A DNA stretch of 64,000 nucleotides from Rhodanobacter sp. OK091. GTDB taxonomy: Bacteria; Pseudomonadota; Gammaproteobacteria; Xanthomonadales; Rhodanobacteraceae. Location of the stretch: NCBI RefSeq assembly GCF_900142825.1, contig NZ_FRCH01000001.1, positions 1,240,001 through 1,304,000 of the forward strand. Reading direction: 5' to 3'. The notes below the pieces were generated by a model, which searched no databases, was not told the origin of the DNA, and saw only the letters and a program-made list of their open reading frames with translations. Shown piece after piece: positions 1 to 64,000 of this stretch. Positions within the stretch are counted from its first letter, which is position 1; the number at the start of each line of letters is the position of its first letter. A program made the translations under genes and the position numbers.

Positions 1-65
1 ATGGAGACTTCGGCCACAAAGGAGGACAAGGTAATGGAACACGCGCCGCAACGCCATGCGGCTTT

Positions 66-686
66 CTACAACGCCAGCAATTCGGTGATCAGCGATTCAT
101 GCCGCTGCCATTGCAAGGCGCTGCGCAGGCGCACCGCCCGCACGATCGCCTGCAAGTCGGCCAGCGCATCCTCGAACACATCGTTGACCAGGATGTAGTC
201 GAATTCGTGCGCATGGGCGATCTCGCCGCGCGAATTGTGCAGCCGGCGCTCGATCACCTCGACGCTGTCCGAGCCGCGGCCGCGCAGGCGTCGCTCGAGC
301 TCCGCCCGCGACGGCGGCAGGATGAACACACTGACGCAATCGGGCTTGCTGCGGCGGATCTGCTCGGCGCCCTGCCAGTCGATCTCCAGCAGCACGTCGC
401 GCCCTTGCGACAGCAACTCCTGCACGGACGTGCGCGAGGTGCCGTACAAGTTGCCGTGCACTTCGGCGTGTTCGAGAAAGATGCCCTCGCTGATCTCACG
501 CTCGAACTCGGCGCGTTCGACGAAGTAGTAATGCCGTCCGTACAACTCGCCGATACGAGGCGGCCGCGTGGTGTGCGACACCGACAGCGAGATCGCCGGC
601 TCGCGATCGAGCAGCGCGTTGACCAGGGTGGACTTGCCGGCGCCCGAGGGCGCCGCGACCACGAACAGCGTGCCTTCAATCGACAT
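66..686 (-). CDS. gmk: Guanylate kinase
   Basis: Cytosolic kinase that converts GMP and ATP to GDP and ADP in purine nucleotide metabolism. The 206-residue product matches the usual family length. It opens with a P-loop, AAPSGAGKS, at about residues 11-19, followed by the GMP-binding region SVSHTTRPPRIGE and the Y-G motif with HYYFVERAEF, all typical of guanylate kinases. The lid region with RLRGRGSDS is present at about residues 134-142. The start is the ATG just after the upstream spacer. It lies downstream of yicC on the same strand. In related genomes rpoZ and spoT follow gmk, but the remaining 65 bases to the left edge show no start that I recognise as rpoZ. Identification is secure. Confidence 0.97.
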   Translation of the reverse strand: MSIEGTLFVVAAPSGAGKSTLVNALLDREPAISLSVSHTTRPPRIGELYGRHYYFVERAEFEREISEGIFLEHAEVHGNLYGTSRTSVQELLSQGRDVLLEIDWQGAEQIRRSKPDCVSVFILPPSRAELERRLRGRGSDSVEVIERRLHNSRGEIAHAHEFDYILVNDVFEDALADLQAIVRAVRLRSALQWQRHESLITELLAL

Positions 687-704
687 AAAGATGCGAAGCT
701 CGCT

Positions 705-747
705 TGCCCCCTCTTCCCATCGGGGAGAGGGTCGGGGTGAGGGGCCA
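705..747. repeat. Dispersed intergenic repeat of CCCTCACCCC/CCCTCTCCCC type
   Basis: The gmk-yicC spacer carries a C-rich/G-rich element. Read on the minus strand it contains CCCTCACCCCGACCCTCTCC followed by a G-rich inverse, and positions 709-731 fold into a hairpin (CCCTCT paired with AGAGGG plus inner C-G pairs) with a 3-base loop. Near-identical sequences are scattered between genes in many proteobacteria, Xanthomonadales included. Function is unknown; an RNA-processing or terminator-like role is possible. Confidence 0.6.
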
Positions 748-782
748 CGTCTTGCGCGGAGTCAACGTCGACGAACTCGTCT

Positions 783-1646
783 TCATTCGATGTTCTGCAC
801 TTGTTCGCGCATCTGCTCGATCAGCACCTTCAGCTCGACCGCTGCATTGGTGCTGCGTGCGTCGACTGACTTGGAGCCCAGGGTGTTCGCCTCGCGATTG
901 AACTCCTGCATCAGGAAATCCAGTCGGCGCCCGACCGGCTCCTGCAACCCGAGCACCCGCCGCGTTTCGCCGATGTGCGTGCTGAGCCGGTCAAGCTCCT
1001 CGTCCACATCGGTGCGAGTGATCTGCAATACCAGCTCCTGTTCGAGCCGGCCCGGCTCGACCGGCTGCTTGAGATCGGCCAGTCGCGTTTCCAGCCGGGT
1101 ACGCAGCGCGGTTCGGATTTCCGGCATCCAGCCGCGCACGTCGGCGACCACGCGCTCGATGCTGTCCAGCTTGTCGCGCAGGATCTCGCCCAGTTTCTCG
1201 CCCTCGCGTTCGCGGGTCGCGGTGAGCGCGTCCAGCGCGCGATCGAGCACGTCGAACAGCGCCGCCTGCTGCGCTTCCGGATCCGCCTCGGTCTGCTGCA
1301 TCACGCCAGGGAAGCGCAACAATTCGGTGAACTGCACCTGCATGGCGGGAAACAGCGCGGTCATGTCCAGGTTCAGCTCTGACAGGCGCGACAGCAGCAT
1401 GCTGTTGACCTGCAACGAATCACTGCGCGCATCGCCACCGCGCAAACGCACGGTCAGATCGAGTTTGCCGCGCGACAGCTTCGCCGCCACCCGCTCGCGC
1501 AACTGCGATTCGAAATTGCGCAATTCGTCCGGCAATCGCGGACTGAGTTCCAGATATCGGTGATTGACCGTGCGCAGCTCGCAGCTGAGCGTTCCGGCGG
1601 GACCGGTGGTTTCGGCACTGGCGTAAGCCGTCATGCTGCGGATCAT
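783..1646 (-). CDS. yicC: YicC-family endoribonuclease
   Basis: YicC-family proteins are endoribonucleases implicated in RNA turnover. The product is 287 residues, the same as the E. coli protein. The start [12 protein letters not shown] is the typical family N-terminus (I-x-SMT-G/A-[FY]), followed by [11 protein letters not shown] and a C-terminal domain with [20 protein letters not shown] and a final [16 protein letters not shown](I)E. An open frame continues far upstream through rph on the opposite strand, but that extension is an antisense artefact; the ATG at 1646 fits the family. The gene is divergent from rph with a 93-base shared spacer and is followed by gmk, a common arrangement. 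Confidence 0.95.
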
Positions 1647-1739
1647 CTGGCGCCGTCCGGACGTGGGGATAAGGGTGCAATGGTAAACTCTCCCGTCCCG
1701 CCTTGCCCAATCCGGCCAAGCGACGCCAGGAACTACCCC

Positions 1740-2468
1740 ATGAATTCCGTCACCCGCCCCAGCGGTCGCGCCAGCGACCAGCTGCGCACTGTCAGCATCG
1801 AACGCCACTACACCCGCCACGCCGAGGGTTCGGTGCTGGTGAGCTTCGGCGACACCCGCGTGCTGTGCACCGCCAGCATCGAGGATCGCGCACCGGCATG
1901 GCTGCGTGGCAAGGGCGAGGGTTGGGTCACCGCCGAATACGGCATGCTGCCGCGTGCTACCAACACCCGTATGCAGCGCGAGGCCGCGCGCGGCGGCCAG
2001 GGCGGCCGCACCATGGAAATCCAGCGTCTGATCGGCCGCTCGCTGCGCGCCTGCGTTAATCGCCAGGCACTGGGCGAACGCGTCATCACGCTGGACTGCG
2101 ACGTCTTGCAAGCCGACGGCGGCACCCGCACCGCCGCGATCACCGGCGCGTATGTGGCGCTGGTCGATGCGGTGAATCTGCTGATGAAGCGCGAGAACCT
2201 CAAGCGCAATCCGATCGTCGGCGCGGTCGCCGCGGTGTCGGTCGGCATCTACCAGGGCCTGCCGGTGCTCGACCTGGATTACATCGAGGACTCCGGTTGC
2301 GACACCGACATGAACGTGGTGATGAATGACGGCGGCGGCTTCATCGAGGTGCAAGGCACCGCCGAAGGCCATGCCTTCCGCCGCGACGAGATGGACGGCC
2401 TGCTGATGCTGGCCGAGAAAGGCATCGGCGAACTGGTCGCGGCACAGCGCGCGGCGCTGGCGCTGTAA
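1740..2468 (+). CDS. rph: Ribonuclease PH
   Basis: Phosphate-dependent 3'-to-5' exoribonuclease that trims tRNA precursors and other RNAs. The 242-residue product starts [16 protein letters not shown], matching the family signature RPSGR..DQLR. It contains [18 protein letters not shown], the RNA-binding [11 protein letters not shown] region, and the phosphate-site region [36 protein letters not shown] carries the conserved acidic residues. The frame is intact to the C-terminus, unlike the frameshifted rph of some E. coli K-12 strains. The ATG at 1740 was preferred over the longer open frame because it matches the family start. It is followed closely by rdgB and hemW in what looks like one operon. 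Confidence 0.97.
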
Positions 2469-2470
2469 GC

Positions 2471-2493
2471 CGGGAATCGGGAATCGGGAATCG
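2471..2493. repeat. Tandem CGGGAAT repeat (three units)
   Basis: Directly after the rph stop codon the heptamer CGGGAAT occurs three times head to tail, ending 4 bases before the first ATG of rdgB. Intergenic GGGAATC repeats of this kind are frequent in Xanthomonadales. Here the array replaces a conventional ribosome-binding site ahead of rdgB. Confidence 0.7.
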
Positions 2494-2497
2494 ATCG

Positions 2498-3100
2498 ATG
2501 ATGCAACGGGTGATACTGGCCAGCAGCAATCGCGGCAAGCTCGCAGAGTTCAACGCGCTGCTTGCCGACAGCGGCTTCGAGGTGATTGCGCAGTCGAGCC
2601 TGGGCGTCGCGGACGCCGAGGAAACCGGCCTCAGCTTCGTCGAGAACGCGCTGCTCAAGGCGCGCCACGCGGCCCGGGCCAGCGGCCTGCCCGCGCTGGC
2701 CGACGACTCCGGCCTGTGCGTGGAGCACCTGCACGGCGCCCCCGGCCTGTATTCGGCACGCTATGCCGGCGGCCACGGCGACAGCGCGGCGAACAACGCG
2801 AAGTTGTTGCGCGCGCTGGACGGCGTGCCCGCGGCGCAGCGCGGCGCGTTCTTCATCTGCGCCCTGGTGTTGCTGCGGGATGCCGACGACCCGGCCCCAC
2901 TGATCGCCGAAGGCCGCTGGCACGGCCGCGTGCTCGATGCGCCGCGCGGTGAACAGGGTTTCGGCTACGACCCGCTGTTCCTGCCGCATGGCCATGCGCT
3001 CAGCGCCGCCGAACTCGAACCGGCGCTGAAGAACCAGCTCAGCCATCGCGGCCAGGCGCTGGCGCAGCTGCATGCGAGGCTGGCCGAACGCCACGCATGA
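2498..3100 (+). CDS. rdgB: RdgB/HAM1 non-canonical purine NTP pyrophosphatase
   Basis: Housecleaning enzyme that hydrolyses dITP, ITP and XTP to monophosphates so deaminated purines are not built into DNA or RNA. The 200-residue product has the family signatures: the N-terminal nucleotide-binding [10 protein letters not shown], the segment [17 protein letters not shown], the metal-binding [13 protein letters not shown], and near the C-terminus [10 protein letters not shown] and the SHRGQAL motif. Two consecutive ATG codons open the frame; the first, at 2498, is used here. No strong Shine-Dalgarno is visible and the gene is preceded by a GGGAATC repeat array. Its stop overlaps the hemW start by four bases (ATGA), so the two are probably translationally coupled. 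Confidence 0.96.
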
Positions 3101-4278
3101 GCCTGCTCGCGCCACCGCTGTCGCTGTATATCCACATGCCGTGGTGCGTGAAGAAATGTCCGTATTGCGATTTCAACTCGCACGGCCTGCGCAGCGAGCC
3201 GCCGCCGTACGCCGACTACATCGACCATCTGCTGGCCGATCTGGATGCCGATCGTGTCGATTTCGGTGCGGCGCTGGAAAGCCGGCCCGGCGTCAGCCGG
3301 CCTGTCATCAGCGTGTTCTTCGGCGGCGGCACGCCCAGCCTGTTCGCACCAGAGCTGATCGAGCGCCTGCTCGATGGCGTACGCGAGCGCCTGCCGCTGG
3401 CTGCCGATGCCGAGATCACGCTGGAAACCAATCCCGGCACCGTCGAGCACGGCCGTTTCGACGGCTATCTGGCGGCCGGCGTCAACCGCATTTCCTTCGG
3501 CGTGCAGAGCTTCGACGACGACAAGCTGAAGCGGCTCGGCCGCATCCATTCGGCGAACGAGGCGGAGGCCGCGGTGAAGTCCGCACAGGACGCCGGCTAC
3601 ACCAACATCAACCTCGACCTGATGTACGCGCTGCCGCAACAGACGCTGGACGGCGCGCTGGCCGACGTGGAGCGTGCGGTCGCGCTCGAGCCCACCCACA
3701 TCTCGCATTACCAGCTGACCCTGGAGCCGAACACCGCGTTCGCCGCCAACCCGCCGCCGCTGCCGGACGACGATCATGCGTGGGCGATGCAGGAAGCCTG
3801 CGAAGCCCGCCTCGCCGGTGCCGGCTATGGCCAGTACGAAATCTCCGCTTACGCCCAGCCAGGCCGGCGCTGTGTCCATAACCTCAACTACTGGCAGTTC
3901 GGCGATTACCTCGGCATCGGTGCGGGCGCGCACGGCAAGCTCAGCGACACCGCGAGCGGCCAGGTGCGGCGGCGCTGGAAAATCCGTCACCCGCGTGCCT
4001 ATCTGGAAGCCTCCGGCAACCCCTCGCGTATCGGCGGCGACAACGTGGTCAGCGCCGCCGAACTGCCGTTCGAGTACATGCTGAACGCGCTGCGCCTGAT
4101 CGACGGCGTACCGTTGACTGCCTTCTCCGAACGCACCGGCGTGCCGCTCGAGCGCATCGCCGCCGGACTGGCCGCCGCCCGCCAGCGCGGCTGGCTGCAC
4201 GACGACCCGCGGCGGCTGCATACGACTGCGCTGGGCCAGCGCTTTCTCAACGATGTCATCGCCAGTTTTCTCGACTGA
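3097..4278 (+). CDS. hemW: HemW-like radical SAM heme chaperone
   Basis: Radical SAM protein formerly annotated as oxygen-independent coproporphyrinogen III oxidase; HemW proteins bind heme and pass it to acceptor proteins. The [4Fe-4S] cluster motif is visible as CVKKCPYC (Cys17, Cys21, Cys24), preceded by [18 protein letters not shown], the SAM-binding TLETNPGTV and [19 protein letters not shown] follow. HemW has the C-x3-C-x2-C form but lacks the extra cysteine of true HemN. At 393 residues it is normal for HemW. It sits at the end of the rph-rdgB-hemW run, in ATGA overlap with rdgB. Confidence 0.94.
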
Positions 4279-4370
4279 AATTTCCCGGCCGGAACGGGCC
4301 TGGCCGGCGATGGCATAGACGCAACAACCGGCATAGACTGACGGCTTCGGGGGAAACCACAGGTTCTTGC

Positions 4371-6665
4371 ATGGATGTCGGACAGGATCGGCGCCGCCAG
4401 CCGGCGTCGCACCAGGGCAGCCGCCTCGGCAGCGGGCGCTGGCCCGCGCGCGCGCAGCGACAGCTCGAAGCCAGCTACACCTTGTCCGTCGAAGGACTGT
4501 ACGAACCGCTGCGACGCTGCCTGAGTGAGTTCGAAAAGCAGCTTTTTGCAATGGCGGAAAAGGCACTCCGGGCCGATGAGCAGCAGGACTGCTTCACGAG
4601 CCGGCAACGCGTGCTGCAGGATCGGACCACATTCGAACAGCGCTTCATGGAACTGCTTGGCGGCGCGATCGATGAGCTCGACCGCGCCGCCAGCAAACCC
4701 GGCGACGCGGCGGTCGATGCAAAAAAGTGGCAATCGCTGGAGCTGCTCGACACGATCGAACAGGATCTGTCGATGGCGCTGGAGCAACTGGGCGCCCGAG
4801 GCGAGGTGCGCCATGCCAGCGTGCTGTACGAGCTGAGCTATCGGATGGGCGTGCTGATCGGCGCGCCGCCCCTGGAAGGCCAGGCGCTGCCGCTGGGGCC
4901 GCACACGCTGGCACGGGTATGCCAGCAGGCCAGTGCTGAAATCAAATTGCCGCGGCAGCACCAGTTGCTGCTGTTGCAGCACTTCGATCAATGGGTGCTT
5001 CAATCGCTGGCGCCGCTGTACGACGCCATCAATGCGCAACTGAAGGCCGATGGCATCCTGCCGCAGCTGCGCAGCATTCCGATCCCGCGCCATATCGGCA
5101 AACGGTCGCGCACCGCCGTCGTCGAAGCCGCCGCATCCACCGAACCGGCCGGTGCCTCTTCCACCGGCCCGGGCACGGTGCAAGGCGTGCCTGGCGGCGG
5201 TTCCCATGGCGGCTCCATCGAAGTGCTGGAATCGCTGCGCGATCTGCTGGCGCGGCAGCGCGCCAATCTGGGCGGCGCCCAAGGCCAGCCGACCGGCCGC
5301 GCCGCCAGCGAGGACGAATTGCAGACCGCACTCGGGGCGCTGCAGCAGCATCTGGCCCAGGTCACCGATCAGGCCAGCCGCGAACTGCGCAGCGCCGCGC
5401 GGCTGCGCGAGGAATTGCTGGCCCAGCTCAATTTCGGCAAGCCCATCGACGCCCCGCACACCCAGCTCAGCGGTGAACAGGGCGACAAGGTGGAATTGGT
5501 GGCGCGGCTGTTCGAACAGCTCGGCCAGCAACTGCAGCAAGGCGGCAATGCCAAGACGCTGCTCAGCGACCTGCAGTTGCCGGTGCTGCGCATGGCGGTC
5601 GCCGACCAGGCGTTTTTCGAGAAGCACGAGCACCCGGCACGCCGATTGCTGGACACGGTCACCGCCGCGGCCAACGACTGGCTCGACGGCAGCGACGACG
5701 AGAGCAACCGACCGCTGGCGACCAAGCTCGAACAACTGGTCAGCCGCGCCAACCAGGAACCGCCCAGCGCCGGCCTCTACACCACCTTGCTGGCCGACAT
5801 CGAACATCATCTGGCCCTTCTCACGCGCAAGGCACAGGCCGCCGAACGCCGCCATGTGGAAGCAGCGCAAGGCCGTGAGCGGCTCGACAAGGCGCGCCAG
5901 CGCGCCGGCGAGTTGATGGCCGAACGCTTTGCGCAATCGCCGCCGCGCGGCCTGCTGCGCGCACTGCTGGATCGTGCCTGGTCGGACGTACTGGCGCTGA
6001 CCTTGCTGCGTCACGGCGAAGACAGCGACGCGTTCGGCGCGCAGCTGGCCATCACCGATCAGTTGCTCGGTCGCCTGCCCGCAGGCGACCGAACGAAACT
6101 GCAGGAAAACGTGGAGAACGGCCTGCAGCAGATCGGCATGCACGCCGAGGAAGCGGTTCAGGTGGCGCAACGACTGCTCGGGGCAGGCAAGCACGACCCG
6201 TCGTTGGAGCTGCCTAGCGCCACCGACCTTGCGCTGCGCCTGAAACAGCATCAGCGTCTGGGCGAGCAGCAGTCCGCCCAGCATGAGCCGGCAGCTCCTC
6301 AGCCGGGGCAAGCGCCGGCCGCGGAATCAAGCCCGCGTGTGCGGCGCATCGAGAAGCATCTCGCCGATCTGCCGTTCGGCAGCTGGTTCGAATTCATCGA
6401 TCCGGCCAGCGGGAAGATCACGCGACGCAAGCTGGCCTGGTATTCACCGATGTCCGGGCGCTGCCTGCTGGTCAGCCGGCGCGGTCAGCGCGGCGAGGAA
6501 ATGAGCCTCAACCAGCTGGCCCACGAGATTGCCAGTGGCCGCGTATGCGAGGTGGTGCAGCAGCGCGAGGGCTTGCTCGATCGCGCCTGGCGCAGCCTCA
6601 CCGGCAGCCTGCGCCAGTCGGCCGCGGCCAAACCTTCCATCTCGCCCGGACCCGACCGCCGATGA
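4371..6665 (+). CDS. DUF1631 family protein
   Basis: Large protein (764 residues) of the DUF1631 family, found mainly in gamma- and betaproteobacteria; the biochemical role is not established. The N-terminal region LSVEGLYEPLRRCLSEFEKQ and the long, mostly helical middle with many Gln/Glu/Arg residues fit the family. The C-terminal segment from about residue 660 (GSWFEFIDPASGKITRRKLA, then WYSPMSGRCLLVSRRGQRGE) resembles a small beta domain of PilZ-like type. Residues 240-310 include a low-complexity Gly/Ser/Pro linker. The stop overlaps the start of a separate PilZ protein by three bases, so the pair probably works together, perhaps in c-di-GMP responses; that role is inference from context. 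Confidence 0.85.
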   Translation: MDVGQDRRRQPASHQGSRLGSGRWPARAQRQLEASYTLSVEGLYEPLRRCLSEFEKQLFAMAEKALRADEQQDCFTSRQRVLQDRTTFEQRFMELLGGAIDELDRAASKPGDAAVDAKKWQSLELLDTIEQDLSMALEQLGARGEVRHASVLYELSYRMGVLIGAPPLEGQALPLGPHTLARVCQQASAEIKLPRQHQLLLLQHFDQWVLQSLAPLYDAINAQLKADGILPQLRSIPIPRHIGKRSRTAVVEAAASTEPAGASSTGPGTVQGVPGGGSHGGSIEVLESLRDLLARQRANLGGAQGQPTGRAASEDELQTALGALQQHLAQVTDQASRELRSAARLREELLAQLNFGKPIDAPHTQLSGEQGDKVELVARLFEQLGQQLQQGGNAKTLLSDLQLPVLRMAVADQAFFEKHEHPARRLLDTVTAAANDWLDGSDDESNRPLATKLEQLVSRANQEPPSAGLYTTLLADIEHHLALLTRKAQAAERRHVEAAQGRERLDKARQRAGELMAERFAQSPPRGLLRALLDRAWSDVLALTLLRHGEDSDAFGAQLAITDQLLGRLPAGDRTKLQENVENGLQQIGMHAEEAVQVAQRLLGAGKHDPSLELPSATDLALRLKQHQRLGEQQSAQHEPAAPQPGQAPAAESSPRVRRIEKHLADLPFGSWFEFIDPASGKITRRKLAWYSPMSGRCLLVSRRGQRGEEMSLNQLAHEIASGRVCEVVQQREGLLDRAWRSLTGSLRQSAAAKPSISPGPDRR

Positions 6666-7009
6666 GCTCCCACAACCAGCGTCGCGCCGAGCGCAAGCGC
6701 ACCTCCGTCACTGCCATCGTGACCGACGTGATCAGCGGCCTGCCGATGGGCCATCTGGGCAACATTTCCAGCAGCGGCATGCTGCTGATCGGTGTGCAGG
6801 AGCCGCGCAGCGAAGCGCTCTATCAGGTAAGCCTGAACCTGCCGGGTTCGGATCGGATGCCGATGCAGTCGCAACCGATCGAGGCCGGCATCCAGGAGCA
6901 ATGGCATGAATCTGCCGCCAGTTCCGGACAGATCTGGGCCGGCTACCGCATCGTGGCCATCACCGATGCCGATGCCGCCCGCCTCGACAGCTGGCTGGCG
7001 CAAGCCTGA
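6662..7009 (+). CDS. PilZ domain protein
   Basis: Small (115-residue) single-domain PilZ protein, a class that commonly binds the second messenger c-di-GMP. The binding signature is visible: an Arg-rich N-terminus RRAERKR fitting the RxxxR motif, and NISSSGMLL fitting the (D/N)xSxxG motif about 24 residues later. The start is the ATG overlapping the stop of the DUF1631 gene (ATGA), which indicates co-translation; the longer open frame runs back into that gene and was rejected. A 175-base spacer with no recognised element separates it from pepQ, so the two-gene unit probably ends here. Confidence 0.88.
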   Translation: MSSHNQRRAERKRTSVTAIVTDVISGLPMGHLGNISSSGMLLIGVQEPRSEALYQVSLNLPGSDRMPMQSQPIEAGIQEQWHESAASSGQIWAGYRIVAITDADAARLDSWLAQA

Positions 7010-7184
7010 CCTTCGCTGGCGGTCTCAGCGCTTGCACGGCATCATGTAAGCCTGCTTTCCCCTTCCCTATTCCATCACGGGCTGTTGCGCCCTGCATGCA
7101 AGAGCAGCTCGCGGCACGGCGGCCCGTTGTCAGGCCCGCGGCGAACCTGCAGCAGGAGCCGCCCATCGCCCGCAGGAGTCTCTC

Positions 7185-8504
7185 ATGCACGATCAACTCG
7201 CCTCGCTGTATCCGCAACATCTGGCCACCGTGTGTGAGCGCGTCGACCAGGCACTCGCGCTGGCCGGTTTCGACCATTTGCTGATCGCCGCGGGCACGCC
7301 GCTGCGCAAGTTTCTGGACGACCAGGACTACCCGTTCGTGGTGAGTCCGCATTTCAAGCACTGGCTGCCGCTGACCGACGCACCGGGCAGCTGGATCGCC
7401 TACACGCCAGGCCGCAAGCCGAAGCTGATTTTCCTGCAGCCGCACGACTACTGGCATGTGGTGCCGAAAGCGCCGCACGGCTACTGGGTCGAGCACTTCG
7501 ACATCGTGATCGTGAGCAACGCCGCCGACGCGCTGACCGCGCTGCCCACCGGCAAGCGCGCCGCGATCGCCGCCGCCTGCCCCCCCACCGACGGCGTCGA
7601 AGCGAACAATCCACCAGCCGTGCTCGACTATCTGCACTGGTACCGCAGTTACAAGACACCGTACGAACTGATGCTGATGCGTGAAGCCAGCCGGATCGGA
7701 GCGCGGGCGCACCGCGCCGCCGAAGCCGCGTTCCGCGCCGGCGAAAGCGAGTTCGGCATCCACATGGCCTACCTCGCCGCGGCGCGGCAGATCGATGCCG
7801 AACTGCCCTATGCCAGCATCGTCGGCCTCAACGAACATGGCGCGGTGCTGCACTACACGAATTTCGACCGCACGCCGCCGGCGCACAGCCGCTCGTTCCT
7901 GATCGATGCCGGTGCCAGTGCGGCCGGCTACGCCAGCGACATCACGCGCACCTACGCCGCGCCGCAGGCGGCGGAATTCCAGGCGTTGATCGACAGCGTC
8001 GACGCCGCGCAACAGGGCTTTGTCGCCAAGGTGCGCGCAGGACAGAGTTATCCCGAACTGCACATCCACGCCCATCACGTGCTGGCCGGCGTATTGCGCG
8101 AGCACGGTTTCATCCGCATGAGCGCCGAAAGCGCGGTCGAATCCGGTGTGAGCAGCGCCTTCTTCCCGCACGGTCTGGGCCATCCGCTCGGCTTGCAGGT
8201 GCACGACGTGGCCGGCTTCCAACAGAGCGAACGCGGCGGCAGCATTCCACGCCCGCAAGGCCACCCTTACCTGCGCATGACCCGCGTGCTGGAGCCTGGC
8301 ATGGTGGTGACGATCGAGCCAGGCCTGTACTTCATCGACATGCTGCTGGAAGAACTGCGCGCCAAACCGGCCGCCGCCGACATCGACTGGGCCAGGGTCG
8401 ACTCTTTCCGCCAGTACGGCGGCATCCGCATCGAAGACGACGTCGTGTGCACCGACGGCGCGCCGGAGAACCTCACCCGCGATGCCTTCGCGCGACACGG
8501 CTGA
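7185..8504 (+). CDS. pepQ: Xaa-Pro dipeptidase (prolidase)
   Basis: Metallopeptidase of family M24 that splits dipeptides with a C-terminal proline. The 439-residue product is close to the 443 of E. coli PepQ. The five metal ligands are recognisable in order: the aspartates in LIDAGAS and YASDITRTY, the histidine in FFPHGLGHPLGLQVHD, and the glutamates in TIEPGLYF and GGIRIEDDV. The N-terminal creatinase-like domain spans about residues 1-160. A good ribosome-binding site (GCAGGAG) lies 7 bases before the ATG. It is a second M24 peptidase besides pepP in this window. An 8-bp inverted repeat and a likely promoter for the following regulator lie just past its stop. Confidence 0.95.
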   Translation: MHDQLASLYPQHLATVCERVDQALALAGFDHLLIAAGTPLRKFLDDQDYPFVVSPHFKHWLPLTDAPGSWIAYTPGRKPKLIFLQPHDYWHVVPKAPHGYWVEHFDIVIVSNAADALTALPTGKRAAIAAACPPTDGVEANNPPAVLDYLHWYRSYKTPYELMLMREASRIGARAHRAAEAAFRAGESEFGIHMAYLAAARQIDAELPYASIVGLNEHGAVLHYTNFDRTPPAHSRSFLIDAGASAAGYASDITRTYAAPQAAEFQALIDSVDAAQQGFVAKVRAGQSYPELHIHAHHVLAGVLREHGFIRMSAESAVESGVSSAFFPHGLGHPLGLQVHDVAGFQQSERGGSIPRPQGHPYLRMTRVLEPGMVVTIEPGLYFIDMLLEELRAKPAAADIDWARVDSFRQYGGIRIEDDVVCTDGAPENLTRDAFARHG

Positions 8505-8555
8505 CCCGCCAGCGAAAGCCCGCCCGCTGCGCCGGAGCGCCGAATCCGGACAATC

Positions 8556-8579
8556 GCCGGCACCGTATACTGTGCCGGC
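8556..8579. promoter_or_regulatory. Inverted repeat around a TATACT -10 box, upstream of the response regulator
   Basis: GCCGGCAC at 8556-8563 is perfectly repeated in inverse as GTGCCGGC at 8572-8579. The 8-base centre contains TATACT (8566-8571), a good -10 hexamer; the -35 position is poor. A dimeric regulator bound here would block or depend on this promoter, and autoregulation by the LuxR-type protein encoded 55 bases downstream is a natural guess. Confidence 0.5.
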
Positions 8580-8634
8580 TGGACGTCGACCGACATCCGG
8601 CCAGGTGTCGAGACAGCAGGGGCTGGCGCAAGGC

Positions 8635-9333
8635 ATGGGACCACCAGAAAACGGCATCGATCTGAGTCCGGCATGGATCGTGGAGGACAACCCGACGATG
8701 CGGCAGCGCCTGCTGCAACTCGTGGCGGACCTCACCGGCCCGGACGCGCGCATCGCCACCACCGACAGCATCGCCGGCGCCAAGGCGCTGCTGGACGAAG
8801 ACGCCAGCGGTCTGGCCTTGATCGACATCGGCCTGCCCGACGGCAACGGCATCGAGCTGATCGCATGGCTGCGCGCTCATCGCCCGCGGGTCACCTCGGT
8901 GGTCATTACCGCATGGGGACACGAAGACACCGTGCTGGCCGCCCTGCGCGCGGGCGCCATCGGTTACCTGTTGAAGGAGCGCGACGACATCGAGCTCAGC
9001 TTGGCCTTGCAGAGCATCCGGCGCGGCGGCGCGCCGATCGACCCGGTCATCGCCCGCAGCATTCTTGCCTTGCTGCAGCTTCCTGCCGAGCCTGCAGCTA
9101 CCGTCGCAAATGAAACTGAAGCCGCGGAAAACCCGGCGCATGCCTTGTCCGATCGCGAGTCGGAGATCCTGCGGCTGGTCGCGCGCGGCTACAGCAACCG
9201 CGAAATCGCCGACCTGACCATGCTGTCGCGCTTCACCATCGAGGGTTACACCAAGAGCATCTATCGCAAGCTGGCGGTGCGTTCCCGCACGGCGGCGGTA
9301 TTCGAAGCAAAGGCTCTGGGCCTGCTGCATTGA
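8635..9333 (+). CDS. LuxR/NarL-family response regulator
   Basis: DNA-binding response regulator of 232 residues from the ATG at 8635; a longer frame exists but lacks family similarity. The receiver domain (about residues 10-125) has the acidic pair in IVEDN, the phosphoacceptor Asp in ALIDIGLPDGNGIEL, the Thr/Ser position in VVITAWG and the Lys in YLLKERDD. The C-terminal LuxR-type HTH reads LSDRESEILRLVARGYSNRE followed by IADLTMLSRFTIEGYTKSIY. The stop codon overlaps the start of the downstream histidine kinase in TTGA, so the two form a coupled two-component pair. The target genes are unknown; the nearby autotransporter is a candidate by proximity only. Confidence 0.92.
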   Translation: MGPPENGIDLSPAWIVEDNPTMRQRLLQLVADLTGPDARIATTDSIAGAKALLDEDASGLALIDIGLPDGNGIELIAWLRAHRPRVTSVVITAWGHEDTVLAALRAGAIGYLLKERDDIELSLALQSIRRGGAPIDPVIARSILALLQLPAEPAATVANETEAAENPAHALSDRESEILRLVARGYSNREIADLTMLSRFTIEGYTKSIYRKLAVRSRTAAVFEAKALGLLH

Positions 9334-11177
9334 GGTACCGACGACGAGCATGGCTGCTGGTCTTGTGGCTGCTGGCGGCATGCACCGTCGGTGCGTTGCA
9401 GGCACAGCCGGCGGCATCCCCCGTCGTGACCATCGATCGTGCCGACGCCGTGCAGGCCGGCTGGGATTCCAGCGCGCCGCCCCCGGCTGGCTGGACGCCG
9501 GTCACGTTGATGGATTACTGGAACGTCCGCTGGCCGCAGCATGATGGCGTGGTCTGGTATCGCGTGCACTGGAATCAGGCCGACGCGGGCACTCCGATCG
9601 GCCTGCTGATCGATTACGTCTGCATGGCCGATGCCGTCTACGTCAATGGCAGCCTGGTCTACCGCGAGCCACAACTGGTCGAGCCACTGTCGCGCAGCTG
9701 GGTCGCGCCGCAGTTTTTCCTGATCGACAAACCCCTTCTGCATACCGGCGGGAACACGCTGCTGGTGCGCGTTTCGGGCCTCGCGGCTTATCAGCCCGGT
9801 TTCGGCGTGGTGAAGCTGGGCGACCCCAATGCGGTGCAGCAGTTGTATCGCCAGGACTTGCGCTGGCGATACGACATTCGCCTGTTCAACTTCGCCATCA
9901 GCGCCGTGCTGGGCATATTGTTCGGCATGCTCTGGCTGTTGCGTCGCAGGGACACCGTTTACGGCTGGTACGCGCTGAACACGCTGTTCGGCGCCGGCTA
10001 CGGCTGGAACTACGTCACCGCAAGCACCTGGCCGTTCGCCAGTACCGATGCGTGGCAGGCCTTCGTCGTCGCCCTGCTCGTGGCGTCGGTGTGCTGCTTC
10101 ACCGTGTTCCTGCTGCGCTTCTGCCAGCGCTATTGGCCGCGCACGGAGGCCGCACTGGGGCTGGCCAGCCTGGCCGCCTTCGCGTTTGCGCTGCTCGACC
10201 CGCATCGCATGGGTCCATGGCGCAATCTATGGGTGCTTCCCACCATCCTGTTCTACTACGTCACGATCGCCGCCTTCCTGTGGCATGCCGCACGCAGCCG
10301 CCAGATCGAAGTTCGCGTACTAGGCGTATGCCTGCTGCTGCCGATGCTGCTCTCGTTCCGCGATCTCGCGCTGTACCTGGGTTTGATCCATGGTAACAAC
10401 TATGTCGGCGCGCTGACCTCGCCGCTGACCCTGATCGGCATGGCCTTCGCCGTAGCCTGGCGCTTTTCCATGGCCATGCGCCGCGTCGAGGGCTTCAACG
10501 TCGAACTCAAGCGCGAGGTCGATGTCGCCACCTCGCAGCTCGGCGACACGCTGGCACGCGAGCACACCCTGGCGCTGGACAACACCCGCATCGGCGAACG
10601 CCTGAATCTGGTGCGCGACCTCCACGACGGCTTCGGCGGCAGTCTGCTCGGCGCCATCGCCGCGCTGGAAAATCCGCAGCGGCCGGCGGAACCAGCACGC
10701 GTGGTCAGCACGCTGAAGGAACTGCGCGACGACCTGCGCCTGGTCATCGACACCACTACCCACGAGCAGGACTCCGACCTGGCCGGCCTGCTCGCCCCGC
10801 TGCACCACCGCTGGAGCCAGCGCCTGGACGTGGCCGACATCGACAGTCGCTGGCAGCTGGAAGGCCTCGATGGGCTGCGCCTCGGCCCCGCCCGCAGCCT
10901 CGACCTGCTGCGTCTGCTGCAGGAAGCGCTGACCAACGTGCTCAAGCACAGCCGCGCCAGCCGCGTGGACATCACCGTGCGACGCAACGATGCGCGCCTG
11001 GCCGTCGAGGTACGCGATGACGGCGACGGCTTCGACCCCACCGCCGCCAGCCGCAGTCATGGCGGCGGTGCCGGACTTGCTAGCCTGCGCGGCCGCGCTG
11101 CGCGTCTCGGTGGCGAGCTGATGCTGGACACTGCACCAGGGCGTGGCCTGTCTCTGCAACTCGATATCTTGCTGTGA
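9330..11177 (+). CDS. 7TMR-DISM-type sensor histidine kinase (HisKA_3)
   Basis: Membrane sensor kinase partner of the preceding response regulator. It appears to start at a TTG that overlaps the regulator stop (TTGA). The N-terminus MRYRRRAWLLVLWLLAACTV is a signal peptide, with LAAC as a possible lipobox. Residues about 25-170 form a periplasmic jelly-roll-like sensor domain (WYRVHWNQ, VYVNGSLVYRE), followed by about seven membrane helices to residue 380, a coiled linker, and a HisKA_3 dimerisation region with the phospho-His in LVRDLHDGFGGSLLG. The ATPase domain shows the N-box LLQEALTNVLKHSRAS and EVRDDGDGFDP. At 615 residues this fits diverse 7TM sensor kinases. The ligand is unknown. Confidence 0.9.
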   Translation: MRYRRRAWLLVLWLLAACTVGALQAQPAASPVVTIDRADAVQAGWDSSAPPPAGWTPVTLMDYWNVRWPQHDGVVWYRVHWNQADAGTPIGLLIDYVCMADAVYVNGSLVYREPQLVEPLSRSWVAPQFFLIDKPLLHTGGNTLLVRVSGLAAYQPGFGVVKLGDPNAVQQLYRQDLRWRYDIRLFNFAISAVLGILFGMLWLLRRRDTVYGWYALNTLFGAGYGWNYVTASTWPFASTDAWQAFVVALLVASVCCFTVFLLRFCQRYWPRTEAALGLASLAAFAFALLDPHRMGPWRNLWVLPTILFYYVTIAAFLWHAARSRQIEVRVLGVCLLLPMLLSFRDLALYLGLIHGNNYVGALTSPLTLIGMAFAVAWRFSMAMRRVEGFNVELKREVDVATSQLGDTLAREHTLALDNTRIGERLNLVRDLHDGFGGSLLGAIAALENPQRPAEPARVVSTLKELRDDLRLVIDTTTHEQDSDLAGLLAPLHHRWSQRLDVADIDSRWQLEGLDGLRLGPARSLDLLRLLQEALTNVLKHSRASRVDITVRRNDARLAVEVRDDGDGFDPTAASRSHGGGAGLASLRGRAARLGGELMLDTAPGRGLSLQLDILL

Positions 11178-11203
11178 CAAGGCTCTAGGGATGCTCTGAT
11201 CGA

Positions 11204-14200
11204 CTAGAACTGTTTGCTCACCCCTAACCGGATCATCTGCACGCGCGCATGGGGTTGCGTCAGGTATTCGTAATCCGTGCTAAGCCGCAGGTCGTGGGCC
11301 AACTGCAGATCCAGTCCCAGACCCAGCTGCGCGCTGGTGCCGTTGGCGCTGTACGGATTGGTCAACACGTTCCACGAGCCGGCCGAGGGAATGAACGCGT
11401 AGCTCAAGCTGGCCTCGCCGGTGCCCTGGAAATCGTGTCCGACCTCCAACCTCGCATGCGGTATCAGCATGCCGTAGCTCAGCTGGATCTGCCCGCTCGC
11501 ACGCAGGCCCAACACGGCCAGCGAGGTACGCACGGTCTGGTTGCCGTAGGTAAGCGCGGCAGCAGGCGTGCCATTCTCGGAAAAACCGTCCAGCGTCGAC
11601 AGCGACCATTCCAGCCGCCCATACGGTGACACCAGCCAGTTGTCCTTGTGGTACTCGTAGCCGGCCGTGAGCGAAGCGAACCATTGCTTGCCGTCGCGTT
11701 GCCCGGACAGAAAGCTATCGCTATCGCTAGCGTGACGACGGCTGTCGAAGGTCAATTTCCCGCCGCCCAGCACGGCATCGATATAGGTCTGCGGTGCCGG
11801 CTGGAAGCTGCCGTAGAACGCCGCGCTGTAACCGTGCGCGATGCTGCGGGTACCATCATTGGCGATCGTGCTGTTGTCGTGGTTGTAGCCCAGGCTGAAA
11901 CCGACCAGGCTGCGCTGGCCGATGCGCTGATCCACGCCGACATTCACCGCAATGCTGTCCGCATCAAAACCGGCCGCCTGACGGTAAGCATCGAAGGCAC
12001 CGAACGCCGCCGTGCCGCCTACCCACGCACCCAGCCCGCCGGACCCGCGACTGGCCGTATCCGAATCCGTATGGACCGGTTTGCCGGCCGTCGTCGATGC
12101 ATCGGCAACGCCCTCACTGGCACCGATACCGGGCCTCATCCATGCGTTCGACGTGCCCACGTCCCATCCGTTTCCATCGGCCAACGGATGGCCACCCGGC
12201 ACCTCAGTGCCGTCCGATGCCGCCGAGCGTGGCGCCTGCAACGGCCGGCCATCCAGGCTGATGGACAGCGAGTTGCTGAACGATGCGGTGCCGCCACCAT
12301 CATGCAGGCTCTCCAGACGTCCGTGGATGTTGTCCAGCTGGCTCTGTGCGAAACGCTGGGCCTGTTCGGTCTGCGCGTTGATTAGCCCGAGTACATTCGG
12401 ATTCTTCGACGGATCGGGCTGGCTGCTGACCAGCACCAACACATTCACGCTGATCACGCTGCTGTTCGCCGAAACCAGCGCCGCGCTGAGCTGCACCAGC
12501 CCGTGGAAACCCGGTGCCGGGCTGAAGGTCAGTGTCGACGGCTGGCTCAAGGCCACGTTGCCCGCATTTGCCGGCGACATGCCCACCAGCGTCGAGGACA
12601 CGTAACTGCCCGGCACGATCGTGGCGAGATTGGTCGACACCGGTGTTCCCGGCGTGGTGGTCAGTGTGACGGAACTGCCTGTCGCACTGCCGGCTGGCAG
12701 CACGGTGACCGTGACCGTGGCCGGCAGGGAGTGACCGAAGCTGTTGATGACCTCATAGCCAAACGTGTCGCTGCCCGTGAAGCCGGCAACCGGCACGTAG
12801 GTGATCTGGCCACCGGATGCGCTTGCGCTGCCGTGCGACGGTTGCGTTATCACGCCCGCACCGGTGAACGGTTGCGGACCGGTCGCGCCCGCCCATGCCT
12901 GCACCAGCACGGGCTCACCCGCCAAGGTGACCACCGCGAGCGGTTTCGCCACCGGCACCGACAGCGGCGTCACGGTTACGCTGACCGTCGCCGCACTTGA
13001 GGTACCGCCCGGATTGGTCGCGGTGTACGTGAAGCTGTCGCTGCCACCGTAGTACGTCGGCGACGGCGTGTACGTCACTGTCTCGCCGGAGACACTGACG
13101 GTGCCGTGCATCGGTGCGGTGCCGATTGTCACGCCGGTGATGTCCACACCGCTGATTGAACTGATGAGGTCGATGCTCGCCGCGGTGTTGTAGGCGGTGG
13201 TCACCGACTTTGCAGCGACGATCGGGACGGCCGGCGCGCCAACGGTGATCGTCACCGTCGCCGCACTCGAGGTGCCGCCGGGATTTGTCACGGTGTAGGT
13301 GAAGCTGTCGCTGCCACCGTAGTAGGTGGACGATGGCGTGTACGTCACCGTTTCGCCTGACACGCTCGCTGTGCCATGCGCCGGTGCCGCACCGATCGTC
13401 ACCGCTGTGATGTCGACGCCCGTGATCGAACCCGTGAGGTCGATGCTCGCTGCGGTGTTATACGCCGTGCTGACCACCTTGGCAGTTGCCGTCGGTGCAG
13501 CTGGCACACCGACCGTGATCGTTACCGTCGCCGCAGTCGAGGTGCCGCCCGGATTCGTCACGGTGTAGGTGAAGCTGTCACTGCCGCCGTAGTAGGTGGG
13601 CGACGGCGTATACGTCACCGTTTCGCCGGAGACGCTGACCGTGCCGTGCGTCGGTGCCGTGCCGATCGTCACCGCCGTAATGTCCACGCCAGTGATCGAG
13701 CTGGTGAGGTCAATGCTCGCCGCGGTGTTGTACGCCGTAGTCACCGATTTCGCCGCCGCGGTCGGAGCCGTCGGCGCACCGACGGTGATGGTCACCGTGG
13801 CAGGTACTGACGTACCGCCCGGATTCGTCGCGGTGTAAGTGAAGCTGTCGCTACCGCCGTAGTAGGTCGGCGACGGCGTATACGTCACCACCTCGCCGGA
13901 GACGCTGACCGTGCCGTGTGTCGGCGAGGTGCCGATCGCCACCGCGGTGATGTCGACGCCGCTGATCGAGCCGGACAGGTCGATGCTGGCAGCCGTGTTG
14001 TACGCGGTGCTCACCGACTTCGCAGCGACGGTCGGGGCGGCCGGCGCACCGACCGTGATCGTCACCGTCGCCGCACTGGACGTGCTGCCCGGATTGGTCG
14101 CGGTATAGGTGAAGCTGTCGCTGCCGCCGTAGTAGGTCGACGATGGCGTGTACATCGCCACCTCGCCAGAGACGCTCACCGTGCCGTGAGTCGGCGCGGT

Positions 14201-15454
14201 ACCTATCGTCACGGCGGTGATGCCCGTGCCGGTGATCGAACCGGACAGGTCGATGCTGGCGACGGTGTTGTAAGCCGTGGTCACCGATTTCGCGGCGGCC
14301 GTGGGCGCTGCCAGCGGCGTCACGCTGTTCGACGCCGCCGAGGCAGCGCCGGTGCCGACGTAGTTGGTCGCCGTCACGGTGAATGTATAAGCCGTGCCGT
14401 TGGTCAGGCCAATGAGCGTGATCGGCGCGCTGGCGCCGCTGCCGGTGATACCGCCGGGGCTGGAGGTGACGGTGTAGCCGGTGATCGCGGAGCCGCCATT
14501 GCTGGCCGGCGGCGTGAAGCTCACGGTCGCCTGTGCATTGCCTGCGGTGGCGGCACCGATGGTCGGTGCGCCGGGAACCACAGCGTTGACGGTGATCGAT
14601 ACCGTGGCCGGCGCCGAGGTGCCAGCGACATTGGTGGCGGTGTAGGTGAAGCTGTCGGAACCGCTGTAACCGGCGGTGGGCGTGTAGCTGATCGACGTGC
14701 CGCTGGCGGTGGCCGTGCCGTGCGCAGCTACGCTGGCGACGGCGACCGAAGTCGCGGTGCCGGCGATGCTGAGGGCGATGGCATTGTTGCTGCTGCCGTA
14801 GGCCACCGTGGCATTGACCGCGTTGGCAGTGGGCGCGGTGAACGTGAACGAACCTCCCGAATACGTGCCGGCATCGGTGATCACGGTGATCGCTACGGTG
14901 CCCGAACCGTTGGGCACTGTTGCATTAATGATCGGCGTGGTGCCGCCACTGTAGTTGACGGTGAACGCAGTGGCCGGCGTGGCGCCAAAAAGTACCTGCG
15001 TGGCGCCCCAGAAACCGGAGCCGGAAATAACGACGGAGCTGCCGGCAGTCGCCGAGGACGGACTGACACCCGATATCGAGGCGCCGGCAGATCCGCAGGT
15101 GACGCTGTACGTCGCTGGGCTGTTGACTGCATTACTGAGGTTGTCGGCGCCCACCCCCGAACCGCCCTCCGTACCAGAGACGGTACTGTTGTTCGCGCTC
15201 ATTTGCAGGAATGAGCCCCCGTAAAAAATCTGACCCGACGTGGTCAGCGTGACGTAGTCGCCTTGATTGACCGGCTGACTGTTGGTCAGCAGTTGGACAT
15301 ATCCGTATCCGGCAATCGTGCCGGATTGTCCATTGAGCGCCACGCAGCCCGGCGAAGCCTGCACCAAGCCAGGCAAACCAAGCACGCCAGCCAGCGCCAA
15401 GCAAGCCAGCCCCCGCAACCACCGCAGCGGCGCCGCGCCGCGTTTCGTGTTCAT
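11204..15454 (-). CDS. Repeat-rich autotransporter adhesin-like protein
   Basis: Large (1416-residue) type V secreted protein. A signal peptide (Arg-rich start, then LACLALAGVLGLPGLVQA) is followed by an IPT/TIG-like domain (ISGVSPSSATAGSSVVISGS), a bacterial Ig-like domain (YSGSDSFTYTATNVAGTS), a fibronectin type III domain (ITGYTVTSSPGG) and five tandem 90-residue Ig-like repeats, each with AYNT, HGTVSVSGE and YYGGSDSFTYT. A degenerate sixth unit follows. The C-terminal ~290 residues are an autotransporter beta-barrel (AWVGGTAAFGAFDAYRQAAG onward) ending in the required aromatic residue (SKQF). Likely a surface adhesin. It is convergent with the histidine kinase and has a 319-base upstream region shared with cydP. 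Confidence 0.9.
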   Translation of the reverse strand: MNTKRGAAPLRWLRGLACLALAGVLGLPGLVQASPGCVALNGQSGTIAGYGYVQLLTNSQPVNQGDYVTLTTSGQIFYGGSFLQMSANNSTVSGTEGGSGVGADNLSNAVNSPATYSVTCGSAGASISGVSPSSATAGSSVVISGSGFWGATQVLFGATPATAFTVNYSGGTTPIINATVPNGSGTVAITVITDAGTYSGGSFTFTAPTANAVNATVAYGSSNNAIALSIAGTATSVAVASVAAHGTATASGTSISYTPTAGYSGSDSFTYTATNVAGTSAPATVSITVNAVVPGAPTIGAATAGNAQATVSFTPPASNGGSAITGYTVTSSPGGITGSGASAPITLIGLTNGTAYTFTVTATNYVGTGAASAASNSVTPLAAPTAAAKSVTTAYNTVASIDLSGSITGTGITAVTIGTAPTHGTVSVSGEVAMYTPSSTYYGGSDSFTYTATNPGSTSSAATVTITVGAPAAPTVAAKSVSTAYNTAASIDLSGSISGVDITAVAIGTSPTHGTVSVSGEVVTYTPSPTYYGGSDSFTYTATNPGGTSVPATVTITVGAPTAPTAAAKSVTTAYNTAASIDLTSSITGVDITAVTIGTAPTHGTVSVSGETVTYTPSPTYYGGSDSFTYTVTNPGGTSTAATVTITVGVPAAPTATAKVVSTAYNTAASIDLTGSITGVDITAVTIGAAPAHGTASVSGETVTYTPSSTYYGGSDSFTYTVTNPGGTSSAATVTITVGAPAVPIVAAKSVTTAYNTAASIDLISSISGVDITGVTIGTAPMHGTVSVSGETVTYTPSPTYYGGSDSFTYTATNPGGTSSAATVSVTVTPLSVPVAKPLAVVTLAGEPVLVQAWAGATGPQPFTGAGVITQPSHGSASASGGQITYVPVAGFTGSDTFGYEVINSFGHSLPATVTVTVLPAGSATGSSVTLTTTPGTPVSTNLATIVPGSYVSSTLVGMSPANAGNVALSQPSTLTFSPAPGFHGLVQLSAALVSANSSVISVNVLVLVSSQPDPSKNPNVLGLINAQTEQAQRFAQSQLDNIHGRLESLHDGGGTASFSNSLSISLDGRPLQAPRSAASDGTEVPGGHPLADGNGWDVGTSNAWMRPGIGASEGVADASTTAGKPVHTDSDTASRGSGGLGAWVGGTAAFGAFDAYRQAAGFDADSIAVNVGVDQRIGQRSLVGFSLGYNHDNSTIANDGTRSIAHGYSAAFYGSFQPAPQTYIDAVLGGGKLTFDSRRHASDSDSFLSGQRDGKQWFASLTAGYEYHKDNWLVSPYGRLEWSLSTLDGFSENGTPAAALTYGNQTVRTSLAVLGLRASGQIQLSYGMLIPHARLEVGHDFQGTGEASLSYAFIPSAGSWNVLTNPYSANGTSAQLGLGLDLQLAHDLRLSTDYEYLTQPHARVQMIRLGVSKQF
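12960..14313 (-). repeat. Five tandem ~270-bp coding repeats
   Basis: Within the autotransporter the nucleotide sequence repeats with a period of about 270 bp for five units, each encoding 90 residues. Units differ by scattered substitutions rather than indels. Third-base differences are common, so the copies are not recent identical duplications, but they share stretches long enough for recombination. Confidence 0.9.
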
Positions 15455-15714
15455 GCCCCTACCCCTGTCGCATCAACGGGCGGATGCCCGCTCGTGCGTG
15501 GATGGTTTCATGCGTGCTGGCATCGGCATATCCCCGAAATCGGGGGTACCCGGGCTCCGGCTTGTAGCGCTCGCTCCCACCACAGAGTCACCGACTGCGG
15601 AACGTGCGACCACATGCGTCCCGGCGTCGGTCGGCCATGCACCCAGCCAAACTTCCTGACATGGGTCGCGCCGCGCGATCACGCAGATTGCCGCAGGCTG
15701 CGGCATTACTCCGC
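15455..15714. other. Divergent intergenic region between the autotransporter and cydP
   Basis: This non-coding stretch carries control signals for two divergent genes. It contains a perfect palindrome, CCCCGAAATCGGGG, at 15532-15545 that could be an operator for the autotransporter, and a hairpin, GCCGCA/TGCGGC with a 3-base loop, at 15690-15704. I found no FNR-type TTGAT-N4-ATCAA box and no recognisable riboswitch. Open frames crossing it on the minus strand run into cydP and were rejected. Confidence 0.6.
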
Positions 15715-15743
15715 ACGACAGCTTCACGGGCGAGGCGTATTCT
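15715..15743 (+). promoter_or_regulatory. Candidate cyd operon promoter
   Basis: A -35-like ACGACA (15715-15720) and a -10-like TATTCT (15738-15743) are separated by 17 bases; each matches four of six sigma-70 consensus bases. The predicted start would lie about 24 bases before the cydP ATG. Confidence 0.4.
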
Positions 15744-15773
15744 CGGCTGAGATGTGATGCACGGGATCGCTGC

Positions 15774-15995
15774 ATGTCCATATCGTCCGCTGAACCGGAT
15801 CGCCACGTTTTGCCACGCCGTCCGCTGCGTCGGCTGACGTTCGAGCTGTTCGGCGTCATCGCGCTGAAGATCGCGTTGCTGATGCTGATCTGGTGGATCG
15901 TCTTCGCTCCGCAGCCGAAACCGGACACCAGCCCAGCGGCGATCGCGCACCGGCTGGCACCCACCTCGCAAACCCCACCGGCAGGTCAACCATGA
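15774..15995 (+). CDS. cydP: CydP, putative small subunit of cytochrome bd oxidase
   Basis: Short (73-residue) single-span membrane protein at the head of the cyd operon. A basic N-terminal segment (RHVLPRRPLRRLTFE) leads into one transmembrane helix, LFGVIALKIALLMLIWWIVF, and a Pro-rich tail. Proteins of this pattern directly upstream of cydA in Xanthomonadales and relatives are called CydP and are thought to be an accessory subunit. The stop overlaps the cydA start in ATGA, so it is certainly co-translated with the oxidase. Function is inferred from context and the family name. Confidence 0.8.
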   Translation: MSISSAEPDRHVLPRRPLRRLTFELFGVIALKIALLMLIWWIVFAPQPKPDTSPAAIAHRLAPTSQTPPAGQP

Positions 15996-17557
15996 TCATC
16001 GATACCGATGTCGTCACGCTGTCGCGCCTGCAGTTTGCGCTGACTGCGCTCTACCACTTCCTGTTCGTCCCGCTGACCTTGGGGCTGGTGTGGATGCTCG
16101 CGATCATGGAGAGCGTCTATGTGATGACCGGGCGCGAGGTGTGGAAGCGCATGGTGCAGTTCTGGGGCGTGCTGTTCGGCATCAATTTCGCGATGGGCGT
16201 GGCTACCGGGGTGACGATGGAATTCCAGTTCGGCATGAACTGGGCGTACTACTCGCATTACGTCGGCGACATCTTCGGAGCGCCGCTGGCGATCGAGGGC
16301 CTGATGGCGTTCTTCCTCGAAGCCACGCTGGTCGGCGTGTTCTTCATGGGCTGGGATCGCATCTCGCGGATCAAGCATCTGTTGGTGACATGGTTCCTCG
16401 CGCTGGGTACCAGCTTGTCGGCGCTATGGATCCTGATCGCGAATGCGTGGATGCAGCATCCGGTCGGCTCCGAGTTCAATCCGCAGACGATGCGCATGGA
16501 GGTGACCTCGTTCTCCGACGTGTTCTTCAATCCGGTGGCGCAGGACAAATTCGTGCACACGGTAAGCGCCGGTTACGTGCTGGGTGCGATGTTCGTGCTG
16601 TCGATCAGTGCGTGGTACTTGCTGCGCGGACGCAATGTCGATTTCGCCAAGCGCTCGATGACGGTAGCGGCGAGCTTCGGCCTGGCCGCGGCGCTGTCGG
16701 TGGTGGTGCTGGGCGATGCATCGGGCTACACCGTATCGCTGAACCAGAAAATGAAAATGGCCTCGATCGAGGCGATGTGGCACACCGAGCCGGCGCCGGC
16801 GCCGTTTACCTTGTTCGGCATCCCCGACGTGCAGCAGCGCACCACGCACTACGCGGTGAAGGTTCCCTGGGTGATGGGCCTGATCGGCACGCATTCGATC
16901 GACGAGACGATGCCCGGCATCGCCGAACTGGTGGATGCCGCCAAGGGCCGTATCGGCAACGGCATCCAGGCCTACGATGCCATGCTGATGCTGCGTCAGG
17001 ACAAGGACAACGCACAGGCGAAGGCCACCCTCGCCGCACATGACAAGGACCTGGGCTACGCCTTGCTGCTGAAGAAATATGTCGACGATCCACGCCAGGC
17101 GACGCCGGCAGATATACAGAAGGCTGCCGACAGCACGATTCCGAACGTGCCAGTGCTGTTCTGGGCGTTCCGCATCATGGTCGGCTGCGGCTTCTATTTC
17201 ATCGCGCTGTTCGCGTTCTCGTTCTGGAAGGCCAGCAGACGCCAGCTCGATACGCAGCGCTGGTATCTGCGCCTCGCGCTATGCAGCCTGCCGCTGCCGT
17301 GGGTGGCGATCGAGCTGGGCTGGATCGTTGCCGAATACGGCCGCCAGCCGTGGGCGATCGAAGGCGTGCTGCCCACGGCGCTCGGCGTGTCGTCGGTCAG
17401 TGCCGGCCAAGTGCTCACCTCGCTCGGCGGCTTCGTGCTGTTCTACACCGCGCTGGCCATCGTCGACGTGGTGCTGATGCTGAAGTTCGCCCGCAAGGGA
17501 CCGGATGGCCTGGGCATCTGGCCGTCCATGGCCTCATCCACTGCAGCCGCTCACTGA
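15992..17557 (+). CDS. cydA: Cytochrome bd ubiquinol oxidase subunit I
   Basis: Heme-bearing subunit of the high-affinity cytochrome bd quinol oxidase, a membrane terminal oxidase used at low oxygen. Conserved residues are visible: His22 (ALYHFLF) and His189 (KFVHT) as heme ligands, glutamates in [10 protein letters not shown] in the proton path, and the quinol-binding Q-loop [13 protein letters not shown] with Lys255 and Glu260. The EYGRQPW motif is present near the C-terminus. The length of 521 residues matches the 522 of E. coli CydA, suggesting the long Q-loop form. The ATG at 15992 overlaps the cydP stop; a longer frame without this overlap was rejected. Confidence 0.97.
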
Positions 17558-17567
17558 GGACATCGCC

Positions 17568-18698
17568 ATGCTCGACTACGCCACGCTACGGGTGATCTGG
17601 TGGGCACTGCTCGGCACGCTGTTGATCGGCTTCGCCATTCTGGACGGCTTCGACTTCGGTGTCGCCGGCCTGCTGAAGGTGCTCGGCCGCGACAATGAGG
17701 AACGGCTGGTCCTGCTGGAAGGTATCGAGCCGACCTGGGAAGGCAACCAGGTATGGTTCATCCTCGCCGGCGGCGCCACGTTCGCGGCATGGCCGATGCT
17801 CTATGCGGTGTCGTTCTCCGGCATGTACATGGCCATTGCGCTGGTACTGCTGGCGCTGATCCTGCGCCCGGTCGGCTTCAACTTCCGCGGCAAGATCCAC
17901 GACCCGCGCTGGGCGTCGCTGTGGGACTGGGTTCTCACCGGCTCCGGATTCGTCGTGATGCTGGTCGCCGGCGTCGCGTTCGGCAACTTGTTCCTTGGTG
18001 TGCCGTTCCGGTTCGACGGCGACCTGCGCATGAGCTGGCACGGCGACTTCTTCGATCTGCTGCATCCGTTCGCGCTGCTGTGCGGGCTGGTGTCGCTGAG
18101 CATGCTGCTGGCGCACGGCGCTTGCTGGGCGGCGCTGAAAGCCGATCACACGATCGCGGTGCGCGCGGTGAGAATCGCACGCTGGATGACACTGATCTTT
18201 GCTGCGCTGTATGTGCTCGCCGGGGTCTGGCTGGCCTATGGCATCCCCGGCTACGCCGTAGTCGGCCCGGCAATCACCGACGGCGCCTCCAATCCGCTGT
18301 ACAAGCAGGTCGCCCTGGGCGGCAGCTGGTTTTCCAGTTACATGCAATACCCGTGGTTCTGGGCTGCGCCGCTGCTGGCGCTGGTTTCCGCTGTCGGCGT
18401 GCAGACCCTGATCAGTCGGCGCAGCATCGCCGGCTTCGTCGCCAGCAGCCTGATGGTCGGCAGCGCGATCGCCTCGGCCGGTTTTGCGCTGTTTCCGTTT
18501 CTGCTGCCGTCCAGCCTCGACCCGCGCTCCAGCCTCACCGTGTGGGACGCTTCGTCCAGCCGCGGCACCTTGCAGCTGATGCTGCTGGTCAGCGCGGTGC
18601 TGCTGCCGATCGTCATTCTCTACACCAGCTGGGTCTACCGCGTGATGCGCGGACGGGTCACGCTGGAACAGGTGCGCAAGGCGCACGGCGGCTACTGA
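17568..18698 (+). CDS. cydB: Cytochrome bd ubiquinol oxidase subunit II
   Basis: Second large subunit of the cytochrome bd oxidase, a multi-span membrane protein that pairs with CydA. The product is 376 residues (E. coli 379) and begins [20 protein letters not shown], the standard CydB N-terminus, with [15 protein letters not shown] in the first helix and [20 protein letters not shown] next. The latter is a conserved CydB signature. The ATG at 17568 follows a TGAGGA ribosome-binding site ten bases after the cydA stop. The C-terminal helix [16 protein letters not shown] is also typical. Confidence 0.97.
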
Positions 18699-18713
18699 AG
18701 GGAGCGCGAACTC

Positions 18714-18854
18714 ATGTGGTATTTCTCATGGATACTCGGACTTGGACTGGCCTGCGCCTTCGCCATCCTCAATGCGATGTGGTACGAGGTGCATGCCACT
18801 GACGAGGCCAATCGCCTGCGGGAAGATTCACAGCTGCCCGACGAGTTGAGCTAG
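18714..18854 (+). CDS. cydX: CydX, small subunit of cytochrome bd oxidase
   Basis: Very short (46-residue) membrane protein, MWYFSWILGLGLACAFAILN followed by AMWYEVHATDEANRLRED. CydX binds CydA near the hemes and stabilises the complex. The WYFSWILG start and the N-AMWYE end of the helix match the family closely. A ribosome-binding site (GAAGGGAG) lies just upstream and the gap to cydB is 15 bases. The stop codon overlaps the stop of the convergent pepP gene within the tetranucleotide CTAG. Confidence 0.95.
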   Translation: MWYFSWILGLGLACAFAILNAMWYEVHATDEANRLREDSQLPDELS

Positions 18855-20203
18855 GAACGCCCCTGGCGCGCGGCCAGCAAGGCTTCGATCGCCTCGGCCT
18901 CTTTCGGCATCGCCGCGGTAAGCACCTCGTTGCCGTCGCGGGTCACCGCCACGTCGTCCTCGATGCGAATGCCGATGCCGCGCCAGCGCTCGGCCACTGT
19001 GCGATCGTCCGGCGCCACGTACAGGCCCGGTTCCACCGTCAGCACCATGTCCGGTTCGAGCAGGCGCGACTCGCCGCCGACCCGGTAGTCGCCGACGTCA
19101 TGCACGTCCAGCCCCAGCCAGTGGCCGGTCTTGGCCGGAAAGAAGCGCTGGTAGCTGCCCTCGGCGATCGCTGTATCGGCATCGCCCTTGAGCAGGCCCA
19201 GCTGGCACAAACCCTCGGTGAGCACACGCACTGCTGCCGTGTGCGCCCCGCCGAACGGCCGGCCGGGCCTCACTTCGTCGATCGCCGCCAGTTGCGCGGC
19301 CAGCACCACTTCGTAAAGCGCGCGCTGCTCGCGGCTGTAGCGCCCGTTGAGCGGAAACGTGCGACTGATATCGGACGCGTAGCAGTCCAGTTCGGCACCC
19401 GCATCGATCAGCAGCAGGTCGCCGTCGCGCAGCGACGCGCGGTGGCTCTGGTAATGCATCACGCAAGCATTCGGGCCACCGGCGATGATCGGCGCAAACG
19501 CCGGCACCGCGCCACTGCTGCGCATTACGCGCAGCAGCTCGGCTTCGACCTCGTACTCCAGGCGACCGGGCGTAGCGACCCGCAACGCCGCCAGATGCGC
19601 ATCCACCGCGATCGCGGCTGATGCGCGCATCAGCTTCAGCTCCGCACGGGACTTGTACAGGCGCAGGTCGTGCAGCAGATGGCCTAGCGCCACGAATTCC
19701 TTCGGCACCACCCCGCCGCCGCGCAGCTGCCGCAGCTTGCGCATCCAGCTCAGCAGGTGTGCATCGAACTCCGGTTCGCGGCCGAAATGGCAGTACACGC
19801 GGCCGCGACCCTCGATCATGCCGGGCAGGATGTCGTCGATGTCGTCGATCGGAAACGCGTCGTCCATGCCATAGCCGGCGACGGCCTGCTCGGTGCCGAT
19901 CGCCTGGCCATGCCAGCGTTCGCGCACCGGGTCACGTTCACGGCAGAACAGCACGGCTTCGCCATGCTTGCGACCCGGCAGCAGCGCCAACACTGCATCG
20001 GCTTCGGGAAAGCCCGCCAGATAATGGAAATCCGAATCCTGCCGGTACGGCCACGCCGCATCCGCATTGCGCATGCGCTCGGGCGCGGCGGCAACCAGCA
20101 GCACGGCGTCTTCGCCAGCCATCTGCATCAACTGGCGGCGACGCCTTGCGAATTCGTCCGGCGTGATTGCCAGCGCCGCCAGATTCGGTGCGCTGGGGAT
20201 CAA
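18851..20203 (-). CDS. pepP: Xaa-Pro aminopeptidase (PepP)
   Basis: Family M24 metallopeptidase that removes N-terminal residues preceding proline. The product is 450 residues from a TTG start at 20203 that overlaps the ygfB stop (TTGA); no ATG lies near the expected N-terminus, which reads ITPDEFARRRRQLMQMAGED, like other PepP proteins. Metal ligands appear in order: LIDAGAELDCYASDISRTFP, KTGHWLGLDVHDVGDY, LTVEPGLYV and GIRIEDDVAVT. A longer open frame continues upstream on another path through ygfB and is an artefact. In related bacteria ygfB-pepP precedes ubiquinone genes; here pepP runs convergently into cydX. Confidence 0.92.
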   Translation of the reverse strand: MIPSAPNLAALAITPDEFARRRRQLMQMAGEDAVLLVAAAPERMRNADAAWPYRQDSDFHYLAGFPEADAVLALLPGRKHGEAVLFCRERDPVRERWHGQAIGTEQAVAGYGMDDAFPIDDIDDILPGMIEGRGRVYCHFGREPEFDAHLLSWMRKLRQLRGGGVVPKEFVALGHLLHDLRLYKSRAELKLMRASAAIAVDAHLAALRVATPGRLEYEVEAELLRVMRSSGAVPAFAPIIAGGPNACVMHYQSHRASLRDGDLLLIDAGAELDCYASDISRTFPLNGRYSREQRALYEVVLAAQLAAIDEVRPGRPFGGAHTAAVRVLTEGLCQLGLLKGDADTAIAEGSYQRFFPAKTGHWLGLDVHDVGDYRVGGESRLLEPDMVLTVEPGLYVAPDDRTVAERWRGIGIRIEDDVAVTRDGNEVLTAAMPKEAEAIEALLAARQGRS

Positions 20204-20763
20204 TGCACGGTGCCGCTGGCAGACGGGTCGTGCGCGGTGCATTCGGTGTGCAGCAGCATCGCGGCGACGCGTATGAACTCCTGCACTTCGATCAGCGCGT
20301 CCTCGTCTTCGGCCTCGTTGCCGAAATCGAACGACGAAGCAGCGACCGTGCCAAGGTCGCGCAGGATTTCCTGCGCCTCCTCCGACAACTGCGCATGCGC
20401 CGCGGTGCCGGCCAGGCCAAAACCGCCGAGGAAACCGCGGCACCAGTCGACCATCGCTTCGGCACGTTCGGTCAGCGGCCGATCGTCGGCCGGCAGCAGC
20501 GGTTCGAAGCCCAGCTCCGGATCGGCCAACTCGGCTTCGCATTGCCGGGCCAGCTGTTGCAGCAAGGCTTCGTCGGCCACGCTGGGATCGGTAGCCTCGC
20601 CATCGAGCTGCAGCGCGGCCAGCACCGAGGTGCCGCGCAGCGAGCCGCCGCCAGCCAGATAGCCGCACAGCGAGCCGTGCAATTCGCTGGCTTCGGTACC
20701 CAGGCGCAAGCGCATGATCAGCGCGTCGATATCGTCGTGGCCTACGGGCCCGGCAGCCGTCAT
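20200..20763 (-). CDS. ygfB: YgfB/UPF0149 family protein
   Basis: UPF0149 (YecA/YgfB-like) protein of 187 residues. Family signs include the N-terminal ELHGSLCGYLAGGG, the central WCRGFLGGFGLAG and a C-terminal acidic segment followed by QEFIRVAAMLL. The molecular role of the family is not firmly settled here. A strong ribosome-binding site (GAAGGAG) is seen 7 bases before the ATG. The gene is upstream of pepP with overlapping stop and start codons, as in many gammaproteobacteria, and divergent from the zapB-like gene and zapA. Confidence 0.93.
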   Translation of the reverse strand: MTAAGPVGHDDIDALIMRLRLGTEASELHGSLCGYLAGGGSLRGTSVLAALQLDGEATDPSVADEALLQQLARQCEAELADPELGFEPLLPADDRPLTERAEAMVDWCRGFLGGFGLAGTAAHAQLSEEAQEILRDLGTVAASSFDFGNEAEDEDALIEVQEFIRVAAMLLHTECTAHDPSASGTVH

Positions 20764-20861
20764 GGCGGTACTCCTTCAGGGGATGCCCGCCAGTTTAATG
20801 CAGCTGCCGCGCCAGCCGCCGATCTCTGCTGACAGCCGGCTGATTTCCGCCAGCGTCCTGT

Positions 20862-20874
20862 TATAGTTTCGTGC
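20862..20874 (+). promoter_or_regulatory. -10 box of a probably leaderless promoter
   Basis: TATAGT at 20862-20867 is a good -10 hexamer; the -35 region is weak. Transcription would begin about 7 bases later, at or within one base of the ATG at 20875. No ribosome-binding site fits between, so the transcript may be leaderless. Confidence 0.45.
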
Positions 20875-21114
20875 ATGAGCACGCCTGATCCCGTTCAGTC
20901 CACCCACGTCCACGACGAGCTGGTTGCGTTGAGCCAGCAGCTGGACCGGTTGCTCGACACCGTACGTCGGCTCACCGAGGAAAACCGCAGCCTGCGCCAG
21001 AGCCAGGAGCAGTTGTCCGGCGAGCGGGCCGGTTTGATGGCGCGCAACGAACAGGCACGTAGCCGTGTCGAGGCGATGATCCAGCGGCTGAAATCGCTTG
21101 AAAACAACGGTTGA
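20875..21114 (+). CDS. TIGR02449-type (ZapB-like) small coiled-coil protein
   Basis: A 79-residue, highly charged, almost entirely coiled-coil protein (LSQQLDRLLDTVRRLTEENR, then SLRQSQEQLSGERAGLMARN). Proteins of this kind immediately upstream of zapA in gammaproteobacteria are grouped as TIGR02449 and resemble ZapB in form. A role with ZapA in cell division is inferred from the neighbourhood. The frame ends in a TTGA shared with a possible alternative zapA start. Confidence 0.85.
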   Translation: MSTPDPVQSTHVHDELVALSQQLDRLLDTVRRLTEENRSLRQSQEQLSGERAGLMARNEQARSRVEAMIQRLKSLENNG

Positions 21115-21122
21115 TAGAAACC

Positions 21123-21431
21123 ATGTCCAGTAGTGAACCGGTCGCCCTGCGACTGATCGACCGCGAATTCCTGATCGCCTGCGCACCGGAAGAGCGCGAT
21201 GGCCTGCTCGAAGCGGCCGGTTTTCTCGATCGCAAGATGCGCGAACTGCGCGCGAACGCGAAAGCACCCAGTTTCGAGCGGCTGGCGGTGCTGACCGCGA
21301 TCAGCGTCACGCATGAATTTCTCACCTTGCGCAAGCAGCACGACGGTCAGGACCGGCGCCTCAGCGACAGCCTGGCCACATTGCGCAGCAAGCTGGATGC
21401 AGTGCTCGAGAGCGATGCGCTGAAGCGCTGA
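21123..21431 (+). CDS. zapA: Cell division protein ZapA
   Basis: ZapA binds FtsZ and bundles protofilaments at the division ring. The 102-residue product begins MSSSEPVALRLIDREFLIAC, typical of the family (V-x-[IL]-x-[IL]-x-[DG]-[RK]-[ED]-[FY]), followed by a helical region with LLEAAGFLDRKMRELR and LAVLTAISVTHEFL. I chose the ATG at 21123; a TTG at 21111 overlapping the previous stop would add four residues. The gene is followed by 6S RNA and fau, the arrangement seen in E. coli and many gammaproteobacteria. Confidence 0.93.
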   Translation: MSSSEPVALRLIDREFLIACAPEERDGLLEAAGFLDRKMRELRANAKAPSFERLAVLTAISVTHEFLTLRKQHDGQDRRLSDSLATLRSKLDAVLESDALKR

Positions 21432-21526
21432 ATGACGGTGTCGATGCGCGTTGCCGCGCCGTTCGATGAACCACGACTGTAACTCCGCAGTGGCACATTG
21501 CCCGGCAAACGCCTAAAATCGGCCTC

Positions 21527-21716
21527 GGCGTTTTCTGCGATGTGCGCCAGCACACTCTTACATTTGCCTTGTTCCTAAATACGGCCCCGGGTCGGCTTCA
21601 CATCGGTTGTTGTGCATGTCCGCCACGTGCGGAAAGCCTCGAGACCATGTAGCTCTCCCACCTGATCCATCTTGGATCAAGGTCGTTTGGTGGGCAGCGG
21701 CATCGCGGTTGACGCC
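21527..21716 (+). ncRNA. ssrS: 6S RNA
   Basis: Small regulatory RNA that mimics an open promoter and sequesters sigma-70 RNA polymerase in stationary phase. The location between zapA and fau is the conserved one. The ends pair: GGCGT and TGCGATG at the 5' side complement CATCGCG and ACGCC at the 3' side. Inner segments ATACGGCCCCGGG and CTTGGATCAAGG resemble the 6S central-bubble flanks and 3' stem. A -10-like TAAAAT at 21514-21519 sits about 8 bases before the predicted start. Exact ends are estimates, good to perhaps 5 bases. Confidence 0.9.
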
Positions 21717-21833
21717 ACTTCATTCCCCACCCGGTCGCCGTCGATGACGGCGACCGGGCTTGACGAAGACAGTAGCCATTCGCTCGCAGCGACGTCCGCC
21801 GGGCGCGCTTTTTTGACGGGAGACGCGCGACAC

Positions 21834-22465
21834 GTGGACGCTACCGCCCAACGCCGCGAGCTGCGCCGGAAGCTGGCCGAACGCCGCCGCGCCCTGACCC
21901 CGCCCGAACGCATGAGCGCCGCGCAAGGCCTGCGCCGCAGCCTCGAACAATTGCCCGAATATCTCACCGACGCACGCGTGGCCGGCTACTGGGCCAGCCA
22001 CGGCGAACTGCCGCTCAATCTGGTGATTCCGCCACTGGCCGCCCGCGGCCAGCAGTTTCTGCTGCCGGTGATCGGCCAGGGCAAGCATCTGCGGTTCGCG
22101 CCGTGGCAATCCGGCGACGGGGTGCAGCCGAATCGTTACGGCATCCCCGAGCCGAGCGAACCGAGCGAAACGTTCGAGCCATTCCAGCTCGACCTGGTGT
22201 TCGTGCCGCTGCTGGGTTTCGATCGCCGCGGCCATCGGCTCGGTCACGGTGGCGGCTACTACGACCACAGCTTCGCGTTCCTCAACGAGCAGATGCGACC
22301 GACCGAACCGCTGCTGGTCGGCATCGCCTATTCCTTCCAGGAATTGCCACGGGTGGAAGAGGAAGCGTGGGATGTCCCGCTCGACTTCGTGGCGACCGAG
22401 CGCGAGCTGATCGACTGCTCCGGCATCGACAGAGACGGCACCGATCAAGGCAGCAAGGCAGGCAT

Positions 22466-22469
<4 letters not shown>
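21834..22469 (+). CDS. fau: 5-formyltetrahydrofolate cyclo-ligase
   Basis: Converts 5-formyltetrahydrofolate to 5,10-methenyltetrahydrofolate using ATP, salvaging a folate storage form. The family motifs are the N-terminal RRELRRKLAERRRALTP, the substrate/ATP site RYGIPEPS, and the signature VFVPLLGFDRRGHRLGHGGG followed by YYD. The start is uncertain: the GTG at 21834, after GGGAG, gives 211 residues, closest to the usual length; an in-frame ATG at 21744 would give a longer N-terminus. Downstream of 6S RNA, as expected for fau (ygfA). The stop overlaps the EVE gene start in ATGA. Confidence 0.93.
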
Positions 22470-22918
<449 letters not shown>

Positions 22919-22981
22919 CTTGAGTCAGCTCCGCGCGCGATCCATCCACTGTCCAGACCACCTCTTCCCGGAACCGATGTC

Positions 22982-23641
22982 ATGAGCAACGCCAACGACG
23001 GCACCGTCAACCAGAAGCGCCAGGCCGGTGAGGCCGCGATCCGCTATATCGAGGACGGCGCCATCGTCGGCGTCGGCACCGGTTCCACGGTGGCGTATTT
23101 CATCGACGCGCTGGCCGACCTGAAGGACCGTATCCAGGGCGCGGTATCCAGCTCGGAGCAGTCCACGGCACAACTGAAGCGATTGGGCATTCCGGTGCTC
23201 GATCTCAACAGCGCCGGCCCGCTGACGATCTACATAGACGGCGCCGACGAGTGCGATCCGTACAAGCGGTTGATCAAGGGCGGCGGCGCGGCGCTCACCC
23301 GCGAGAAGATCGTCGCGGCGGCCAGCGAGAAGTTCGTCTGCATCATCGACTCCAGCAAGCGGGTCGACCTGCTCGGCAAGTTTCCCGTGCCGATCGAGGT
23401 GATCCCGATGGCGCGCAGCCTGATCGGCCGCGAGATCGTGAAGCGTGGTGGCCAACCGGTATGGCGTGACGGCGTGGTCACCGACAACGGCAACTGGATC
23501 ATCGATGTGCACGGCTGGCAGATCGCCGACCCCGCCGCGCTGGAGAGCGACCTCAACCAGCTGCCTGGCATCGTCACCGTCGGCCTGTTCGCACGACGTC
23601 CGGCCGATGTGGTGCTGATCGGCGATCAGTTGATGGCTTGA
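22982..23641 (+). CDS. rpiA: Ribose-5-phosphate isomerase A
   Basis: Interconverts ribose 5-phosphate and ribulose 5-phosphate in the pentose phosphate pathway. The 219-residue product (E. coli 219) carries [15 protein letters not shown] near the N-terminus, the catalytic region [40 protein letters not shown], and the C-terminal [18 protein letters not shown]. All are diagnostic. A 63-base spacer separates it from the EVE gene; it is followed by two nested inverted repeats that likely terminate transcription. Confidence 0.97.
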
Positions 23642-23651
23642 CCGACCGTAC

Positions 23652-23720
23652 GCGGGGGTTTTATTCGACCCTTGGCATGTGCCCCCGCAGGAAAGGCCGC
23701 TTCGGCCATGCGGCCTTTCC
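23652..23720. terminator. Hairpins between rpiA and the convergent small gene
   Basis: An 11-bp perfect stem, GGAAAGGCCGC (23690-23700) with GCGGCCTTTCC (23710-23720), has a 9-base loop and works on both strands. A weaker stem of GCGGGGG (23652-23658) with CCCCCGC (23682-23688) precedes it. There is no long T run, so termination strength is uncertain. Confidence 0.6.
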
Positions 23721-23742
23721 CTAGCCATGCAGCATAGGTCGC

Positions 23743-24018
23743 TCAGTGCAAGGCCGCTTTCTGCATGGCCACCTGCGCCGCAAATGCGCCGGATATCGCA
23801 TCGCCGGCCTTAGCGTTGCCGAGCAGGACGCTGTAGACCGCATCCAGTTCGCCATGCAGCTGCTTCTTCGCGCTCGCGGACAAGCCGCCGTTCTGGATCG
23901 GTCCGTGCGGGACGATCACGTCCCACAATGCCGGATTGCGCAGCGCCGCGAGTGCGGCGATACCGTACTTCTCGATCATCCCTTCCAAAGTCAGGGCAAC
24001 TTTCTTTTGCGTAGCCAT
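23743..24018 (-). CDS. Hypothetical 91-residue protein
   Basis: I do not recognise a family. The product reads MATQKKVALTLEGMIEKYGI, then AALAALRNPALWDVIVPHGP, and an Ala-rich helical C-terminus; no signal peptide or membrane helix is seen. A clear ribosome-binding site (GGAGG) lies 8 bases before the ATG, which supports a real gene and this start rather than the longer frame. It stands alone between the convergent rpiA and clcA-like genes. Confidence 0.7.
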   Translation of the reverse strand: MATQKKVALTLEGMIEKYGIAALAALRNPALWDVIVPHGPIQNGGLSASAKKQLHGELDAVYSVLLGNAKAGDAISGAFAAQVAMQKAALH

Positions 24019-24157
24019 GATTACCTCCAAGCGCGCACCATGCGCGATCCGGCACACGCTACGCCAAACGATTCCGTGCTTGCAGTAGCCATCAGGCCTA
24101 GGCCTTTGCTCCGATGCTCTGCGCAGTATCTCGTCGCCCACGAAGGCATCGGAGGCG

Positions 24158-26062
24158 TCAGCCGGCCGGCTTGATCGGACGCTTCACCACGCGCCCCTTG
24201 CGGAAATGCAGATAGCGCCCGGACTGACGCGCCTCCTGCAGGCGTTGCCCATGCGCGGCGAGAATGTCGCCGCGAGTGAGGATCCCGACCAGCATATGCG
24301 GCGCCTCATCGCCCACCACGATCAGGCGGCCGACGTTGTGCGCCACCATGTGATCGGCCGCTTCGCGCAGCGAATGGCTTTCCTTCACCACGATCGGCTC
24401 GCGCAGCACCAGCTCGCCCAGAGTCAGTGTGTAGTGCCACTGCGGATCCAGCAGGGTGCGGCGAGTGAGCACGCCGCGCACGTGACCCGCTTCGTCGATC
24501 ACCGGATAGCCTTGATGCTGCATATCGGGCAGACCTTCGTCGAACCAGCGCCGCACTTCGGCCAGCGTCTGCGTGGTGCGCAAGGTCATCACCTCATGTG
24601 TGCAGGCATCGCGCACCACCACCTGATCCAGATAGTCGGCGACGTACTCGGCCGGCACACGCACACCGCGACGGGCGATCTTCTCGGTCATGATGGTATT
24701 GCGCATCAGCAGAGCGGAAATCAGATAGGCCGCGGTGCAACCGCCGAGCAGAGGCAGCAATCCGGCCGACTGGCCGGTGGTCTCGAATGCAAACACCACG
24801 GCCGTCAGCAGCGCACGCGCGGAGCCGGCGAAGATCGCCGCCATGCCGACCAGCGCGGCAATGCGCGGGTCGATGCCGAACTGCGGCGCCAACGCAGCGA
24901 TGCCCAGGCCGAGCAACGCGCCCAGCGCACCGCCGATGGTGAACAACGGCGCCAGCGTACCGCCGGACGTACCGCTGCCTAGCGCGATCGACCACGACAG
25001 GAATTTCATCACGCACAGGAACGCCAGCGCCTGCAGAGTCAACTGGCCGGACACGATATTCTCGATGTTGCTGTAGCCCACGCCCAGGGTCAGCGGCGCG
25101 AAATAGCCGACCACGCCCACCGCGACGCCGCCGATCGCCGGCCACCACATCCAATGGATCGGCAACTTCTCGAACACGTCCTCGATGCCGTAGACGATCC
25201 GCGTCACGCCCACGCTGACCAGGCCGAGCAAGGCGCCGATGCCGACATACGAAAGCAGCGCCAGCAGACCAGGCGTCGCCAGCGTGGGCATCGCGAACAC
25301 CGGTGCCGAACCCACCGTGGCATAACGCACGCCGGTTGCCGCGACGGCGGCCAGCGCCACCGGAATCAGCGAACGCGGACGCAGCTCGAACAACAGCAGT
25401 TCGATCGCCAGCACCACCGCCGCAATCGGTGAGCCGAACACCGCCGCCATGCCGGCCGCTGCGCCAGCCGCCAGCAGCACCTTGCGCTCGGCGCCGGTCA
25501 CATGCAGCAACTGGCCGACAAATGAACCAAGCGCTCCACCGGTGGCGATGATCGGACCCTCGGCGCCGAACGGGCCGCCGGTGCCGATCGCGATCGCGGA
25601 CGAAACCGGCTTCAGGAAAGTGATTCTCGGCGGGATCTTCGACTCGTTGAGCAGTACCTGTTCCATCGCTTCCGGAATGCCGTGGCCGCGGATCGCGCGC
25701 GAACCCCAGCGCGCCATCACGCCGACGATCAGGCCGCCGATCACCGGCACCGCGATCACCCACAGACCCAGATGGTTATCGGCCGGCGAGCTGAATGCCG
25801 TCGACACCCGGCCGTAGAACGCCAGATTCGTCACCAGCCCGATCAGCGCGGTGAGCATCCGCGCGATGAAGGCCGCTGCGACACCGAGCAGCACCGCCAC
25901 CGTCGTGATGCGCAACACCCGACGATCCACCAGGGTGGAGCGTCGCGGCATGCGGGTGGCGTCGAGCGTCACCCCAAGCGAAGGCGACAGCGGCAACGCA
26001 TCGGTACTGCCTTCTAGCCGCACGTCGGCATGCCCGACAGCGTTTTCGGTTTCGGACGTCAT
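24158..26062 (-). CDS. ClC-type chloride channel/transporter with CBS domains
   Basis: Integral membrane ClC protein (634 residues). After a cytoplasmic lead of about 45 residues come multiple membrane helices with the family motifs GHGIPEAM (variant of GSGIP), GGPFGAEGPII, in which the gating/transport glutamate is kept (GxEGP), and GSGTSGGTLAPLF. The C-terminus from about residue 480 holds two CBS motifs (VMTLRTTQTLAEVRRWF, LREPIVVKESHSLREAADHM) that may bind adenine nucleotides. The acidic filter residue suggests a chloride/proton antiporter or channel, not distinguishable here. It is alone in its transcript. Confidence 0.93.
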   Translation of the reverse strand: MTSETENAVGHADVRLEGSTDALPLSPSLGVTLDATRMPRRSTLVDRRVLRITTVAVLLGVAAAFIARMLTALIGLVTNLAFYGRVSTAFSSPADNHLGLWVIAVPVIGGLIVGVMARWGSRAIRGHGIPEAMEQVLLNESKIPPRITFLKPVSSAIAIGTGGPFGAEGPIIATGGALGSFVGQLLHVTGAERKVLLAAGAAAGMAAVFGSPIAAVVLAIELLLFELRPRSLIPVALAAVAATGVRYATVGSAPVFAMPTLATPGLLALLSYVGIGALLGLVSVGVTRIVYGIEDVFEKLPIHWMWWPAIGGVAVGVVGYFAPLTLGVGYSNIENIVSGQLTLQALAFLCVMKFLSWSIALGSGTSGGTLAPLFTIGGALGALLGLGIAALAPQFGIDPRIAALVGMAAIFAGSARALLTAVVFAFETTGQSAGLLPLLGGCTAAYLISALLMRNTIMTEKIARRGVRVPAEYVADYLDQVVVRDACTHEVMTLRTTQTLAEVRRWFDEGLPDMQHQGYPVIDEAGHVRGVLTRRTLLDPQWHYTLTLGELVLREPIVVKESHSLREAADHMVAHNVGRLIVVGDEAPHMLVGILTRGDILAAHGQRLQEARQSGRYLHFRKGRVVKRPIKPAG

Positions 26063-26145
26063 CGATTTGCCGCAGGGTAAAGCCGGAAATTTTACGCTGG
26101 CGGGTTGAGGAACCGAAGAGGCAGGTTTTTGCGAATGGTGGCTTG

Positions 26146-27165
26146 CTACTGCCTGGGCTCAGTGATCCGCAGTTGGGGTTTGCCCGCCAGAGATTTGAGC
26201 GGGAAATAGGCCCGGTGTGTAGCTTCGTCCACCGCCACCACGTGGGCGTTCGGACCCAACACACCCGAGGCCAGCGGACGAACGGACTGCCCCTGCACAT
26301 GGAATATCGAAACTTCTCCGGACTCGCCGGCCACATACAACCAGCCGAGGCCGCGATCGAACGCCAGCACATCCGGATCCTTGGCGACATCGAATGTGAA
26401 TACCAGTCGTCGGTTGATGAGGTCCACCACGATCAGCTTGTTGTTGTCCTCGCAGGCAATGAAAGCCAGATGCATGGCGGGATCAATATAGAGACCGTGG
26501 TTGCCCTCTGCTCCCGGCAGATCCATCCGGCTGATCACTTTGTCGGTGGCTGGGTCGATCTCCACCAACTGCTTGCGGGTCTGCACGTTGGCGAAAATAT
26601 GCTTGGACGCGGGATCGTATTGCGTGTTGCCCACTTCACCACCCAACGGGATGGTCGCCACCCGTGTGTTCGTGCGCACGTCGATGACTGTGTCGGTGCC
26701 GCCATGCTCATCGGACACATACAGTTTGTGGACCTCCGGGGCATAAGCCATGCCGTCGGGATAATCGCCCGCCGGCACGCGTGCCGTGATCTTCAACGTG
26801 GCGGGATCAATCGCCACGACTTCATCGGTGCCTGTGGCCGAGGCATAGAGTTGCCCCAACTCCGGCACGAACAGGACTCCATGCACATGGCTTACGTTGG
26901 GCACATCCGCGACGACCTTTTGGGTCTGCGTGTCGAACACCGTGACCAAGCTGTCGCCAAGGTGGGCCAGATAAAGGCGATGGGCAGCTGGGTCGAGACT
27001 GGCGTAATCCCAACGGGTGGTTCCACCGGTCAAGGGTGCATCGGCCACCGTGGCGAGCGGGAGGCGCCCTGTCGCTGGACTGCTGCACGCGCTGGTGGCG
27101 GCCACGAACAGCACCGGCGTGAACACCGCAGCCCAGCGGCGTCTCGAAGTCAATTGCGAGGCCAT
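26146..27165 (-). CDS. YncE-like beta-propeller lipoprotein
   Basis: Exported protein of 339 residues. The N-terminus has Arg-rich positive charge, a hydrophobic stretch and a lipobox (FVAATSAC), so it is probably a lipoprotein. The body is a run of about 40-residue beta-propeller repeats of the YVTN/YncE type: DSLVTVFDTQTQKVVADVPN, TDEVVAIDPATLKITARVPA, HGGTDTVIDVRTNTRVATIP and similar. A GGGAGGA ribosome-binding site precedes the ATG. The gene is divergent from chrB, sharing 135 bases, so it may be co-regulated with chromate resistance; the ligand is unknown. Confidence 0.88.
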   Translation of the reverse strand: MASQLTSRRRWAAVFTPVLFVAATSACSSPATGRLPLATVADAPLTGGTTRWDYASLDPAAHRLYLAHLGDSLVTVFDTQTQKVVADVPNVSHVHGVLFVPELGQLYASATGTDEVVAIDPATLKITARVPAGDYPDGMAYAPEVHKLYVSDEHGGTDTVIDVRTNTRVATIPLGGEVGNTQYDPASKHIFANVQTRKQLVEIDPATDKVISRMDLPGAEGNHGLYIDPAMHLAFIACEDNNKLIVVDLINRRLVFTFDVAKDPDVLAFDRGLGWLYVAGESGEVSIFHVQGQSVRPLASGVLGPNAHVVAVDEATHRAYFPLKSLAGKPQLRITEPRQ

Positions 27166-27264
27166 GTCGTCCTCCCGGAAACCTGCTGATTCGCCAAATG
27201 ATCGAGGCTCGGCCTGACGAGGGGCTTAGCACCTGCTGCCGGGTCGAGCGGCCCCAATCTCATG

Positions 27265-27293
27265 TTGTTATGACTATGACAGAAACGTAATAT
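27265..27293 (+). promoter_or_regulatory. chrB promoter with near-palindromic operator candidate
   Basis: TTGTTA (27265-27270) and TAATAT (27288-27293) are separated by 17 bases, a good sigma-70 match. The transcription start would fall at about 27300, so the chrB ATG at 27301 may be leaderless. The imperfect palindrome TGTTATGACTATGACA (27266-27281) covers the -35 and spacer and could be the binding site of ChrB itself, which is a known repressor in other chr operons. Confidence 0.5.
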
Positions 27294-27300
27294 TCATGAC

Positions 27301-28272
27301 ATGCCTTGGAACCAAGCCACCTGGGTCATGCTGGTCGCCTCGTTGACAGGGCGCAGTCCCAATCCGCGCATGCGTCTCTGGCGCGCCCTCAAAGCCGCAG
27401 GTGCGGCAGCCATCCGGGATGGCGTTTATGTCCTCCCCTCCAATGAAGCGAGCTGGTCCTTTCTCCGCGTCCAGGCGACGGAGGTGACGGAAGCTGGTGG
27501 TTCAGCCCATGTCATCCCGTTCACTGCGGCCGATGGCGGGCAGGAAGCCGAACTTCGCCAGGCCTTCGATCGCACGGCGCTTTACGCCGAAAGTCTGGAA
27601 CGAGTGACCCGACTGAAGACCGACCTGCCCGGCTTGTCAGAGGTAGACGCGCGCCGGCAACTGGTCGCATTGCGCCGGGAGTTGGCAGGGATCGCGGGTG
27701 TGGATTTCTTCCCGGGACCGGCACGGAATCAGGCGGAAGGCGCGCTGCGCGACGCAGAGCAGGCGGTCAATGCCCAGTTCTCCCCCGACGAACCACACGC
27801 CACCAAAGGGACAATCACCCGTCGGAACCTGGCCGACTATCACGGCCGACGTTGGGCGACGCGGCGCCATCTCTGGGTGGATCGCGTCGCCTCGGCCTGG
27901 TTGATTCACCGTTTCATTGATCCCGCTGCCCAGTTCCTGTGGCTGGCCAGTCCCGCCGATTGCCCTGCCGATGTGCTGGGATTCGATTTCGACGGTGCCG
28001 CTTTCACTCATGTGGGACCGCGAGTCAGCTTTGAGGTGCTGGCCGTCAGCTTTGGCCTGGACCACGATCCCGGCTTGGTTCGCATGGGTCGCCTGGCGCA
28101 CTACCTCGATGTGGGCGGCGTGCCCGTGGCAGACGCTGCCGGATTTGCCAGTGTGATGACGGGCGCCCGCGCCCGCCGCGGCGACGACGATGACGGCCTG
28201 CTGGCCGACATCGGTACGGTGCTCGATTGCCTGTATGCCGCCTACCTCGATATCCCTGGAGAACTCTCATGA
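27301..28272 (+). CDS. chrB: ChrB, chromate-responsive regulator
   Basis: ChrB proteins sense chromate and regulate the chr operon. The 323-residue product opens with MPWNQATWVMLVASLTGRSP and contains MRLWRALKAAGAAAIRDGVYVLP, typical of the N-terminal domain. The C-terminal domain begins RRHLWVDRVASAWLIHRFID and has PRVSFEVLAVSFGLDHDPGL, both family hallmarks. The strong promoter places the ATG nearly at the transcript start. It leads a five-gene run ending in chrA and its stop overlaps the next start in ATGA. Confidence 0.93.
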   Translation: MPWNQATWVMLVASLTGRSPNPRMRLWRALKAAGAAAIRDGVYVLPSNEASWSFLRVQATEVTEAGGSAHVIPFTAADGGQEAELRQAFDRTALYAESLERVTRLKTDLPGLSEVDARRQLVALRRELAGIAGVDFFPGPARNQAEGALRDAEQAVNAQFSPDEPHATKGTITRRNLADYHGRRWATRRHLWVDRVASAWLIHRFIDPAAQFLWLASPADCPADVLGFDFDGAAFTHVGPRVSFEVLAVSFGLDHDPGLVRMGRLAHYLDVGGVPVADAAGFASVMTGARARRGDDDDGLLADIGTVLDCLYAAYLDIPGELS

Positions 28273-29192
28273 CGATGACATTAGCTGTGCGCTGTGTGCG
28301 TCCGTTGTGCACCATGGTGTTGATGCTCATTTTGGCCGCTGCGCTCCCAGCGGCTGCAGCCACCTTGGACCCGGCATCCATTGGCAAGGCCGCGGGCACC
28401 GAAGCCAAGGCGCAACCCGACGGCGTGGTGAAGATCGGTTGGAGCCGCAGCGATGTGCCGGTCACCGTGGACGGTATGCGCCTGTCGCCGGCGGCAGGCC
28501 TGGGCTCTTGGGCAGCGTTCGCTGCCATGGGCAACCAGGCGATGGTGATGGGCGACACCGTGGTGTTCCAGGACGAGGTCGATGCGGCGATGGACGCGGC
28601 ATTTGCCCATGGCCTGCAAGTCACCGGCCTGCACAATCACTTCTTCTACGACCGGCCCAAGGTCTACTTCATGCACATCGGTGGCGACGGTTCGCCCACC
28701 CAGTTGGCGGCGGGGGTGAAAGCCGTGTGGGATGCGATCAAGGCGGTACGCGCCGCGCATCCGCAACCGGCCGATGGTTTCGGCGGGCCCACGCCGTCAC
28801 CGGGTGCGATGAATGCCGGAGCCATCGCCAAGATCGTGGGCCATCCGGCTCAGGTTACCGATGGCGTGACCAAAGTGACGATAGGCACTGAAGGTCAGAT
28901 GCGCGGTCAGGTGGTTGGCGCTTCCATGGGCCTGACCACCTGGGCCGCGTTCAGTGGCAGCGATCAACTGGCTGCGGTCGATGGCGACTTCATCATGCGT
29001 GCAGCCGAGGTGCGGCCAGTGCTGCAGGCGCTGCGTAAGGCGGGGGTCCACGTAGTGGCCTTGCACAACCACATGATGGGTGAGGAACCGGGTTTCTACT
29101 TCACGCACTTCTGGGGCAAAGGCAAGGCGGCCGACCTTGCCCGTGGATTCCGCGCGGCGCTCGACGCACAAGCCGCGCTCGACAAGTACTGA
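28269..29192 (+). CDS. DUF1259 (LppY/LpqO-like) exported protein with two domains
   Basis: Secreted or periplasmic 307-residue protein. A signal peptide (MTMTLAVRCVRPLCTMVLML, then ALPAAAA) precedes two copies of the DUF1259 domain. The first has WAAFAAMGNQAMVMGD then TGLHNHFFYDRPKVYFMHIG; the second has WAAFSGSDQLAAVDGD then ALHNHMMGEEPGFYFTHFWG. The duplicated LHNH and F-x-H motifs suggest metal sites, an inference. The function is not known. Its start overlaps the chrB stop (ATGA), so it belongs to the chromate operon. Confidence 0.85.
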   Translation: MTMTLAVRCVRPLCTMVLMLILAAALPAAAATLDPASIGKAAGTEAKAQPDGVVKIGWSRSDVPVTVDGMRLSPAAGLGSWAAFAAMGNQAMVMGDTVVFQDEVDAAMDAAFAHGLQVTGLHNHFFYDRPKVYFMHIGGDGSPTQLAAGVKAVWDAIKAVRAAHPQPADGFGGPTPSPGAMNAGAIAKIVGHPAQVTDGVTKVTIGTEGQMRGQVVGASMGLTTWAAFSGSDQLAAVDGDFIMRAAEVRPVLQALRKAGVHVVALHNHMMGEEPGFYFTHFWGKGKAADLARGFRAALDAQAALDKY

Positions 29193-29214
29193 GACTCACG
29201 CTACGGGGGCGTCC

Positions 29215-31416
29215 ATGTCGAGCACGTCATCGCGCATGGCGATGCTGATGGTGATCATCGTGATCCCGTCGGCACTGGTGCATGCTCAAAGCGTGATCGC
29301 CCGAAAGCCATCTGCCGCATCCGGAGTGGGCCTCACCTTGATCCCCAGCGGCGCCATCACCCTGGACGGTTCGCTGGACGAGTCCGCATGGGCGACAGCA
29401 CCTGTGCTCCGCTTGACGCAACAGGACCCGCATCCGGGAGAGCCAACGCCTTACCGGACCGAGGTCCGCCTGCTCGCCGATGCCAAACATCTCTACCTGG
29501 GAATTACCTGCATCGACCCGGATCCGAGCCGATTGTCGGTGCACACGCTCGCACGGGACAGCGATCAAACGGATGACGATCACCTCACCATCGTGCTGGA
29601 CCCTTTCGGCAATCGACGCCTCGGCTACGTGTTTCAGGTGAACGCGGGAGGTGGTCGAACCGATGGCCTGATTTCCCCAGCGTCGCGTCTGCCGAGCTAC
29701 GACTGGGATGGCATCTGGAATGCCAAGGTCAAACGGACGGCCGATGGTTGGGCCGCCGAAATCCAGATCGACACGCATAGCCTGCAGTTTCCTCATGGCA
29801 TGGACCGATGGCGTTTCAACGTGCAGCGCTACGTGCCGCGAAGCCAGCTGAGCTTGCAGTGGGCGGATATCACGCTCGACTCGAGGATCTTCGACCTGGC
29901 TCGCATGGGTACGCTCACCGGGGTCGGTACTTTGGAGCAAGGGCTTGGCCTGGATGTCGCACCCTATGCGCTGCTGCGTCACGATAGCGTTCGCAACGAC
30001 ACGGTCGCGCAGGTGGGCGGTGACGTGCGTTACAACGTCACACCGAGCCTCGCCGCCACAGTGACTTTCAATCCGGATTTCGCCGAAGCCGAAGCGGATA
30101 CCGATCAGATCAATTTGACGCGATTTCCGCTGTTCTATCCGGAGAAGCGACGCTTCTTCTCCGAAGGATCAAACCTTTTCACCTTCGGCGCGGGGCTGAC
30201 AGACAACACCGATGTCCCGATATTCCTGCCGTTCTATTCACGTAACGTGGGTTTGGTGAACGGTCAGGCTGTGCGCGTGGACAGCGGCGCCAAACTGCTC
30301 GGTTCGATGGGGCCGTGGTCCGTCGGCGCGCTCGATGTCGAAACGGGCCGATCGAGCATCAGCGGTCCCATCCATTTATTCGCGGGGCGTCTTACTTACG
30401 ATGTCGACGATCACCTACGTGTGGGCACCTTGCTGACGAGCGGCGATCCCACCGGGCAGTCTCACAATAGTTTTGCCGGCACCGATGCCGTGTGGCACAC
30501 CTCCACCTTTCGTGGCGACAAGAACCTGATTTTGTCGGGATGGGCAGCGCATTCCAGCGATCCGTTGCCAGGGAGGCATTCGGGTTGGGGGCTCTACGCG
30601 GAGTATCCGAATGATTTATGGCGCGGCTACACCAGCATCAACGTCTTTGGCGAGGCCCTGGATCCGGCACTTGGCTTCCTGCCACGCCCCGGCACACGCC
30701 AGTACGACGTCTATCTCGACTACCGTCCACGCCCCACTAGCCAGGCACTGAGCTGGGCGCGACAGTTCTTCTACGAACTGGAAGTGCGGCAGGTCAGCGA
30801 TCTGCATGGCGTCACTCAGACCCGGCGCATTTTCACCGCGCCACTCAACGTCGATGCCGAATCCGGCGAGCACTTCGAGTTCGACTGGATTCCCGAGTAC
30901 GAAGCGCTCACGGCGCCATTTGAGATCGCGCATAACGTGACATTGCCTGTCGGTCGCTACCACTTCGATCGATACCACTTCGAGGCGCAGTCATCCGAGG
31001 CTCGGCCGTGGCGCTTCGGCAGTATGGTCGAGGTGGGTGACTTCTATACCGGACGATTGACCCAGTACATGCCGTTCATCGACTGGACTGGTCTACAGGG
31101 CAAGTTACGGATCAAGCTGAGCAACGAGACGGACTTCGGGCGGTTGCCGCAGGGCGGTTTCATCCAGCGGCTGTATTTGCTCAAGGCCAGCTACGCCTTC
31201 AGTCCCGACCTGATTTTTTCCACCCTGGCGCAATACGACTCCACCATCGGCCACATCGGCCTCAATGTTCGGCTGCAATGGACCATTGCGCCCGGGCGGG
31301 ATTTTTTCTTCGTCCTTAATCACGGCGTGGAGGCGTCCGTGACGGACCCCAACACGCATGCGTTCCCGGTCGCCAATGTCGTGACCGCCAAGCTGCGTTG
31401 GGACTTTCGTGAATGA
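29215..31416 (+). CDS. DUF5916/CBM9-like outer-membrane-type protein
   Basis: A 733-residue exported protein with a signal peptide ending near ALVHAQ. Residues about 45-220 are a CBM9-like domain (LDGSLDESAWATAPVLRLTQ, LAVHTLARDSDQ-type DOMON region with DDHLTIVLDPFGNRRLGYVF). The rest fits DUF5916, including the signature FPLFYPEKRRFFSEGSNLFT, with alternating beta segments and a terminal aromatic-charged tail (TAKLRWDFRE), suggesting an outer-membrane beta-barrel. The ATG follows a GGGGGCG ribosome-binding site, 22 bases after the DUF1259 gene. Its link to chromate is only by operon; substrate unknown. Confidence 0.82.
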   Translation: MSSTSSRMAMLMVIIVIPSALVHAQSVIARKPSAASGVGLTLIPSGAITLDGSLDESAWATAPVLRLTQQDPHPGEPTPYRTEVRLLADAKHLYLGITCIDPDPSRLSVHTLARDSDQTDDDHLTIVLDPFGNRRLGYVFQVNAGGGRTDGLISPASRLPSYDWDGIWNAKVKRTADGWAAEIQIDTHSLQFPHGMDRWRFNVQRYVPRSQLSLQWADITLDSRIFDLARMGTLTGVGTLEQGLGLDVAPYALLRHDSVRNDTVAQVGGDVRYNVTPSLAATVTFNPDFAEAEADTDQINLTRFPLFYPEKRRFFSEGSNLFTFGAGLTDNTDVPIFLPFYSRNVGLVNGQAVRVDSGAKLLGSMGPWSVGALDVETGRSSISGPIHLFAGRLTYDVDDHLRVGTLLTSGDPTGQSHNSFAGTDAVWHTSTFRGDKNLILSGWAAHSSDPLPGRHSGWGLYAEYPNDLWRGYTSINVFGEALDPALGFLPRPGTRQYDVYLDYRPRPTSQALSWARQFFYELEVRQVSDLHGVTQTRRIFTAPLNVDAESGEHFEFDWIPEYEALTAPFEIAHNVTLPVGRYHFDRYHFEAQSSEARPWRFGSMVEVGDFYTGRLTQYMPFIDWTGLQGKLRIKLSNETDFGRLPQGGFIQRLYLLKASYAFSPDLIFSTLAQYDSTIGHIGLNVRLQWTIAPGRDFFFVLNHGVEASVTDPNTHAFPVANVVTAKLRWDFRE

Positions 31417-31435
31417 CTATGTCAGGAGCCCACCC

Positions 31436-32080
31436 ATGACGACGATCGCCATGCTCGCTCTGGCGGGAAAGCACGTACTGCAACCGTTGCCGTTCGCGCC
31501 GAACGGACTCAAAGGTCTTTCGGAAGCGCTGATCACTTCCCACCACGAGAACAATTACGGCGGTGCGGTTCGCAACCTCAATAAGCTTGAAGAACAGCTC
31601 GCGCAGATCACCAAGGACACACCGCCGTTCGTTGTCGGTGGATTGCGCCAACACGAACTGATGTTCCGCAATTCGGCGACGTTGCACGAAGCCTACTTCG
31701 CGAACCTCGGAGGCGACGGGCGCACTTCGGGCCGCATCGTTGAACAACTGGCCGCGAGCTACGGCAGCTTCGACACCTGGGAAACCCACTTCCGCCTGAC
31801 CGGTGCCAGTCTGGGAGGCGGTAGCGGCTGGGCAATCCTTGCCCTCGAGCTACTGACCGGCGAGCTTCGAACGTTCTGGTCCAGCCACCACACGCAGGCC
31901 CTGGCCACAGCGTTCCCACTGCTGGTGAAGGACATGTATGAACACGCCTACCAAATGGACTATGGCGCGGCCGCGACGAAGTACATCGACGCGTTTTTCG
32001 CCAACCTTCAGTGGGATGAGGTGAATCGACGTCTAGAGCAAGCACAACTACTGCACCAACAATTGAGCATGATCCGATGA
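31436..32080 (+). CDS. Fe/Mn-type superoxide dismutase (ChrC-like)
   Basis: Superoxide dismutase homologue of 214 residues, of the kind found in chr operons (ChrC), where it would limit oxidative damage from chromate reduction. Family features are SHHENNYGGAVRNLNKLEEQ, a histidine in NSATLHEAYFANLGG, ASLGGGSGWAIL and the metal-site DMYEHAYQMDYGAAATKYID (D-x-x-x-H retained, with Tyr in place of the usual Trp). The first-ligand histidine is not at the classical spacing. A good AGGAG ribosome-binding site supports the ATG at 31436 over a GTG at 31409. Its stop overlaps chrA in ATGA. Confidence 0.85.
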   Translation: MTTIAMLALAGKHVLQPLPFAPNGLKGLSEALITSHHENNYGGAVRNLNKLEEQLAQITKDTPPFVVGGLRQHELMFRNSATLHEAYFANLGGDGRTSGRIVEQLAASYGSFDTWETHFRLTGASLGGGSGWAILALELLTGELRTFWSSHHTQALATAFPLLVKDMYEHAYQMDYGAAATKYIDAFFANLQWDEVNRRLEQAQLLHQQLSMIR

Positions 32081-33474
32081 CCGTAACGATCGACGATTCA
32101 ACGCCGTCCATGCCCGCCTCCATCTCACTGGGTGAAGCCACCCGTGTCTGGGCCAAGGTGGGCTTGCTCAGTTTCGGTGGGCCGGCTGGTCAGATCGCGG
32201 TGATGCATCGCGAATTGGTCGAGAAGCACAAGTGGATCAGCGACGCACGTTTTCTGCATGCGCTGAATTACTGCATGCTGCTGCCGGGACCCGAGGCCGC
32301 TCAACTCGCCATCTATATCGGCTGGCTGCTGCACCGGACCGTCGGCGGACTGATCGCAGGTCTGCTCTTCGTATTGCCCGGTTTTATCACTATCTTGGGC
32401 CTGAGCATCATCTATGCACTCTACGGCCAGGTCCCGCTTATCGTGGCGGTGTTCTTCGGTCTGAAGGCCGCGGTCCTAGCCGTGGTGATCGAGGCCGTGC
32501 TTCGCCTCGGGCGCAAGGCACTGAAGAACCGCGTCATGGTGGGCATCGCGATCTTAGCCTTCATCGCGATCTATGGCTTCAAGGTACCGTTTCCATTGAT
32601 TGTATTGATGGCTGGCCTGATGGGATTTCTTGGGCGCTGGTGGTTGCCCAAGAGCTTTCCCGCACCGGCGTCGACAGCGGCCGATGCGTCGTCGGAATAC
32701 CTGATCGATCGGCTGCTCGGTCAGGGGCAGCTACGACACACCAAACCCTCCGCGCGCCGGGCTGTTCGCATCACGTTCACCTGGCTCGTCATCTGGTTGC
32801 TCCCAGTTGGATTCGTCATCGGTGCGTTCGGTGTGCACAGTGTGCTGGCCCAGGAAGGCATCTTTTTTTCCCAGACGGCGGTCGTCACCTTTGGCGGCGC
32901 CTATGCCGTACTGGCCTACATCGCCCAGCGCGCCGTCGAGAGCTTCCATTGGATCTCGCCGGGACAGATGCTGGATGGTTTGGCGCTTGCGGAGACCACC
33001 CCTGGCCCGTTGATCATGGTGCTGCAGTTCGTCGCCTTCCTGGGGGCCTATCATCATGAAACCGGACTGCCACCCATGGCGGCCGGCGTGGTCGGCTCGG
33101 TACTGACGACGTGGGTCACGTTCGCGCCGTGCTTCTTGTGGATCTTTCTCGGCGCACCGTATGTGGAGGCCCTTCGCAGCAACCGTGCGCTGAATTCCGC
33201 GCTTTCTACCGTCACGGCCGCCATCGTTGGCGTGGTGCTGAACCTGTCGGTCTGGTTCACCCTGCACACATTGTTCGGAACAGTGCAGACGCGGCGCTAC
33301 GGTGTGCTGGCTGTGGAAGTGCCGCAATGGTCCACACTCCACGGTCTGGCCACGGCCCTGGCGGTCGGCGCCATGCTGGCCATGCTCCGCTTCAAGATCG
33401 GCATGGGATGGACCCTGCTTGGCAGCGGCATTATTGGGGCGTTATCGCTCGTCTTGATAGGTCACTTGCCGTAG
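32077..33474 (+). CDS. chrA: ChrA chromate efflux transporter
   Basis: Inner-membrane chromate exporter of the CHR family (465 residues, two homologous halves). The first half has LLSFGGPAGQIAVMHRELVE, KWISDARFLHALNYCMLLPG and PEAAQLAIYIGW; the second repeats the plan with VVTFGGAYAVLAYIAQRAVE and ALAETTPGPLIMV. These SFGGP/TFGG and PGP motifs are diagnostic. About ten membrane helices are visible. It is the last gene of chrB-DUF1259-DUF5916-SOD-chrA. No clear terminator follows; a repeat-rich spacer does. Confidence 0.96.
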   Translation: MTVTIDDSTPSMPASISLGEATRVWAKVGLLSFGGPAGQIAVMHRELVEKHKWISDARFLHALNYCMLLPGPEAAQLAIYIGWLLHRTVGGLIAGLLFVLPGFITILGLSIIYALYGQVPLIVAVFFGLKAAVLAVVIEAVLRLGRKALKNRVMVGIAILAFIAIYGFKVPFPLIVLMAGLMGFLGRWWLPKSFPAPASTAADASSEYLIDRLLGQGQLRHTKPSARRAVRITFTWLVIWLLPVGFVIGAFGVHSVLAQEGIFFSQTAVVTFGGAYAVLAYIAQRAVESFHWISPGQMLDGLALAETTPGPLIMVLQFVAFLGAYHHETGLPPMAAGVVGSVLTTWVTFAPCFLWIFLGAPYVEALRSNRALNSALSTVTAAIVGVVLNLSVWFTLHTLFGTVQTRRYGVLAVEVPQWSTLHGLATALAVGAMLAMLRFKIGMGWTLLGSGIIGALSLVLIGHLP

Positions 33475-33504
33475 GCGCCGAGGTGTTGGGATAACGCGCG
33501 CGCC

Positions 33505-33521
33505 GCTGGGAGACTAGGATT
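33505..33521. repeat. 17-bp duplicate of the tRNA-Gln 3' end (possible att remnant)
   Basis: GCTGGGAGACTAGGATT is identical to 33800-33816, which is the acceptor and T-arm end of the tRNA-Gln gene. The copy is 295 bp away in the same orientation. Such 3'-end copies are left by site-specific integration into tRNA genes; a local duplication is an alternative. Confidence 0.6.
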
Positions 33522-33525
33522 GTTT

Positions 33526-33578
33526 GGCCCATCCATGGGCCAAACCCCGCTGCGCGGGGCCAGCCTGCGGCTGTCCAA
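33526..33578. repeat. Palindromic intergenic repeat, copy 1
   Basis: Contains the palindrome GGCCCATCCATGGGCC (33526-33541), a CCCCGC/GCGGGG hairpin and the hairpin CAGCCTGCGGCTG followed by TCCAA. The last 22 bases (33557-33578) recur exactly in copy 2. Resembles REP-like elements. Confidence 0.6.
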
Positions 33579-33652
33579 CAAGTCCCAGGCAACACGTCGA
33601 CTGCGGAGGCAGGAGAAGGGATCGGGGCGGCTGGAAGATCGGGATTGTTCGT

Positions 33653-33707
33653 CCCATCCATGGGACTCACCCTTCGCTGCGCTCAGGGCCAGCCTGCGGC
33701 TGTCCAA
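33653..33707. repeat. Palindromic intergenic repeat, copy 2
   Basis: Second copy of the unit: TCCCATCCATGGGA, a divergent middle, then the same 22 bases ending CAGCCTGCGGCTGTCCAA (33686-33707). The palindrome centre CATCCATG is kept while its outer arms differ in matching pairs, which suggests selection for the fold. Confidence 0.6.
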
Positions 33708-33757
33708 ATTTGTTCCAGACAAATTTGTCGAACGCGGTTCGCCTCCTGTACCCCAGA

Positions 33758-33800
33758 CCAAAATAAAAAACCCGCCACGAGGGCGGGTTTTTTATTTTGG
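33758..33800. terminator. Bidirectional terminator at the 3' end of tRNA-Gln
   Basis: A 19-bp perfect inverted repeat with a 5-base loop. The core is ACCCGCC/GGCGGGT with A runs on one side and T runs on the other, so it can terminate tRNA-Gln transcripts and transcripts arriving from chrA. The outermost three bases of the right arm are the encoded CCA end of the tRNA. Confidence 0.85.
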
Positions 33801-33871
33801 CTGGGAGACTAGGATTCGAACCTAGATAGACAGCGTCAGAGGCTGTCGTCCTACCGTTAGACGATCTCCCA
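33798..33871 (-). tRNA. tRNA-Gln (anticodon CUG)
   Basis: A 74-nt tRNA with encoded CCA. The acceptor stem begins TGGGAGA and ends TCTCCCA-G-CCA, the unusual Gln pattern of a weak first pair with discriminator G. The anticodon arm ACAGC-CTCTGAC-GCTGT gives anticodon CTG, and the T arm contains GGTTCGAATCC. It is followed directly by a strong terminator. Its 3' end is duplicated 295 bp away. Confidence 0.95.
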
Positions 33872-33940
33872 AAAACAACTGGATCGACGCGCTCTGACTT
33901 TGATGCGTCGAACCAACAAACGCGATTTCCGAAAACGAAA

Positions 33941-34333
33941 TTAGCGCTTGGAGAACTGGGTTGCGCGACGAGCCTTGTGCAGACCGACCTTCTTGCGCTC
34001 GACTTCGCGGGCGTCGCGGGTCACGAAACCGGCCTTGCGCAGCGGCGATTTCAGGGTCTCATCATACTCGATCAGCGCGCGGGCGATGCCGAGACGGATC
34101 GCGCCGGCCTGACCGGTGATGCCGCCGCCGGCGACCGTCACCTTGATGTCGAACTTCTCGGTGCTCTGGGTCAGCTCGAGCGGCTGGCGCACGATCATGC
34201 ACGAGGTCTCGCGACCGAAAAATGCCTCGAGCGACTTGCCGTTGACTTCGATCGCGCCCTTGCCCTTGCGCAGGAACACGCGGGCGGCGGAGGTTTTGCG
34301 GCGGCCAGTGCCGTAGTTCTGCTGGATCGTCAT
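33941..34333 (-). CDS. rpsI: 30S ribosomal protein S9
   Basis: Small-subunit ribosomal protein of 130 residues. The start [20 protein letters not shown] and the C-terminus [16 protein letters not shown] are both standard; the basic C-terminal tail reaches the P-site tRNA. The middle contains [19 protein letters not shown], a family signature. It follows rplM by 9 bases, the conserved operon. Confidence 0.98.
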
Positions 34334-34342
34334 GATGATTCC

Positions 34343-34771
34343 TTAGAGTTCCAGCGCCTGCGGCTGCTGTGCGATATGCGGATGCTCGGCGCCACCGTAG
34401 ACCTTGAGCTTGCGGTACATTTCGCGGCCCAGCGGGTTCTTCGGCAGCATGCCCTTGACGGCGATCTCGATCACGCGCTCCGGGTAGGTCGCCAGCAAGT
34501 CCTTCAGACTGGTGGTCTTCAGGTTGCCGATGTAACCGGTGAAGCGGTGGTACTTCTTGTCGTCCAGCTTGGCACCGGTGACAGCCACCTTCTGCGCGTT
34601 GATCACCACGATATAATCGCCGGTGTCGCAATGCGGGGTGTATTCCGGCTTGTGCTTGCCGCGCAGACGACGAGCGATTTCAGTCGACAGGCGACCGAGT
34701 GTCTTGTTCGTGGCGTCGACCACGAACCAGTCGCGCTTGACGTTGTCTGCATTGGCGCTAAACGTTTTCAT
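34343..34771 (-). CDS. rplM: 50S ribosomal protein L13
   Basis: Large-subunit ribosomal protein of 142 residues starting [20 protein letters not shown], followed by [20 protein letters not shown] and [17 protein letters not shown], all diagnostic. The longer frame adds 13 residues with no family support, so the ATG at 34771 is used. In E. coli L13 autoregulates rplM-rpsI through the mRNA leader; the leader here has two stem-loops that could serve this. Confidence 0.98.
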
Positions 34772-34857
34772 TTCAGAATACCTGGTCTGCCGCCGCGAGG
34801 CGGTACGCATGATTCAAGAAAGCATGCTTTCGGTGGAACAAAGGCGCGAGATGATAG
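34772..34857 (-). promoter_or_regulatory. rplM-rpsI leader with two hairpins and a -10 box
   Basis: On the minus strand a TATCAT -10-like box lies at 34852-34857. The leader then contains the perfect palindrome GAAAGCATGCTTTC and, nearer the start codon, the hairpin CCGCC-TCGC-GGCGG. Autoregulation by L13 through these is plausible by analogy only. Confidence 0.4.
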
Positions 34858-34918
34858 CGGAGCCGTCATCCATGGCGCAAGCCCACCGACCGGCGAGCTG
34901 TGAGCTGGCAATGATAGC

Positions 34919-36136
34919 ATGATGAGCATGCCGCTTGAAAAGTCCCCCCTGCACGCGCCTGCCGGTCGCATCGCCGAGTTGGCGGACCAGTGCGTGCAAT
35001 GCGGGCTGTGCCTCCCGGTCTGCCCTACCTATGCGCTGGACCGCAACGAGGCGGAATCGCCGCGGGGGCGCATCGCCATCGCTTCGGCCCTGGCGCGCGG
35101 ACTGGCCGAACCCGACGCCGGGTTGCGCGAACATCTGGATCACTGCCTGGGCTGCCTGAACTGCGAAAAGGTCTGTCCGGCCAACGTGCAGTACGGTGAA
35201 TTGCTGATCGAAACCCGCGCCCTGCTGGGGCCGGCGCCGCGACGGCCACGGCTGTTGCTGGGCCTGGCCAAGCGGCCGGCGCTGCTGCGCGCGCTGCGCC
35301 GGCTCGGTGGCTGGTTGGCGTTGCCGCGCTGGAAAAACCGGCTGGCGCGGCGACTGCCGCAGCACTCGCCGTGGCGTACCGCCTTGCTCGACTTGCCGAC
35401 AGGGACTCCGGTCGCGCCTGTTCGAGCCAGCGGCAACAAGAGTGAACAACCACGACTCGCGCTGTTCCCCGGTTGCGTGGCAAGCATCGACGATGCGGAA
35501 GCACAGCAGGCCGCGGTGACATTGCTGCAAGCGGCAGGTTTCCACGTCAGCGTGCTGCCGGCGTTCTGCTGTGGAGCGATGGACCTGCATGGCGGCGCAG
35601 CAGCCACGGCCGAACAAGCCGCGCAGCAGGTGCGTCGAGCCTGGGCGGCCAGCGGCGCGAGCCAGTTGCTCTCGGTGACGCCCGGCTGCCTGGGCACGCT
35701 GCGTCGCGCGCTGCCCGGTGTCAGCGTGTTCGATCCGGTGGAACTGCTGGCGGCACGGGCCGGATCGTTGCGGTTCCGCCCGCTGGCGCAACGGGTGGCG
35801 CTGCATCTGCCATGCACCCAGATCAATGTGGCGCGTACCGACGCGGCCTTGTTGCAGTTGCTGCGCCGCGTACCCGAACTCGAGGTGCTTCCGTTGCCGC
35901 GACCGCCGTATTGTTGCGGCGCGGCCGGCAGCCATCTGCTGGAGTTTCCCGCACGCGCCGGGCAACTGCGCGACGCGACGCTGCGGCAAGCCGCCACACT
36001 GGAACCGCAGCAGCTGTTGTCGTCCAATATCGGTTGTCGCCTGCACCTGGCCGCGGGCATCGACCAGCAAGGTTTGCACTGGCCCAGCCAGCATCCGCTG
36101 GCGCTGCTGGCCCGACAACTGGAACCTAGTCCTTGA
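34919..36136 (+). CDS. GlcF-like (Fe-S)-binding oxidoreductase subunit
   Basis: Protein of 405 residues like the iron-sulfur subunit of glycolate oxidase. Two [4Fe-4S] motifs are visible: [12 protein letters not shown] at about residues 24-35 and [12 protein letters not shown] at about 77-88. Two CCG domains follow, with [11 protein letters not shown] and [13 protein letters not shown]. The flavin subunits GlcD/GlcE are not in the window, so the electron-donating partner is unknown. The gene opens with ATGATGAGCATG and any of three ATGs could be used; no ribosome-binding site decides. It is 13 bases upstream of coq7. Confidence 0.88.
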
Positions 36137-36149
36137 AACAGGAACGCCC

Positions 36150-36791
36150 ATGACCGTTCGCACGCTGAGCCCGCTCGATCGCCTGTTGGCCGGTTGCGAG
36201 CGCGCATTGGAGGCGATCGCCGGTTCGCCGCAGGCGCATCGCCGCTCGCCTGCATCCGGCCTCGCCGAAGCGGAACTGGACGATGCCGAGCGCCGCCATG
36301 CCGCCGGCCTGATGCGGATCAACCATACCGGCGAGGTCTGCGCGCAGGCGCTGTACTTCGGCCAGGCCGCACTGGCGCGCGACGCCGGCAACCGCCAACA
36401 CCTGCTGCATGCGGCTGCCGAGGAAACCGATCACCTGGCCTGGTGCGCCCAGCGCCTGCAGCAGCTGCACAGCCGTCCGAGCCTGCTCAATCCGTTGTGG
36501 TATGCCGGCAGCTATGCGATCGGTGCCGCCGCTGCGCTGGCCGGCGATCCGGTCAGCCTCGGCTTCGTGGTCGAAACCGAGCGCCAGGTGGAAGCGCACC
36601 TGGCCGAACACCTGGAAAAGCTGCCGGCGCAGGACGAACGCTCACGCGCGGTGCTGACCCTGATGCAGGCCGACGAGATCCGCCATGCGCAGGCGGCGCA
36701 GCAGCGCGGCGGCATCGAACTGCCGTTCCCGCTGCCCCAGCTGATGCACGCCAGCTCGATGGTGATGAAGGCCGTTGCATATCGCGTGTAG
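36150..36791 (+). CDS. coq7: Coq7, demethoxyubiquinone hydroxylase
   Basis: Di-iron monooxygenase of ubiquinone biosynthesis, adding the C-6 hydroxyl. The 213-residue product contains [20 protein letters not shown] (first Glu ligand), [19 protein letters not shown] (E-x2-H), [13 protein letters not shown] and [13 protein letters not shown] (second E-x2-H). This is the expected ligand series. The ATG at 36150 follows AGGAACG; the longer upstream frame lies inside the GlcF-like gene. It ends ahead of a bidirectional terminator shared with speD. Confidence 0.95.
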
Positions 36792-36812
36792 GGCCAATAA
36801 CTGTCGCCATTA

Positions 36813-36838
36813 AAAAACCCGCCTTTCGGCGGGTTTTT
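36813..36838. terminator. Bidirectional terminator between coq7 and speD
   Basis: Perfect inverted repeat AAAAACCCGCC (36813-36823) and GGCGGGTTTTT (36828-36838) with loop TTTC. A or T runs on each strand make it a rho-independent terminator for both convergent genes. Confidence 0.92.
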
Positions 36839-36840
36839 CG

Positions 36841-37626
36841 TCACATCAGGTTGCGGCCGTGGAACAGTTCTTCGATCTCGCGGCGCAGCAGTTGCTCGAT
36901 ACGCTGGCGTTCCTTGAACGAGAGGTCGTCGGCGTGGGCCTCGAACAGGTAGGTGTCGAGGTCGAAGTCCTTGATGTGCATCTTCGTGTGGAACATGTTT
37001 TCCTGGTACACGTTGACATCGAACATCTCGTACTTCTGGCGGATGTGCTTGGCCAGGTAGTCCTGCACCGAATTGATCTTGTGGTCGATGAAGTGCTTCT
37101 TGCCCTTGACGTCGCGGGTGAAGCCGCGCACCCGGTAGTCGGCGATCACGATGTCGGACTCGAAGCTGTCGATCAGGTAGTTCAACGCCTTCAGCGGCGA
37201 AATCACGCCACAGGTGGCCACGTCGATGTCCGCGCGGAACGTCGCGATGCCGTTGTGCGGATGCGTTTCCGGGTAGGTGTGGACGGTGATGTGGCTCTTG
37301 TCCATGTGCGCGACGACGGCACCGGAGATGGTGTCGCGGCCGAGCTTCTCGACCACCGGCTCCTCGGAGATCAGCATGGTCACCGAGGCGCCCTGCGGAT
37401 CGTAATCCTGGCGCGCGATGTTGAGGATGTTCGCCCCGATGATCTCGGCCACGTCGGTGAGGATCTGGGTCAGGCGATCGGCGTCGTACTGCTCATCGAT
37501 GTATTCGATATAGCGGCGGCGCTGCTCCTCGGACACCGCGTAGCAGATGTCGTAGATATTGAAGCTCAACGCTTTGGTCAGGTTGTTGAAACCCTGCAGG
37601 CGCAGACGGGGAAGTGGTTTGACCAC
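36841..37626 (-). CDS. speD: S-adenosylmethionine decarboxylase proenzyme
   Basis: Makes decarboxylated SAM for spermidine synthesis; the chain is cleaved to form a pyruvoyl cofactor. The cleavage serine is Ser111 in [13 protein letters not shown], matching the E. coli site. The 261-residue length and the starting segment [16 protein letters not shown] are typical of the E. coli-type (class 1a) enzyme. The start is a GTG, with GGAGAG 5 bases upstream. A perfect 18-bp palindrome sits just upstream of this ribosome-binding site. Confidence 0.96.
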
Positions 37627-37638
37627 AGCGGCTCTCCA

Positions 37639-37656
37639 TGACCGGACATCCGGTCA
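37639..37656. promoter_or_regulatory. Perfect palindrome in the speD leader
   Basis: TGACCGGA-CA-TCCGGTCA is a perfect inverted repeat 13 bases before the speD GTG and 2 bases before its ribosome-binding site. It could be a repressor operator or an RNA hairpin that limits ribosome access. Confidence 0.5.
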
Positions 37657-37918
37657 GCAGTAGAGGCGGGTTAGCGACAAGGGTCCCCGCAGAATGGTGT
37701 GAAGCGCAGGCAGGTAGCCTGCACGACCCTTGTGAACGGTGCGCGACAAGCTCATCGCCACCGGAAGACTGCGAAGTATGCGGCAAAATGAAATGAAATT
37801 GAACCTTCGGCAAGCCGTCAGGGTTTGCCATAATGCCAAGCTTGCAAAGTGGTTACAGACACGCAAACCGCCGTCACTGCAACGGCCGCAGGAAAAACAA
37901 GCATCTTCGGGGATCATC

Positions 37919-38614
37919 GTGGCGCAACTTAAATACCAGCTCCAACAGGCTTTCGAGCGCTCCCAGGCTCCACTCGGCTTTGCTCCCGACCCTGCTGCGA
38001 TGGAGCGCTTTCTCGGGCTATGCCATCGCCGCCGCTATCCCGGCAAGACCGCGATCATCCGGCCTGGCGACCCGGCCAACACGCTGTACTACGTCATCGA
38101 GGGCTCGCTGGCGGTATGCACCGAGGACGAGCAGGGTCGCGAACTGATCCTCGCCTATATCAGCCGCGGCCAATTCATCGGCGAGATGGGCCTGTTCGTG
38201 GAGCAGGCGCAGCGCGAGTCGATGGTGCGCACGCGCACCCCGTGCGAGATGGCCGAGATCAGCTACGAGCGCCTGTTCCAGCTGATGGAAGGTCCGCTGC
38301 GCGAGGAATGCCCGAAAATCCTGTTCGCGATCGGCGCCCAGCTCACCAACCGTCTTCTGCGCACCTCGCGCCAGGTCAGCCGGATGGCGTTCATGGACGT
38401 CACCAACCGCATCTCGCGCACACTGCTGGACCTGTGCCAGGAGCCGGATTCGATGACCCATCCGGACGGCACCCAGATCCGCATCTCGCGTCAGGAAGTG
38501 AGCCGAATCGTCGGCTGCTCGCGCGAAATGGTCGGCCGCGTGCTCAAGCAGCTGGAAGAGCAGCGGATGATCGACGTCTCCGGCAAGACCATCGTGGTGC
38601 GCGGCACCCGCTAG
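37919..38614 (+). CDS. clp: CRP-family regulator, Clp type
   Basis: Global transcription regulator of the CRP/FNR family. In Xanthomonas, Clp responds to c-di-GMP and controls virulence and exopolysaccharide genes. The cyclic-nucleotide-like domain has HRRRYPGKTAIIRPGDPANT, LYYVIEGSLAVCTEDEQGRE and FIGEMGLFVEQAQRE; the HTH is RISRQEVSRIVGCSREMVGR. The GTG start at 37919, after GGGGA, gives 231 residues, like the 230 of Xanthomonas Clp; the longer frame lacks family support. The stop overlaps the convergent acetyltransferase stop in CTAG. Confidence 0.92.
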   Translation: MAQLKYQLQQAFERSQAPLGFAPDPAAMERFLGLCHRRRYPGKTAIIRPGDPANTLYYVIEGSLAVCTEDEQGRELILAYISRGQFIGEMGLFVEQAQRESMVRTRTPCEMAEISYERLFQLMEGPLREECPKILFAIGAQLTNRLLRTSRQVSRMAFMDVTNRISRTLLDLCQEPDSMTHPDGTQIRISRQEVSRIVGCSREMVGRVLKQLEEQRMIDVSGKTIVVRGTR

Positions 38615-39144
38615 CGCGGCGCACGGTCGGAGACCGGCGCATAGATCATGTACACGTCGGCGCGCGCATAGTGCGAGCCGGCGCGTATCGTCGGCTGCAG
38701 CACGAAGCCGGCCTGCTCGTACATGCGCAGCGCGGGTTTCAGACTGCTGTTGGATTCGAGGAACAAGGTGTGGCCGCAACGCCGATGAAATTCGGCGATC
38801 GCCGCGTCCAGCAGCTGGCGACCGGCGCCCAGTCCGCGGAACGCTTCATCCACACCCATCTTGGAAAGTTCATAAACTCCGGGCGCTTCGTGCAGCAGGG
38901 CGCAAGTGCCGATGATCGCGTCGCCAAGCCGAGCAAAGAAGATCGCGCCACCCGGCGCAAGCACCAACTGCTCGGGATCGCGCAGCACCTGCTCATCGAT
39001 CGGCTCGATCACGAAATGCTTCTTCAACCATGCGGCATTGAGCGTGTAGAAGTGTTCGCGCAGGCTCGGCTCGAACGGCACGATCTCGACCTTCGACTGT
39101 ATCAACGTGGCGTACCTGATCAGAATCCGTGGGTGCAGCAGCAA
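38611..39144 (-). CDS. GNAT family N-acetyltransferase
   Basis: Acetyl-CoA-dependent acyltransferase of 177 residues; the substrate cannot be told from sequence. GNAT features are ELSKMGVDEAFRGLGAGRQL, the acetyl-CoA binding motif A (Q/R-x-x-G-x-G/A), LLDAAIAEFHRRCG, and LFLESNSSLKPALRMYEQAG. It runs convergently into clp, sharing the CTAG stop. It begins six bases before the end of the HAD gene's spacer, so it may be at the tail of the trp-HAD transcript. Confidence 0.88.
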   Translation of the reverse strand: MLLHPRILIRYATLIQSKVEIVPFEPSLREHFYTLNAAWLKKHFVIEPIDEQVLRDPEQLVLAPGGAIFFARLGDAIIGTCALLHEAPGVYELSKMGVDEAFRGLGAGRQLLDAAIAEFHRRCGHTLFLESNSSLKPALRMYEQAGFVLQPTIRAGSHYARADVYMIYAPVSDRAPR

Positions 39145-39150
39145 TGAACT

Positions 39151-39855
39151 TCAGAACCACTCGACGCGGGTAATCGCCCGGCCGAGTGCCTTCTCGACTT
39201 TCTTGCACAAGGCGGGCGTGCCGTTGACCAGCACCGCCTCGGTCGCCGGCTTCAGCATCGCCACGTCGAAGATCGAATCGCCATAGGCCACCTGCCATGC
39301 GGTGACGCCATGCCCGGCCAGCGCCTGCACCTTGCGCCGGCCCACGTTGTGCCGCAGCGGCCGCATGCCGAACCAGCCCGTGCGCAACTGCGAAGCCAGT
39401 ATCTCCAGGTCGGTCAGCCCCAACTGCTGCAGGACGCCGCTCACCAGCGTGTGTTCGCAGCCGGTCACCACGATCACCCGATCGCCTTGGGCCTGATGAC
39501 GGCGCAACGCCTGCAGGCCGTCACGGCAGAACTGCCGTGGCCGGCGTGCCAGGCTGGCTGCAAATGCATTCGCAGCGGCCTGGTAATGCCGCTCGCCCAG
39601 TCCGAGCAGCGCGATGCGCACCAGTACACGCGCCGGCAACCGGCGCGAGAACGGCAACTGCAGCAACAGCAGCGGCGTACTCAACAGCGCCAGCAACGGA
39701 CGCCACCACGAACGGCGGTAGCGTTCGCGCATGAACAGGTAGAACGCATCGCCGTGCATCAGCACGCCGTCGAAGTCGAACAGCACCACGCGCGGCAATG
39801 CCGCGTCCACACCCACCGCATCGGCCGACACCGCCTGCGCCTCCCCCTTCAGCAT
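39151..39855 (-). CDS. HAD-superfamily hydrolase (SerB-like)
   Basis: Haloacid-dehalogenase phosphatase of 234 residues. The catalytic loop is VVLFDFDGVLMHGDAF with the nucleophile Asp, motif II is VIVVTGCEHTLVSG (Thr), and motif III/IV is GRRKVQALAGHGVTAWQVAY followed by GDSIFD. This resembles HAD-IB phosphatases. The hydrophobic stretch RPLLALLSTPLLLLQLPF in the cap region may touch the membrane. The ATG at 39855 starts five bases after trpC, so the gene probably belongs to the trpGDC transcript. Substrate unknown. Confidence 0.85.
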   Translation of the reverse strand: MLKGEAQAVSADAVGVDAALPRVVLFDFDGVLMHGDAFYLFMRERYRRSWWRPLLALLSTPLLLLQLPFSRRLPARVLVRIALLGLGERHYQAAANAFAASLARRPRQFCRDGLQALRRHQAQGDRVIVVTGCEHTLVSGVLQQLGLTDLEILASQLRTGWFGMRPLRHNVGRRKVQALAGHGVTAWQVAYGDSIFDVAMLKPATEAVLVNGTPALCKKVEKALGRAITRVEWF

Positions 39856-39860
39856 GATGG

Positions 39861-40655
39861 TCACGGCGTGGCGAACAGCCGTCGCAATTCGCTGCCCGGA
39901 TCCTCGGCGCGCATGAACGCCTCGCCGACCAGGAAGGCCTGAACGCCGCCTTCGCGCAGGCGCGCCACGTCTTCCGGGGTATGAATGCCCGATTCGGCCA
40001 CCAGCACGCGGTCGTACTCGATCAGCCCCTGCAGCTCCAGCGAGACCTCCAGTGCGGTCTCGAAGCTGCGGAGGTTGCGGTTGTTGACGCCGATCAACGG
40101 CACCGGCAGCGCCATCGCGCGCTCCAGCTCCTCCTCGTCGTGCACTTCGCACAGCACATCGAGGTCGAGCTCGGCGGCGAGCAGCGACAGCTGCAGCAGC
40201 ACGTCGTCGTCAAGCGCGGAGACAATCAGCAGGATGCAGTCGGCTCCGATCGCGCGGGCCTCGTACACCTGGTACGGATCGATGATGAAATCCTTGCGCA
40301 GCAGCGGCAGCGAACATGCCGCGCGGGCCTGTTGCAGAAAGGCCTCGCTGCCCTGGAAAAAATCGCTGTCGGTCAACACCGACAGGCAGGCCGCACCGGC
40401 TTTTTCGTAGCTCTTCGCGATCGCCGACGGATCGAAGTTCGCGCGGATCACGCCCTTGCTGGGGCTGGCCTTCTTCACCTCGGCGATCACCGCCGGCAGG
40501 CCGGCCGCGATCTTCGCCTCGATCGCGGCGGCAAAGCCGCGGGTATCCGGCAGCTCCGCAATGCGCGCCTTCAGTTCGCTCAACGGCAGCTTCATCTGGC
40601 GTTCGGCAATCTCTTCCGCCTTGCGGGCAAGAATACGATTGAGGATGTCGGTCAT
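39861..40655 (-). CDS. trpC: Indole-3-glycerol phosphate synthase
   Basis: TrpC catalyses ring closure to indole-3-glycerol phosphate in tryptophan biosynthesis. The 264-residue barrel contains [20 protein letters not shown] (the catalytic Lys region), [40 protein letters not shown] and [19 protein letters not shown], all standard. It is monofunctional here (not fused to TrpF). It lies 92 bases after trpD and directly before the HAD gene. Confidence 0.97.
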
Positions 40656-40747
40656 GGCATCTCGCTAGTCGATGTAGGGGGCGCGCTCCATGCACGGGGT
40701 ATTCCGATCCTGCCACTTTGCAGGCCCGGGCGCACCCGATGGCGCAT

Positions 40748-41824
40748 CTAGCCCATCTCGGCAAGGCGCCGGGTGGTCGCCACGAAGGCCAGCATTTTCG
40801 CATGCGCCGCGCCGCTGGCAATCGTGGCACGTGCCAGCTCGATGCCATCGTCGATAGAACCGACCACATCGGCCGTGTACAGCGCCGCACCGGCATTCAG
40901 GCAGACAATGTCGTGCGGGATGCCGCGCTGGCCTCCCAGCGCCTCCAGCAGCATCGCCTTCGACTCGTTCACGTTGTCCACCCGCAGGTTGCGGCTGGAA
41001 GCCATGGCCAGGCCATAGTCTTCCGGTTCGATCTCGTATTCGCGCACCACGCCGTTGCGCAACTCGCCGACCAGGGTCGCCGCGCCCAGCGAGATCTCGT
41101 CCATGCCGTCGCGTCCCCACACCACCATCGCATGCTGCGCGCCAAGCTGCTGCAGCACACGCACCTGAATACCGACCAGGTCGGGATGGAACACGCCCAT
41201 CAAGATGTTCGGCGCACCGGCTGGGTTGGTCAGCGGGCCAAGGATGTTGAACAGCGTGCGCACGCCCATTTCCTTGCGCACCGGCGCCACTACCTTCATC
41301 GCCGGGTGGTGGTTCGGCGCGAACATGAAGCCGATCCCCGTCCCGGCCATGCACTCGGCCACTCGCGCCGGCGTCAGGTCGATCGAGGCACCGAGCGCCT
41401 CCAGCACGTCCGCACTGCCGGATTTCGACGACACGCTGCGTCCGCCATGCTTGGCCACCCGTGCGCCCGCCGCCGCCGCGACGAACATCGACGCGGTGGA
41501 GATATTGAAGCTGGAAGCGCCGTCGCCGCCGGTGCCGACGATGTCCAGCAGATGCTCGCTGTCGCCGGTGACCGGCACGTTGGCCGACAGCTCGCGCATC
41601 ACGCGCGCCGCGCCGGTGATCTCGCCTATGGTCTCTTTCTTCACGCGCAGGCCGGTGATGATCGCCGCCGTCATCAGGGGGCTCACCTCGCCGCGCATGA
41701 TCTGGCGCATCAGCGCGATCATCTCGTCATGGAAGATCTCGCGGTGCTCGATCGTGCGCTGCAAAGCCTCCTGCGGCGTGATCGTGATGTCTCGGCCGCC
41801 TTTGCCGATCACGTCCGCGCTCAT
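40748..41824 (-). CDS. trpD: Anthranilate phosphoribosyltransferase
   Basis: Transfers the phosphoribosyl group from PRPP to anthranilate. The 358-residue product has the PRPP-binding [20 protein letters not shown], the [21 protein letters not shown] anthranilate region, and [15 protein letters not shown]. The start is the ATG at 41824, which overlaps the trpG stop in ATGA; the longer frame crosses trpG and was rejected. Slightly longer than the common ~340 residues because of a 15-residue N-terminal lead. Confidence 0.97.
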
Positions 41825-42417
41825 GCGGCCAGCCGCAGCGGCAGGCCGAGGAAATTGCGCAGCAGATCGTGGCCATGCTGGGTCAGGATCGACTCGGGAT
41901 GAAACTGCACGCCTTCCACCGGCAGCGTCTTGTGCCGCAGGCCCATGATCTCGTCGATCGAGCCGTCCGGGTTTTCCGTCCACGCGGTCACTTCAAGGCA
42001 GTCCGGGAGCGACGACTGCTCCACCACCAGCGAGTGATAGCGCGTCGCCTCGAACGGATCCGGCAGGCCGGCGAACACGCCCTGCCCCCGATGGCGCACC
42101 GGCGAGGTCTTGCCATGCATGATCCGCTTGGCGCGGATCACTTTGCCGCCGAACACCTGGCCAATCGCCTGGTGACCGAGGCACACGCCGAACACCGGAA
42201 TCTCACTGGACAACTCGCGCAGCACATCCAGCGACACGCCCGAATCATCCGGCGTGCCCGGCCCCGGCGAAATCATGATGTGCGAGGGCTTCAGCGCACG
42301 GATGCCGGCGATATCCAGCGCATCGTTGCGCACCACCTTCACCTGCTGCCCCAGTTCGCCCAGGTACTGCACGAGGTTGAAGGTGAAGCTGTCGTAGTTG
42401 TCGATCATCAGGAGCAT
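41821..42417 (-). CDS. trpG: Anthranilate/aminodeoxychorismate synthase glutaminase subunit
   Basis: Class I glutamine amidotransferase that feeds ammonia to anthranilate synthase; TrpG and PabA are hard to tell apart, but the trpDC neighbours favour TrpG. The 198-residue product has [15 protein letters not shown], the nucleophile in [12 protein letters not shown], and the His-Glu pair in [11 protein letters not shown]. The large subunit trpE is not upstream; instead an AT-rich junction and the accessory region follow within 50 bases of the start codon, where its original promoter would be. Confidence 0.95.
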
Positions 42418-42743
42418 ATGCGATGTATCTCTTTGTTTTAATTCATTGTCATTACAGTAAAACAGAATTCATACCCGCATAGATACCCGCAAATTCCGTT
42501 GATACCCTGCGCAGATGACCCATACCCGCTCCAAGGCGTCATTTTTGCACGTGTCCACATCTAGCCGAACAAAACAGCGTCCGCCGTGCACGCTTCCTGC
42601 GGACAGTCCTGCTCGCTCAATTTGCGCACCCCCACTAGCCAACAGACCGAAGGTCGCATATCCACGGCGGACCCTCAAGAAGGCTGTCGCGCTTCACTCG
42701 CGAGGGGTCCGAGTCGTGATGCCGATCCTGCCGATATAGACCT
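42418..42743. other. Junction between trpG and the accessory region, with iterated repeats
   Basis: No credible gene. The first 50 bases are clearly AT-rich compared with the core genes. Then ATACCCGC occurs three times (42471, 42483 and 42522), with a variant ATACCCTGC at 42502, all in the same orientation. Iterated short direct repeats of this kind are found at arm sites used by tyrosine integrases, but no integrase gene is seen here. Short open frames in the rest show no known similarity. Confidence 0.55.
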
Positions 42744-45700
42744 TCAGGACAGACGAGCCACCGTTACGGCATTGCCCAAAGTTGCCTGTGCGAGATCCGT
42801 GAGATGCTGGTGATGGGTGAAGTAAACGACCTGCGTGCGGCGCGCCAGTTCGCCCAAGGCGGTGAAACCTGCCGCCGCGCGGGTGTCATCGAAATTCACA
42901 AACAGATCGTCAGCCACGAAGGGGAGCGGCGTGCGGCCTTCGTCCAAGTGCAGTTCCAACCCTGCCAAGCGCAATGCCAGATACAGCTGGTCGCGCGTCC
43001 CTTCGCTCAAAGCCGCCATGGTTCGCGGCATCTGTGAATCTCTTCCCAAAACGAGGAGCTGAGGGTTCCGGGGGTTCGAATCATCAACCAACAGTCGCGT
43101 GTGCGCCCCACAAGTCACGATCTGCAGGTAACGCTCGGCCGCTGCCACCAGAGGCGATTGGTGGTCCTCCCTGAATCGTCCGATGGCCCAATCCAGCAAC
43201 TGCTGCTGGATCAAGCATCGAACATGTTCGTCCAGCGCCCGATTCCACGCGAGGGTCGCACTGGCACGCTCACTCATCGCAAGCACAGCAGCGTCCGATG
43301 GTGTCACGCCGTCTACGGCCTTCTCTGCGAAGCGCAGTGCCGCCACGGCCTCCCCGTAGCGTGTCTCGATCCCCTCAACCTCCTGGTTCAGCGCGTCAAT
43401 CTCAACCATCAGGTCGTCGGCGTCCACCCCCTCGGCCTCCGAACGAAGCGTTTCGATCGAACGCCCATCTTCCGCCTGCATTAACGTGCGTCGTTTCTCA
43501 TCACGCGCTGCTACCGCACGATCCCACTCGTCCCGAGCGTTGGCAAGTACGCTGAATTCGTCAAAATCAGCTACCTCAAGTTGCGCATAGTGGGCCTGCA
43601 GTTGATCGTCCATCTCCTTCAACTGGCCAGAGACGTCATTCAATTTGAGTTGACGCTCACCCATTCGCTCCTCGATGGTCTCGTGTTTGCGCGCCAGAGC
43701 GACATGTGATTCGCTCAACGTCACCAGCGACTCCAGCATCGCTTGCCAAGAGCCTACTGTCGGCTCTCCTATCCGTGCCGCCAGCTCTCGCACCTTGTTC
43801 TCATACTTATCCAGATCACGGCGCATGGGATTGATGCGGGCTTCGTCGCGCTCATGGAACTCACGGGCCTTGGTCCGTAACGCCTCGATGCGTCGCCCCG
43901 CGTCGCGAGCCCACTCAGCTGACAGCGTCTCGGCGAGGCCCGCCATACTCAAGACCTCACGCAACGTCTTCGCGTGCTTGGTGGCCTCTGCCTCCAGCGC
44001 GGCTATACGTGCAGCCGACTCTTCAAGGAGACGCGCACCTTCGTCTCCACGCCGTTTCAGGCTAGCCGCTGCACTTTGCTGTTTCTCACATTCACCCAGG
44101 ACGCGCTTACCTTCGGTCAACACGGCATCAATAGGCACCAGCGGGTCGTCGCCCCATGGCTGCTGTGGAAGCGCCAAGTGCCCGAGAATATCCATGGCGA
44201 GCGGAACAAGGGCATCAAGCGTTTTTCGGTGGCTCTTGGCGCGCGACCGATGCGCGGTATCGGAAGCACGCACCGCTCGATACTCGCTCAACCACGAGCC
44301 ATAATTCTCCATATCCACGGCTGGTAGCCCGGCAGCCTGACACAAGCTTTCCCAACCACCCACTACCTCCAGCTGCTTACTTTTCGCCGACTCTACCGCC
44401 GCCCGCGCCGCCTTCGCTCGTGCCATACACGCCACGTGGTCTGCACGCAGACTATCTAGCTCGTGGGCCGCACTGGCCTTGTCGAAGCGCCGATCGCTCA
44501 ACGCATCTGCTTCGGTTACCAGTGGCCGATACTTAGACACGGCAACGGCGTCCGGCGATCCATTAGAAATGAGCTCATCCAAGGCAGAATCTCGCTCGCG
44601 CCGCAGTTGCATTAGCGCATCGAGACTTGGAATATCCGACTGCTCCATCTCGGCCAGCCGCGCTTCCAGGCCGACGCGGGTATCCTCACACTCTTCGACA
44701 AGACGCCCCTGCGTGACGACGCTCTCAGCCAATTTCCGCTGCTCGCGCACGATATCTTTGGCCACGGCCTCCTTCGGCGGGTCAAACTCGGCGTCGAGGT
44801 CCTCGGGGGACAGTCCCAGCACCACCCGGCGTTCCGTCAGGCTGCTTGCTTCAACAGCCAGCTGATCGCGCCGAGCCCGCAGCTCGCCGAGATTGGCTGT
44901 CGTTTCCAGGGCATACAAGCAACGACGCAGCGGTTCAGGGTCCTCAGCGCTAAGTTCGGCGATGTCGGCCAGCAAAGCCGCCTGCGTTTCTACTGCCGCC
45001 TCATGACCGGAACTCAGGTCCCGGCGCCGCGTTTCCAGCTCGGTCATCGCCGTGGCCGCCGCCGCAATGGCACTGATCTGCGCGAGCGTGGGTAATCGCG
45101 TATATAAGCCATCGAGCGATTCTCCGGCCATGCCCAGCACCGCTAGTTCCTGCTCGATTTCTGGTCGCAGCTGCTCGCGCTGCGCGATCCTCTTTGGAAT
45201 GTCCTCCAGCGTCTTGAGCGCTTGACTGCGTAGCAGTTCGAGTTCCTTGACGTCAGGCGCAGCGGCGACCACCTCTGGTCGGACACTTATCGTGTTTCGA
45301 TCGCGCTCGTCGGCCTCCTGCGCCCTGACCAACCCAGCACGGCGTTCGCTTAACGTCTGCCTTTCGCTGTATCCCTTCGTAACCTCCGTCCGTAGTTCGT
45401 TGCCTACAACCATCGGCTCCGTGCTAGCCAGCTGCGATTCCAGCTCGTCGTAGTCGCGCAATTGCGGCAGGGTCCTGGCTATCCGTGTCCTGCCAGTCAA
45501 ATAAGCGCGTTTCGCACGTCGGTCGCTATCGATCTCCTCCAGCTGCCGCTGTGCCTCACTCCGCGCCTTTTGCAACACACGATAGGCAGGCTCCTTGTGC
45601 TCATGTTGACGCAGGGACGCGGACGCCAGTTCAAACCGCTCTTTCGCCTTAGCAAACGCCGTACTCTGCCGGCGCGACGAGTATGCCTCGGCCGCTTCGT

Positions 45701-46193
45701 CGTTCAAGCGACGGGACATTTCGGTATAAGTGGTCAGGCCCGCCGCTGCCTCAAACAACGTCCTGCTCGCGTTCGCATCAGGATCGAGCATTTCTCGTGC
45801 ACCCGCGACAAGTTCATCCCTGCCAAGTGCAAACAGGCGCTCGAACGTGGCGCGGTCTATCCCACCTAGGCGCGCTAGCCACGTCGCCTCGTCGAACACG
45901 CCCTGGCCCTCAACCGTCAAAGAGTCCCGGCGCTTCGTGTTGCGCGTCACCCGCAAGGATTGATCAGCAACCAACACATCGGCAGCGAGGATGATGCCTG
46001 GCCTTGGGTGCAGATAGGCCTGGCTGGTTTGTAGTGGGACGCCAAACAGAAAATCGACGATAGCTTGCCGCATCGACGACTTCCCTGCTTCATTGGGGCC
46101 GTAGACCAACAACACGGAGGGTGCTGCGGGGAACTCAAGCTTCTGCAAGTCAAACTTGCCGTAAGCAGTGGCCTCGAACGTCTGGAATCGCAT
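42744..46193 (-). CDS. YhaN-like SMC/Rad50-type ATPase
   Basis: Large (1149-residue) ABC/SMC-type ATPase like YhaN, AddAB-unlike and related to SbcC/Rad50. Walker A is YGPNEAGKSSMRQA at residues 31-44; the long middle (about 190-970) is coiled coil with many heptads; the C-terminus has the signature ALSEGTRDQLYLALRLAGLE and Walker B PFVADDLFVNFDDTRAAAGF followed by a Thr-Gln-Val-Val-Tyr-Phe-Thr-His H-loop. It starts at an ATG that overlaps the stop of the YhaO-like nuclease by one base (TAATG). The pair is expected to process DNA ends, a repair or anti-phage role; which one is open. Confidence 0.85.
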   Translation of the reverse strand: MRFQTFEATAYGKFDLQKLEFPAAPSVLLVYGPNEAGKSSMRQAIVDFLFGVPLQTSQAYLHPRPGIILAADVLVADQSLRVTRNTKRRDSLTVEGQGVFDEATWLARLGGIDRATFERLFALGRDELVAGAREMLDPDANASRTLFEAAAGLTTYTEMSRRLNDEAAEAYSSRRQSTAFAKAKERFELASASLRQHEHKEPAYRVLQKARSEAQRQLEEIDSDRRAKRAYLTGRTRIARTLPQLRDYDELESQLASTEPMVVGNELRTEVTKGYSERQTLSERRAGLVRAQEADERDRNTISVRPEVVAAAPDVKELELLRSQALKTLEDIPKRIAQREQLRPEIEQELAVLGMAGESLDGLYTRLPTLAQISAIAAAATAMTELETRRRDLSSGHEAAVETQAALLADIAELSAEDPEPLRRCLYALETTANLGELRARRDQLAVEASSLTERRVVLGLSPEDLDAEFDPPKEAVAKDIVREQRKLAESVVTQGRLVEECEDTRVGLEARLAEMEQSDIPSLDALMQLRRERDSALDELISNGSPDAVAVSKYRPLVTEADALSDRRFDKASAAHELDSLRADHVACMARAKAARAAVESAKSKQLEVVGGWESLCQAAGLPAVDMENYGSWLSEYRAVRASDTAHRSRAKSHRKTLDALVPLAMDILGHLALPQQPWGDDPLVPIDAVLTEGKRVLGECEKQQSAAASLKRRGDEGARLLEESAARIAALEAEATKHAKTLREVLSMAGLAETLSAEWARDAGRRIEALRTKAREFHERDEARINPMRRDLDKYENKVRELAARIGEPTVGSWQAMLESLVTLSESHVALARKHETIEERMGERQLKLNDVSGQLKEMDDQLQAHYAQLEVADFDEFSVLANARDEWDRAVAARDEKRRTLMQAEDGRSIETLRSEAEGVDADDLMVEIDALNQEVEGIETRYGEAVAALRFAEKAVDGVTPSDAAVLAMSERASATLAWNRALDEHVRCLIQQQLLDWAIGRFREDHQSPLVAAAERYLQIVTCGAHTRLLVDDSNPRNPQLLVLGRDSQMPRTMAALSEGTRDQLYLALRLAGLELHLDEGRTPLPFVADDLFVNFDDTRAAAGFTALGELARRTQVVYFTHHQHLTDLAQATLGNAVTVARLS

Positions 46194-47443
46194 TACTCGA
46201 TCGTCCGCAATCGGGTGCGCAGCTGCTCGGCCGCATCGTTGATTGCCGTATCCAACTCATCGTTGGCGATTTGCTCCAAAAGCGATTCCGTGGATGTCTC
46301 CGACGGTTTACGCTTGCTCAGCACCGCTTGCAGGTTGTCCCGGAGTGTCCCCATGAATGCCGGATCTCCGGCTGCCTGCGCAAAGTAGGCGTCTAGGGAA
46401 GCGATCGCGTCCTGGGCCTCGCCCGTTCCACTCGCCGCCGGCCGCGCGCGCAGATGGAATTCAGTGCCCTCCAGAGTGACCTGATCCTCGAACTGGGCGA
46501 ACAAGCCTTCCATCTCATCCCGTAGCATGGTCTTGGACCGGCACAGCGACGGATGTACCGTCGTGTCAAGACGCAAAACCACACGCATGGCCAAGTGCCG
46601 CCCGTCAGCCCCGTCGCTCGCCGATTCAATGGCCTTTCGCACTTCCCCAACCAAGGCGGCTAGCGTCTGCACCGATGCCGGCACGACCATGTCGAGCAGG
46701 TGGAACCGCAGGACATCCATGGCCACGAATTCTGGCGCACCCAGGTGCCCGTCTTCGATGGGTACGGACACCGCGCCACGTGCACCCAGTTCCTTTATGT
46801 GCAGCCCCTGCAGGTTGCCTGGGAAGACTATGTAAGGGTCTGTCGCAAGCATCTTGTACTGATGCACATGCCCCAACGCCCAATAGTCGTAACCATGCCC
46901 CTTCAGCTGCTCCAGCGTGCACGGCGCGTAGGGCGAATGTGGCGGTGAGCCTGCTAGCGCGGTGTGCAACACCCCGATGTTCACGCAACCGGTTACCGGG
47001 CGTGGGTACGCACTGGCCAAGTTCTCGCGCGTGTCGGCCTGAGCGAAACTCTGGCCATGCAGATGGATGTGCAACGGCTCAAACTCAAACGACTGTGGGG
47101 AGCGCGCCGAAAAGAGCCGTACGTTGTCTGGCGGCACCAACGTCTTGGGCATCGCCGACTCCGCGTCGTGGTTCCCATGCAACAGGTATACCGGCACCCC
47201 GCGTGACCTCAAGCGACCGACCTGTTGATGGAAGAACAGGCCCGTGCTCACGTCCTTCCACGCGCCGTCGTAGACATCGCCGGCCAGGACCAGGAACGCC
47301 GCATCCGACTCGATGACGTAGTCGATCAGGCGGATAAATGCCAGGCGCGGTGCGAGCACAAACGGATGCGTCGCCCGGCCATCCAGTAGCGCTGGCAAGC
47401 TTCGATCCAGGTGAATGTCGGCAGCGTGGACGAAATGCGCCAT
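46193..47443 (-). CDS. YhaO-like (SbcD/Mre11-type) metallophosphoesterase nuclease
   Basis: Calcineurin-like nuclease subunit of 416 residues. Metal-binding motifs occur in order: HAADIHLDRSL (D-x-H), LVLAGDVYDGA (GD-x2-D), YLLHGNHDAES (GNHD), and WALGHVHQYKM (GH-x-H). Residues after about 280 form the capping/partner-binding region. The ATG at 47443 begins MAHFVHAADIHLD; a TTG two codons earlier is possible. It is the partner of the ATPase encoded downstream, and lies divergent from the restriction operon across a 318-base spacer. Confidence 0.87.
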   Translation of the reverse strand: MAHFVHAADIHLDRSLPALLDGRATHPFVLAPRLAFIRLIDYVIESDAAFLVLAGDVYDGAWKDVSTGLFFHQQVGRLRSRGVPVYLLHGNHDAESAMPKTLVPPDNVRLFSARSPQSFEFEPLHIHLHGQSFAQADTRENLASAYPRPVTGCVNIGVLHTALAGSPPHSPYAPCTLEQLKGHGYDYWALGHVHQYKMLATDPYIVFPGNLQGLHIKELGARGAVSVPIEDGHLGAPEFVAMDVLRFHLLDMVVPASVQTLAALVGEVRKAIESASDGADGRHLAMRVVLRLDTTVHPSLCRSKTMLRDEMEGLFAQFEDQVTLEGTEFHLRARPAASGTGEAQDAIASLDAYFAQAAGDPAFMGTLRDNLQAVLSKRKPSETSTESLLEQIANDELDTAINDAAEQLRTRLRTIE

Positions 47444-47761
47444 GGGCAAAGTCTAGTGAGTGTGTGAATCAAGGTAACCCAAGCAAGCACCCGTCGTCAT
47501 GTTGCCCTCTTCCGGTAGCTCGCGGGCAATGTTGCGAACCTCCGCTTTCGGCCGATTCGGAATTGGACAGTGCGTTGGCGACGATAGGCAAAGTGACCAC
47601 TAATTAGGCTGGCGATTGCGTCTAGGCTAGGTCGGCGTCCTGAAGGATGGCGTTTAACAAGTACCCGCAACACCTCAATCGATGGCCGCCGACGAGCGGC
47701 GGTGATGTGCAAGAATGGCCAGACTTGGCAAGCAGCGACCTTCAGGGGCGAAAGCAACAAC
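47444..47761. other. Divergent intergenic region ahead of the restriction-like operon
   Basis: No gene is supported in these 318 bases. A CCGCC/GGCGG hairpin lies at about 47682-47700, and the doublet CTAGGCTAGG at about 47621-47630. Promoters for both divergent operons must be here, but no sigma-70 pair is convincing. The last 60 bases before the ATG contain the ribosome-binding region CAGGGGCGAAAGC. Confidence 0.5.
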
Positions 47762-47971
47762 ATGGCAGGTTCTGACGGTGAAATCCTGACACTCGACGAG
47801 GTTGCCGCCTTCCTGAAGGCCGGCAAACGCACGGTCTATCGGCTCGCTCAGAACGGACAAATTCCCGCGTTCAAGTTGGGTGGGACGTGGCGCTTCCGTC
47901 GCTCAGAACTCGATAGCTGGATCGACGCCAACAGCAATCAGCGCAAACCCATCGGCAAGGCGCAGCGCTGA
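47762..47971 (+). CDS. Excisionase-type HTH DNA-binding protein
   Basis: Small (69-residue) winged-helix protein of the MerR-like excisionase family: ILTLDEVAAFLKAGKRTVYR, then LAQNGQIPAFKLGGTWRFRR and SELDSWIDANS are typical. Such proteins bind DNA as excisionases or as regulators of adjacent genes. The stop TGA overlaps the following helicase start by one base (TGATG). Its position at the head of the operon suggests it regulates the operon; a role in element excision is the alternative. Confidence 0.85.
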   Translation: MAGSDGEILTLDEVAAFLKAGKRTVYRLAQNGQIPAFKLGGTWRFRRSELDSWIDANSNQRKPIGKAQR

Positions 47972-50900
47972 TGGAGATCATCGACAACATCAACCGGCTG
48001 CTCGGTGACGACCTCAAGCAAAGCCTCAAACCGGGGGCCAAGCTCAAAGTCGCCGCATCCTGCTTTTCGATGTACGCCTACGAGGCCTTGAAGGCAGAGC
48101 TGGAGAAGATTGACGAACTGAGCTTTATCTTCACCACGCCTACGTTCGTCGCCGACGAAGTGACCGACAAAATCCGTCGGGAGCGGCGCGAGTTTCAAAT
48201 CTCCAAGCTGGATCGCGAGCGCAGCCTCTACGGCAGCGAGTTCGAGATTCAGTTGCGCAACAAGCTCACTCAGCGCGCTATTGCGAAGGAATGCGCTGAT
48301 TGGCTACTGCGTAAAGCCAGGTTCAAGAGCAACCGCAGCAAGGCTCCGATGCAGCAGTTCGTCTGTGCCCAGTCGATGGGTGCAGACACGGCTTATATGC
48401 CCCTACATGGCTTTACAGCCGTCGACCTGGGTTACCAGCAAGGCAATGCCGTCTCCAACTTCGTCAACAAGATCGACGAGCCGACCCTTACAGCTCAGTA
48501 CTTGAGCCTGTTCGAGCAAATCTGGAACGACCCGGAAAAGCTCGAAGATGTCACCGCGCAGATTTGCGACCAAATCGCCTCGGTGTATCAGGAGAACTCG
48601 CCGGAAAGCATCTACTTCCTGATGCTCTACAACATCTTCAACGAGTTCCTGGACGACATCGACGAAGACGTGCTGCCGAACGACCGCACGGGCTACCAGG
48701 ACACGTTGATCTGGAACAAGCTGTTCAACTACCAGAAAGATGCCGCCACCGGCATCATCAACAAGCTGGAAACGTACAGCGGCTGCATCCTGGCCGACAG
48801 CGTGGGTCTGGGCAAAACCTTCACCGCGCTGGCGGTCATCAAGTACTACGAGCTGCGCAACAAATCCGTGCTGGTTCTCTGCCCCAAGAAGCTGGCGGAC
48901 AACTGGCTCAACTACAACCGCAATCTCAAGACCAACCTCTTTGCCCGTGACCGCTTCAGCTATGAAGTGCTTTGTCACACCGACCTGAGCCGTACCAGCG
49001 GCGAATCGTTCGGCACACCGTTGAACCGCATCAACTGGGGCAACTACGATCTGGTCGTCATCGACGAGTCGCACAACTTCCGCAACAACGATGCCTATAA
49101 GGACAAGGAAACCCGCTACCAGAAGCTGATGAACAAGGTGATCCGGGAGGGCGTAAAGACCAAGGTGCTCATGCTCTCGGCCACACCGGTGAACAACCGA
49201 TTCGCCGACCTGCGCAACCAGCTGGCGCTGGCCTACGAAGGTGATTCGGAAAACCTCAGCAAAAAGCTGCGCACCAGCAAATCGGTCGAGGAAGTCTTCC
49301 GCAACGCCCAGAAAGCCTTCAACACCTGGTCGAAACTGCCGTCAGAAGAACGCACTCCGCGCGCGATCCTGGATGCTCTGGATTTCGATTTCTTCGAGTT
49401 GTTGGACAGCGTGACTATCGCGCGCTCGCGCAAGCATATTCAGACCTTCTACGACACCAAGGACATCGGCCCCTTCCCCGAACGGCGCAAGCCCTTGTCG
49501 TTCCATTGCCCCTTGACCGAGCGGCCGGACGTGATGGGCTTCAATGAGATATTTGAACAGCTGTCCCGACTCAAACTCGCCGTGTACGCCCCTATCAGTT
49601 ACATCCTTCCTAGCCGTCTGAAGAAGTACGAGGAGATGTACGACACCAAGGTCGGCAGCAAGGGCACACTGCGTCAGGTCGACCGTGAGAAGAGCCTGCA
49701 GGCGCTGCTGACGGTGAATCTCCTCAAGCGGCTGGAAAGCTCCGTAGCCTCGTTCCGGCTCACGCTGGAATCCCTGCGCAGGAATCACCAAGGTACGCTG
49801 GCCAAGATCGTAGCCTTCAACCAAACCGGCAGCGCCACCAGCGTGGGTGACCTGACTGACGTGCTGGAAGATCTGGATGCCGAGGACGATGAGCTGGTCG
49901 ATTTGGATGAGAGCGACAACCTCATCGGCGGCAAGGTCAAGATCAGCCTCGCCGATATGGACTTGCCGTCCTGGGAACACGAACTGAAGCTCGATCTAGA
50001 CGTCATCGAGACGCTGCTGGCCTCGATGAACAAGATCACTTCTGACGACGACGCCAAGCTCCAGCATCTGAAAGCGCTTGTGCTGGAAAAGATCGCCCAC
50101 CCGATCAATCCCGGTAACAAGAAGATTCTGATCTTCACCGCCTTCGCCGACACGGCGGACTACCTGTACGCGAATCTGGCTCCCGAACTGCTGACCAGCC
50201 AGCATCTGCACTCGGCCAAGGTCACGGGCAAAGGCACACCCAAGTCCACGTTGGCGAAGGGCTACGACTTCCAGGAACTGCTCACGCTCTTCTCGCCGCG
50301 CGCCAAGGAGAAGGCTGTCGTGATGCCCAATGAACCGGCGGAGGTCGATCTGCTGATCGGCACCGACTGTATTTCTGAAGGCCAGAACCTGCAGGACTGC
50401 GACTACGTCATCAACTACGACATCCACTGGAATCCGGTGCGCATCATCCAGCGCTTCGGTCGCGTGGACCGCATCGGCTCACCCAACAGCAGCATCCAGT
50501 TGGTCAACTACTGGCCCGACATTTCGCTGGACGAATACATCAACCTCAAGGAGCGCGTCGAAAGCCGGATGATGATCGCCGACGTCACCGCCACCGGCGA
50601 CGACAACGTCCTCTCCGCGCAAGCCAACGACGTGTCTTATCGCAAGGAGCAACTACGTCGCCTGCAAGAGGAAGTGATCGAGCTGGAAGACCTGAAGACC
50701 GGCGTCTCCATCACTGACCTCGGCCTCAATGACTTTCGCATGGACCTGCTGAACTACGTCAAGGCCCATGGTGACCTCGACAAGACACCCAACGGCATGC
50801 ACGCCATCGTGCCTGCCAACTTCGATCTGGGGCTGCACCCCGGCGTGATCTTCACCCTGCGTAATCGCAATTCGGCCGTGAACCCGCCCGCCAGCTTGCC

Positions 50901-51258
50901 CCAGCACAACAGGCTTCACCCTTACTACCTCGTCTACATCAATCACGAAGGCGAAGTCATCCACGACCACACCGAGGTAAAGCGCCTGCTCGACCTGGCG
51001 CGAGCCTGCTGCAAAGGCCAGCCGCAGCCCTTCGTGGAGCTGTGCCACCGTTTCAATCAGGAAACGGCGGACGGCCGCAAGATGCAGACCTACTCTGACC
51101 TACTAGGCAAGGCCATTCATTCGATGATCGAGGTCAAGGAAGAAAAGGATCTGGATAGCCTGTTCACTGGCGGCAAGACGACGGCGCTAACGCACACCAT
51201 CTCCGGGCTGGACGACTTCGAGCTGATCGCCTTTCTTGTCGTGCTGAAAGCTGCATGA
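47971..51258 (+). CDS. SNF2-type helicase with PLD-like N-terminal domain
   Basis: Large (1095-residue) superfamily 2 DNA translocase. The N-terminal ~230 residues resemble a phospholipase D-like domain (KVAASCFSMYAYEALKAELE, FVCAQSMGADTAYMPLHGFT, SNFVNKIDEPT), but the HxK-x4-D catalytic motif is degenerate: His at about residue 146 is kept, the Lys is not. Motor motifs follow: Walker A ADSVGLGKTFTAL at about 275-287, DEAH-box LVVIDESHNFRN at about 361-372, LMLSATPVNNRF, and the C-terminal LLIGTDCISEGQNLQDCDYV and IIQRFGRVDRIGS (motifs V-VI). It overlaps the DUF4391 gene in ATGA. It is expected to remodel or translocate DNA in the type III-like locus. Confidence 0.85.
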   Translation: MEIIDNINRLLGDDLKQSLKPGAKLKVAASCFSMYAYEALKAELEKIDELSFIFTTPTFVADEVTDKIRRERREFQISKLDRERSLYGSEFEIQLRNKLTQRAIAKECADWLLRKARFKSNRSKAPMQQFVCAQSMGADTAYMPLHGFTAVDLGYQQGNAVSNFVNKIDEPTLTAQYLSLFEQIWNDPEKLEDVTAQICDQIASVYQENSPESIYFLMLYNIFNEFLDDIDEDVLPNDRTGYQDTLIWNKLFNYQKDAATGIINKLETYSGCILADSVGLGKTFTALAVIKYYELRNKSVLVLCPKKLADNWLNYNRNLKTNLFARDRFSYEVLCHTDLSRTSGESFGTPLNRINWGNYDLVVIDESHNFRNNDAYKDKETRYQKLMNKVIREGVKTKVLMLSATPVNNRFADLRNQLALAYEGDSENLSKKLRTSKSVEEVFRNAQKAFNTWSKLPSEERTPRAILDALDFDFFELLDSVTIARSRKHIQTFYDTKDIGPFPERRKPLSFHCPLTERPDVMGFNEIFEQLSRLKLAVYAPISYILPSRLKKYEEMYDTKVGSKGTLRQVDREKSLQALLTVNLLKRLESSVASFRLTLESLRRNHQGTLAKIVAFNQTGSATSVGDLTDVLEDLDAEDDELVDLDESDNLIGGKVKISLADMDLPSWEHELKLDLDVIETLLASMNKITSDDDAKLQHLKALVLEKIAHPINPGNKKILIFTAFADTADYLYANLAPELLTSQHLHSAKVTGKGTPKSTLAKGYDFQELLTLFSPRAKEKAVVMPNEPAEVDLLIGTDCISEGQNLQDCDYVINYDIHWNPVRIIQRFGRVDRIGSPNSSIQLVNYWPDISLDEYINLKERVESRMMIADVTATGDDNVLSAQANDVSYRKEQLRRLQEEVIELEDLKTGVSITDLGLNDFRMDLLNYVKAHGDLDKTPNGMHAIVPANFDLGLHPGVIFTLRNRNSAVNPPASLPQHNRLHPYYLVYINHEGEVIHDHTEVKRLLDLARACCKGQPQPFVELCHRFNQETADGRKMQTYSDLLGKAIHSMIEVKEEKDLDSLFTGGKTTALTHTISGLDDFELIAFLVVLKAA

Positions 51259-51938
51259 CCCGGCACGTACATACAGCCCTGTTCGCCTATCCCGGCAAGG
51301 CCGCCTTCGGGCGCGTCGTCCCTAAGGCCAAGCTTTACGAACACGGCACAGTCGGCGCCCGTCTCAAAGGCCTGTTCGCCGAACAGGTCGAGCAGATCGT
51401 GTGGCAATACAAGCTGGCACCTGAAACCACCAATTTGTCTGCTTCACCCGGCGCACCGGAGATCCAGGTATTCAGCATGCGGCTCAGGGCGTCGGAGCTT
51501 CACCATGACATCCTGCAGTGCATCGACAAGGCCATTTCGTTTCCCCTCCTGTTCGAGCTGCATTACGAGGATCGTCTTCAAGTTGTCGCCTGCTACAAGC
51601 GCCCCAGCGAAGCCGAGGCCAGCCGCTGGGTATGCTCGGACTATTTCGCTACCGATTGGATTGCAGCGGAGAGCCCACGCGCTGCCCTGCCGGTCGCGCT
51701 GAATCTGGGCGGGCTGTACGAGCAGTTGCTGCATGCGCTGATCCCGCTGACCCATCGCCCGAAAGAGTCGTTGTCCGATCTGGTCGAACGTGTGAGCAAG
51801 GTGCGTATGCTGCGGAAAGAGATGGACAAGGCAGTCTCGCAGCTTGCGACAGAGAGGCAGTTCAATCGTAAGGTGACGATCAACGCTACGGCGCGAGAGC
51901 TAAAGCACAACCTGAAGTTGCTGGAGAGTGGCGAATGA
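51255..51938 (+). CDS. DUF4391 protein
   Basis: A 227-residue protein of the DUF4391 family, found beside SNF2-type helicases in restriction and defence loci. Visible segments are LFAEQVEQIVWQYKLAPETT, EIQVFSMRLRASELHHDILQ and ISFPLLFELHYEDRLQVVAC, with a helical C-terminus (LSDLVERVSKVRMLRKEMDK). No catalytic motif is obvious to me. ATGA overlaps both upstream and downstream place it firmly in the operon, so a structural or regulatory role with the helicase is likely. Confidence 0.8.
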   Translation: MTRHVHTALFAYPGKAAFGRVVPKAKLYEHGTVGARLKGLFAEQVEQIVWQYKLAPETTNLSASPGAPEIQVFSMRLRASELHHDILQCIDKAISFPLLFELHYEDRLQVVACYKRPSEAEASRWVCSDYFATDWIAAESPRAALPVALNLGGLYEQLLHALIPLTHRPKESLSDLVERVSKVRMLRKEMDKAVSQLATERQFNRKVTINATARELKHNLKLLESGE

Positions 51939-54799
51939 GCGAGGCGGAGATGAGCATACCGACCACGGCACGCACATATGACGCCGCCATCCAAAGCCGA
52001 GCCGACGGCAAGTTCATCAGCCGCTTCAAGGAACAGACGCGGATTATGTTCGCCACCAATTACGGCGGGCCGTTTTTCGCGATATCCCGTCTTGCCCCCG
52101 AGATCTACGCCAAGCCAAACGTCAACCTTCTGCTTGCCGACGCCGGCGGCTGGTACGCGGAGGCGGGCGGGCGCTGGCTCACGCTCTACGCCAAGGCACT
52201 ACAGCCAGCGCGCAAGCACACCATCACTGTGTGCTCATCCAGGCGTCCCGAGTACGGTAAGGCTCCCAAGCCAATCCTGTTCCAGCCCCCCCAACAAGTA
52301 CTGCTGAAGAGCTGGGACAAGCATCTGCAGGGCCTGGATACCCTGCCAGATCTCACAGTGCTTCCTGTTCCGGACGATTTCGAGCGTACGGTAGCGCTAG
52401 TGGAGTCGCTGCGCACGATTACCGCCGGCCACAAGGCCCTGATCTCGTGTCATCTCCGTGCCCAGGCGCTCCTCGTGGGCGCGCTATTCCGCGCCTACGG
52501 ATTCGAAACCAGCCCAATTGTTGGATTCGATCTCGCCGACGGCGAACCCCAACATCTAGCGCAGGGCACCTGGTGGTTGTCGGCCATTGTTCCGACGAAG
52601 GAACACGCTACCGAGCCCGCCAAGGAAGTCATTGATGAGCTCGGCCTTACCTTCCACTGTCTGCGAAGCCAGGTCGCTCAAGGGGCGACAAAGGAGGATG
52701 CCGCCCTGGTCGCAGCCACAATTGCCACGCGAGCCACCGTCTCTGTGGAGGGAAAGGACATCCGTGCTGTCCGCATTCCACCGCTTGGTGGCATCGACCT
52801 TGATACGGGGCGATTTTTCAACGTCACCGAAGAAGCCAAAGGCAAACTTCTAGTTTGGGACACGCTGACAACGGGTACTGATCTCTTGACCCAAGCGCCC
52901 GCGGAAGACAAGGACAATTCGGCAGACGAGGATCGCCTCAACCTGATGCTCTGGGTCGCGAAAGTGCTGGCTGAACTCGACAAGCGCGAGCCCGATGAAC
53001 CCGCGATCAGTCCTGCGCTTCAAGGCCCCGACCAAGAAATGGCAGTTGATGGCAAGTCTGACGGGCTCCAAAAGCAACCCGTAGCAGATGGCGCCGTTGA
53101 CGCCGACGCTAAGCACCCTGGCGAAGTTCGATCCGACACCATACCCGCGACGCGTCCGCAGCGACCGCGCCTCTCGCGACACGCTGGCGCCATCAACGTG
53201 CTCGCTCTCGCTGCGCGACTGGGACGCGCTGGGCAGCGCACGGAGAAGACCTTCGACACGACCAGGGCACGCATCCTGCTCTGGCTGAAAAGCAAGGGCT
53301 TCCATGCCACCGATCCGATGGGCAACAACCACATTGAGTCGCTGGACGGCGAGGTGACGATCGAGAGCGATGGCACACGCATCTGGTCGCTGCGCTTCGA
53401 CGACCGCCGGTCCATGGAACAGGGCGCCATCTGGCGCGTGGAAGCAACACTCATCAATGGCGCTCAACCAGCCATGGGCCTGCGCTTGATTCAGGTTCGA
53501 AGCACCGAGGAAGCGCCCCTTCCGGTAGCCAGCGGCGTCCCACAAGTTGTCGCGGACATCGCCAAGGACATCGGCCTGATGGATGCGGGCACCGCCTTAC
53601 TCAACACGGCCACGCATCTGTCCGGCGAGGAAGATGCACCACGTCTTATCCAGCTGCTCCTCAACGCCGAGCGTATCCAGCCCGTCATCGTGATCGCTGG
53701 CGATATCGACGCTTCGGCTGACCGCCTGGCCAGGCGCCTCACCGGCGTGGCCCACATCGTCTGCATCGACACGCCTATCTCGCATCAGCTTGTCCGACGG
53801 CTTGGCCGTGAGCGCTCGGTCTACGGCCATGCCGTGCGTTTGTACCGACCCGGATTCAACGCCGAAGCCGACCCTTACCTGCATCCGGTATGGCCCCTGA
53901 AAACCAACCAGTTGCCCAAGTGGCTGGTCAACGACCTCTTCGAGGAGGCTTGCGCCACCAGTACGGCCGCCGAGGATCTGGACGAACGCGTCCCACCTTT
54001 CCAGGCCATACGCCAACACCTAGCCGCCGAACGCGTCCGCAGCTCGGAAGCGCGACTGGCGACCTTGCGAGAACAGGCCACCCATGCCGCAGCCTCGAAG
54101 GATGAGCAGATCAGCCAACTGCAGGCCATTCGTGAAGAGCTGGAATCTGCACTGGCTGCGCATCGAGCCACGGCCACCGAGTTTGACGCACAGATGGCCG
54201 AGCTGCGGAAGGAACTTCAGGCAACCCGCCGCGAACGCGATGATGCCCGCGAGGAAATTCGCCGGAGCCACTACCAATTCCACGCCCAGTGGAGTGAAAA
54301 CGAAGAGCTAGAAACGGGAGCGGCCGACGAGAGCTATTACCCCGATACCTGGGACGAGCTGGAGGAGTGGGTGGAGATCTACGGCGAGGGCAAGCTCGAA
54401 TTGCACCCCAAGGCCGCCAAAGCCGCGCGCGAGTCGCCCTTCAAGGACATCCCCCTAGCCTACAAAGCGATGGAATACTTGGTGCGCCACTACGTCCCCA
54501 TGCGTACCCGTAGTACGGACGACAACGAGGCCTACCAGCGTAGCAAGCAGGCGCTGGCCGAGCTGGGTCTGGAAGAGTCGGACGTGGGCACCGCAGACGA
54601 GATCAAGCGTTATAAGAAGGAATATCAACGGCAATATGGCGAAAAGATCGTCACATTGGACAGACACCTCAAGCGCGGCGTCGGCTTCGGTGGCGACTTC
54701 CAATTCAGGCTTTACTTCTACTACGACGACAAGTCAGCCAAGGTACTGGTTGGTCACATGCCTACGCACCTGACCAACCGCCTCACCCACAACGGCTGA
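51935..54799 (+). CDS. Large coiled-coil protein of unknown function
   Basis: A 954-residue protein that I do not recognise. Order of parts: an N-terminal ordered region of ~340 residues (RIMFATNYGGPFFAISRLAP); a hydrophilic Asp/Pro-rich linker at about 355-420; a middle domain with RARILLWLKSKGFHATD and RVEATLINGAQPAMGLRLIQ; a region RVYG-type VIVIAGDIDASADRLARRL through SVYGHAVRLYRPGFNAEADP; a coiled coil at about 690-795; and a C-terminal domain ending GFGGDFQFRLYFYYDDKSAK. No ATPase or nuclease motif is obvious. It overlaps DUF4391 in ATGA and precedes the methyltransferase by 44 bases, so it belongs to the same system. Confidence 0.6.
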   Translation: MSEAEMSIPTTARTYDAAIQSRADGKFISRFKEQTRIMFATNYGGPFFAISRLAPEIYAKPNVNLLLADAGGWYAEAGGRWLTLYAKALQPARKHTITVCSSRRPEYGKAPKPILFQPPQQVLLKSWDKHLQGLDTLPDLTVLPVPDDFERTVALVESLRTITAGHKALISCHLRAQALLVGALFRAYGFETSPIVGFDLADGEPQHLAQGTWWLSAIVPTKEHATEPAKEVIDELGLTFHCLRSQVAQGATKEDAALVAATIATRATVSVEGKDIRAVRIPPLGGIDLDTGRFFNVTEEAKGKLLVWDTLTTGTDLLTQAPAEDKDNSADEDRLNLMLWVAKVLAELDKREPDEPAISPALQGPDQEMAVDGKSDGLQKQPVADGAVDADAKHPGEVRSDTIPATRPQRPRLSRHAGAINVLALAARLGRAGQRTEKTFDTTRARILLWLKSKGFHATDPMGNNHIESLDGEVTIESDGTRIWSLRFDDRRSMEQGAIWRVEATLINGAQPAMGLRLIQVRSTEEAPLPVASGVPQVVADIAKDIGLMDAGTALLNTATHLSGEEDAPRLIQLLLNAERIQPVIVIAGDIDASADRLARRLTGVAHIVCIDTPISHQLVRRLGRERSVYGHAVRLYRPGFNAEADPYLHPVWPLKTNQLPKWLVNDLFEEACATSTAAEDLDERVPPFQAIRQHLAAERVRSSEARLATLREQATHAAASKDEQISQLQAIREELESALAAHRATATEFDAQMAELRKELQATRRERDDAREEIRRSHYQFHAQWSENEELETGAADESYYPDTWDELEEWVEIYGEGKLELHPKAAKAARESPFKDIPLAYKAMEYLVRHYVPMRTRSTDDNEAYQRSKQALAELGLEESDVGTADEIKRYKKEYQRQYGEKIVTLDRHLKRGVGFGGDFQFRLYFYYDDKSAKVLVGHMPTHLTNRLTHNG

Positions 54800-54843
54800 C
54801 GTTATTGACGGCGGCCAAAAGCAACAACGCAAATGGAACACAC

Positions 54844-56805
54844 ATGGACAAACTGAAGATGCACTCGCCCGACCTCAGCCAGGACAACATCGCGCGGGTA
54901 CGCGCGCTGTTCCCGGACTGCGTGACCGAGGCCAAGGGCGCGGATGGCGGCGTGCGGCTGGCGGTTGACTTCGACCAGCTCAGGCAGACCTTGTCCGAAT
55001 CGCTGGTGGAAGGGCCGCAGGAGCGCTACCAGCTCAACTGGCCGGGCAAGCGCGAGGCGCTTCTAACGGCGAATGCACCGATTGCCAAGACCCTGCGGCC
55101 TTGCCGCGAGGAGAGTGTGGACTTCGACACAACGAAGAACCTGTTTATCGAGGGCGACAATCTGGAGGCGCTCAAGCTGCTGCAGGAGACGTATCTGGGC
55201 AAGATCAAGATGATCTATATCGACCCGCCCTATAACACGGGTAACGACTTTATCTACAGGGACGATTTCAGCAGCGACAGCTCGAACTACATGCAGCAGT
55301 CCGAGCAGGCGGATTCTGAGGGCGGGCGACTGGTTGCGAACACTGAAGCAAATGGTCGCTTCCACTCAGATTGGTTGAGCATGATTTTTTCGAGGCTGAG
55401 GCTTGCGCGCAACCTTCTGTGCGCCGAGGGCGCCATCCTCATCTCGATTGACGACAACGAGGTGGACAACCTACGAAAAGTCTGCAATGAAGTTTTCGGC
55501 GAGGAGAATTTCGTCGCCCAAGTCGTCTGGCAGCGCTCCAAGAAAGGCGACTCAAAACTCATTGCCAAAGTGCATGAATACGTTCTGTGCTATGTCCGCG
55601 ACAAGCAAGCGGTGCTTGCGAATGGACACTGGCGTCGTCCGAAGGAAGGAGCTGACCAGGTTCTCGCCAAGTACGCCGAATTTAGGGAACAGCTTAAGAA
55701 CAATCACGAAGCCATTCGCACTGAAATGCAAGCTTGGTACAAGCAACTGCCGAATGGCGACCCACGAAAGGCCCACAAACACTACAACTGGTCGGATGAT
55801 CGCGGCCTCTACTTTGCCGCAGACTTCGCGGGCCCAGACGATGGACGCGAATCCAGGCCGCGACATGACATTTTTCATCCTGTCACTGGCAAATCATGCA
55901 AAAAGCCATCGACCGGATGGCGGTGGGATGAAGAGAAGACGAAATGGGCACTAGCCCAAAATCCTCCGCGAATCCACTTTGGCTCTGACGAAACCACGAT
56001 TCCCAACCGCAAGAGCTATCTGTTCGAAATCGACAGCGAGCCCTACTCTTCCGTGTTCTACCGAGATGGTCGTTCCGCGACGCTTGAGGTTGAAGAGCTT
56101 GTCGGCAAAGGCTGGTTTCCGTTCCCAAAGAACACTGACGTGTTAACTGAATTGATCGAACTGGTAACCAAGCCTGACGACATCATCCTGGACTTCTTTG
56201 CCGGCTCCGGGAGCACCGGACACGCGGTCATGAAAGTTAACATGACCCATGGCTCTAAGCGGCGGTTCGTGCTTGCTCAGATTCCCGAAGCAACCGGTCG
56301 GACTGGGTACAGCACCATTGCCGAGATTACCAAGGAGCGACTGCGGAAGGCCGGAATGAAAATAGCCGAGAACCGAAGCATCGCTAATCTCGATACCGGC
56401 TTCCGCGTCCTCAAGATCGACACCTCCAACATGGCCGACGTGTACTACACGCCAGACACCATGACCCAGGAAGGTCTGTTCGCAGCGGTGGACAACATCA
56501 AGCCCGAACGCAGCGCCTTCGACCTGTTGTTCCAGGTGATGCTTGACTGGGGTGTGGACCTGGCCCTGCCCATCGAGAAGAAGGTGATTCAGGGCAAGGA
56601 CACGTACTTGGTGGACGGCAACGCACTGGCCGCTTGTTTTGATAACGCGGGCGGTATCGACGACGCCTTCGCGAAGGAGCTGGCCACGAACCAGCCGCTG
56701 CGCGCCGTATTCCGGGATGCCGGTTTCAAGGACAGCACGGTGAAGATCAACATCGAACAGATCTTCAAGCTGCTGTCGCCCGCCACCGAAGTGAAGTGCC
56801 TGTGA
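54844..56805 (+). CDS. Type III-like DNA adenine methyltransferase (Mod)
   Basis: Site-specific DNA methyltransferase of the type III Mod type (653 residues), expected to recognise the target and methylate adenine. The catalytic motif IV is MIYIDPPYNTGNDFIYRDDF (DPPY), at about residues 118-137. The SAM-binding motif I (IILDFFAGSGSTGHAVM) lies near the C-terminal side, an order seen in beta-class enzymes. The central region (about 210-400) should be target recognition. The ATG at 54844, opening MDKLKMHSPDLSQDNIARVR, is the common family start; a TTG 39 bases upstream is not needed. It is followed at 9 bases by the AlbA_2 gene. Confidence 0.92.
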   Translation: MDKLKMHSPDLSQDNIARVRALFPDCVTEAKGADGGVRLAVDFDQLRQTLSESLVEGPQERYQLNWPGKREALLTANAPIAKTLRPCREESVDFDTTKNLFIEGDNLEALKLLQETYLGKIKMIYIDPPYNTGNDFIYRDDFSSDSSNYMQQSEQADSEGGRLVANTEANGRFHSDWLSMIFSRLRLARNLLCAEGAILISIDDNEVDNLRKVCNEVFGEENFVAQVVWQRSKKGDSKLIAKVHEYVLCYVRDKQAVLANGHWRRPKEGADQVLAKYAEFREQLKNNHEAIRTEMQAWYKQLPNGDPRKAHKHYNWSDDRGLYFAADFAGPDDGRESRPRHDIFHPVTGKSCKKPSTGWRWDEEKTKWALAQNPPRIHFGSDETTIPNRKSYLFEIDSEPYSSVFYRDGRSATLEVEELVGKGWFPFPKNTDVLTELIELVTKPDDIILDFFAGSGSTGHAVMKVNMTHGSKRRFVLAQIPEATGRTGYSTIAEITKERLRKAGMKIAENRSIANLDTGFRVLKIDTSNMADVYYTPDTMTQEGLFAAVDNIKPERSAFDLLFQVMLDWGVDLALPIEKKVIQGKDTYLVDGNALAACFDNAGGIDDAFAKELATNQPLRAVFRDAGFKDSTVKINIEQIFKLLSPATEVKCL

Positions 56806-56814
56806 GGTGGTGTC

Positions 56815-58473
56815 ATGGAGCATGTTGAACTAACGCGATTGCTGGACGGCCTGATCGCCACCTGGGAAAACGAGGTGGCGGAGTTCAAGCAGGCCAACGA
56901 CAACTTCAGCACCGACGACATCGGCAAGTATTTCTCCGCGTTGGCCAACGAGGCTAATTTGCGCGGAGCCGACTTCGGCTGGCTGGTATTTGGTGTGAAC
57001 AATCAAAGTCGCTCTGTCGTCGGCACCACATACCGGCAAGAGGCTGAGCGCCTGCACCAGTTGAAGATGCAGATCACCCAGAACACTGATCCTCGCCTGA
57101 CCTTCCGCGACATCCACGAGCTCCAGCACACCGACGGTCGCGTCTTGTTGTTCCAGATTCCGGCTGCGCCCCGCGGCATTGCCATTTCGTGGAAGGGGCA
57201 CTACTACGCTCGCGCTGGGGAAAGCCTGGTCTCTTTGGGCCTGGACAAGTTGGACGAAATCCGCAACCAGACCCTTACATTGGACTGGACGGCTCAGTTC
57301 GTTACTACGGCAACGCTGGACGACCTGGACGAAGCTGCCGTGCGCAAGGCGCGCGAATCCTTCGCCCAGAAGCACGCCAACAGCTTCGCCCCGGAAGACG
57401 TTGCAAAGTGGCCGCTGGAAACCTTCCTCGACCGTGCGCGTGTCACCCGGGATGGCCAAATCACCCGCACCACCTTGCTCTTGCTGGGCAAGGCCGAATC
57501 GGCCCACCACCTCTCGCCCCACCCTGCACAACTGACGTGGAACCTGGTCGGACAGGAGCGCGCCTACGAGCACTTCGGCCCGCCCTTCCTGCTGAGCAGC
57601 ACACGCCTGTACCAGCGCATTCGCAATATTCAGCTGCGCATCCTGCCGCAAGACGAACTGGTGCCAGTGGAAGTGGCCAAGTACGACCAGAAGATCGTGC
57701 TGGAATCCCTGCACAACTGCATCGCGCATCAGGACTACGCCCGCAACGGGCGTGTAGTAGTCACGGAGCTGCCGGACCGGCTGGTGTTCGAGAACGAAGG
57801 CGCGTTCTTTGAAGGGCAACCAGGCGACTACATCGACGGCACCCGTACCCCCCGACGTTATCGCAACCCTTTTCTCGCCCAGGCGATGGCCGAGCTGAAC
57901 ATGATCGACACCATGGGCTACGGCATCCACGACATGTACGTACGCCAGGCAAAGCGCTATTTCCCGATGCCTGACTACGACCTTGGCGACACCGCGGCCG
58001 TGAAGATGACGATCTACGGTGGCGTGGTCGACCCGGCTTACAGCCGCCTGCTGATCCAGCGTACCGATCTGTCACTGGCCGACGTGCTGGCGCTGGATCG
58101 GGTGCAGAAGAAACTGCCGATCCCAGACGAGGCCGCTGCACGCCTGCGCAAGGGTGGGCTGATCGAGGGCCGCAAGCCGAAGTACTTCGTTTCAGCCGAG
58201 GTTGCCAAGGCAACCGCAAGCGTCGCCGATTACATCCGCACGCGCGCCCAGGACGACGACTATTACGCCAAGCTCATTACCGACTACCTGACGTTGAAGG
58301 GCTCAGCGAGCCGCGCCGAAATCAACAAGCTACTGATGGACAAGCTGAGCGACGCGTTGAACGACAAGCAGAAGGACAACAAGATCGCCAACCTACTGAC
58401 CAACCTGCGACGCAAGGGGCGTATCCGCAACACCGGCAGCCGTGGGCACCCGGTATGGCTGCTTGCAGAATGA
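56815..58473 (+). CDS. AlbA_2/Schlafen-like ATP-binding protein
   Basis: A 552-residue protein with an N-terminal AlbA_2 (Schlafen-type) domain: NEVAEFKQANDNFSTDDIGK and FGWLVFGVNNQS, then SWKGHYYARAGESLVSLGLD. The middle resembles the ATP-binding domain often fused to it (LESLHNCIAHQDYARNGRVV, LVFENEGAFFEGQPGDYIDG and MGYGIHDMYVRQAKRYFPMP). The C-terminus holds winged-helix-like segments with LLTNLRRKGRIRNTGSRGHP. These proteins are often annotated as transcriptional regulators or RNA/DNA binding. Sitting between mod and res, it may control the restriction step. Confidence 0.85.
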   Translation: MEHVELTRLLDGLIATWENEVAEFKQANDNFSTDDIGKYFSALANEANLRGADFGWLVFGVNNQSRSVVGTTYRQEAERLHQLKMQITQNTDPRLTFRDIHELQHTDGRVLLFQIPAAPRGIAISWKGHYYARAGESLVSLGLDKLDEIRNQTLTLDWTAQFVTTATLDDLDEAAVRKARESFAQKHANSFAPEDVAKWPLETFLDRARVTRDGQITRTTLLLLGKAESAHHLSPHPAQLTWNLVGQERAYEHFGPPFLLSSTRLYQRIRNIQLRILPQDELVPVEVAKYDQKIVLESLHNCIAHQDYARNGRVVVTELPDRLVFENEGAFFEGQPGDYIDGTRTPRRYRNPFLAQAMAELNMIDTMGYGIHDMYVRQAKRYFPMPDYDLGDTAAVKMTIYGGVVDPAYSRLLIQRTDLSLADVLALDRVQKKLPIPDEAAARLRKGGLIEGRKPKYFVSAEVAKATASVADYIRTRAQDDDYYAKLITDYLTLKGSASRAEINKLLMDKLSDALNDKQKDNKIANLLTNLRRKGRIRNTGSRGHPVWLLAE

Positions 58474-58520
58474 TAGCGCGTGTCGCTCACACAGAACTGC
58501 TTATAGATCAATTACTTACT

Positions 58521-58560
58521 CCTTTCTGCAAGTAGAGCTTGCAGAAGCCTTGCAGAAAGG
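58521..58560. promoter_or_regulatory. Perfect 12-bp inverted repeat upstream of res
   Basis: CCTTTCTGCAAG (58521-58532) is exactly inverted as CTTGCAGAAAGG (58549-58560). The CTTGCAGA core recurs at 58538 and also at the very end of the preceding gene (58461). It ends 18 bases before the res ATG, in the only sizeable gap (105 bases) of the operon, so an operator or attenuator that controls res is plausible. Confidence 0.6.
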
Positions 58561-58578
58561 AACGCTCGCAGGAACACC

Positions 58579-61500
58579 ATGAAGCTCAAGTTCAAAATCC
58601 AGCCCTATCAGACCGCCGCCGTGCAGGCGGTGGTGGACTGTTTTGCCGGCCAGCCACCTGCCAGCGCCCGCGCTGTGAGCTACCGCATCGACCCGGGCAA
58701 GCAGACCAAGGGCCAGACCATCGGCAGCACCGTGGGCGGCGGCGATGGCTTCAGGAATGCCGACTTGCTGCTGACCGATCAGGCCCTACTTGAGAACGTC
58801 CAGAAGGTGCAGCACAGCCAGAACCTCAGCGCATCCACGGCGCTCACCAAGACCAAGGTCTCAGCGGTGAATCTCGACATCGAGATGGAAACCGGCACCG
58901 GCAAGACCTACTGCTACATCAAGACCGTTTTCGAGCTGAACCGACAGTTCGGCTGGAGCAAGTTCGTCATCGTGGTGCCCTCCATCGCCATCCGCGAGGG
59001 CGTTGCCAAGTCACTGGCGATCACCGCCGACCACTTCCAGGAAACCTACAGCAAGAAGGTCCGGTTCTTCATCTACAACTCCAAGCAGCTGCACCAGTTG
59101 GAGAGCTTTTCGTCGGATGCCGGCATCAACGTGATGGTCATCAACGTGCAGGCCTTCAACGCCACCGGCAAGGACAACCGACGCATCTACGAGGAGCTGG
59201 ACGATTTCCAGTCACGCAAGCCCATCGACGTCATCAGCGCCAACCGGCCCATTCTGATTCTGGACGAACCACAGAAGATGGAAGGTGCGGCGACGCTCAA
59301 GTCACTGGAGGCGTTCAAGGCCTTGATGGTGCTGCGCTACTCAGCCACCCACAAGACCCGCCATAACCAGGTGCATCGTCTCGACGCGCTGGATGCCTAT
59401 AACCAGAAGCTGGTGAAGAAGATCGCGGTGCGCGGCATCACCATGAAAGGGCTGACCGGCACGAATGCCTATCTGTACCTGCAGTCCATCGAGGTTTCGA
59501 GCAAGAAGCCACCTGAAGCCCGCGTGGAGTTCGAGCAGAAGCTCGCCGGCGGCAAGATCAAGCGCACGATGCGCAAGCTGAAGAAGAGCGACAACCTGTT
59601 CACGCTCTCCGACGAGCTGGACCAATACCGCCAGGGCTTCGTCGTCTCCGACATCAACGCCAACACCGACACCCTTAGCTTCACCAACGGCGTGGAACTG
59701 ACCGTGGGCGATGCGACGGGCGACGTGAACGAGGCCATGCTGCGCCGCATCCAGATCCGCGAGGCAATCAAGGCGCACTTCGACAAGGAACAGGCCTTGT
59801 TCTCGCAGGACGTAAAGGTGCTGAGCCTGTTCTTCATCGACGAGGTGGCGAAGTATCGCGACTACACCGTGGCCGACACCAAAGGCGAATACGCGCGCAT
59901 CTTCGAAGAGGAATACCAGCTGTATTTGAACGAGGTACTCGGGCTGGAGGAAACGCCCTGGAGCAAGTACCTCAAGGGCATCGCAACGGAGAAGACCCAC
60001 AGCGGCTACTTCTCCATCGACAAGAAGACCAAGCACCTCACCGACCCCACCGTGGCGAAGCGCGGCGAGAATGCGGGTCAGTCCGACGATGTAGACGCCT
60101 ACGACCTGATCCTCAAGGACAAGGAGCGCCTGCTGTCGCTCACCGAGCCGGTACGCTTCATCTTCTCGCACTCCGCGCTGCGCGAAGGCTGGGACAACCC
60201 CAACGTATTCGTGATCTGCGCCCTCAAGCACAGCGACAACACCGTCTCGCGCCGCCAGGAAGTGGGTCGAGGACTGCGCCTCGCCGTGAACCAGCAAGGC
60301 GATCGCATGGACAACCCGGTCACCGTCCACGACATCAACCTGCTCACCGTAGTGGCCAGCGAGAGCTACAAGGATTTCGTAGCCGGTTTGCAGGAGGACA
60401 TGACCAAGGCGCTGTCCGAGCGCCCGCGCAAGGCTGATGAGCGCTACTTCGCCGGCAAGGTGCTCAAGACCGAACAGGGCGAGGTATCCGTCACGCCGGC
60501 CATGGCGAAGCAGATCTACAAGTACCTGCTCAAGAACGATTACACCGACGACAACGACAGCATCACGAACGTATACCACCAGGCTAAAAAAGATGGTGCC
60601 TTGGCCGAACTGCCAGCAGAGCTGCGTCCGTACGAGGCACAGGTCGTCATGCTGATCGACAGTGTCTTCAGCGCAGCGCAACTGCCCGACATCGACGATG
60701 GCCGCAAGCCTAAGCGCAATCCGCTCAACGCAAATTTCGACAAGCAGGAGTTCAAGGCGCTATGGAACCGCATCAACCGCAAGGCGGCCTACAGCGTGCA
60801 TTTCGACAGCGATGAGCTGGTGAAGAAGGCCGTGAGCACGATCAACGATCGGGCCGACAGTGTCGGCCTGCGGGTGACACCGCTGCAATACGTGATCGTC
60901 AGTGGTGAGCAGGAAGACGCGGTGGATCGTGACCAGCTCGAAAGCGGAAAGAGTTTCCGCGTCGGCGAGAGCGTGGTCGAGAATCATCGTGCCTCTGTCC
61001 ATTCCGACGTGCGTTACGACCTGATCGGCAAGCTCGCCGAAGGAACCAAGCTCACCCGGCGCACGGTGGCCGATATCCTCAAGGGAATGAACACCGCGGT
61101 CTTCGCGCAGTACAGGCTCAACCCTGAGAGTTTCATCGCCGAGGCCATCCGGCTCATCAACGAGCAGAAGGCCACCATGATCGTTGAGCACCTGGCTTAC
61201 GACCCGGTGGAGGAACGCTACGACACGGACATCTTCACGGCCGGGATGACCAAGCAGGACTTCACCCACGCTGGTGACAAGCTCAAGCACCACATCTACG
61301 ACTACGTGCTGACCGACTCGAAGGTCGAACGTGACTTCGTCACCGAGCTGGACACCAGCAGCGACGTGGTCGTCTACGCCAAGCTGCCGCGTGGCTTCCT
61401 GATCCCCACCCCGGTAGGCGACTACAACCCCGACTGGGCCATCAGCTTCAAGGAAGGCCAAGTCAAGCATGTCTACTTCGTGGCGGAAACCAAGGGTTCC

Positions 61501-61650
61501 ATGTCCAAGATGGAATTGCGCCAGATCGAGGAGACCAAGATCGAGTGCGCCAGCAAGTTCTTCGACGAAATGAACCGGCGATACGCACCCCAGAACGTCA
61601 AGTACGAGGTGGTGGACAGCTTCAGCAAACTGATGGAGATGGTGAAGTGA
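58579..61650 (+). CDS. Type III-like restriction endonuclease subunit (Res)
   Basis: ATP-dependent DNA translocase/nuclease subunit of 1023 residues, partner of Mod. Helicase motifs: [20 protein letters not shown] (Walker A-like GTGKT, about residue 98), [20 protein letters not shown] (DEPQ motif II), the [20 protein letters not shown] region, and [20 protein letters not shown] (motif VI). The C-terminal PD-(D/E)xK nuclease is visible as [20 protein letters not shown] then AETKGS, with Asp, Glu and Lys in place. Together with Mod it should form a type III restriction complex. Its expression may be controlled by the inverted repeat upstream. A 20-base spacer leads to the next gene. Confidence 0.92.
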
Positions 61651-61670
61651 CAACGAACAAGGAATGCACC

Positions 61671-63080
61671 ATGTACAAGCCCCGCTTCGACTTCGGCAAA
61701 GAGTTCGATCCCAGCGGAGAACAAACGGGAACCGTCAAAGACCTGCTCGAAGAGCTCAACTACGAGAAATTCAAGACAGCTGCAGGCACCCACGCAGAGC
61801 GAGGTAACTCGAATGGGACATCAGTTACTTTCGATTCGCTAAGCGGCGTGTTCGAATTCCTGAACGATGTCACCGGCATGAGCCAGCCCAAACTCGCCCA
61901 AGACATCCCTCTATCGACGCTGAAGACCGTCAAGCTTCTTTACGTCACAAACGACACCAACGACACACAGCTGTTCAGACTACTCAAGTCACCGCTTCGT
62001 GGGGGCAAGCCATCGCTGGAGTTCTATACCACCGAAACACCTTCGAGAAATCAGAAGGGCATCGCCATCGTCGATCACCTGCTATCGACCTTGAGCATAG
62101 AGGTTGATCCAGCCGTACTGCGCAGGATAAATATTTCGTTCCTGACCTATCCAAAGCTGCTCGAATGCATAGCACAGGAGAATCTCGAAATTCTCGAACC
62201 TATCTACGAAAGGCATCACGGACAGTCAGCGTCGATAGCTAAAGCCATCGCCCATCTCGCTGAGGCAGTCAAGCATTACAAGCCGATGCCCCATCGGTCA
62301 GACCGTCCGCTGCCTGAAGCCTTATACACGTATCTGCGCATCCTCCCATTTCTAAATTTCGTTGGTGAGTATCAAGAAGTCATCGAACTATCACGCGTCG
62401 GGAATCAGGTCGATCCGATTTTGGACAAGATCGATAATTTCTGCAGCGAACTTTCTATTGCCATGCAGTCGGAAGTTCATCACAACACACCGATAACTTC
62501 CGTGGAAGGATTCCCTGCCTTTGTCGATAGCAACTCTCTGGCATTAGCCAAACTGGTGCAACATGCAACCGGCATCGCCAGTGAAAGAAGAGACATTCTG
62601 AAAATCGTCAATGCATCCAGCAAGGTTCTCTGCTCATACGTCCATCATGAGTGGGGCATCATTTCACTGGATACGAAGAACATCACAGTGGTCGACTGTA
62701 TCGCCACCCTTTGCACCATTCGGCACCAGCAGAAGGTGAAGACAAACTATTCCGCCTACTGGCTGGGCCAAGAACAGTCCGACAAGGGTACCAGCGTGCT
62801 ACGTCAGATGGATGATGCCAGGAGTTCCGAGGAACTTTTCGAGCACGACTACATACCACATGGCATCAACCAGCTGTTGTTCAGTCGCTTCAATCAATTC
62901 CACATGGCAATCACCGGGAAAACCGGGCGCTACTCGGCGTGGATGGAATTACAGCTGGCTCGATTGACAAAATATGCTGAGTGCTATCAATCCAATGACG
63001 TTTCTATTTGCGACGATGCTGTTCAGCGCTTCTACAAATATTGCACGCGAGAAGCAATCAAAGCAGCAGACATCGCGTGA
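61671..63080 (+). CDS. Hypothetical 469-residue protein, AT-richer than its neighbours
   Basis: I recognise no family. The ATG at 61671 follows AAGGAA, 20 bases after the res stop. The protein is soluble-looking and rich in helices, with segments such as VFEFLNDVTGMSQPKLAQDI, YTYLRILPFLNFVGEYQEVI and SYVHHEWGIISLDTKNITVV. It has few motifs of catalytic type. The DNA is visibly richer in A and T than mod or res, suggesting a different history. It may be an accessory gene of the restriction operon or cargo of the mobile element. Confidence 0.7.
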   Translation: MYKPRFDFGKEFDPSGEQTGTVKDLLEELNYEKFKTAAGTHAERGNSNGTSVTFDSLSGVFEFLNDVTGMSQPKLAQDIPLSTLKTVKLLYVTNDTNDTQLFRLLKSPLRGGKPSLEFYTTETPSRNQKGIAIVDHLLSTLSIEVDPAVLRRINISFLTYPKLLECIAQENLEILEPIYERHHGQSASIAKAIAHLAEAVKHYKPMPHRSDRPLPEALYTYLRILPFLNFVGEYQEVIELSRVGNQVDPILDKIDNFCSELSIAMQSEVHHNTPITSVEGFPAFVDSNSLALAKLVQHATGIASERRDILKIVNASSKVLCSYVHHEWGIISLDTKNITVVDCIATLCTIRHQQKVKTNYSAYWLGQEQSDKGTSVLRQMDDARSSEELFEHDYIPHGINQLLFSRFNQFHMAITGKTGRYSAWMELQLARLTKYAECYQSNDVSICDDAVQRFYKYCTREAIKAADIA

Positions 63081-63095
63081 TCTGAGTAAATCTTT

Positions 63096-63134
63096 ACACC
63101 ATCCCATCTATGTATATGAAGATGGAGTCGGTGT
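63096..63134. other. Hairpin downstream of the hypothetical gene
   Basis: ACACC and CCATCT pair with AGATGG and GGTGT, giving an interrupted stem around a 10-base loop. There is no T run. It could end transcription weakly or belong to the transfer region. Confidence 0.4.
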
Positions 63135-63205
63135 CTTGATGATAGTCAGGTAGCAGAGGAGTGCTCAGCAAAGAACTACTGCTATAGAGGGGGGGGATTG
63201 CGGTA

Positions 63206-63223
63206 GCGCACATACCCTTTCTC
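63206..63223 (-). other. Candidate oriT/nic region (MOBQ-like)
   Basis: On the minus strand the sequence reads GAGAAAGGGTATGTGCGC, which resembles the IncQ (R1162/RSF1010) transfer-origin pattern GAGAAACCGGTAAGTGCGC just upstream of its nic site. It lies 100 bases before the MobA/MobL relaxase start. The first 11 bases are repeated in inverse at 63306-63316. The match is by eye and the usual adjacent inverted repeat is absent. Confidence 0.45.
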
Positions 63224-63266
63224 TCTACTCATCGTCAAAACAACCGAAAACTCATCTCCAAGGCAG

Positions 63267-63295
63267 CCGGCGAGGATTACCCCCGCCGGTTTTTT
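63267..63295 (+). terminator. Rho-independent terminator ahead of the relaxase
   Basis: CCGGCG (63267-63272) pairs with CGCCGG (63284-63289), followed by six T. It would stop transcripts coming from the restriction operon before the relaxase gene. Confidence 0.7.
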
Positions 63296-63324
63296 ATTGA
63301 CCAACGAGAAAGGGTAGTACACAC

Positions 63325-64000
63325 ATGGCCAGCTTTCATCATCGAATCAAGAGCGGCAAGAAGGGCGCCGCCAAAGAACACGCTGCTTACATCGAGCGAC
63401 TGGGAAGGTACGAGGGTCGCGAGGATTTGATCCATGCCGAAAATGGAAACCTGCCCGATTGGGCAGAAGGCAATCCTGCCACGTTCTGGAAGGCCGCAGA
63501 CGCCTATGAGCGCGCCAACGGTGCGGCGTACCGTGAGCACGTGGTCGCCTTGCCGAACGAGCTCAGTTTGGAGCAGAACCGCGCGCTTGCGATACGACTC
63601 GCCCGTGAACTGGTGGGAAGCAAACCTTTCCAGCTCGCCATCCATGCGCCCGAGGGCACGCTTGGTGGCATAACGAATTCGCACATGCACTTGATGTACT
63701 CGGACAGGGTACAGGACGGGATCAGTCGATCACCAGAACGGATGTTCTCCAGGTACAACCGGGAGCGACCCGAAGCCGGCGGTTGCCGCAAGGATAGCGG
63801 CGGCAAGAGTCCGATGGTGCTTCGCGACGAAGTCATCGCAACACGGAAGAAGATCGCCGACATCCAGAACCAGGCGCTCGCCGAGCATGGCCACGCTGCG
63901 CGAGTAGATCACCGCAGCTTACGCGAGCAAGGGCTGCAACGTCGCCCAGAGCGCCACCTGGGGCCAACACGCATCAAGAACATGTCCGACGACGAGAAGG
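63325..64000 (+). CDS. MobA/MobL-family relaxase, cut by the window edge
   Basis: Start of a conjugative relaxase (225 codons visible, no stop). It begins MASFHHRIKSGKKGAAKEHA with Tyr22 and Tyr29 as possible nucleophiles. The HxH metal motif is ITNSHMHLMYSDR at about residue 120, and the segment HGHAARVDHRSLREQGLQRR then PERHLGP is the family hallmark. The protein would nick oriT and lead DNA transfer with a helper conjugation system. Its presence marks the region as an integrative mobilisable or conjugative element. Confidence 0.9.
   Translation, partial: MASFHHRIKSGKKGAAKEHAAYIERLGRYEGREDLIHAENGNLPDWAEGNPATFWKAADAYERANGAAYREHVVALPNELSLEQNRALAIRLARELVGSKPFQLAIHAPEGTLGGITNSHMHLMYSDRVQDGISRSPERMFSRYNRERPEAGGCRKDSGGKSPMVLRDEVIATRKKIADIQNQALAEHGHAARVDHRSLREQGLQRRPERHLGPTRIKNMSDDEK

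Follow-up and report, generated by a model that had tools for sequence, protein, structure and literature searches.

Type III restriction-modification (R-M) systems are the textbook two-subunit, two-site enzymes, and their hallmarks are cleavage at a distance from the recognition site and methylation of one strand. DISARM is defined by a methylase accompanied by both DrmA and DrmB, and its genes also include the helicase DrmD, the PLD protein DrmC, and DrmMI/II. MADS is defined by the regulator MAD1 plus the remaining mad genes.

The type III enzyme EcoP15I is described as made up of Mod and Res, and enzymes of this type as following a two-site rule that calls for two inversely oriented sites (PMC4490356). 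Other sources describe Hma as the helicase HmaA, the m5C methylase HmaB, and the ATPase HmaC (PMC8565338), use HEC for Hma-embedded candidate (PMC12988326), and report DarTG2 embedded within a type I R-M operon (PMC12255303). The BREX-related Type-2 BR is described with an N-terminal HKD nuclease on its SNF2 helicase, an N6-methyltransferase, and a DUF499 ATPase, a type III Res being absent (PMC12839542).

Here, we analyzed a 64,000-nucleotide stretch of the genome of Rhodanobacter sp. OK091 (the window), which contains a seven-gene operon. By homology, the conserved core of this operon is a known restriction type plus two extra proteins, a predicted motor and DUF4391. We consider it probable (roughly 0.6) that this core encodes one ATP-dependent R-M machine, in which an SNF2 motor is tethered via DUF4391 to type III Mod/Res. 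A description of the core was not found in the open-licence PMC literature, where DUF4391 appears in a single paper, as a table entry; an earlier description elsewhere is possible.

Operon Organization

A first-pass annotation had proposed seven genes at this place, all on the + strand, and the open reading frames together with domain matches confirmed both the gene set and its order:

47762..47971, + strand: HTH_17 regulator (PF12728, 2e-18); open frame from GTG 47702
47971..51258, + strand: SNF2 helicase, core gene 1 (SNF2-rel_dom and Helicase_C; PADLOC C3a139 "HKD+Snf2", 416.7 bits)
47971..48705 (borders approximate), + strand: degenerate PLD (HKD) domain of the helicase, from alignment with sister proteins
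51255..51938, + strand: DUF4391, core gene 2 (PF14335, 1.9e-56, 192 bits vs cut-off 29.9)
51935..54799, + strand: 954-aa protein, slot A cargo (PADLOC HEC-07, 1.8e-94, 315.7 bits, residues 421-951)
54805 (TTG) or 54844 (ATG)..56805, + strand: Mod, core gene 3 (PF01555, 1.1e-31; MTase_III, 748 bits; DPPY motif)
55200..56399, + strand: Mod recognition region, replaced between two Rhodanobacter operons
56815..58473, + strand: AlbA_2 + HATPase_c_4 (Schlafen) protein, slot B cargo (PF04326, 5.3e-18; PF13749, 5.2e-11)
58579..61650, + strand: Res, core gene 4 (PF19778, 6.1e-34; ResIII; REase_III, 1106.6 bits)

The gene overlaps (1, 4, and 4 bases) and the 105-base gap between the AlbA_2 and Res genes also agree with that annotation. 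A promoter scan of positions 47400-62400 found no sigma-70-like site and is uninformative for this organism.

Conservation of the Four-Gene Core

Judged by conservation across the loci compared, the seven genes divide in two, a conserved SNF2-DUF4391-Mod-Res core and a variable rest. The complete core, in this order, occurs in 54 of 73 distinct DUF4391 loci; another 14 are truncated by contig ends and five deviate, which gives 54/59 after the contig-end cases are set aside. Its range covers Pseudomonadota, Bacillota, Actinomycetota, plasmids, and one phage, and the core was complete and ordered in all 11 named records opened via the helicase. DNA relatives of the helicase were detected in 87 of 5426 E. 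coli genomes and protein relatives in 102 PLSDB plasmids, and the viral locus L122 has SNF2-Res but neither Mod nor DUF4391. The census loci themselves served to build the family HMMs; in an independent check, 10/10 divergent DUF4391 genes, including those of Listeria, Enterococcus, Leuconostoc, and Erysipelothrix-phage records, scored above Pfam's cut-off. PLD-motif and core-locus counts are de-duplicated, and catalytic-motif counts (SNF2, Mod, Res) are not.

DUF4391 is found in 23 of the 398 phylum genomes sampled; 22 of these also encode a Res homologue, wherever located, and DUF4391 adjoins 20 of the 22 SNF2 matches in this sample. Across these data, DUF4391 hardly ever occurs without Mod/Res. 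The first-pass annotation had treated the helicase and DUF4391 as partners of Mod/Res, to be regarded as separate systems if mostly found apart from Mod/Res or vice versa. The 54/59 uncut loci and 22/23 genomes uphold the partnership and, by that measure, the pair is therefore no separate system. The reverse association fails: DUF4391 is missing from 22 of 44 Res-positive genomes of the same sample, 16 of these 22 being opened, with several contexts that stop at contig borders. Loci entered the census by an SNF2 or DUF4391 match, and the frequency of pair-free Mod/Res is taken from the Res search alone.

The juxtaposition by chance of at least two separate defense systems does describe the HEC-07 and AlbA_2 genes, which vary or occur elsewhere, and lone Mod/Res does exist. 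For the core, however, it is very improbable and largely refuted by the uncut DUF4391 loci; because the gene order is kept in other phyla, chance grouping is excluded. Among the five exceptions, mod is interrupted in three (L101, L104, and L111), and in L131 the gene order differs, SNF2 being immediately preceded by the end of a Res gene. The remaining one, L036, is an unexplained exception in which DUF4391 lies at the contig start with no Mod/Res within 9.6 kb. Moreover, the four core genes are bound together by overlaps, which measure 1-4 bases between SNF2 and DUF4391 in 48 of 72 loci, and by correlated protein distances (SNF2-Res, r 0.96; 45 loci). Partial correlations of these distances in the 45 loci yield the chain DUF4391-SNF2-Res-Mod, by a method that favors the long, low-noise SNF2 and Res.

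The single machine has a further rival, in which SNF2-DUF4391 is a regulatory or counter-counter-defense add-on, unnecessary for cleavage itself, that would strip or remodel proteins (DNA-mimic inhibitors, nucleoid proteins, or stuck Mod/Res) or restrain self-cutting by Res. The pair is missing in several Mod/Res lineages, some of them close relatives, and it is dispensable at times, as loci with Mod-Res alone branch within the family (L057, L058, L060, and L063). The SNF2 remodeller RapA is among the PDB relatives of the helicase, and the nuclease motifs of the latter are dead, as described below. However, the tie of DUF4391 to Mod/Res and the joint divergence of SNF2 and Res suggest that the pair is more than an optional helper, and we regard the add-on as possible though rather unlikely.

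Catalytic Motifs and Specificity

Both type III subunits are related to EcoP15I (8.3e-76 for Mod and 3.1e-76 for Res). Mod is an N6/N4 methylase with DPPY and FxG motifs, the former present in 63/63 sequences, and Res joins an SF2 ATPase to a C-terminal PD-(D/E)xK domain, with its motifs kept in 58-59 of 59 sequences and the PD...ETK endonuclease motif in 58/59. The helicase Walker A and motif VI are intact in 68/68. Between the two Rhodanobacter operons, DNA identity per 200-base block is 30-64% at 55200-56399 and 88-100% elsewhere, a specificity swap directly visible in the alignment; likewise, the Mod recognition region diverges in 14 of 15 close pairs, in which the other three core proteins are more alike. 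Since the operon of the second Rhodanobacter strain, MP7CTX1, differs mainly in this region, Mod is likely the sole determinant of specificity.

The helicase had been annotated as PLD-like, and a PLD domain is indeed recognizable at its N-terminus, but the domain is degenerate: HxK and GSxN are absent from 66/66 DUF4391-linked helicases, including that of the window. None of these proteins can be placed in the PLD/HKD nuclease class, which is recognized by HxK...GSxN (0/66). Because the motifs are lost, the SNF2 protein probably no longer cuts, and a second, helicase-borne nuclease activity is not upheld. If the helicase were an active nuclease effector, its PLD domain would need an altered active site, which would suit the PADLOC family name "HKD+Snf2" and the retention of the domain in degenerate form; however, the lost columns of the 66 helicases hold no common replacement residues, and such an effector is highly unlikely. 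The prefix "C3a" of the family designation may stand for CRISPR type III accessory cluster.

DUF4391 and the Sister Loci

The AlphaFold2 model of DUF4391 has a pLDDT of 95 and no match at E<=0.001 among PDB and BFVD structures, and the sequence has no PDB relative at E below 0.07. An apparent SNF2-DUF4391 fusion in L116 was rejected, as its C-terminal extension does not match DUF4391.

Sister loci (L055, L123, L125, and L130, with L126 partial) encode SNF2-PLD beside a type IIG-like methylase (plus a RecF-like ATPase). They resemble the core in their related helicases, which are ~40% identical to the DUF4391-linked ones, and in a methylase N-terminus that resembles DUF4391, with an hhalign probability of 90% and Pfam scores below the cut-off in 5/5 (17-23 bits vs 29.9). 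The type IIG N-terminus model is weak (pLDDT 63, 4 sequences) and was used solely for its order of secondary-structure elements, which agrees with DUF4391. The sister loci differ from the core in that HxK and GSxN are kept in 5/5, the DUF4391-like domain is fused to the methylase, and no core Mod/Res adjoins. The fused N-terminus links DUF4391 to the methylase in Rosetta-stone fashion. With the PLD motifs lost and Res intact in the core, the nuclease role appears to have been transferred from PLD to Res.

Variable Genes and Insertion Slots

From their distribution, the genes for the 954-aa protein, the AlbA_2 protein, and the HTH regulator are variable, exchangeable modules and no part of the predicted core machine. 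In 27 of 54 cores, the slots between DUF4391 and Mod and between Mod and Res could accommodate a gene; Fic, RhuM, Zeta, GmrSD, DUF2130, OLD-like, AlbA_2, and HEC-07 are among the cargo identified. The large protein had been considered unknown, which still holds for its unmatched N-terminal 420 aa; residues 421-951 are HEC-07-like (PADLOC, 315.7 bits), homology to the HEC-07 models thus covering the C-terminal ~530 aa. Weak coiled-coil-type matches lie near residues 690-790, and no PDB relative of HEC-07 was found.

HEC-07 occurs in 10/398 genomes, within this operon only in the window's genome and one same-genus strain, and its relatives elsewhere stand in other gene settings. Full-length relatives of the AlbA_2 protein are present in 4/54 cores. 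On these figures, neither is the conserved partner that the first-pass annotation had assumed, and its extended operon with four added conserved partners does not stand. A similar HTH gene precedes SNF2 in 16 of 77 helicase loci, a count that takes in sister loci and near-duplicates, and the regulator in the window is excisionase-like. We propose that these three modules serve as backup defense or control.

Proposed Mechanism and Significance

If the core encodes one ATP-dependent machine, Mod would be the specificity subunit, recognizing the site with predicted N6-adenine methylation, and Res would cut unmethylated DNA. The SNF2 protein would bind and translocate on duplex DNA, probably without cutting, and DUF4391 would act as the adaptor between this motor and the methylase/nuclease complex. 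Most likely, the motor would carry the complex along DNA, or clear bound protein, to allow Res to fire. HEC-07, AlbA_2, and the HTH gene would remain outside the machine, two of the three in insertion slots. We infer that the core proteins form a complex and function in phage defense.

More tentatively, and with considerable doubt, the core may represent a motor-assisted type III class in which the DUF4391-tethered SNF2 protein handles long-range communication and a single unmethylated site is sufficient in place of two inversely oriented ones, and which descended from, or was ancestral to, SNF2-PLD/type IIG-like systems through a transfer of the nuclease role from PLD to Res. The core marks a widespread type III branch with a second motor, a protein of unmatched fold, and an evolutionary trace of the nuclease hand-over. 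DUF4391 gains a testable function, the two-site rule gains a natural test case, and the two slots mark places to look for further defense genes.

Comparison With Known Systems

The core is similar to DISARM in having an SNF2 helicase and a methylase, and DrmD ranks second among the PADLOC families matched by the helicase (110 bits); however, the best match of the helicase is C3a139 (417 bits), and DrmA or DrmB is the best PADLOC family of no operon protein. HmaA reaches 82.5 bits, against 416.7 bits for C3a139, the methylase is type III, and HmaB and HmaC are absent among the matches listed. The regulator scores 79.3 bits against the NCBIfam MAD1 model, under the cut-off of 80, and no further mad family is among the operon-protein matches listed (best 25). 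The defining genes of BREX were not found among the listed matches of the operon proteins.

Type-2 BR resembles the sister loci in the HKD domain at the SNF2 helicase N-terminus and the N6-methyltransferase, and differs from the window operon in its DUF499 ATPase and in the lack of a type III Res; moreover, the HKD motif is lost here. The Hma-embedded candidates and DarTG2 offer a likeness to the variable genes in that unrelated defense or toxin genes stand between subunits of a defense operon, whereas in the window a type III-like core acts as host and offers two slots. EcoP15I and the other type III (Mod2Res1) enzymes are also among the closest systems, with homologous Mod and Res and their catalytic motifs kept, to which the operon in the window adds the SNF2 and DUF4391 genes.

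Operon Layout

The operon occupies window positions 47762-61650 (+), and its seven genes, their order, the overlaps of 1, 4, and 4 bases among the first four, and the 105-base gap before res all agree, in the window sequence, with the first-pass annotation. In order, it encodes:

Regulator, family HTH_17
Helicase, family SNF2
Small core protein, family DUF4391
954-aa protein, residues 421-951 matching PADLOC HEC-07
Mod, type III methylase
AlbA_2 protein, also HATPase_c_4
Res, type III, endonuclease domain at the C-terminus

The EcoP15I subunits are the nearest solved relatives of Mod and Res. Comparison with relatives favors ATG 54844 over TTG 54805 as the probable start of Mod. Adjoining the operon and divergent from it (42744-47449, -) is an SbcC/Rad50-like (1149 aa) and SbcD/Mre11-like (418 aa) pair with weak LmuB and mad3 matches.

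A Four-Gene Core

The added helicase, DUF4391, and 954-aa protein had been proposed to form one composite system with Mod and Res. The co-occurrence census upholds this for SNF2-DUF4391-Mod-Res, found together in this order on one strand in 54 of 73 distinct DUF4391 loci, but not for the 954-aa protein: HEC-07 is present in 10 of 398 phylum genomes and belongs to this operon at only two places, the window's own locus and the same-genus locus L052. No core surrounded HEC-07 in the eight opened of the other nine genomes, where one copy (L155) lies at a contig end and another (L154) adjoins a different type III methylase. The 73 loci were counted after removal of four exact duplicates, including the window, whose DUF4391 is identical to that of L052.

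Among the remaining loci, a contig end truncates 14 and five deviate. In three of these (L101, L104, and L111), mod is interrupted. The fourth, L131 (1-6496, +), is a permuted variant in which the end of an RE_endonuc Res gene immediately precedes SNF2-DUF4391 and a gene for a 684-aa Piwi-domain protein immediately follows; the fifth, L036, has DUF4391 at the contig start followed by a Zeta-like gene. At the genome level, DUF4391 is present in 23 of the 398 phylum genomes and 3 of 100 relatives; both counts include the genome of the window. The same set of 398 gave matches to the SNF2 protein (E ≤ 1e-30) in 22 genomes, 20 of them adjoining DUF4391; the two other matches are one in G071 (40% identity, another system) and a 31% partial match. 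Scored per genome rather than per neighborhood, Res relatives occur in 44 of the 398 genomes, 22 of them with DUF4391, and in 22 of the 23 DUF4391 genomes. Separately, L122 (4860-12114, +) carries consecutive genes for an HNH-domain protein, a core-type SNF2, and Res without Mod or DUF4391, and L095, L128, and L061 each have two mod genes in tandem or close together.

The Res tree (FastTree, 71 rows) requires at least five changes between loci with and without the SNF2-DUF4391 pair. Lone Mod-Res loci nested in the family (L057, with a mod fragment only, L058, L060, and L063) read as losses of the pair, and L067, L069, and L070 lie deeper in the tree or outside the family. Type III systems may also have recruited SNF2 motors independently more than once, because non-core SNF2 helicases lie directly upstream of Mod-Res, without DUF4391, in L066 (9068-11998, -; DrmD-type by PADLOC, 657 bits) and L059 (11412-14261, -).

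DUF4391 and the Sister System

In a sister group (L055, L123, L125, L130, and partly L126), a SNF2-PLD protein 38-40% identical to the core helicase is followed by an Eco57I/TaqI_C methylase of 1200-1358 aa, whose frame is broken in L055 and which runs off the contig in L126. A KilA-N gene separates the two in L125, and a RecF-like ATPase follows the methylase wherever the sequence extends far enough. The methylase N-terminus gave a sub-cut-off match to Pfam DUF4391 in all five (E 9e-5 to 6e-3), and profile comparison related the two with a probability of 90% (E 1.8e-6, 127 columns). The AlphaFold2 model of the window DUF4391 is confident (pLDDT 95); that of the methylase N-terminus is weak (63) and has the same strand-strand-helix-strand-strand-strand-helix order over the aligned stretch. 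A structure search with DUF4391 returned no solved or viral model at E ≤ 0.001. We infer that DUF4391 joins the SNF2 motor to the methylase, being fused in the sister system and separate in the core system.

Across 75 distinct full-length helicases aligned together, the HxK...GSxN PLD signature is missing in all 66 with DUF4391 alongside and in the four others (three at contig ends and L122), and is kept in all five of the sister group. The SNF2 motor motifs are intact (Walker A and motif VI in 68/68, DESH in 67/68), as are DPPY of Mod (63/63) and PD...ETK of Res (58/59, the exception truncated). With the PLD signature lost and the Res motif intact, Res is therefore the sole recognized intact nuclease of the core.

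Specificity and Co-divergence

The window and Rhodanobacter sp. MP7CTX1, from whose sequence locus L052 comes, share 97.4-98.5% DNA identity in two blocks flanking a break within mod. Identity is 100% in most 200-base blocks but only 30-64% in those at 55.2-56.4 kb, the Mod recognition region; a second divergent tract (47600-50000, 90-98% per block) covers the regulator and the N-terminal half of the helicase. Likewise, for 14 of the 15 close pairs compared (pairs with sequences in common, one further pair being left out), the Mod middle is 23-46% identical (in four pairs this also takes in the C-terminal part of Mod) compared with 76-99% for SNF2, 73-100% for Res, and 56-100% for DUF4391; the exception, L087/L090, kept the Mod middle. 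The site is therefore probably read by Mod alone. Across 45 loci, distances correlate between SNF2 and Res (r 0.96) and between SNF2 and DUF4391 (0.93), with partial correlations of 0.68 for SNF2-Res, 0.56 for DUF4391-SNF2, 0.50 for Mod-Res, and -0.07 to 0.16 for the other three, although these values favor SNF2 and Res as long, low-noise proteins. Neighborhood does not explain the SNF2-Res link because the genes are at opposite ends of the operon.

Interrupted mod Genes

In four viral contigs (L101 (=L174), L104, L111, and L112 (=L180)), mod is broken at one common codon, immediately ahead of the PPY in its catalytic DPPY motif (..IYI[D/E]|), and genes for large serine recombinases (Pfam Resolvase + Recombinase) lie near the break in three. 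Each record holds a single mod piece, and a further scan covered 29 loci that have the N-terminus of mod, two of them cut (L174 and L180) and 27 intact. The pattern resembles integration of a prophage into the active-site codons of the methylase gene, of which a limited literature search found no plain description. In L034 and L079, a transposase gene interrupts mod while the SNF2, DUF4391, and Res frames stay open, which is consistent with Res activity being dependent on Mod.

Spread and Probable Mobile Context

Relatives of the helicase were matched in 102 plasmid records, among them Listeria, Enterococcus, Escherichia, and Acinetobacter. Five phage records and 87 of 5426 E. coli genomes also gave matches, and the gene neighborhood was inspected in part of all these. 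The four-gene core is present in each of the 11 named records inspected for the helicase: three from E. coli (two chromosomes and one plasmid), one from an Erysipelothrix phage, and one each from Listeria, Enterococcus, Mycolicibacterium, Enterobacter, Leuconostoc, Acinetobacter, and Photobacterium. The mod annotation is split in two on the Listeria plasmid, and IS30 interrupts mod in one E. coli chromosome. In Listeria and Enterococcus the annotation lists DUF4391 as a hypothetical protein, yet both genes pass the Pfam cut-off (35 bits against 29.9).

The window operon is probably located in a mobile defense island, since a Gabija pair (GajA 968 bits, GajB 807 bits), MobA/MobL, and a phage-type integrase lie downstream, together with YqaJ and DUF932. 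The Gabija pair looks complete and is ~9 kb from the operon (L170 9556-13052; G000:C2 about 1310.6-1314.1 kb). Restriction-modification homology, cargo, and the island and plasmid context together suggest a defense role for the core.

Cargo Slots

Of the 54 cores, 18 have a gap of at least 350 bases between DUF4391 and Mod, 18 have one between Mod and Res, and 27 have one at either position. Their contents, identified for about half of the loci with wide gaps, include a Zeta-like toxin, Fic, RhuM, GmrSD, DUF2130, an OLD-like nuclease, a UvrD-like helicase, a weakly SMC-like protein, AlbA_2, and HEC-07. Of the 77 helicase loci whose upstream sequence runs to 600 bases or more, 16 carry a MAD1-like regulator 5' of SNF2. 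Defense genes embedded in restriction-modification and other defense operons are known from earlier work (PMC12255303, PMC12988326).
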